Shown here: positions 1 through 24,998 of the stretch, one piece after another
How positions within the stretch are numbered: the first letter of the stretch is position 1
Layout of the letters: each line of letters starts with the position of its first letter
Virus record (IMG/VR): IMGVR_UViG_3300046007_005395
Span: 1-24,998 of that record
Length of the DNA stretch: 24,998 nucleotides
Source of the DNA: a virus
Strand: one strand, 5' to 3'
Position numbers and translations under genes: made by a program
The notes under the pieces: model-generated
The model's database searches: none
What the model saw: only the letters and a program-made list of their open reading frames with translations
Told to the model about the DNA's origin: nothing

Positions 1-389
1 TCTTACGAGATCGTTTGATAGCTGGACAAACCCGCCCCTAGCTACCCGTTTATAGACTGTTTGATTCTTTCTCATAGCAATAAATAAAATTGCCGCTCAA
101 ATGACGGGGCGTGGGATGATTGAGAACCCGACAATGAAACAAGCAAGTTACTCCCTCACCCCGCCACTTGAACGGCAGATTAATATTTTTTGCTAAGGCT
201 TGTTTCATATTGAATCGTCTGGGTTCTCACATCAGACTTGCGTAACTTCTCACAAATGGTCAGACATCACAAGCGTAAAAATGTTCAAAAGATCTTATTA
301 AAGAAAAACCCGCTTTCCTTAAATAAGCCCAATTCCTATTAAAGGAAAAAAATATTGAACAAACCGCGAAACCTAGTGTCTATTGATCT
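1..389. other. Gene-free left region
   Basis: No reading frame of convincing length or composition is present on either strand. The stretch holds two interleaved inverted repeats (91-228, listed separately), then an AT-rich tract from about 275 to 365. That tract has a weak imperfect hairpin around 319-347, where CCTTAAATA faces TATTAAAGG. I could not pick out a convincing promoter. Confidence 0.6.
91..228 (-). ncRNA. Candidate structured RNA: two interleaved inverted repeats
   Basis: Arm A (91-116) is the reverse complement of A' (152-177) at 21 of 26 positions. Four of the five differences become G-U pairs if the minus strand is transcribed, leaving one true mismatch. Arm B (122-144) pairs with B' (198-228) in three blocks: 8 bp (122-129 with 221-228), 3 bp (130-132 with 217-219) and 11 bp (134-144 with 198-208). 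The order A-B-A'-B' is interleaved, so both hairpins together would form a pseudoknot; the short 5-nt and 7-nt linkers make full simultaneous pairing doubtful and alternative hairpins more likely. Read on the minus strand, the GC-rich A'/A stem is followed at 90-78 by a U-rich tract, like an intrinsic terminator. I recognise no known RNA family. A DNA-level role, such as a replication or recombination site, remains possible. Confidence 0.45.
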
Positions 390-704
390 ATGACTAATGG
401 CGGGATCATTGAGGGGAACACTGAGAATTCGGGGTTCAGCGACCTGAGTCCCGCCACCTCTTTTCCGAACGGTTCGATGCGTGTCTTTCATGGCGCGGGC
501 ACAACCGATGAGGAAAACAATGCTGGGCGGTGGACTAACATTCCAGACGGGGATTACCTGTTTGGCGGATCGGGGGCCACGTTACGGGCCGTATCACTCC
601 GAAAACCCGCCATCGAAAAGGAGGCGCGTCTCCGTACCCAGCTTAACTTATCTTTTGGGAGCGGGGCGGGTCTGAATAATCAGGGTAGTCTATGGAGGAA
701 TTAA
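390..704 (+). CDS. Hypothetical protein, 104 aa (uncertain)
   Basis: This is an open frame of 104 codons from an ATG with no Shine-Dalgarno sequence. The product is rich in Gly, Asn and Ser and has no signal peptide, membrane segment or motif I recognise. Its start region contains an 8-bp inverted repeat (TGGCGGGA at 398-405, TCCCGCCA at 449-456). Its stop codon lies in the loop of the hairpin at 690-717. Another frame is open for 64 codons inside it (481-675), which weakens the case. It could be a small real gene or chance open frame in an untranslated region. Confidence 0.35.
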   Translation: MTNGGIIEGNTENSGFSDLSPATSFPNGSMRVFHGAGTTDEENNAGRWTNIPDGDYLFGGSGATLRAVSLRKPAIEKEARLRTQLNLSFGSGAGLNNQGSLWRN

Positions 705-717
705 GGGGCTTCCATAG
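690..717 (+). promoter_or_regulatory. Hairpin with an SD-like sequence in its loop
   Basis: CTATGGAGG (690-698) pairs with CTTCCATAG (709-717), a 9-bp stem with one G-U pair and a 10-nt loop. The loop holds the stop codon of the 390-704 frame and, with the stem edge, an AAGGGG sequence. An ATG follows directly at 718. No U-tract follows, so it is not a standard terminator. It could affect translation from 718, or be incidental. Confidence 0.3.
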
Positions 718-750
718 ATGGATGCGCCACCTCGCTCCCGAATCTTTCTT

Positions 751-1032
751 ATGAAAAAATACCTAATGCTACTAGCAGTCGGGGCCAGCGTGAGCTATGG
801 CCAGCAATTCAACGGAACTGTCTTTGATTTGGATTCGGGCCGCATCCAAGTCATTCGCGGTGAGGTGGAGCAACCTTACCAGCCCTACCAACCCCAGATT
901 GACGCCTATCGCCGCATCATTGCCGACACACAAGCTTCGATTGATCGTATGAGGGCGGAGTCGGAGGCGCGGGCGCAGTTGCGTGAGTTGCGCGAGCAAA
1001 CGGAACTTCTACGGAAGATTGCCAATGAGTAA
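751..1032 (+). CDS. Small exported protein with signal peptide and coiled coil
   Basis: The 93-residue product starts with a typical Sec signal peptide: two lysines at positions 2-3, a hydrophobic core LMLLAVGASV, and a likely cleavage after SYG at about residue 17. After cleavage, a Pro/Tyr/Gln segment (EQPYQPYQPQ) leads into a charged helix from about residue 50 to the end with heptad-like Leu/Ile spacing, probably a coiled coil. I chose the ATG at 751 because it places the hydrophobic core correctly. The in-frame ATG at 718, with AAGGGG upstream, would add 11 residues and is possible. Its last codons overlap the start of the next gene (ATG at 1025). Inference: a periplasmic or envelope-associated accessory factor made during infection; function unknown. 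Confidence 0.7.
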   Translation: MKKYLMLLAVGASVSYGQQFNGTVFDLDSGRIQVIRGEVEQPYQPYQPQIDAYRRIIADTQASIDRMRAESEARAQLRELREQTELLRKIANE

Positions 1033-1675
1033 CTATCTCAACGTCAATATCCCCGTTTTCTTTGCCTTTTTGGACACGGGGTTTCTCTACGACATCAAAC
1101 CCAACGTGGACAACGAACGCATTGTTGTAGAGGTGTTCAACTTCACTTCTATTCCCCAGCGTTGCGGACTATTCAGCGTGATGACCGAGTACGGAAGCCA
1201 GCATGCAAGGGTTCCGATTCACTACCTCCATACCGAAGAGGTTGGGGGAACCAACTATCCCTTGGACTGGATACAACTCTGGGATAGCATGAGCTACTAC
1301 TGTTCTGCTGGTATCATTGACTACTGCAAGAATCGGGCGGCTAATATCATGCTCAAAGACCGCACCCTCCATAAAGCCCAGTATATGTTTACCCTAGATT
1401 GGTGTTTAGGCCCCCAGTATCAAAGTGGCTATGGGGAGGCGGCAGCAGGCCACAAGTGTGGTCATGTGTTTGCAGGAGAGGATGGTCAGTTTTTTATTCA
1501 GCCCAACAACCGAGTATTGTGGATGGATGGGGGATCGTTTATTGCCAAGAAGTTTGACAAAAAGCCCGACTGGAAAGTGTTTAGTCAGGAGTTTAGCTGT
1601 GAGTCCACAGGAAGCCGCTGGGTCAGTGAAAGCGAGGAGGAACTATGGTTTTACGATTTCAAAGAGCAGGGATAG
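1025..1675 (+). CDS. Conserved-looking phage protein, 216 aa, function unknown
   Basis: I do not recognise a named family. The start at 1025 overlaps the previous stop (ATGAGTAA), implying translational coupling; the frame is open further upstream, but the extra 14 residues would lie inside the upstream gene. The protein has many aromatic residues and about nine cysteines, has no signal peptide, and looks like a soluble alpha/beta domain. The C-terminal segment from about residue 145 (AAGHKCGHVF, then IQPNN, then MDGGSFIAKKF, ending WFYDFKEQG) recurs twice in the window: nearly intact at 3055-3213 and very diverged at 2002-2139. It therefore behaves as a separable module. The lipoprotein gene at 1645 starts inside its last codons. 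Confidence 0.75.
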   Translation: MSNYLNVNIPVFFAFLDTGFLYDIKPNVDNERIVVEVFNFTSIPQRCGLFSVMTEYGSQHARVPIHYLHTEEVGGTNYPLDWIQLWDSMSYYCSAGIIDYCKNRAANIMLKDRTLHKAQYMFTLDWCLGPQYQSGYGEAAAGHKCGHVFAGEDGQFFIQPNNRVLWMDGGSFIAKKFDKKPDWKVFSQEFSCESTGSRWVSESEEELWFYDFKEQG

Positions 1676-1993
1676 GATTAGCACTACTTATTGCAAGTGG
1701 TTGCGCTTCTTATCCGCGACCCTATCCTTGGAATTTCCCCCCAGAGGAGGAATGGAACGCCCCGCTAGAGACTAGCTGGCTTAATCTTGTTGATAACTGG
1801 CGAAATCTGACAGCCCCGCGCAATAAAGTGTGGAATCCGCTTATTCGTGAGTATGAGCCTGACTTTGGCTCGGAGATTGAACTTCTGAAGGCTCTTCCGC
1901 CAGATACTGAGGAACATGAACTGTATCAATAATCCAGCCCTGCTTGCGGGCTTCTCTGCCATTCTGGTGGATAAAGTCATGGCAGGCTCGACA
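1518..1993. repeat. Duplicated block, copy A
   Basis: This block aligns with 3056-3502 at a constant offset of 1538 bp until an indel near 1875-1905. It covers the end of the 216-residue gene, the whole lipoprotein gene and, on the minus strand, the last part of an HNH endonuclease gene. Homology starts at the shared TGTGG-TGGA stretch and stops just after GCTCGACAA. Copy A has about 29 bp more inside the lipoprotein gene, before GAGGAACATGAA. Confidence 0.9.
1645..1932 (+). CDS. Small phage lipoprotein, copy A
   Basis: The 95-residue product has an N-terminal hydrophobic segment (GLALLIASGC) ending in a lipobox, with the acylated cysteine at about residue 20, followed by CASYPRPYPWNF. This predicts export, lipid modification and membrane anchoring. 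The mature part is short, rich in Trp, Pro and Glu, and probably has little fold of its own. A strong Shine-Dalgarno sequence, GAGGAGG at 1634-1640, lies four bases before the ATG, and the gene starts inside the end of the upstream gene. A paralogue lies at 3183-3440. Phage lipoproteins are known to act in superinfection exclusion or as outer spanins, but nothing here distinguishes these roles and no lysis genes adjoin it. Its 3' end overlaps an antisense HNH remnant. Confidence 0.8.
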   Translation: MVLRFQRAGIGLALLIASGCASYPRPYPWNFPPEEEWNAPLETSWLNLVDNWRNLTAPRNKVWNPLIREYEPDFGSEIELLKALPPDTEEHELYQ

Positions 1994-1999
1994 ACGGGC
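1841..1999 (-). pseudogene. C-terminal remnant of an HNH endonuclease
   Basis: Read on the minus strand, this stretch encodes CRACHDFIHQNGREARKQGW and a tail ending in SQAHTHE and a stop, matching the C-terminal part of the HNH protein at 3379-3753 (CRACHDFIHANGRESRKQGW ... SQAHTPE). Homology is lost abruptly upstream of the Cys-Arg pair at 1988-1993, so the first zinc half-site and the His-His motif are missing. The remnant is antisense to the end of the lipoprotein gene. It is a truncated, presumably inactive copy. Confidence 0.85.
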
Positions 2000-2001
2000 G
2001 C

Positions 2002-2211
2002 ATGACCATCCAGCCAAACAACCACCTGACGTTTGTTGACTCGTCGTTCGTGATCAATACTCAGCAGTTGCCGAAGCTCTTGCTGCATGAAGTCGTTTAC
2101 CAAACGGACGAGAAGCAGAATTACCGCTATGACTTCTGACGCCGAAAAGCAAGCACCACCATCCCCGAAGGCGTGAACAACTACAGAAAGGTTCTAAAGA
2201 AAATCAAATAA
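2002..2211 (+). pseudogene. Diverged C-terminal module of the 216-aa protein, split by TGA
   Basis: ATG 2002 to TGA 2137-2139 gives a 45-residue frame beginning MTIQPNNHLTFVDSSFV and ending NYRYDF. The spacing and residues resemble the C-terminal module of the 1025-1675 protein (IQPNN, then D-x-x-SF, then terminal YDF). After the TGA the same frame stays open to TAA at 2209 and reads like coding sequence (EGVNNYRKVLKKIK). The fragment begins within a few bases of where the HNH remnant breaks off. No ribosome binding site is visible. I read it as a leftover from rearrangement; a real 45-aa gene is also possible. Confidence 0.45.
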
Positions 2212-2220
2212 AATACATCA

Positions 2221-2418
2221 ATGAAAACCCAAACCGTAACAACAACAGAAGAATGGCTGATCACATACACCAAAGGTGGAAAGCCCCATGAGCAGCTATT
2301 CGACATCGAAGCTGAAGCCAACGAAGCGTTTAACGCGCTGCTCCCCAGACACTCCAGAACCGTGGTGCTCTACAACATCACCACGCAAACAACCAAGACC
2401 CTGCAAAGGAGATACTGA
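2221..2418 (+). CDS. Small hypothetical phage protein, 65 aa
   Basis: A short soluble protein, MKTQTVTTTEEWLITYTKGG onward, with alternating polar and hydrophobic residues suggesting two or three beta strands and one helix (EAEANEAFNALL). No motif is recognised. The first gene of a tightly coupled set: its TGA overlaps the ATG of the next gene (TGATG at 2416-2420), and that gene opens a run of overlapping small genes. It has no clear Shine-Dalgarno sequence of its own. Small proteins of this kind are typical of early phage regions; no function can be assigned. Confidence 0.6.
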   Translation: MKTQTVTTTEEWLITYTKGGKPHEQLFDIEAEANEAFNALLPRHSRTVVLYNITTQTTKTLQRRY

Positions 2419-3020
2419 TGAACACCTGCCCGAAATGCGGTTCGCCGCAAGAATCACCAGAACTGGACGGAACCACAGCGCGTATTTGGTTTACCTGCGG
2501 GAGCTACGGCTACGCAGACGAACCAGAACAACTCGTCTACAGGTCAGACAAATGCCTCGTCAGAGAGGAAATTAACACCCTGCAGCGCAAGGTCGAGGAA
2601 CTGCAGATCGAGTTGGATTTCGCCAACGAAGCCATCGATCAGCGGGAGCGTTCTCGCAAAGAGACCGAAACACGACTTTGCGAGATCCAAGCTGCACAGG
2701 ATTATTGGCATAGCAAATGGAAAGATGCGTGTGAAAACGCCAGAATTAAACACAAACAAGTTTGTGAACTAAAGCGGGAGCGAAACAGGCTTATCGACGA
2801 CCTCCAAGCCTCCACGATCCACAGTTGCGGGGACTCCTGCAGTCGCCCCATGTGTGTGTTGCGGAGGGAGAGGGATGCTTACAAGGAGGCGTTGCAGATG
2901 TGTGTTTTTTGGGCTGAATCCATCAGCCGTAGAGTCACCGAGGACAGAGACAGCATAAATTGGACGGGACTGCAGATAGCTCGCAAGGCTCTGGCAGACA
3001 TCCAAAAGGAGGCGAAATGA
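2418..3020 (+). CDS. Zinc-ribbon and coiled-coil protein, 200 aa
   Basis: The N-terminus has a CPKCGS zinc knuckle (Cys4 and Cys7) followed by a second cysteine at CGSYGY (residue 28) and possibly Cys47, so a zinc ribbon is likely, although the second CxxC is not canonical. From about residue 50 to 125 the chain is a charged coiled coil (REEINTLQRKVEELQIELDF onward). A cysteine-rich patch HSCGDSCSRPMC lies at about 136-147. The start has a good Shine-Dalgarno sequence, AAGGAG, and overlaps the upstream stop. Its own stop overlaps the ATG at 3017. Function unknown; the family type is widespread among small early phage proteins. Confidence 0.75.
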   Translation: MNTCPKCGSPQESPELDGTTARIWFTCGSYGYADEPEQLVYRSDKCLVREEINTLQRKVEELQIELDFANEAIDQRERSRKETETRLCEIQAAQDYWHSKWKDACENARIKHKQVCELKRERNRLIDDLQASTIHSCGDSCSRPMCVLRRERDAYKEALQMCVFWAESISRRVTEDRDSINWTGLQIARKALADIQKEAK

Positions 3021-3322
3021 CCAGCGCAGAAATCAACATCGCCATCGCGCAAGCGTGTGGGTGGACGGAGGATCGTTTATTGCCAAGCAATTCCCTCAGA
3101 AACCTGACTGGAAGGTATTTAGCCAAGAATTTAGCTGCGAGCATACAGGCAGCAGATGGGTTAGTGAAAGCGAGGAGGAACTATGGTTTTACGACTTCAA
3201 AGAACAGGGATAGTAATCGCACTACTTATCAATATCGGTTGTGTTTCTTATCCACGGCCTTACCCGTGGAACTTCCCCCCAGAGGAAGAGTGGAACGCTC
3301 CGCTGGAGACAAGCTGGGTTAA
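3017..3322 (+). pseudogene. Start of a small phage gene, interrupted by the inserted block
   Basis: The ATG at 3017 overlaps the upstream stop (ATGA) and is preceded by AAGGAGG, an excellent translational start. The first 15-17 residues (MTSAEINIAIAQACGWTE) resemble the beginning of small phage proteins I have seen with an IAIAEACGWT-type start. From about 3056 on, the DNA is the duplicated block read in the wrong frame: the same out-of-frame residues (DRLLP ... VKARRNYGFT) appear in copy A. The native 3' part is not found in the window. The start would still be translated and would yield a chimeric 101-residue product. Confidence 0.6.
3055..3213 (+). pseudogene. Truncated second copy of the 216-aa protein (C-terminal module)
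   Basis: In this frame the DNA encodes VDGGSFIAKQFPQKPDWKVF and continues to WFYDFKEQG and a TAG at 3211-3213, nearly identical to the end of the 1025-1675 protein. Differences between the copies are mostly third-position, silent changes. No frameshift or stop is present, so this sequence was under protein-level selection until recently. It has lost its first roughly 165 residues. A 52-residue product from GTG 3055 is conceivable but no ribosome binding site supports it. Confidence 0.75.
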
Positions 3323-3502
3323 TGCCGTGGACGCTTTCCGCAACTGGACAGCCCCGAAGGGAAGGGTCTGGAATCCGCTTATTCGGGAGTATGAGCCTGA
3401 CTTTGGTCGGGATCTTGAGGAACATGAATTGTATCAATGATCCAGCCTTGCTTGCGGGATTCTCGGCCATTGGCATGAATAAAATCGTGGCAAGCTCGAC
3501 AA
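3056..3502. repeat. Duplicated block, copy B
   Basis: Homologous to 1518-1993. Copy B carries the intact HNH gene past the end of the homology, whereas copy A has only its 3' part. The left edge falls inside codons for CGWT of the gene starting at 3017, at a stretch (TGTGGGTGGACGGAGGATCG) that resembles copy A (TGTGGATGGATGGGGGATCG), so the junction lies in a region of shared bases. Confidence 0.9.
3183..3440 (+). CDS. Small phage lipoprotein, copy B
   Basis: The 85-residue paralogue of the 1645-1932 product has the same layout: positively charged start, hydrophobic core IVIALLINIGC with the lipobox cysteine at about residue 20, then VSYPRPYPWNFPPEEEW. It lacks about ten residues near the end relative to copy A. 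The same GAGGAGG ribosome binding site lies four bases before the ATG. Its last 62 bases are antisense to the end of the HNH gene. The hydrophobic core differs more than the mature part, which is the pattern of selection on the mature protein. Role unknown, presumably envelope-anchored. Confidence 0.8.
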   Translation: MVLRLQRTGIVIALLINIGCVSYPRPYPWNFPPEEEWNAPLETSWVNAVDAFRNWTAPKGRVWNPLIREYEPDFGRDLEEHELYQ

Positions 3503-3753
3503 AGCGCGGCAAAAAGACTGTAGTCGCAAAGATAGCGACCAACCCTGCCAGCCTTATGATGGATGTCCTGACTCTTCGTCTTCTTGCATTTCTCGCAGAC
3601 GGGATGAAGTGCCAAGTAGGCTTTCTTCACTTTTGCATACTCCTTGTATTCACGCTGGCGCTTGGGGGATGCGTACCGCAACCTTCCGCTGCGTTTGAGG
3701 CCATTCGACCTTTTGAGTGGAGTTTTTGAACGAAGTGGAGTTTTTCTTGTCAT
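3379..3753 (-). CDS. HNH endonuclease, 124 aa
   Basis: The central region has the zinc and metal-binding pattern of phage HNH nucleases: HPVCEKCKK, then DIHHKAGR with the paired histidines, then CRACHDFIH. The N-terminal 40 residues are very basic (MTRKTPLRSKTPLKRS) and likely bind DNA. Family role: a free-standing nicking or cutting enzyme that often acts as a homing endonuclease; some HNH proteins instead help terminase. I chose ATG 3753 rather than the GTG at 3768, which would overlap the divergent gene starting at 3761. It lies on the opposite strand to all neighbours and at the edge of a duplicated block, which favours a mobile role. A truncated copy lies at 1841-1999. Confidence 0.85.
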   Translation of the reverse strand: MTRKTPLRSKTPLKRSNGLKRSGRLRYASPKRQREYKEYAKVKKAYLALHPVCEKCKKTKSQDIHHKAGRVGRYLCDYSLFAALCRACHDFIHANGRESRKQGWIIDTIHVPQDPDQSQAHTPE

Positions 3754-3760
3754 ACCTACT

Positions 3761-3949
3761 ATGATCACTTGGAACGATTACAACAATACAAAGCCCGATA
3801 CTGAGGGAATCTACCTTATTAAAAACGACGAGTCAAACCCTCCATTGAGGTGGGCCTGTCACTACCATCCTCACCATGGATGGAGTGGTATTGGACATAT
3901 ACTTGAGCGTGTGATTAAGTATTGGAGTCCATGGCCCGATTCAAAGTAG
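3761..3949 (+). CDS. Small phage protein, DUF551-like end
   Basis: The 62-residue product begins MITWNDYNNTKPDTEGIYLI and ends HILERVIKYWSPWPDSK. The ending resembles DUF551 and related small phage proteins, which typically end in a VTHWMPLP-type motif; this match is by eye and low in certainty. The ATG is only 7 bp from the divergent HNH start, so the two genes share a very short spacer. Its stop overlaps the start of the next gene by 19 bases. No function can be given. Confidence 0.6.
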   Translation: MITWNDYNNTKPDTEGIYLIKNDESNPPLRWACHYHPHHGWSGIGHILERVIKYWSPWPDSK

Positions 3950-4161
3950 TATTAACCGTCATCAATGAAGACTCCGTCTCCCCATTCGTGGTTGGCCCAC
4001 GATTCCGTCGAGGAACCCCCATGCCAATGGAAGCGTTGTTCGCTGAACGTAATGGCTACTGGTTCGACCCCGCCACCGAAATCGACATGGCCACTACATG
4101 CGCTGAACAGTTTACCAAATACATCAACCAAGCAGAAGCAAAGAAAAGGAAAAACAAATGA
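3931..4161 (+). CDS. Small hypothetical phage protein, 76 aa
   Basis: Starts MARFKVVLTVINEDSVSPFV, with a beta-rich first half and a lysine-rich helical end (QAEAKKRKNK). I chose ATG 3931, with TTGGAG just upstream, over the TTG at 3922. It overlaps the previous gene by 19 bases and its own stop overlaps the next ATG (ATGA at 4158). There is no transmembrane segment and no recognised motif. Its position in a run of coupled small genes suggests expression with them early in infection. Confidence 0.6.
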   Translation: MARFKVVLTVINEDSVSPFVVGPRFRRGTPMPMEALFAERNGYWFDPATEIDMATTCAEQFTKYINQAEAKKRKNK

Positions 4162-4346
4162 ATAAGTTTTTAGTGTGCTATGGAGAGAAAGTGGTGGAAC
4201 TCCACAACCACAACCTGTCCAAAGACGAAGCCAAGCATGTGGCCAATGCCCTTATAGTCAAGGGCTACAAGAACGTCCGCGTCCGCATGGAAGACCCCAC
4301 CCATCCGACTTGGCCACTCCATTTCGATGACGAGGAGAAGACATGA
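4158..4346 (+). CDS. Small hypothetical phage protein, 62 aa
   Basis: A compact protein (MNKFLVCYGEKVVELHNHNL onward) with a beta-alpha-beta look: two short strands, a helix at KDEAKHVANALIVK, and a strand at NVRVRM, ending in an acidic tail. AAAGGA precedes the start, and both ends overlap neighbours by ATGA. The pattern of a helix followed by G-Y-x-N-V-x-V recalls small phage proteins of the Arc or DUF-type alpha/beta folds, but I assign no family. Confidence 0.6.
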   Translation: MNKFLVCYGEKVVELHNHNLSKDEAKHVANALIVKGYKNVRVRMEDPTHPTWPLHFDDEEKT

Positions 4347-5560
4347 ACATTGTCTTTGCCTACCACAACGGAGATGCGGAGTTGGCTTTGCTATCTGCTA
4401 AAGCTATCACCTCTTTTGGCATAAACATGCGACATAAAGCCACCGTATGTGCCACGAACGATAGCGCCCTACTATTCGATATTATCGAAGAGTTGAAGAA
4501 AAGCTTTCCCGAAGTCGGCAGAATCATCGCCCAAGACGGGTTCAATGGTTGGCCTCTTGGCCCCAACCAGATGTTCAGTGATGCGGCGGCACAATGCTAC
4601 TCCGTCAACGAGCCTTGGATGTTCTGGGAGCCCGATTGTGTCCCCATGAAACAAGGCTGGGCTGATGACCTTGAGGCCGAATTCCGCAAAGAACCCGCCA
4701 TCCTTGGCCACCAATACGAAGGGGGCATGGCCACCAATGGGAAGAATATCTACAAAATGATTGTGGGTAGTGCCATCTATCCACCCAATTTCTTGGACTT
4801 CTGCCCATCGGCCCGAAGCCTCGACAACTACAATTTGGCCTACCGCTCTGCTGGATCTATTCCAGAGCCTTGGGACGTTCGTTGTCGCTGGAACTTCATG
4901 GCCATTGGTCGGGACTGCCCTCTCATGCGAACCTACTGGAGGAGTGTGAACTACCAATGGAAGGATGGGAAGATTGTCTTCTTTGCCGAAGACCCCGAAT
5001 CCCAAGCCATTCAAGGAGTCACCTGTCCCGATAGAGTTATCTCCAGTAAAGCTGTGGTTATCCACGGATGCAAAGACGGATCTCTCCACAAGATGGCTAT
5101 TGCGGGATTTCCAATGCCCGAAGATAAACCTGTAATGCCGTCAGATTCCACGGGATTAGATATCCCATCGAATTCCATGGGATTAGAAAGTATACCCGAT
5201 CAGGAACAGGCTTTTTCCAATGTCTCTGTAGGAGACGAAATTGAGATTGTTCATATACCCGTTCGGGAACCCGACATATCATTGCAGGAAGTGACACAAA
5301 ATGTAGACACTTGTTTGCAAGGTACTACGGTTTGCAACAAAACATCAGAAGAGGCGAATTACGCCCCATATCCCATCCAAGTCTTGTGCGAGGCTGTAGG
5401 TATAACCACAAGGGAAAAAAAAATGCGGGCAATCAAACAAGATCCGCCTAAAAAGAAGAAAAAACGCATGCTTTCTTCAGAGGAACGCCAACGCCGCAGC
5501 GAGGCCATGAAGGCGATTCTCGCAAGAAAGGCTGAACGAAAAGCCCAAGGTGTTGTCTAA
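4343..5560 (+). CDS. Glycosyltransferase-like protein with a basic tail
   Basis: Residues 1-250 look like a GT-A nucleotide-sugar transferase: an N-terminal Rossmann-type strand (MNIVFAYHNGD), a region GWPLGPNQMFSDAA, then WMFWEPDC at residues 92-99 where a DxD-like metal site would sit, and YEGG, then YPPNFLDFC. Such phage enzymes modify DNA bases, virion proteins or host surface sugars; which applies here cannot be told. Residues 265-365 are low in order and include a short repeat (DSTGLDIP, NSMGLESIP). The last 45 residues are very basic (PPKKKKKR), with a SSEERQRRSEAMKA stretch resembling NUMOD3-type DNA-binding repeats. A GAGGAG site and ATGA overlap start the gene. It lies just upstream of the helicase. 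Confidence 0.65.
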   Translation: MNIVFAYHNGDAELALLSAKAITSFGINMRHKATVCATNDSALLFDIIEELKKSFPEVGRIIAQDGFNGWPLGPNQMFSDAAAQCYSVNEPWMFWEPDCVPMKQGWADDLEAEFRKEPAILGHQYEGGMATNGKNIYKMIVGSAIYPPNFLDFCPSARSLDNYNLAYRSAGSIPEPWDVRCRWNFMAIGRDCPLMRTYWRSVNYQWKDGKIVFFAEDPESQAIQGVTCPDRVISSKAVVIHGCKDGSLHKMAIAGFPMPEDKPVMPSDSTGLDIPSNSMGLESIPDQEQAFSNVSVGDEIEIVHIPVREPDISLQEVTQNVDTCLQGTTVCNKTSEEANYAPYPIQVLCEAVGITTREKKMRAIKQDPPKKKKKRMLSSEERQRRSEAMKAILARKAERKAQGVV

Positions 5561-5566
5561 CCCTTC

Positions 5567-6901
5567 GTGAACAACGAATCCATCTTCGACCAATCGTCGG
5601 AAAGCGCCGTTCTTTCCTGTTTCCTCCACGCACAACTTGATGAGCAAAGAGAGATGCTATCCACCCTCAGAGAGGATCACTTCCATCTCTACGAGCATAA
5701 GCTGATATTCCAGTCGTTCCTTCGTGTGGTTGGTAAATCCATCCATGCCGACTACATCTCCATCAAGAGTGATCTGGATGGCAACGCAACCTTAGAAGAT
5801 GCTGGGGGAGACAAGACTCTTGCAGACATAGCCTCCTATTGCCAGTCCTCCCACAATTGGAGGCGCTATTTCCCCCAGCTTGAGGAAGCTCGCTATCGCC
5901 GTTCCCTTGAGATGTTGGGCGGTGATATTGTCCACAAGGCCCGTGACCGCGAGCTAAAGCTGGAAGAACTCAAGAACTGGTCGGAGACCAGCATTATGCG
6001 GGCTGACTACCTGATCGACAACACCGAGAAACTGTCGATTAAGAGCGTAGTAGACCGCGCCCTAGACAACATCGAATCCACAATGCGCGGTGAGCCCAAG
6101 ATTGGCATACGCACAGGCTTGGTACCAGTGGACGATCTCCTAATGTTCGGCATGCGAGGAGGAGACATGATTGTTCTCGCGGCCAGACCCGCAGTCGGCA
6201 AGACCAGTGCTGCTATGCAGATTGCCGAGCATGTTGCCTTGGATGCCCAGAAGCGAGTCCTTATTTTCTCACTTGAGATGACCAGTGTCAGTCTGATGGA
6301 GAGAATGATTCGGAGTCGGGCTCGCGTGCGAGCAGCCGACATTCTCGCTCAGTCCATTACGAAGTTTCAGCGCGAGAGCTTATCAAACGCCTACGCCGAA
6401 GTGCGCGATAGCCACATTCTTTGCGACGACACTTCTGGTAAGTCTATCGGTTACATCAAGGCCGTGGCTCGCCGCGCCCACCAGAAGGAACCGTTGGATT
6501 TGATCATTATCGACTACCTCCAGTTGTTGCGCGGGGACAGCAAGCGAAGCAAGGACAACCGCGTTAACGAAGTCGAAGAGATCAGTGGTGGCATTAAGGA
6601 ACTGGCCAAGACGTTGCGCGTACCAGTTTTGGTACTAGCCCAGTTGAATCGCGATCCCGAAAAACGCGGAGGCAGACCAAGTCTCTCAGACCTCAAGGGG
6701 TCTGGTGCTATCGAACAGGATAGTGATATGGTGGTAATCCTCCATTGTGATGAGGAGGACGCCAAGAACCATTCTCAAATGCCGACAGTCGAATTCATTG
6801 TGGCCAAGAACCGCGAGGGAGCTACTGGCATTGCTCCGATGAGCTTTAACAAGGCGATTACTCGCTTTGAGATTTCTTCCAGCAATGGTCGGGAAAGCTG
6901 A
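5567..6901 (+). CDS. dnaB: DnaB-family replicative DNA helicase
   Basis: This 444-residue protein has normal DnaB length and order. An N-terminal helical domain (residues 1-120, SESAVLSCFL onward) precedes a RecA-like ATPase. Visible motifs are Walker A ARPAVGKTS at 206-214, SLEM at 235-238, Walker B LIIIDYLQLL at 312-321, AQLNR at 358-362, GSGAIEQDSD at 378-387 and KNREG at 414-418. In the family, a hexamer unwinds the replication fork using ATP. The start is a GTG at 5567, with no strong ribosome binding site; no earlier in-frame start is available after the upstream stop region. Its last 44 bases overlap the convergent cysteine-rich gene. No primase or loader gene adjoins it. Confidence 0.95.
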   Translation: MNNESIFDQSSESAVLSCFLHAQLDEQREMLSTLREDHFHLYEHKLIFQSFLRVVGKSIHADYISIKSDLDGNATLEDAGGDKTLADIASYCQSSHNWRRYFPQLEEARYRRSLEMLGGDIVHKARDRELKLEELKNWSETSIMRADYLIDNTEKLSIKSVVDRALDNIESTMRGEPKIGIRTGLVPVDDLLMFGMRGGDMIVLAARPAVGKTSAAMQIAEHVALDAQKRVLIFSLEMTSVSLMERMIRSRARVRAADILAQSITKFQRESLSNAYAEVRDSHILCDDTSGKSIGYIKAVARRAHQKEPLDLIIIDYLQLLRGDSKRSKDNRVNEVEEISGGIKELAKTLRVPVLVLAQLNRDPEKRGGRPSLSDLKGSGAIEQDSDMVVILHCDEEDAKNHSQMPTVEFIVAKNREGATGIAPMSFNKAITRFEISSSNGRES

Positions 6902-7451
6902 GATGGGCGTCTTGCTGAACATCCAGAGGCAGATGAACACTCACGGCATTGAAGCACCCACAGACCCCACAAGCCTTTAGCTGGTTGTCATAGCTGGTCT
7001 TTCGGGCTCCCGCGATGGCTGGAAGCATTCCTGCAATTCCCTTGCACCCCCAACATCCAGAGGTGGAAATTTGATGCGGACATGCCGCACAGATTTTGGC
7101 TCTACGCTCTGCCTCCTCTTGATCTACCAATTGAAATTTAGATTGGGTGGCAAAGTTATACATTGCCCTGACCCAGCGGACAATTTCTCCGAAGCCCAAG
7201 GTCTGCTTAACGCTAGAACAAGGAACACAGTTGCTAGACCCCGCCAAACGCTCACAAAGGGCATTCTCTATTTGGGAAATGAGATCGGTGGGAGGCACCA
7301 AACCCCGCTCCAAAATCTTCTTCTCGCAGTTCTTAACCATGTCCCCAAAGTCCCCACCATGGATAGCCTCTCCCGTCACGGGGCACTTAATCCACCAGCC
7401 CTGTGGAGGAACGTCAGTTTTGCGGGGATAACAGAATCTAAGACTACTCAT
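6858..7451 (-). CDS. Cysteine-rich zinc-binding phage protein
   Basis: The 197-residue protein has an N-terminal half beginning with a PPQGWWIKCPVTGEAIHGG segment, then a region with ALCERLAGSSNCVPC. The C-terminal half (from about 117) is a cysteine cluster: CAACPH, GCWGCKG, CGVCGCF and a terminal DHCWK, which probably binds two zinc ions. I know similar unnamed proteins from phages near terminase genes, but no function. It starts inside the end of the probable small terminase gene (8-bp overlap), so the two are one minus-strand operon. Its 3' end overlaps the helicase gene by 44 bases, tail to tail. Confidence 0.8.
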   Translation of the reverse strand: MSSLRFCYPRKTDVPPQGWWIKCPVTGEAIHGGDFGDMVKNCEKKILERGLVPPTDLISQIENALCERLAGSSNCVPCSSVKQTLGFGEIVRWVRAMYNFATQSKFQLVDQEEAERRAKICAACPHQISTSGCWGCKGIAGMLPAIAGARKTSYDNQLKACGVCGCFNAVSVHLPLDVQQDAHLSFPDHCWKKSQSE

Positions 7452-8211
7452 TGACTACCAATTCGGCCTCGTAGGTGTTGTTGTCTGGGATCTTCAACGA
7501 TTCCAGTTTGGTGGCGATATTGATCTGAACCGCGTTTTGCTGGTTGTTGCCTTCGCTAAAGTTGATAGATGCGGCTTCGGCCAGTTGCTTGATATTTCGC
7601 ATCATGCCCAGAGCCTCCATGCCATCTAGGTCTTGCGCGGCATCGGCAGCCTTAACCAACACTTTACCAGTCAAAAACTTAATAGATTTCTTCATGGTCT
7701 CAATGGAGGCCGTGATATCGGAGAGCAGGGTGGGAACATCAGAATCCTCCCAAGGTGCGGGGTTTTGGTCGTTGGCCAGCCTTTCTCGGCATGCCACCCA
7801 GCGTTGAGTTTCCTTCCAAAGATTGATTGTGGACACGCTAACCCCGATTTCCGAAGCAATATCAGGAACGTTGCGCCCAGAGCAGAATAGCGAAAATGCC
7901 TTGATGCATTGCATCCGCTTTTCTTTTTCCATCTCCTCCATCTTTGGCGGAGCGGGAACCAGTTGATTGGGGCGCTCCACCTCCCAAGGATAGAGGTTTT
8001 CTTGTTCGGGGCTAGACCGCCAGATTTCGGCATGCTTTTCCCACTTCTCGCTATGGACAAACTTCGATAGCTGGGGAGGGGAGGTAAAACCAAGCTCGGT
8101 CATAATTGCCTTGGTCCCTCGGCCCGCGACATAAAGTCGGAAGGCATTTTGTTTTTTGATTCGGTTTTCTGGTAAGTCCCAGTCGATCTTGTTCTTGCGC
8201 TGTCCAGCCAT
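7444..8211 (-). CDS. Probable terminase small subunit
   Basis: This 255-residue protein has two helix-turn-helix-like segments: about 24-55 (AFRLYVAGRGTKAIMTELGF) and about 102-135 (SLFCSGRNVPDIASEIGVSV, then STINLW). A helical oligomerisation region follows (about 160-215), then a polar tail. In the family, the small terminase recognises phage DNA at the packaging site and activates the large subunit. Support comes from the DNA-binding motifs and its adjacency to the large terminase; a transcription regulator is the main alternative. Unusually it is on the opposite strand to the large subunit, with starts only 28 bp apart. Confidence 0.6.
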   Translation of the reverse strand: MAGQRKNKIDWDLPENRIKKQNAFRLYVAGRGTKAIMTELGFTSPPQLSKFVHSEKWEKHAEIWRSSPEQENLYPWEVERPNQLVPAPPKMEEMEKEKRMQCIKAFSLFCSGRNVPDIASEIGVSVSTINLWKETQRWVACRERLANDQNPAPWEDSDVPTLLSDITASIETMKKSIKFLTGKVLVKAADAAQDLDGMEALGMMRNIKQLAEAASINFSEGNNQQNAVQINIATKLESLKIPDNNTYEAELVVNE

Positions 8212-8239
8212 CCCGATTAGTTTAGTAGAAATTTCTCAG
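8212..8239. promoter_or_regulatory. Divergent spacer with a 10-bp palindrome
   Basis: These 28 bp separate the divergent starts of the small- and large-terminase genes and must hold both ribosome-binding regions. A perfect palindrome, AGAAATTTCT, lies at 8227-8236. No -10/-35 pair fits here, so promoters probably overlap the coding ends. The palindrome could be an operator for both genes; a 10-bp AT-rich palindrome can also arise by chance. Confidence 0.3.
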
Positions 8240-10081
8240 ATGGCAACAGAAGATCAGGGGATAGAAAAATACGGGCGGTTATGGCTATCCAAGGATGGGC
8301 AGGCGATTACACCTCTGCGTATCGAAATGGATGCTTTTCTTATGGGGTTAACACCTGAAGAGGGGGGGCTCGGCAAAGCCCGCCACTACCGAAATATCGT
8401 CTCAGCCATCTGGCCCACCTTCCAGTGGCATAAATGGGCGGAGTTAGCCGCCCAAGCCTTCTGCGCTTCAGTCCACGAAGAAGACGAGGCCTCTGGCAAC
8501 AAGTTTATGCGTAGCGTCACGGGGCTGGCTGGGGGCACCGACTCAGGAAAGTCCTACGGCATGGCGGCGTTTGCATTGGTCAACTGGTTCTGCGACCCGA
8601 TCAATACGATGTGCATTGTGGTCTCTACAAGCAAGATCGACGCCAAGCAGCGTATCTGGGCGGCACTGGTCAAGATGTATCGCGAAGCCCGAAACCTCGG
8701 AATCGCATCAGGCCGACTCATCGAATCCATGGATATCATCAAGCTATCCGAAGAAGAGGGAGCCATTATCGATCCCCTAACAGGGGTGAGCGATGCCTCC
8801 TCCATCATGCTTTTGGCGGCTGGTGACGAATACAAAGATGACGCCCAAAAACGACTTCAGGGTAAGAAGAATCGTCGTATTGTGTTGATTATAGACGAGT
8901 TACAGGACTGTTCGGCTTCTGTGATTAACGAAGCAATCTGGGGATTTAAGGGCGCACAAGAACTCTATGTGGTGGGAGCAGGCAACCCCGCATCCATATT
9001 CGACCCCCACGGAAAATTCTGCGAACCTATCAAGGGATGGATGAGTGTGGATGAGGATACCCCGAATTGGAAAATACGGGTGGCTGGTATTGAGGGGATA
9101 TGCATCCGTTTTGACTCCGAAAAGGACAACCCCAACCAACAGGCTTTTGAACAGGGGAAGGGACTTCGCTACCCGTTTCTACCAAAACCAAATGATGTAG
9201 CTTTGGCTAAAAAGGAACTGGGAGAACTCAATCCCCAGTTCTGGCGCAAGTTCAGGGGCTTCTGGCCACCCGCAGACGCCGATGATTCCACGATTGTCTC
9301 GGATATACTTCTGGCTCGCCATGGGGCTCTGGATAAACCCATCTGGGACGGAACCCCGAAAGATATAGCAGGAGTTGATCCTAGCTACACAGAAGGCGGT
9401 GACCGCTTTGTCTTTACCCATCTTAAATATGGTAGGCTAATCTCAGGAAAATGGGCGATAGCCGTAGAGAAACAATATGTCCTCAACCGAAGGGCGGGGT
9501 CTCAAGAAGATTTCCAATACGAAATGATCCAACAGATTAGCGACCTATCTATCAAGTTGGGAATCCCGAACCAATGGATAGGGGTAGACGCCTCGGCTGG
9601 TGGTATCTTTTGGTCTATCGGAGAGAGGGAGCTTCTCAAGGGCTGGCATGCGGTGAGTTTTGCTGGAGCGGCCTCAGATCTTCCTGTATCGGCTCAATAT
9701 GCCATGAGAAACGAAGTGACTGGAAAACCCCAAGTCGGCAAGGAACTCTTCCACAACATGGCTAGTGAACTATGTTTCGCCGCCCGCTACTTCTTGGAAT
9801 GCGAGCAACTCAAGGGAATCGCCCCCGATCTGGCGTGGGAGATGACCCAAAGGAAGTATGCCCGTAGGACGCGGAAGATTATCATCGAATCCAAGACCGA
9901 CATGAAAAGGCGGATCGGAAAGTCCCCCGACTTATTCGACTCGTTCGCCGTGGGACTGTTCGTCGCCCGCAAAGTATTCGGGGCCATGGCGGGATCGGAG
10001 GCAATAGAAGAAAAGAAACGAGTCAACAAAGAGACCTTCAAGAAACTCAAACAAGCCTTGACTTTGCGAAGGCAATGGTAG
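8240..10081 (+). CDS. Terminase large subunit
   Basis: A 613-residue packaging motor. The ATPase half has Walker A GGTDSGKS (98-105), Walker B IVLIIDEL (214-221) and a coupling motif GAGNP (246-250). The nuclease half has an RNase H-like set of acidic residues: Asp380 in GVDPSYTEGGD, Asp450 in IGVDASAGG, and Asp564/Asp567 in KSPDLFDSFAVG. In the family it pumps DNA into the capsid through the portal and cuts concatemers. I chose ATG 8240, because the upstream in-frame extension would lie inside the divergent gene. It ends with a basic helix (KRVNKETFKKLKQ). The next gene follows after 21 bp and begins the tail-fibre region. Confidence 0.92.
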   Translation: MATEDQGIEKYGRLWLSKDGQAITPLRIEMDAFLMGLTPEEGGLGKARHYRNIVSAIWPTFQWHKWAELAAQAFCASVHEEDEASGNKFMRSVTGLAGGTDSGKSYGMAAFALVNWFCDPINTMCIVVSTSKIDAKQRIWAALVKMYREARNLGIASGRLIESMDIIKLSEEEGAIIDPLTGVSDASSIMLLAAGDEYKDDAQKRLQGKKNRRIVLIIDELQDCSASVINEAIWGFKGAQELYVVGAGNPASIFDPHGKFCEPIKGWMSVDEDTPNWKIRVAGIEGICIRFDSEKDNPNQQAFEQGKGLRYPFLPKPNDVALAKKELGELNPQFWRKFRGFWPPADADDSTIVSDILLARHGALDKPIWDGTPKDIAGVDPSYTEGGDRFVFTHLKYGRLISGKWAIAVEKQYVLNRRAGSQEDFQYEMIQQISDLSIKLGIPNQWIGVDASAGGIFWSIGERELLKGWHAVSFAGAASDLPVSAQYAMRNEVTGKPQVGKELFHNMASELCFAARYFLECEQLKGIAPDLAWEMTQRKYARRTRKIIIESKTDMKRRIGKSPDLFDSFAVGLFVARKVFGAMAGSEAIEEKKRVNKETFKKLKQALTLRRQW

Positions 10082-10102
10082 ACTCTACGCTGGATTTTTT
10101 CT

Positions 10103-10477
10103 ATGGCCGAACTACCGATTGCTATTGCCGATATTTGTATCTTTCAGGGGGCAACCTTTGACCAGACTCTGTTTTATGAAACGGGAGAGCCGTCAACACC
10201 TGTTAATCTTGCGGGATTTACGGCCAAGATGCACATCCGCTCAAAGCCCGAATCCAAAGCACTAATTCTTGAGTTGTCCACGGCAGTTGGCAATGGTAGG
10301 ATCACTCTTAACTATGGATCTCAAAATGGGGCTATTCGACTATTTATTTCGGCTGCTGACACGGCGCAACTCTCGGTCTGTGACAAGGCCGTATATGACC
10401 TTGAGCTATACGACGGGTCCGTCACAACCCGAATCCTGCAAGGCAATGTTATCATTTCACCAGAGGTAACCCGATGA
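10103..10477 (+). CDS. Small baseplate-like structural protein, module 1
   Basis: The 124-residue protein shows a pattern common in phage baseplate or tail-fibre adaptor proteins: F-Q-G-A-T-F-D near the start, VNLAGFTAKMHIRSK, a Gly-rich turn, then LFISAADTAQL and YDLELYDG, ending in a short EVTR. It should be mostly beta sheet. It is clearly paralogous to the 13024-13392 product. The resemblance to BppU-type N-terminal domains is by pattern only. No Shine-Dalgarno sequence precedes the ATG (GGATTTTTTCTATGG). Its stop overlaps the next start (ATGA). Confidence 0.65.
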   Translation: MAELPIAIADICIFQGATFDQTLFYETGEPSTPVNLAGFTAKMHIRSKPESKALILELSTAVGNGRITLNYGSQNGAIRLFISAADTAQLSVCDKAVYDLELYDGSVTTRILQGNVIISPEVTR

Positions 10478-10794
10478 GCAAGATCTGTATTCCCATTCCA
10501 AGTTCTAGTGTTATTGGAGTTAGCTCAACCCCTATTCAAACCCCCAGCGTCAACATACTTCGGGTAGAGCCAGCCATTACGGGGCTGATTGGCGGCGGTT
10601 CTTCCAACTTGGATGGGGTTGTCACTGCTTCTGGGAGCTATGCTGTCGGAATTTGCATCTTTTTGGTTATTAATGGAATTCCAGCAATTTATCAATTGGT
10701 CAGTGGTAGCAACGCCGAAAGCTCTCCATCAGTAATACGCCCCAATGATTTTGATGAAATGACCAATGCCAAGGTTTGGATTCAACGAATGTAA
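10474..10794 (+). CDS. Small tail-associated protein, 106 aa, module 1
   Basis: A short protein rich in Ser, Ile, Pro and Gly, starting MSKICIPIPSSSVIGVSSTP and ending SPSVIRPNDFDEMTNAKVWI and a few more residues. The end recalls the C-terminal part of short tail-fibre proteins. A hydrophobic stretch (VGICIFLVINGIPAIY) could be a buried strand pair rather than a membrane segment. It has an AGAGG-like site and an ATGA overlap with the upstream gene, and the signal-peptide fibre starts 4 bp after its stop. It holds the same relative place as the start of the 13389 gene in the second module. Confidence 0.6.
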   Translation: MSKICIPIPSSSVIGVSSTPIQTPSVNILRVEPAITGLIGGGSSNLDGVVTASGSYAVGICIFLVINGIPAIYQLVSGSNAESSPSVIRPNDFDEMTNAKVWIQRM

Positions 10795-10798
10795 CCTA

Positions 10799-13027
10799 AT
10801 GAAAAACTTAATTTCCATAATTATCTCTGGGGCCTTAATTGTTTCGGGCTACGCGCAAACACGCAATGTGTTGGTGGGAACCAACGGTGCGGTGGTTCAA
10901 CCGACCAATTTTTGGAGCGCCGATGCCTCCAATGCCCGCGTAGGCTTGGGTGTTGGAGCAACAAATAATGTTACTTTTAATAGAGTTCTTGCTACTACAA
11001 CTGGAAGCCTCGCCAATCCTGCCGTTCAAGTTGGAACCAATACTAATGGTTTAGCTGCTTTTAATGGTTTTTTATGGTTGGTCAATAGAGGAGTTGCAGC
11101 CATAACTATTGATACTAGTAATTCATATTTTCTTGGCAATGTGTCGTTTGCAGATCCTACAACGACTAGAACCAATCTTGGCCTTTCTTGGTCTGGATTA
11201 ACAAATGCTGATGCGTCTTCTTTTAGGACTGCTTTAGGATTGGGAACAGCGGCGACAAATCCCGCATCTGCATTTCAACCTTCTTCAACGGTTCTTAGCA
11301 ATCTTGCCTCCAGCAATGGGGCAAGCCTAACTAATCTTCAGGCTACAAATCTTGTAGGAATCATTCCTTCATCCAATATTGCCACGGTTAATTTTTCCAA
11401 TTTGTCTGGCACACTTAGTATTGCTTCGGGCGGAACAGGAGCCACCAATGCAGCAAATGCTCGACAAAATCTCGGATCTACTACAGTGGGTGATGCGGTA
11501 TTTATCGCCACAAACACATCGGTCGCCAGAACTGCCATCGGGCTTGGGGTAACAAATGTTGTTAGATTTGAAAGTATTCAATTATACCAAGACGGAGAAA
11601 CAACAAACTCCATAACTTATGGGGCTGACTCGTTATTTTTTAACCAAAATGGTGTTGAATTTTTTTCGCTTGATGGCGCGGCAGGCGGCACAATTATTTT
11701 TAGAAAGCCTATACTTTTTTTAGGCACCAATGCCTCATCCAATGCGGCAGTAAGCAGAACCAATCTGGGATTAGGCTGGTCTGCGCTTACGAATACAAAT
11801 GCCACAAACTTCCGTAATGCCATCGGGCTTGGAGCCACTAATAGCGTGACATTTGAAACGGTAAATTTGGGGGGTCTTTATTTAAGCGAGTCCGTAATAA
11901 GATGGGGAACTAATGACATAATCGAGCCAGAAGCAAGAATATTTTTTGGAGAATGGACATTTGATTCTGGCGCAATTCAGATTGGGGGCGCAACAAGTCG
12001 CCCATTGTATCAGGCTCAAACTCGCACCAACCTTGGACTCCCTTGGACTGGGCTAACCAACAGCAACGCCACAACATTTCAAGCGGCACTCTTTGGTTCT
12101 AACACCAATCCAGTTTTGGTAAACACCAATGGAGAGGTGGTAAGCCCGACCAACTTCTGGCAAGCGGCCCCGATTACAACGACATTTATTGAGTCCCAGC
12201 CGAATACTAACTTCACAACCAACATCACCCCAGCCCGATTCCTCCATGTCCACAGTCTGGCCACCAACATTGCAAATGTAACAAACACTATTGTCCTCCC
12301 GACTAACACGTTAACATTTGAAGGAGATGTGGCCATTGTTGTGCACAAGGGGCCAACCAATTCCATGACAAGGGTTCAGCGGTCGGGATCGACCAATAAC
12401 CTGATCACATTGACCCGTTTTGACGAGGCGGTGCAGTTTGTTTACTACAATGATGTGTGGCAATTCGACCACAATGTCGCATTTGTTGAACCCATCTACT
12501 TCTCTGGAACCAACACCGCAGCCAATGCGGCGGCAAGCAGAACGAATTTGGGTTTGGGGGCTACAAATCTTGTAAATTTTGCAAGGTTAGAACTTACTGA
12601 TACTACAACTAATGCTAATCTGTGGTTTATAGACGGAGGGGAAATTAATGGAGATGGCGATCTTTTTATTGGTGCTGGGGCAATAATTTTTACGTCTCCT
12701 ATAGAATTTAACAATGCGACAAACATGGCGCAAACACGCACGAATCTTGGCCTCCCGCTCCCAGCCCTCACCAACACCAACAATGCCAATTTTCGCAATG
12801 CCATAGAACTCGGAGCCACTAACAACGTCTCCTTCTCCAATGTCACGGCATCTGGAACTCTGACAGCTACTGGCACTGTGACGGCAACCACCAATCTTGT
12901 GGTTAATGGGTTTGTAGACTTCTCCACCAACCACACCAACTCAAACCCCGCAACCAACAACCAGATCAATGACTTCATTGAGATTCGTGTTGGAACCAAT
13001 CAATTCTGGCTACCAGTTTATAAATGA
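10799..13027 (+). CDS. Repetitive tail-fibre-like protein with signal peptide
   Basis: The 742-residue protein starts with a classic Sec signal peptide: MKNLISIIISGALIVSGYAQ, with cleavage probably after SGYA. The mature chain is Asn/Thr-rich and built of imperfect repeats of the kind RTNLGLxWxxLTNxNAxxFR then AIGLGATNxVxF, near residues 124, 340, 438, 620 and 686. Segments between repeats are beta-rich, as expected of a trimeric fibre. I chose ATG 10799 because it gives the signal peptide; the frame extends upstream to 10766. A signal peptide on a fibre is unusual because virion parts assemble in the cytoplasm. It may instead be exported or membrane-anchored. The stop overlaps the next start (ATGA). 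Confidence 0.75.
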   Translation: MKNLISIIISGALIVSGYAQTRNVLVGTNGAVVQPTNFWSADASNARVGLGVGATNNVTFNRVLATTTGSLANPAVQVGTNTNGLAAFNGFLWLVNRGVAAITIDTSNSYFLGNVSFADPTTTRTNLGLSWSGLTNADASSFRTALGLGTAATNPASAFQPSSTVLSNLASSNGASLTNLQATNLVGIIPSSNIATVNFSNLSGTLSIASGGTGATNAANARQNLGSTTVGDAVFIATNTSVARTAIGLGVTNVVRFESIQLYQDGETTNSITYGADSLFFNQNGVEFFSLDGAAGGTIIFRKPILFLGTNASSNAAVSRTNLGLGWSALTNTNATNFRNAIGLGATNSVTFETVNLGGLYLSESVIRWGTNDIIEPEARIFFGEWTFDSGAIQIGGATSRPLYQAQTRTNLGLPWTGLTNSNATTFQAALFGSNTNPVLVNTNGEVVSPTNFWQAAPITTTFIESQPNTNFTTNITPARFLHVHSLATNIANVTNTIVLPTNTLTFEGDVAIVVHKGPTNSMTRVQRSGSTNNLITLTRFDEAVQFVYYNDVWQFDHNVAFVEPIYFSGTNTAANAAASRTNLGLGATNLVNFARLELTDTTTNANLWFIDGGEINGDGDLFIGAGAIIFTSPIEFNNATNMAQTRTNLGLPLPALTNTNNANFRNAIELGATNNVSFSNVTASGTLTATGTVTATTNLVVNGFVDFSTNHTNSNPATNNQINDFIEIRVGTNQFWLPVYK

Positions 13028-13392
13028 CCAACTACTGGAGACTTGAAAGAGATATTGAAATCGTCCAAGGAAAAACTTGGACGGCGAAGTTCCGTTATCT
13101 GACCAAGTCTTGTAAGGGGAAGTCTAATGTCCCAGTCAATCTTTCTGGCTACGGGGCCAACATGGTTATTAGGGAGTGTGCCAAGGATAGTGCTACTTTG
13201 CTCACACTGACCTCTGGAGGCGGGATTACATTGGGCGGGAGTGCGGGCACCATCGAAATCGAAATCACCGCCACACAGGCCGCAAACCTAACAGCAGGCG
13301 ACAACGTCTACGAAATCGAACTCTACCAAGGCTACACCTATATTGCATTTGCCACGGGTAAGGCCAAAGTCTATCAGGAGATTGCCCGATGA
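13024..13392 (+). CDS. Small baseplate-like structural protein, module 2
   Basis: The 122-residue paralogue of the 10103-10477 product. Shared landmarks in the same order are a short VQGKTW (against FQGATF), VNLSGYGANMVIRE (against VNLAGFTAKMHIRS), ITATQAANL (against SAADTAQL), YEIELYQG (against YDLELYDG) and a terminal EIAR (against EVTR). It should be a beta-rich adaptor in the tail or baseplate. It starts with an ATGA overlap after the fibre gene and ends with an ATGA overlap into the next fibre gene, exactly as the first copy does. Confidence 0.65.
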   Translation: MTNYWRLERDIEIVQGKTWTAKFRYLTKSCKGKSNVPVNLSGYGANMVIRECAKDSATLLTLTSGGGITLGGSAGTIEIEITATQAANLTAGDNVYEIELYQGYTYIAFATGKAKVYQEIAR

Positions 13393-16316
13393 GCCAAGAG
13401 GTCATTGAGATCACAGAGAGGGAGATTGAGATCATTGAGGTGGTGGAGAAGGGGCCAGCAGGCCCAGTCGGCCCGCAAGCCAACATTAATTATACAGTAG
13501 TCTCTAGTCCTCAGACGCTCTCTAATTCCCAAAATATAGCAGCCGATACTTCGGGCGGTAGCTTTACGCTTACCTTGCCAGCAAACCCGAATGCAGGCGA
13601 CTCCATTGATATCTTCGACTACTCGGAGACCTTCGACACCAATCCTCTGACCATCGCCCGAAACGGACAAAGAATCGAAAGTCTGGAAGAAAATCTCATC
13701 TGCAATGTCGAGGGAGCCTACTTCACGATGATCTACACAGGATCTACCCGTGGATGGCAAATCCTTCCTCGCTATGGCACCTCTGGAGGTGGAGGAGAAT
13801 CTATCCTAACGAATCAAGGTGATACCCTCTATCGCGGGGCGCTAGTCAACGAACGCCTGCCTATCGGCACAGCGGGACAGATCCTCAAAGTAAACAGCAC
13901 TTCCACCGCACCAGAATGGGGGGCAGCGCCCGCGACTGGCGTAACCAGCGTCACGGGAACCGCCCCTATCGCTTCTTCTGGTGGGGCAACCCCCGCAATC
14001 AGCATCAGCGCGGCCACTACTTCGGCGGCTGGTAGCATGAGCAGTGCGGATAAAACGAAGCTGGACGGGATCGCAGCCAACGCCAACAACTACACCCACC
14101 CCAACCACAGCGGCGATGTAACTAGTAGCGGAGACGGCGCGACCACGATAGCCAATGATGCCGTCACCAACGCCAAGCTGGCAAACATGGCGACTGCTAC
14201 AATCAAAGGGCGGGCCACCGCCTCCACGGGCGATCCAGAAGACCTAAGTGCCAGTAGTGTAAGGACGCTCCTAAATACAGACCAAGTCAGTGACGCCCGA
14301 ACGCCGACTTCCCACACCCACGGCAACATTACAAATTCGGGAGCAGTCGGCACCACCGCCAACCTCCCGCTCAAAACAGGCACCAACGGCGTAGTCGAGG
14401 CGGGTTCTTTCGGCACGGCGGCAGGGAGCTTTTGCGAGGGGAACGATGCGCGGTTGAGCGATGCGAGGACACCGAGTTCAACACTGGCTCATGCGGCCAG
14501 CCATGCGGCGGGCGTCAAGGCCAGTTCCAGAGTCCTAGTCGCAGGGGTGTCCACGCCCGTTCTTGTTCGCGCAAACGCCGCTGGAACCGCAGGCAACAGC
14601 ATCACGCTTTCCTTCAACGGCGTCCGTGCCAATTTTACGGGGCAAGTGGCGGGCATGACCAACAATGTCACCATCCGTGCGCTCTATGGCGGGTCTGGCT
14701 ATAATGGCACCAGCTTATCCTTTGACGGATCAAATTCCATTCAAGATGCCATCAATGATAATGGTCAGACCGAACTTGTAAGCGGAAACGGAGGGCAAAT
14801 TCCCGATGACGGAGAGTCCATCACGCTTGCTGGCGGAAGCGGAGACACCATAAACGCACGTCTCTCTGCGTGGAACTCGGCCAATCCCTCCAATCAAGCT
14901 ACTTTGATTTGGGGCGATGGGTCGCAAATTCCCGATGACGGAGAGTCCATCACGCTTTCGGGCGGGGTTGCGGGCGGATCAGACCCAATTCCGTCTTTTT
15001 CTCAACTCGCTGTTAATGATGGCAATGGTGTTTCATTAGTTTCGCTAAACGGCGCATCAAGCGACATCATTGAATTTGAATCACAAGAGCTAACATTTCA
15101 ACATACTGGCGGCAATGGCACTCCCTACATTTCCGTTACGGACGAAAGCAACAATGAGGCGCTGCTTGGTCTTCGCGACGGCGAAATGTTTTTGCAAGGC
15201 AGCAACCCCAATGTCCGCATTGAGCAAAATGGTGGCAATCTTGCCAACATCCTTATGGCAAGCGCCAAACTTCAGTCGGGGGCGTTTTTTGCGACTATTA
15301 CGCCTGCTGACGAGGAACTTACCGATAACGTAACCCTCACGATCCCCGACCAGTCGGGAACTCTCGCAGTCGTTACAGACATCCCAGACTTCGCCGCCCC
15401 GCCCGCCATCGGTAACACCACGCCCGCCGCAGGAACCTTCACCACGCTCACCGCGAACAACGACACCGAAGTCACAGACTCAACCAAAGGACTTGTTTTG
15501 AAATCACCAAACAACACCCGCTGGCGGATCACCATTAATGACGATGGCACACTTTCCCGAGTTGCCTTGGCTATAATGACACTGCTTGCTTTTGCCGCAA
15601 GCGGTATGGCCCAAGTCCGCGACATGGTAACGGATACCAATGGCAACATCGTTACAGGGCGCACCAACGAACTGACCTTTACGAACAACCTTCGCTTCGC
15701 GCCTTTGACCAACGCCAACTCGCGCACCGCCTTGATCGGCACCAATGGCGCCCTGTCCGCAGGCAACCCGCCTAGCGGAGCCGCCGCCAATGGTGCGCTG
15801 CTCGCCGCAGACGGCGCAGGAAGCTCCTCGTTTGTAGCCAGCCGCACGGTCACCAAATTCACCACCAACGACCAAACCAAAACCAATTGGGGATTCAACG
15901 CTGTTACGCAATCAACCAACAACGACCCACAGATGGGATCGTGGGCGCTCGATGCTAACAGTTTTTATCGCATCGAATACGCCGTTGCATGGGTCGCCAC
16001 GACCAACTCTGGATTCGCCCACGGGTTGGGTTTCACAACCAATCTTTCAGAATTCAACCATCGCAGTGGCGTGGGCCAAGCCGCGAACGCTACGGTGACG
16101 GCGATTACTTCTGGCACAAATGCGACAGCAATCGGGCTGGCAAATGTTTCCGCCGCATCCTCTGGAAGCCGATTCGCCGTGGCAGGCTTTGTCTATGTGC
16201 TGACCAGCAGCAACGCAAACACCATGAACTACCGCTGGTATCCCATCAACAACTCCGCAGATGCCACAACGCTTATCCAATCGTCAATGCTCTCCGTCAC
16301 CAAAATGGCTCCCTAA
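13389..16316 (+). CDS. Long tail fibre, apparent fusion with a signal-peptide fibre
   Basis: The 975-residue open frame begins MSQEVIEITEREIEIIEVVE, with a short collagen-like GPAGPVGP and phage-fibre motifs (APEWGAAP, KTKLDGIAANANNYTHPNHS, EGNDARLSDARTP). A 43-residue unit with QIPDDGESITL occurs twice. Up to about residue 728 it looks complete, ending WRITINDDGTLSR. From ATG 15576 (residue 730) it reads MTLLAFAASGMAQ, a signal peptide followed by a TN-rich fibre like the 10799 gene. A TAA overlaps that ATG in the next frame, so a single indel would separate two genes of 729 and 246 residues. An AGGAG site precedes the main start. A fibre-binding role is inferred from its composition and context. 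Confidence 0.75.
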   Translation: MSQEVIEITEREIEIIEVVEKGPAGPVGPQANINYTVVSSPQTLSNSQNIAADTSGGSFTLTLPANPNAGDSIDIFDYSETFDTNPLTIARNGQRIESLEENLICNVEGAYFTMIYTGSTRGWQILPRYGTSGGGGESILTNQGDTLYRGALVNERLPIGTAGQILKVNSTSTAPEWGAAPATGVTSVTGTAPIASSGGATPAISISAATTSAAGSMSSADKTKLDGIAANANNYTHPNHSGDVTSSGDGATTIANDAVTNAKLANMATATIKGRATASTGDPEDLSASSVRTLLNTDQVSDARTPTSHTHGNITNSGAVGTTANLPLKTGTNGVVEAGSFGTAAGSFCEGNDARLSDARTPSSTLAHAASHAAGVKASSRVLVAGVSTPVLVRANAAGTAGNSITLSFNGVRANFTGQVAGMTNNVTIRALYGGSGYNGTSLSFDGSNSIQDAINDNGQTELVSGNGGQIPDDGESITLAGGSGDTINARLSAWNSANPSNQATLIWGDGSQIPDDGESITLSGGVAGGSDPIPSFSQLAVNDGNGVSLVSLNGASSDIIEFESQELTFQHTGGNGTPYISVTDESNNEALLGLRDGEMFLQGSNPNVRIEQNGGNLANILMASAKLQSGAFFATITPADEELTDNVTLTIPDQSGTLAVVTDIPDFAAPPAIGNTTPAAGTFTTLTANNDTEVTDSTKGLVLKSPNNTRWRITINDDGTLSRVALAIMTLLAFAASGMAQVRDMVTDTNGNIVTGRTNELTFTNNLRFAPLTNANSRTALIGTNGALSAGNPPSGAAANGALLAADGAGSSSFVASRTVTKFTTNDQTKTNWGFNAVTQSTNNDPQMGSWALDANSFYRIEYAVAWVATTNSGFAHGLGFTTNLSEFNHRSGVGQAANATVTAITSGTNATAIGLANVSAASSGSRFAVAGFVYVLTSSNANTMNYRWYPINNSADATTLIQSSMLSVTKMAP
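14795..14828 (+). repeat. 34-bp exact direct repeat, first copy
   Basis: This 34-bp sequence recurs exactly at 14924-14957, 129 bp (43 codons) downstream in frame. It encodes QIPDDGESITL in both places. It reflects an internal duplication of a fibre unit and could recombine to change fibre length. Confidence 0.9.
14924..14957 (+). repeat. 34-bp exact direct repeat, second copy
   Basis: Exact copy of 14795-14828. The residues after it differ (SGGVAGG rather than AGGSGD), so exact identity ends with the repeat. Confidence 0.9.
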
Positions 16317-16320
16317 ACTT

Positions 16321-16722
16321 ATGAAACATTTCCTTATCCTCATCCTCGCCGCCAGCGCCCACGCGCAACTCCTGCCTGTCACCCCCGCCGAACGCGCCAT
16401 CGCCGACATCGACCGCGCCGCCGCCACCAGCCGCTACTACGGCGAACTCTACGCGCAAAGCCTCTCCACCCTGCACGCCAAAATCTTCGGCCTTGATGAT
16501 GTGACACTCAAAGCCGTGCTGGGGAAGCTGGGCCAGCAACAGTCCGAAGAACTGCTCGCCCTTTACACGGCGAGTGCGGAAGGCATCAACCAGATCCTCG
16601 CCGCTGGCGGCAGCGGCGTCCGCGCACCCGTCGAGCGCACCCGCGAATGGGTGTGGAGCGGCGAGACTGTTACGATTACGCCTTTGCCCGAACCGATTGT
16701 GGAGGAGGATGCCAGTGAGTAA
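16321..16722 (+). CDS. Small exported helical protein with signal peptide
   Basis: The 133-residue product begins MKHFLILILAASAHAQLLPV, a short signal peptide with cleavage after AHA at about residue 15. The mature part is mostly helical (PAERAIADIDRAAATSRYYG, then LGKLGQQQSEELLALY) and ends in an acidic, proline-containing tail. I chose ATG 16321, four bases after the fibre stop, over the upstream in-frame extension. There is no Shine-Dalgarno sequence (AAACTTATGAAAC). GC content is high here, unlike the spike gene that follows. It resembles the 751-1032 product only in plan: signal peptide, then helix. Function unknown; a periplasmic factor or fibre accessory are both possible. Confidence 0.7.
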   Translation: MKHFLILILAASAHAQLLPVTPAERAIADIDRAAATSRYYGELYAQSLSTLHAKIFGLDDVTLKAVLGKLGQQQSEELLALYTASAEGINQILAAGGSGVRAPVERTREWVWSGETVTITPLPEPIVEEDASE

Positions 16723-16834
16723 TACCGTCACACCCGCACCAGCGGAGGCTTTCGGCCAGCCGCAGGCGACCTTTGCGGAGGCGAGTGGGGAGGCTGTGGC
16801 GGGTTTGCAATCAGGTCAAAATCCTGAAACATAA
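16715..16834 (+). CDS. Very small protein, 39 aa, GTG start
   Basis: A GTG at 16715 lies six bases after a strong GGAGGAGG (16701-16708) and overlaps the upstream stop, like the ATGAGTAA overlap at 1025. The ATG at 16709 directly abuts that site and is too close to it. The product is rich in Ala, Glu, Pro and Gln (SNTVTPAPAEAFGQPQATFA) and ends QSGQNPET. No function is visible. Its stop falls inside the first of two short repeats. Confidence 0.45.
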   Translation: MSNTVTPAPAEAFGQPQATFAEASGEAVAGLQSGQNPET

Positions 16835-16862
16835 TAGTAGCCCCAAATCCCGAAACATAATA
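16818..16862 (+). repeat. Paired 18-bp repeats upstream of the spike gene
   Basis: AAATCCTGAAACATAATA (16818-16835) and AAATCCCGAAACATAATA (16845-16862) differ at one base and start 27 bp apart, just before the spike start at 16876. A related AAATCCCGAAA occurs at 23452-23462 ahead of the capsid gene. They could be protein-binding or late-transcription sites. Confidence 0.4.
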
Positions 16863-16875
16863 CAATACATATTTC

Positions 16876-19260
16876 ATGGCCTCCCTCTCTGCATATTACC
16901 CATTACCAGTAGTAGCTGGCACCACCGCAGGCACCTATGCGGAAGGGAATGCGTCTAGGATTATCGACGTAACCCATGCTGGGTTAATGTCTCTTATGGG
17001 CAGCCAGAGTCTCAAGGCGGGATTTCACTATCGCATCACAGACTTTGTCACGGAATACATGTCCAACGACAGCGAGTGGATCTCCCCGTCAAACACGGCA
17101 AACGTTAGCAACAACAATGGCACGGCATTCACGGTAGCTTCCATTGCGGCCACGCCCGAACCTCTTGTTGTGTATGCTTATAGCTCCAGCAATGTTTCCA
17201 AGAATGCATATTCCAATCTTTTTCCACAAGACATCATCCACTACGATCCATCGCTGACTTATCTTGATGGAACGAGGGAGGCAAAGGGGTTTATCACTTA
17301 TAGGAAAGACAATCTTCGTGACATTTCTGCAACCTATGATTGGAGAAACGTAAGGTTTAAAATTTGGAACATTGATCCAACCGCTGGAGCCAACCCCATC
17401 CCTCTTTGGCAAAACGGGACAACCTACACTGTTGGACAATACTTAAGAAATGCAACAGGTCAAGTTTTTCAATGTATTGAAACGACAACTACCGAGCCAA
17501 TTGATATCAGTGACCTTATTAGTAATGGAACGTCAGATTGGCTTCCATTTTGCCATCTTGATCACACCTATACATTTGGTACTGATTTAGCATTTACTGG
17601 ACCCTCAGTTGGTAGTGTTCCGTCTGGCGGTTTAGGTGGTCGTAATGAGGCTAAATATGTTTCAACATTCTGTAGGGATTTTTCAAATCCGTCCTTAGAT
17701 ACAAGTTCAAACATTAGAGATATTAAAATTGAGTGTTCTCGACCAACGGTTAACTCTGTAACAAGATATAGTGACGTCATCAGGCCGCACGTTTTAATGC
17801 GCGGCGCGGCAAGCTCTTCATTGTTAAGGCTTTCTTTTAAAGAATCCACCGCTATTTTGCTTCAAGCTGGAGGACTTTCTTCGGCAGCCACAGTGGCAAA
17901 TGTTTTTGTTGAAAACTGTGCATCTGTTAATTTAGCAATAAGATTACTTGGTGCAGGAAGTTCAAACATTTCCATTAAACATAGCAGTAATTTTAATTTA
18001 TTTATTTCAAAAACAATAGCAGGATCAAGGCTTTCTTGTTCGTACACTGGAAGTAATGAAACGCAAAGAGTGTCAAATTCTTCTTTTTACACGCAATTAA
18101 CAAATTGTTTTTTCAATAACTGTTCAAAAATCACAACAACGTTGATTAATTTGAGTGCTAAATATGATGGTTGTGTCAATTGTGTAATATCTCACTCTGG
18201 CAATTACAGCAATATTGGATTTAACATAAACCCGCTTGCAACAGACAGAAATAAAGTGTTTGGTTTTGTGCCATTAAATTCTGATAGTGTTTTTCATTAT
18301 AACATAGACAATCTTCCAGTATGTGAATTTACAAACAGAGACAATGCAAAAACAATTGTTCCACACATTGATGATGAAAAATTAATATTTAAAGTTTCAA
18401 ATAGTGGAATACTAAACAAAATATCCGAGATAAGTAATGTTAACGATTCTCTTCCATTGTTTTCCACAAGAGATGACGTTACGCCATCATACACAAGAAA
18501 CGCATCAAATTGGTTGGGGGAATCAGCGGAATTGCTTACTGGTTATAGCCCTTGGAACAGTGCTTATGGAGATGACTTTGGATGCATCGCCATAACGCCA
18601 AGGCACATTTGGTTTGCCAAGCACATTACAACATCGTTAACTGGTGCAACAATTCGCTTCATCACAAATTCAAATACAGTTGTCGAAAGAACAATTTCAA
18701 GAACAATAAATTCTCAAGTTAATTTTGATGTTGGCATAGCATTACTTAACAGTGATTTGCCAGAAAGTATTAATATTGTTAAAATTCTCCCAGCAAGTGC
18801 GTCAAAAAAATTTACAAGCGCTGTGTTTTCTTCTGGTTCTTTTTGGATTAATAAAGATAAAGAAGCACTTATTACTACCATAAGCGCATTTTCTAATAAT
18901 TCTGCGTCTACTCAGATTCCATTTTCATCTTCAGACCCCAACTACGGACCAATTTATGTTTCGGGGCTTGATGGAAATCAAAGAGCTTTTTATAAAAATG
19001 TAGTAGTTGGAGATTCTGGATCTCCGTTATTTTTGCTAATAAATAATGAACCAGTTCTTGTTGGACTGGCGTTCTCCGCGCCAAATCCAGCTAATGATGA
19101 AGGCGGCGAACTGCAAGCTATTTGGGGCGGAGACATTATTGCTGGTGGTTCAAACATTCCGATTAACACATTGATAGCGAATATTGACACCGCACAAGGC
19201 ATTTCTACTGGATACACAGCAACATATTTTAATGATTCCAATTTTGAAAATGTTTCTTAA
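16876..19260 (+). CDS. Tail spike or fibre with C-terminal trypsin-like protease domain
   Basis: The 794-residue protein has no signal peptide. Its N-terminus carries the fibre motif AGTTAGTYAEGNASRI and then KAGFHYRITDF, as in other phage tail proteins. Residues about 270-480 are Asn/Ser/Ile-rich with short strand-turn repeats, suggesting a beta-helix. Residues about 545-780 show a chymotrypsin-fold serine protease: ITPRHIWFAKH with catalytic His583, NFDVGIALL with Asp618, and VVGDSGSPLF with Ser714; the order and spacing fit the S1 family. Inference: a spike that cuts a surface protein, or itself during maturation. The second half is clearly AT-rich compared with its neighbours, suggesting recent acquisition. 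No Shine-Dalgarno sequence precedes the ATG. Confidence 0.75.
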   Translation: MASLSAYYPLPVVAGTTAGTYAEGNASRIIDVTHAGLMSLMGSQSLKAGFHYRITDFVTEYMSNDSEWISPSNTANVSNNNGTAFTVASIAATPEPLVVYAYSSSNVSKNAYSNLFPQDIIHYDPSLTYLDGTREAKGFITYRKDNLRDISATYDWRNVRFKIWNIDPTAGANPIPLWQNGTTYTVGQYLRNATGQVFQCIETTTTEPIDISDLISNGTSDWLPFCHLDHTYTFGTDLAFTGPSVGSVPSGGLGGRNEAKYVSTFCRDFSNPSLDTSSNIRDIKIECSRPTVNSVTRYSDVIRPHVLMRGAASSSLLRLSFKESTAILLQAGGLSSAATVANVFVENCASVNLAIRLLGAGSSNISIKHSSNFNLFISKTIAGSRLSCSYTGSNETQRVSNSSFYTQLTNCFFNNCSKITTTLINLSAKYDGCVNCVISHSGNYSNIGFNINPLATDRNKVFGFVPLNSDSVFHYNIDNLPVCEFTNRDNAKTIVPHIDDEKLIFKVSNSGILNKISEISNVNDSLPLFSTRDDVTPSYTRNASNWLGESAELLTGYSPWNSAYGDDFGCIAITPRHIWFAKHITTSLTGATIRFITNSNTVVERTISRTINSQVNFDVGIALLNSDLPESINIVKILPASASKKFTSAVFSSGSFWINKDKEALITTISAFSNNSASTQIPFSSSDPNYGPIYVSGLDGNQRAFYKNVVVGDSGSPLFLLINNEPVLVGLAFSAPNPANDEGGELQAIWGGDIIAGGSNIPINTLIANIDTAQGISTGYTATYFNDSNFENVS

Positions 19261-19304
19261 TCTGTTTGATTTCAACCCTTAACTAACCTACACTTTCTAC
19301 TTTA

Positions 19305-21578
19305 ATGGCAACAGGCAACGCAGAACTGGAAAACCTACCAGAGAGTGGTGGTCCCCCGAAAAAACGCATAAAGTCATCGGATAGCCTTGTGGCCATCGCT
19401 AACAAGTATATCGAACAAGATGAGGATGCGGCGTACCTTCGGGCGCGAGCGCAAGCCTTGGTCAACGGCGAAGCCCCCTACGATGCCGAAGAGCTAAAGA
19501 GCAAGGGTCTAACCCATGTGGTTAACGCCAACTTCGGGGAGGCTAACGCCATCATGGAAGCCGCCTTGGCCCCCTATATCGAACTCCAGAACGGGGTGCC
19601 GCGCATTGCCAACGTCATCATGGACTCCTACGAAGGAGACTCCAACGAGGACTCTGAGATCATCTCTGAAGAATTCGACTGGATGCTCAAAGAGTGGAGC
19701 GACCACGCCTATAACATGCAACTCCTCTCTAGGGAGTTTGTGGGTGACGGGGTTGGGGTGGCCATGTGGCCCGATGAACGCTCCATCTTCTGGGAGCCCT
19801 GTGGGCTAAAAGACTTCAAGGTGGCCCGCGACACCAAGGTTTCAGATGAGTCTATCGAAGTAGCTATTGTCCAACGCTCCATGAGTGTGAGCGAGCTTTA
19901 CAACTACATCCGCAATCCTAAAGCGGCCAAAGCCCTTGGTTGGAATCTTAATGCGGTTAAGCAGGCGATTTGGAAGGCTTCAACCAAGCGAGATCAGTGG
20001 AAAAACTATACCGCTCACTGGGAAGACTTTGAGCGCGAAATCAAGGAGAACGATCTTTACGCTGGGGAGTCGGCCTACCACAGAGCCCAGTTGGTCTATG
20101 GTTATAACAAGGAGTTTGATGGTAAGTTCACCCAGCTAATTGGGAGTCGGGATTCTTCGGACTTCCTCTACGAACGCTACAGCCGCTATGGAAACGTAAA
20201 TCAGTGCTTTGTTATCTTCACCTACGGAGTTGGTCAGGGGACATTCCATACCATTCGCGGACTCAAGCAGAAGATCTACAACCAGATCCAGATTTCTAAC
20301 CGCGTGTTGTGCCAAGCTGCCCAAGCCGCCATCACCTCTGGTCTCATCCAGTTGCAGGGTGACGCCGAAGCCATCCAAGACTTTCAATACATTGAGGTCG
20401 GGCCTTATACGTTCATCCCTAGTGGGCTGACCCCGATCCAACTTCAACCTCCCGCAGTAGCAACTCAGGGGCTTCCTGTTTACAACCTGATGAGTCAGGT
20501 GTTGCAGAATAATACAGGTAGTTACCGCTCGCGCCAGACCACGCCCGAAGGACAGGCAAGATCGGCTACCGAAGTTGTCCAGCAGGCCCGTCAAGAATCC
20601 ACGCTCAACGCCGCAGCACTGGAACTCTTTTATACTCCATATAACAAACTTCTGACCGAGCAGTATCGTAGGGCGGTAAGCCCGCTATTAACGGCAAACG
20701 ATAAGGGTGGACGCCTAGCCTTAGAATTCCGCAAACGTTGTCTACGCAGGGGAGTAAGTGTGGAGCGGATGCGCCAGTTCTTGAAGGTTACAGCCTTCCG
20801 AGCCATGGGAGATGGGAGCCCCGTAATGACCGAGATGGCCTCCAAGCAGTTGATGGAGCTTTATTCCCTGATGGATGAAAAGGGCAAAGAAAACACCCTT
20901 CGTTCCGTCATCGCTGGTATCTCTGGAGTGGGTTGGCAGAAGGTCAACCTCTTCGTTTCGGAGAAGGGCCCGCGCCGTACGATTGACTTTGATATCGCTA
21001 ATTTGGAAAACGGCAACCTCCGCAACGGAATCCAACAGATGGTGCATGATAGTCAAAACCACGCTGTGCATATCGAAGCCCACATTCCGCTCATGGCTGA
21101 GATTATTGAGATGCATCGTCAGCAACAAATTCCAGACGAGCAAGCCATGGCTATCCTTCGCCCTACCGCCGACCACACCACCGAACATCTGGTTCTTTTC
21201 TCAACCAACAGCTTCCGCAAACAAGAAGTCAACGAACTCAAGCGCCAGCTTCAAAACGTCACAGCTTATGTGGACGAGTTGGAACAACAGGTCATCAATC
21301 GTGCCATGGCCGAACAAAGCCAAATGCAGGAACAAGCTATGTCCCCGCAGGAGGGTGGACAGCAGCAGATTGATCCCAAGATGGAAATGGAATTCCAAAA
21401 GGCGCAACTTAAACTGGCCGAAATGCAAGAGAAGCGGATGATGAATCAAGAGACCCACGCGCAGAAGATGGAAACCATCCGTCAGCAAATGGCTCTCAAT
21501 GATCTCAAGACGCGGAGTTCTATATTGGAGAAAACGGCTAGGCCCGCAGGCCGACCCCCGATGGCGACCGAAGCATAA
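19305..21578 (+). CDS. Portal protein (head-tail connector)
   Basis: The 757-residue protein fits a portal in length, composition and position before the scaffold and capsid genes. It has an N-terminal helical region with IANKYIEQDEDAAYLRARAQ, a central alpha/beta region with WPDERSIFWEPCGLKDFKVA, then a helix-rich core (SATEVVQQARQESTLNAAAL) typical of the portal stem and wing. The last 130 residues are a Gln/Met/Glu-rich coiled coil (QKAQLKLAEMQEKRMM). In the family, twelve copies form the ring through which DNA is packaged. The large size suits podovirus-like connectors. No single diagnostic motif exists, so the call rests on overall pattern and context. Confidence 0.8.
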   Translation: MATGNAELENLPESGGPPKKRIKSSDSLVAIANKYIEQDEDAAYLRARAQALVNGEAPYDAEELKSKGLTHVVNANFGEANAIMEAALAPYIELQNGVPRIANVIMDSYEGDSNEDSEIISEEFDWMLKEWSDHAYNMQLLSREFVGDGVGVAMWPDERSIFWEPCGLKDFKVARDTKVSDESIEVAIVQRSMSVSELYNYIRNPKAAKALGWNLNAVKQAIWKASTKRDQWKNYTAHWEDFEREIKENDLYAGESAYHRAQLVYGYNKEFDGKFTQLIGSRDSSDFLYERYSRYGNVNQCFVIFTYGVGQGTFHTIRGLKQKIYNQIQISNRVLCQAAQAAITSGLIQLQGDAEAIQDFQYIEVGPYTFIPSGLTPIQLQPPAVATQGLPVYNLMSQVLQNNTGSYRSRQTTPEGQARSATEVVQQARQESTLNAAALELFYTPYNKLLTEQYRRAVSPLLTANDKGGRLALEFRKRCLRRGVSVERMRQFLKVTAFRAMGDGSPVMTEMASKQLMELYSLMDEKGKENTLRSVIAGISGVGWQKVNLFVSEKGPRRTIDFDIANLENGNLRNGIQQMVHDSQNHAVHIEAHIPLMAEIIEMHRQQQIPDEQAMAILRPTADHTTEHLVLFSTNSFRKQEVNELKRQLQNVTAYVDELEQQVINRAMAEQSQMQEQAMSPQEGGQQQIDPKMEMEFQKAQLKLAEMQEKRMMNQETHAQKMETIRQQMALNDLKTRSSILEKTARPAGRPPMATEA

Positions 21579-21628
21579 TTTTCTTCTAGACAAACCATAG
21601 ATCCGCGTATAGCGGTAGTATATATCTA

Positions 21629-21931
21629 ATGACTGAATGGACCGATCAGGACGCCCGTGAATGGAGTAAAACGTGGGCGATGCCCCATATGCAGAAAGGC
21701 TTGCGACACATTGCAAGGCGCGTTAGGCCGAAACGTTCAACAGGCCCCGTGGCCCAAGGCTTTGATCTGTCGCCCGTGTTTATCAAGAGTGCGGGTTTTT
21801 ATGAGGGCTCTCAAGAGGTCATTGATCTCATTTCTATTTTGGCCGATGGTAAGGTAGAGACCAAACCCAGATTCGACTTGCCAGAACCCTTCTCCCATAT
21901 AGATTTAGAAGACAAAACACAAACAGCTTAA
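21629..21931 (+). CDS. Small zinc-ribbon protein, apparently double-frameshifted
   Basis: The single open frame from ATG 21629 gives 100 residues starting MTEWTDQDAREWSK and ending FDLPEPFSHIDLEDKTQTA. Its middle looks unnatural. In another frame the middle (21672-21797) encodes RGRCPICRKACDTLQ and later ALICRPCLSRVRVF, a clear two-knuckle zinc ribbon. Removing one A from the run at 21668-21671 and adding one T at 21796-21800 joins all three parts into one protein with no stop, also about 100 residues (EWSKRGRCPIC ... RVFYEGSQEVIDL). The cause may be assembly or sequencing errors in homopolymers, compensating mutations, or recoding. It lies between portal and scaffold. Confidence 0.6.
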   Translation: MTEWTDQDAREWSKTWAMPHMQKGLRHIARRVRPKRSTGPVAQGFDLSPVFIKSAGFYEGSQEVIDLISILADGKVETKPRFDLPEPFSHIDLEDKTQTA

Positions 21932-21981
21932 TTATTAAGCGCATCTATACAAACAAGTAACTATTAACGATACATACACTT

Positions 21982-23295
21982 ATGGCCGATATCCTCAACT
22001 CAGCCCTCACGGGCGAAGCAGACTTTGCTGGAACCATCTTTGGTGGTAAAAACCAACCTGAAGTCAATGAAGCACCCGCAGTCGAAACCGCCACTCCAGA
22101 GCCAGCCGAAGCGCCGAAAGAAGAAGCTCCCAAAGAGGAGAAGGTCGCTCCCGTCAAAGCGGAACCCAAGGCCGAAAAGAAGCCCAAGGCCACCAAGGAA
22201 GAGACGGCCAAGGCCGTAGAGAAGATCACCGAGAGCGTTTCCAAGGAGACCAAGGACGAGACCCCGAAAGCCGAAGCTTCGGAAGACGATCTCCCTCTCA
22301 ATCCCCATTTTCAAGATAAAGCTGTTTCTGATAAACCTGAAGGTGATGATTCTGAAAAGGGTATCTCAAGCTGGAAAGAGATTAAAATCGAAATGAAAAA
22401 GGCCCGTGAAGAGCGGGATCGCCTCAAGGCCGAACTGGAAGCCACCAAAGAGAAGGTCGGCAAGTATGAGGGGGAGACCGTCAAATCCCTCCAAGAAGAA
22501 CTGGAAGGCTACAAGACTCGCTTGGCAGAGCTAGGCCGCGAGCTAAAGACCGCCAACTTTGAAAGAAGTCCAGAATATGTCGAAGCCATCAAAAAGCCTC
22601 TGGCGGGCCTTCAGGGCGATTTAAAGGCCATTGCAGAAGCCAATGACGCCGACTTCAGCAAACTCTGGCAAGCCCTCACCGAGCCCGATGCCCGCAAACG
22701 AATCGACTCTCTTGAAGACCTGACGGGAGACTTCAAGCGCATGGAGCAACTCTCCATCGTCAAAATGGCCGACAAATACCATGAGTTGGCCCAATACCAT
22801 GAGCGGTTCCAGAAGGAGGCCGAAACCTTGGCCGAAGCCGAAAACGCCCGCAAGGCCCAGTCCGAACAAGAGTTTATTGAAAACGATCTTCGTCTCCAAA
22901 AAGCCTTCACGGCCAAAACTTGGACTAATTTGGAAGATCGTTATAACTTCCTCCAAGAAGTCGAAGGACAGGATGAGTGGAATGGCCATATCCGCAGCGC
23001 CAAGAAGAACGCCGCCGAAACCAATCTGGACCGCTTGAGCGTCGAAGACCGCAGCGCCATCCTCGCACGGGCTGCTGTAGTCCCCTTCCTTGAGAGTGCC
23101 ATCAACCACTACACCACCCAAATGGAACGGGTGAACGCCGAAAAAGACGGCAAGATCAAAGAACTCCAGACTCAGCTAGAAGGCTTGGTCGGAGCCACCC
23201 CAAGCTTGGGCAAGGCCACCGAAACCGACACCAATGACGGGGATGACGAAAATCCCGACAGCCTGATGAATTTCGGAAAATCTATCTTCCGCTAA
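21982..23295 (+). CDS. Scaffold protein
   Basis: The 437-residue protein has the usual features of phage scaffolds. Residues 25-105 are a disordered Ala/Pro/Lys/Glu-rich segment (EAPKEEAPKEEKVAPVKAEP). Residues 130-200 form a long coiled coil (KKAREERDRLKAELEATKEK). A helical part follows and the end is acidic with a short NFGKSIFR tail. In the family, scaffolds guide capsid assembly and leave before maturation. It lies between the portal and the capsid gene, the expected position. No protease motif is visible, so a separate prohead protease is not encoded here. Confidence 0.85.
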   Translation: MADILNSALTGEADFAGTIFGGKNQPEVNEAPAVETATPEPAEAPKEEAPKEEKVAPVKAEPKAEKKPKATKEETAKAVEKITESVSKETKDETPKAEASEDDLPLNPHFQDKAVSDKPEGDDSEKGISSWKEIKIEMKKAREERDRLKAELEATKEKVGKYEGETVKSLQEELEGYKTRLAELGRELKTANFERSPEYVEAIKKPLAGLQGDLKAIAEANDADFSKLWQALTEPDARKRIDSLEDLTGDFKRMEQLSIVKMADKYHELAQYHERFQKEAETLAEAENARKAQSEQEFIENDLRLQKAFTAKTWTNLEDRYNFLQEVEGQDEWNGHIRSAKKNAAETNLDRLSVEDRSAILARAAVVPFLESAINHYTTQMERVNAEKDGKIKELQTQLEGLVGATPSLGKATETDTNDGDDENPDSLMNFGKSIFR

Positions 23296-23503
23296 AATTC
23301 TGCTATTGACAATTTAACGCAAATGTAATAGTTTGCGCTCAAGACTTGAGTCCGAGTTGGTCGCGGACACTCTGCTGGCGAGTTAGCGCCTTCACAATTT
23401 GTAGCCGTAAATCTCTGGTCGCGGCCCAGAACTTAACCGATTTAGGGCCTAAAATCCCGAAATCAAAATCTAACCCTATTTAACTAGAAAGAAATAAAAT
23501 ATT
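23296..23503 (+). promoter_or_regulatory. Structured leader and probable promoter of the capsid gene
   Basis: TTGACA at 23306-23311 is a good -35 candidate; a weaker -10 (AATAGT at 23327-23332 preceded by TG, or TAGTTT at 23329-23334) follows. Downstream are several small hairpins: CTCAAGACTTGAG (23337-23349), GTCCG facing CGGAC, GGCG facing CGCC, and TTTAGGGCCTAAA (23440-23452). TGGTCGCGG occurs twice, near 23358 and 23416. AAATCCCGAAA is at 23452-23462, similar to 16845. The ATG has no Shine-Dalgarno sequence. A long structured 5' leader is plausible for a highly expressed gene. Confidence 0.45.
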
Positions 23504-24763
23504 ATGTCAGCACCTAACGCTGCTTCAGTTACTTGCGAGAGCATTAACGACAATTTCCAGAGAGAGACTGGACGTATTGCCCTTGGCACCCATCGCTTGG
23601 GTCTTTATAAAGATCCCTACCTTCGTCTTGTTACCCAGTCGGCCTTCCCCGACAACATGGGCAAAACGATCACCAACACTATTGCTCGCCGTACCATCGC
23701 CTCTGGCAGTGGTTGGGAGTCCATCGGTGTCACTGGCGAAGCTGGTCAGGACAACTCCTGCTTGGCTCCCGTCAAGAAAGTCGGCTACGCCTTCGACCAG
23801 AAAAACTTCTCGCTCCGCCATCAGGCTGTGGAGTCGGATTGGATCTGCTTGGAAGACGTTCGTACTTCGGCTTTCCCGATTGATGATGTCAACAACTACA
23901 TCAAGATCTTGGCCGACAACGTCAACGTCGAGTGGATTAAGCGTTACGACAACGACTATCTGTCCAACGTCAATATCTTGAGCGTCGAAGCTGGCTTTGA
24001 CACCCAGATTGGAACTGGCGTCACCTTTAGTGGTGACAATGCCACGATCACTGGTCTCACGGCCCCGACGAGCGTTCTCACGACTGGCGTTCTGCGTCAG
24101 ATCTACGACAGCCTCTACTCGGACAACGCTGGAGATGACGGCGATGCGGTCACCGATGACGGCGCTCCCGTCTTCAACGTGATGTCGGATCGTGCCACCA
24201 TCGAACAGATGATCAAGATCAACGAGGACATCCGTCAGGACATCCGCTGGAGTGATCGCGTGAACGATCTGTTGGGCACCAATGGCCAGATGCTTCTTCC
24301 CAAGAAGAGCTACGCTGGTTATGTGTTCCACAGCCGTCCGTTCCCGAAACGCTTCAACGATGGCGCTGGCGGCACCCTTGTCGAAGTCCCTCCGTATATC
24401 ACGGATTCGGCCTTCAAAGGCACCAAAGCTATCGTCAACCCCGCCTACAAGAATGCGAAGTACACCTCCACGGTTATCTTCCATCCGAAGGCGCTGGAGT
24501 GGCTCGTCCCGAATCCTAACCTCAAAGTCGGCAAGCTGGTCTATGATGCTCAGAACTATCGCGGAGATTTCCGCTGGATCAACGAGTATGATAAACAGTG
24601 CAATCCTGACAAGAACTCGGGTTACTGGCGGGCGAAGATGGCCTGTGCCGTCAAGCAGATCTTCCCTGAGTGGGGATACTACATTATCCACCTCCGTTGC
24701 AGCCTTGCGAACGACCTTGTTCCTTGCGCCAGCGGTAGCGGATATGGCTACTTGGTTCCCTAA
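23504..24763 (+). CDS. Major capsid protein
   Basis: The 419-residue protein has the position, length and composition of a HK97-fold major capsid protein. It is rich in Asp, Asn, Val and Thr, and has an N-terminal helix region (ESINDNFQRETGRIALGTHR), a long central alpha/beta region (DDVNNYIKILADNVNVEW), and a C-terminal strand-rich end. The end is hydrophobic and Gly/Ser-rich (ASGSGYGYLVP). Strong third-position C/G use, typical of high expression, creates a 388-codon antisense shadow frame. It follows the scaffold gene after a 208-bp leader with a probable promoter. The identification rests on context and overall pattern rather than on a specific motif. Confidence 0.8.
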   Translation: MSAPNAASVTCESINDNFQRETGRIALGTHRLGLYKDPYLRLVTQSAFPDNMGKTITNTIARRTIASGSGWESIGVTGEAGQDNSCLAPVKKVGYAFDQKNFSLRHQAVESDWICLEDVRTSAFPIDDVNNYIKILADNVNVEWIKRYDNDYLSNVNILSVEAGFDTQIGTGVTFSGDNATITGLTAPTSVLTTGVLRQIYDSLYSDNAGDDGDAVTDDGAPVFNVMSDRATIEQMIKINEDIRQDIRWSDRVNDLLGTNGQMLLPKKSYAGYVFHSRPFPKRFNDGAGGTLVEVPPYITDSAFKGTKAIVNPAYKNAKYTSTVIFHPKALEWLVPNPNLKVGKLVYDAQNYRGDFRWINEYDKQCNPDKNSGYWRAKMACAVKQIFPEWGYYIIHLRCSLANDLVPCASGSGYGYLVP

Positions 24764-24785
24764 TAGCTAGTCTCTATTCATCAAG

Positions 24786-24815
24786 GCTTGCCTTGGAGTA
24801 AAATCTAAGGCAAGC
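24786..24815 (+). terminator. Hairpin after the capsid gene, no U-tract
   Basis: GCTTGCCTT (24786-24794) pairs with AAGGCAAGC (24807-24815), a perfect 9-bp stem with a 12-nt loop, 23 bp after the capsid stop. The bases that follow (TCTATGAGGAG) are not a U-tract. It may stabilise the capsid mRNA end or partly stop transcription before the next gene. A smaller hairpin, AAGGC facing GCCTT, overlaps its left arm. Confidence 0.5.
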
Positions 24816-24838
24816 TCTATGAGGAGAGAATAACTATT

Positions 24839-24998
24839 ATGAAACTAACTATACCTGAAGGATACACCCTGCCCGAAGACGTTGCCGATGGTGACGTATT
24901 TGAGGAGCTTGTCAGTTTTCGCGTCGAGGGAGACTCCCTTGTCCCCACCATGTTGGCTGGCGTCGAGATTGCGGCTGAAGAGGCCGAAGACGAAGACG
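24839..24998 (+). CDS. Partial gene at window edge, acidic protein
   Basis: An ATG at 24839 opens a frame with no stop to the end of the window, at least 53 codons. It begins MKLTIPEGYTLPEDVADGDV and becomes strongly acidic (AAEEAEDED). GAGGAG at about 24821 lies rather far upstream (about 12 bases), and TAACTATT directly precedes the ATG. Directly after the capsid gene, it could encode a capsid-associated or head-completion protein. Too little is visible to identify it. Confidence 0.6.
   Translation, partial: MKLTIPEGYTLPEDVADGDVFEELVSFRVEGDSLVPTMLAGVEIAAEEAEDED

Follow-up and report, generated by a model that had tools for sequence, protein, structure and literature searches.

Does a phage tail protein end in a complete serine protease of the chymotrypsin fold and, if so, what would such an enzyme do on the virion? 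The question is raised by one gene in the window, the whole stretch of 24,998 nucleotides of viral DNA that was analyzed (IMG/VR record IMGVR_UViG_3300046007_005395). The gene occupies positions 16876..19260 of the plus strand, to which all window coordinates below refer. It is an intact ORF with an ATG start, encoding a phage tail-type protein of 794 amino acids with a C-terminal serine protease domain.

Catalytic motifs and predicted fold of the C-terminal domain

The motifs named in the original prediction are present as claimed: ITPRHIWFAKH (HIWFAKH beginning at residue 577), NFDVGIALL at 616 and GDSGSP at 712 (19009..19026). The residues assigned to the catalytic triad are indeed H at 583 (18622..18624), D at 618 (18727..18729) and S at 714 (19015-19017). 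The spacing of 35 residues from His to Asp and of 96 residues from Asp to Ser resembles the chymotrypsin numbering 57/102/195. GDSG[SGN]P occurs as a single copy across the six frames of the window, and about 0.0003 copies are expected in a composition-matched shuffled protein.

With the window protein alone, the protease domain remained unmatched in Pfam, PHROG and PDB profile searches, and a dedicated trypsin search with the window sequence gave no match either. AlphaFold prediction of the domain as a single sequence gave a pLDDT of 34.6 and was without value. When related loci were sought with the window protein, or with an alignment of two rows, IMG/VR gave near-identical contigs only and the genomes gave none. 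A weak tblastn hit to podovirus MW202510 (E 3e-3) was the initial clue. No relatives were found when the homologue from this podovirus was used as the query. Other tblastn matches, to Synechococcus phage Sf-CH11, LoVEphage and Salmonella phages, had E values of 0.05 and above and were treated as chance; the matched stretch of Sf-CH11 has no GDSG motif.

Scanning IMG/VR with a degenerate nucleotide pattern that encodes GDSGSP.....NN yielded a dozen distinct homologues. Another 29 viral loci and 16 bacterial-genome loci, and then 5 further viral loci, came from scans based on closer sub-alignments; some of them lie on contigs that had already been found. The resulting alignment (A6) holds 41 domains with 24-37% identity to the window domain, and for 29 of its 41 rows the source contig was detected solely with patterns in which the triad residues are absent. 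Four columns alone are invariant among the 41 domains, namely His583, Asp618, Ser714 and a Leu; GDSG is nearly invariant, being replaced by CSGHP in one member and FDSGNP in another. When the family profile was compared with the PDB, solved trypsins ranked first with the register kept at His, Asp and Ser, at an E value of 0.002 with 12 rows and 4e-4 with all 41. Eight of the 41 members match the Pfam Trypsin family (PF00089), the best at 5.3e-6, while the window protein does not.

Given the 41-row alignment, AlphaFold predicted the domain with a pLDDT of 82.1 and a pTM of 0.85. Without exception, the best 50 PDB matches of this model in Foldseek are proteases of the S1 type or relatives with the S1 fold (E ~1e-8 to 3e-7, probability 1.00), with TM-scores to the PDB structures that are moderate (0.40-0.51 by query). 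Trypsin, uPA, factor IXa and tryptase are among the named profile and fold matches of the family. The predicted fold is therefore S1-like by both AlphaFold and Foldseek, as the original prediction had anticipated at the level of fold. Contact among the three triad residues is implied by the fold match. No Pfam match to the S74 intramolecular chaperone was found in the window protein, and its C-terminal predicted fold is S1. Based on the agreement of the family profile, the invariant triad, the fold prediction and the PDB fold matches, the window domain (~506-794) is a predicted complete chymotrypsin-fold serine protease domain, and the claim that a phage tail-type protein carries such a domain at its C-terminal end is upheld by these profiles, the predicted fold and the triad.

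Domain boundaries and relation to Peptidase S1

The domain was placed at residues 545-794 in the original prediction. Its C-terminal location is correct, and the start is slightly late, since conserved family sequence begins at ~506 (SGILNKISEISNVNDSLPLFS). From the family alignment, the profile and the fold, the domain spans ~506-794 (18391..19257), including a conserved leading segment and a C-terminal GY.....D.S.F motif; the only copies left out when setting the domain ends were those cut by a contig end. The leading segment, NSLA..I...IDSRI.GK......IFS, is conserved among phages, PVC bacteria and Patescibacteria, and a diverged version of it occupies ~506-528 in the window protein. In Patescibacteria it lies closely behind the signal peptide. 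The GY.....D.S.F motif is retained even when further domains come after it. As both elements are kept where other domains follow, they seem to belong to the domain itself rather than to mark sites of cleavage.

Among known systems, the domain comes close to Peptidase S1 (PF00089 Trypsin, clan PA), with which it has in common the His-Asp-Ser order with chymotrypsin-like spacing, the GDSG motif and the predicted double β-barrel. In contrast, the window domain is unmatched by PF00089, has one cysteine and carries Asn at the specificity position. The S1-pocket position six residues before the catalytic Ser is Asn708 rather than the Asp of position 189, so "trypsin-like" does not hold as a description of specificity; across the family this position varies among N, D, T, P, S, L, E, A and others. 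The conserved trypsin disulfides are absent. Family members have 0-9 cysteines, and with its single cysteine the window domain has no disulfide pattern. Because it sits behind a long fused chain, the window protease also does not have the free N-terminus needed for Ile16-type activation.

Architecture of the protein and its gene neighborhood

The N-terminal module, ~31-165 (YRITDFVTE..., 16966..17370), is presumed to attach the protein to the virion. By tblastn this module matched LR756504 at E 3e-9, with weaker hits to gp99 of Sphingomonas phage PAU (1e-2) and to MT835470 (5e-4); the pairwise BLASTP comparison with the LR756504 protein gave E 3e-16. The similarity covers residues 32-216, and the phages whose proteins match there include the 636-kb huge phage LR756504, PAU (gp99) and a human-gut phage; most of the matching proteins are themselves uncharacterized. 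Next comes an insert similar to carbohydrate-binding module family 5/12 (WQNGTTYTVGQYL..., 17389..17560), which matches Pfam PF02839 at E 0.017, below the cut-off. The middle of the protein (17600..18380) is repetitive and rich in Asn, Ser and Cys, and on inspection of the sequence it is probably a right-handed β-helix stalk.

The LR756504 protein (L016, 5848-7551) has the same N-terminal module, CBM5/12-like insert and Asn/Cys-rich repeats as the window protein. However, it ends behind the repeat region without a protease, whereas the window protein continues into one. This relative makes the protease look like a module that was added to an existing phage tail scaffold. The original prediction had put the protease at the tip of a spike. 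The N-terminal half does match a known phage protein architecture, but the tip position is not general, as the domain is internal or N-terminal in some phages (L022, L029/L100) and in tandem in another (L028).

The protease gene is the last of a block of fiber genes between the terminase and the presumed portal. The large terminase subunit lies at 8156..10081 (PHROG 2, E 3e-14). The block upstream of the protease gene, 10103..16722, includes a weak LtfC-like match, two long fiber genes with PHROG tail-fiber matches and a small gene with a signal-like N-terminus. The head genes, presumed from size and order only, follow at 19305..24763 and encode a portal of 757 aa, a scaffold-like protein of 437 aa and a major capsid protein of 419 aa. 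The gene has two features of a tail spike or fiber, a place in the tail block and an N-terminal module common to phage structural-type proteins.

The protease gene is identical in 4 other IMG/VR contigs and deviates in codons 3-10 only in a fifth; its changes among close relatives are too few for dN/dS to be informative. The fiber genes at 12174-16730 are replaced or strongly diverged in three related contigs (L002, L004 and L005) in which the protease gene is nearly identical. This divergence beside an unchanged protease gene is cassette exchange next to a constant gene. The protease gene stays unchanged where the adjoining fiber gene differs, which is not the pattern of a host-range determinant that evolves fast.

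The terminase has no relatives in the phage collection and none in 199 genomes of the phylum of the Planctomycetes MAG. One distant relative was found among 241 genomes of the Verrucomicrobiota phylum (L123, 4835-6643), with a similar order of head genes. Together, these give a hint, and only a hint, that the host may belong to the Verrucomicrobiota.

Homologues in phages, prophages and bacteria

A trypsin-type domain on a phage spike was expected to be rare. Instead, the domain defines a broad family, found on dozens of IMG/VR environmental contigs and in three Verrucomicrobiota prophages. Among 50,697 deposited phage records, one has a detectable family member, which may explain why the family has been unlabeled so far. 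The phage homologues adjoin genes for tail fibers, collars or virion structural proteins (L060, L062, L024, L100). One of them (L024) is fused to FN3 and DUF285 modules, and copies also occur in tandem (L028/L079). Most phage homologues are C-terminal as in the window, ending ~62 residues behind GDSG.

In the phylum of a Verrucomicrobiota MAG (G003), the domain was detected at E 1e-5 in 30 of 241 genomes, a count that includes weak generic matches. Clear prophages, recognized by a major head protein, a Mu-like head protease or a tape-measure protein, hold three of these copies within their tail regions. The triads of these three are intact; a collagen-like stalk is attached to one, and another adjoins a weak Ig-like match in the same protein. 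Other bacterial copies, from Kiritimatiellota, Verrucomicrobiota, Lentisphaerota and Patescibacteria, resemble chromosomal exported proteins. They bear signal peptides, calcium-binding-like repeats or peptidoglycan-binding-like ends, these domains being named by inspection. The family tree does not separate phage from bacterial copies, and within it the window domain groups with further copies from phages (support 91/93, on long branches).

In the Patescibacteria members (L092-L098), the protease is found directly behind the signal peptide, and in most of them the chain continues with long repeats of extracellular appearance and an end that resembles peptidoglycan-binding domains. From their sequences, these members are possibly surface proteases.

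Proposed role of the protease

We propose that the protein is rather probably a virion-borne protease that cuts a protein of the host surface or matrix, its location on the virion being part of this proposal. It would consist of the parts of a tail spike or fiber, with an N-terminal virion attachment module, a probable carbohydrate-binding insert, a probable β-helix stalk and the C-terminal protease. Once the particle is assembled, a predicted catalytically complete protease would be displayed on it, where it could cut a protein of the host envelope or extracellular matrix. Such cutting may clear a path to the receptor or expose the receptor, as tailspike glycan depolymerases do with polysaccharide. 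This virion-borne surface protease is favored because an extracellular place is the common denominator of the phage and bacterial members; the predicted fold, the invariant triad, the repeated occurrence in tail regions and the protease-free LR756504 relative also speak for it. Counted against it are the failure of the window sequence alone to match any trypsin profile, the moderate TM-scores, the domain being not always terminal, and the constancy of the gene beside a differing fiber gene.

C-terminal self-cleaving chaperones of the S74 type are a known theme in spikes, and the placement of the domain at the C-terminus in the window and most phage homologues would suit a protease that matures the tail by one cut of its own chain or an adjacent fiber at assembly, with no role toward the host. 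We regard this, the main rival, as unlikely: the leading segment and GY...D.S.F belong to the domain, so that a conserved terminal cleavage site is not apparent, and the bacterial relatives are exported proteins with unrelated partners, while the phage partners are widely varied. Less probable still is an accessory product that the infected cell or lysogen releases or displays, and that acts on the host surface or on neighbors without being part of the virion. Signal-peptide-like N-termini in three prophage homologues and several bacterial ones point in that direction. However, the N-terminus of the window protein is not signal-like and has its matches among structural-type proteins of phages; in the prophages, the protease is linked to fiber-type modules and encoded inside the tail block.

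The replacement of GDSG in two members could also be taken to mean that the fold is a dead enzyme serving as a binding domain only. This is quite improbable in light of a triad that is invariant in 41 divergent domains and present in the prophage copies as well. That the motifs arose by chance within an unrelated spike domain could draw on the absence of a library match for the window sequence alone, but it is hardly credible, having been refuted by the concordance of the family profile, the fold prediction and the PDB fold matches.

Beyond the window, we tentatively suggest as a serious possibility that several phage lineages, including phages of Verrucomicrobiota, carry virion-borne chymotrypsin-fold protein "depolymerases" that target a surface layer, a receptor or a matrix protein and that form one class with proteases secreted by PVC bacteria and Patescibacteria.

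Comparison with known systems

Databases already contain unannotated family members. UOF78081.1, a hypothetical protein of podovirus ct3Et533 (MW202510), has the same domain with the triad conserved and adjoins tail-type genes, but it is 411 aa long with another N-terminal half and no protease annotation. The best viral fold match is A0A6J7XEP5 of an uncultured Caudovirales phage (E 5e-16, 24% identity, TM-score 0.70 by query), an uncharacterized protein of 452 aa. Tail enzymes known from phages are mostly glycan or peptidoglycan cutters. The glycan depolymerase tailspikes resemble the arrangement proposed for the window in that an enzyme is displayed by a tail protein, but their substrate is polysaccharide. 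Peptidase-type members are unmentioned in a 2020 review of phage depolymerases (PMC6966330). No description of an S1-type protease on a phage tail was found in the open literature searched. Neither the fold nor the concept of enzymes on tails is new; what was not found in the literature searched is a recurrent S1-type tail protease.

If such proteases recur on tails, many uncultured phages would breach protein barriers. The family would then offer a way into the surface biology of hosts that are hard to grow, Verrucomicrobiota among them, as well as a new source of disulfide-poor proteases. The present analysis puts a label on a family whose individual members escape current libraries.

Other features of the window

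Signal-peptide-like N-termini were observed in genes of the window's tail/fiber block (718-1032, 10766-13027 and 16261-16722), examples from such blocks being MKNLISIIISGALIVSGYAQ and MKTLLLWILLPSLLLAQ. The same kind of N-terminus is seen in tail or fiber-block genes at other loci, those of Verrucomicrobiota prophages included (L124 8628-10592, L125 8455-10227, L127 9268-10623 and 10623-11816, L012 8765-9310). The fiber ORF of 975 aa (13389-16316) contains a signal-peptide-like stretch, RVALAIMTLLAFAASGMAQ, at ~735-760, directly behind a typical fiber ending. This ORF looks like two fused genes, and a comparable long ORF is present in L002. The window also holds duplicated small lipoprotein-like genes at 1645-1932 (GCASYPRPYPWNFPPEEEWNAPLETSW) and 3183-3440 (GCVSYPRPYPWNFPPEEEWNAPLETSW).
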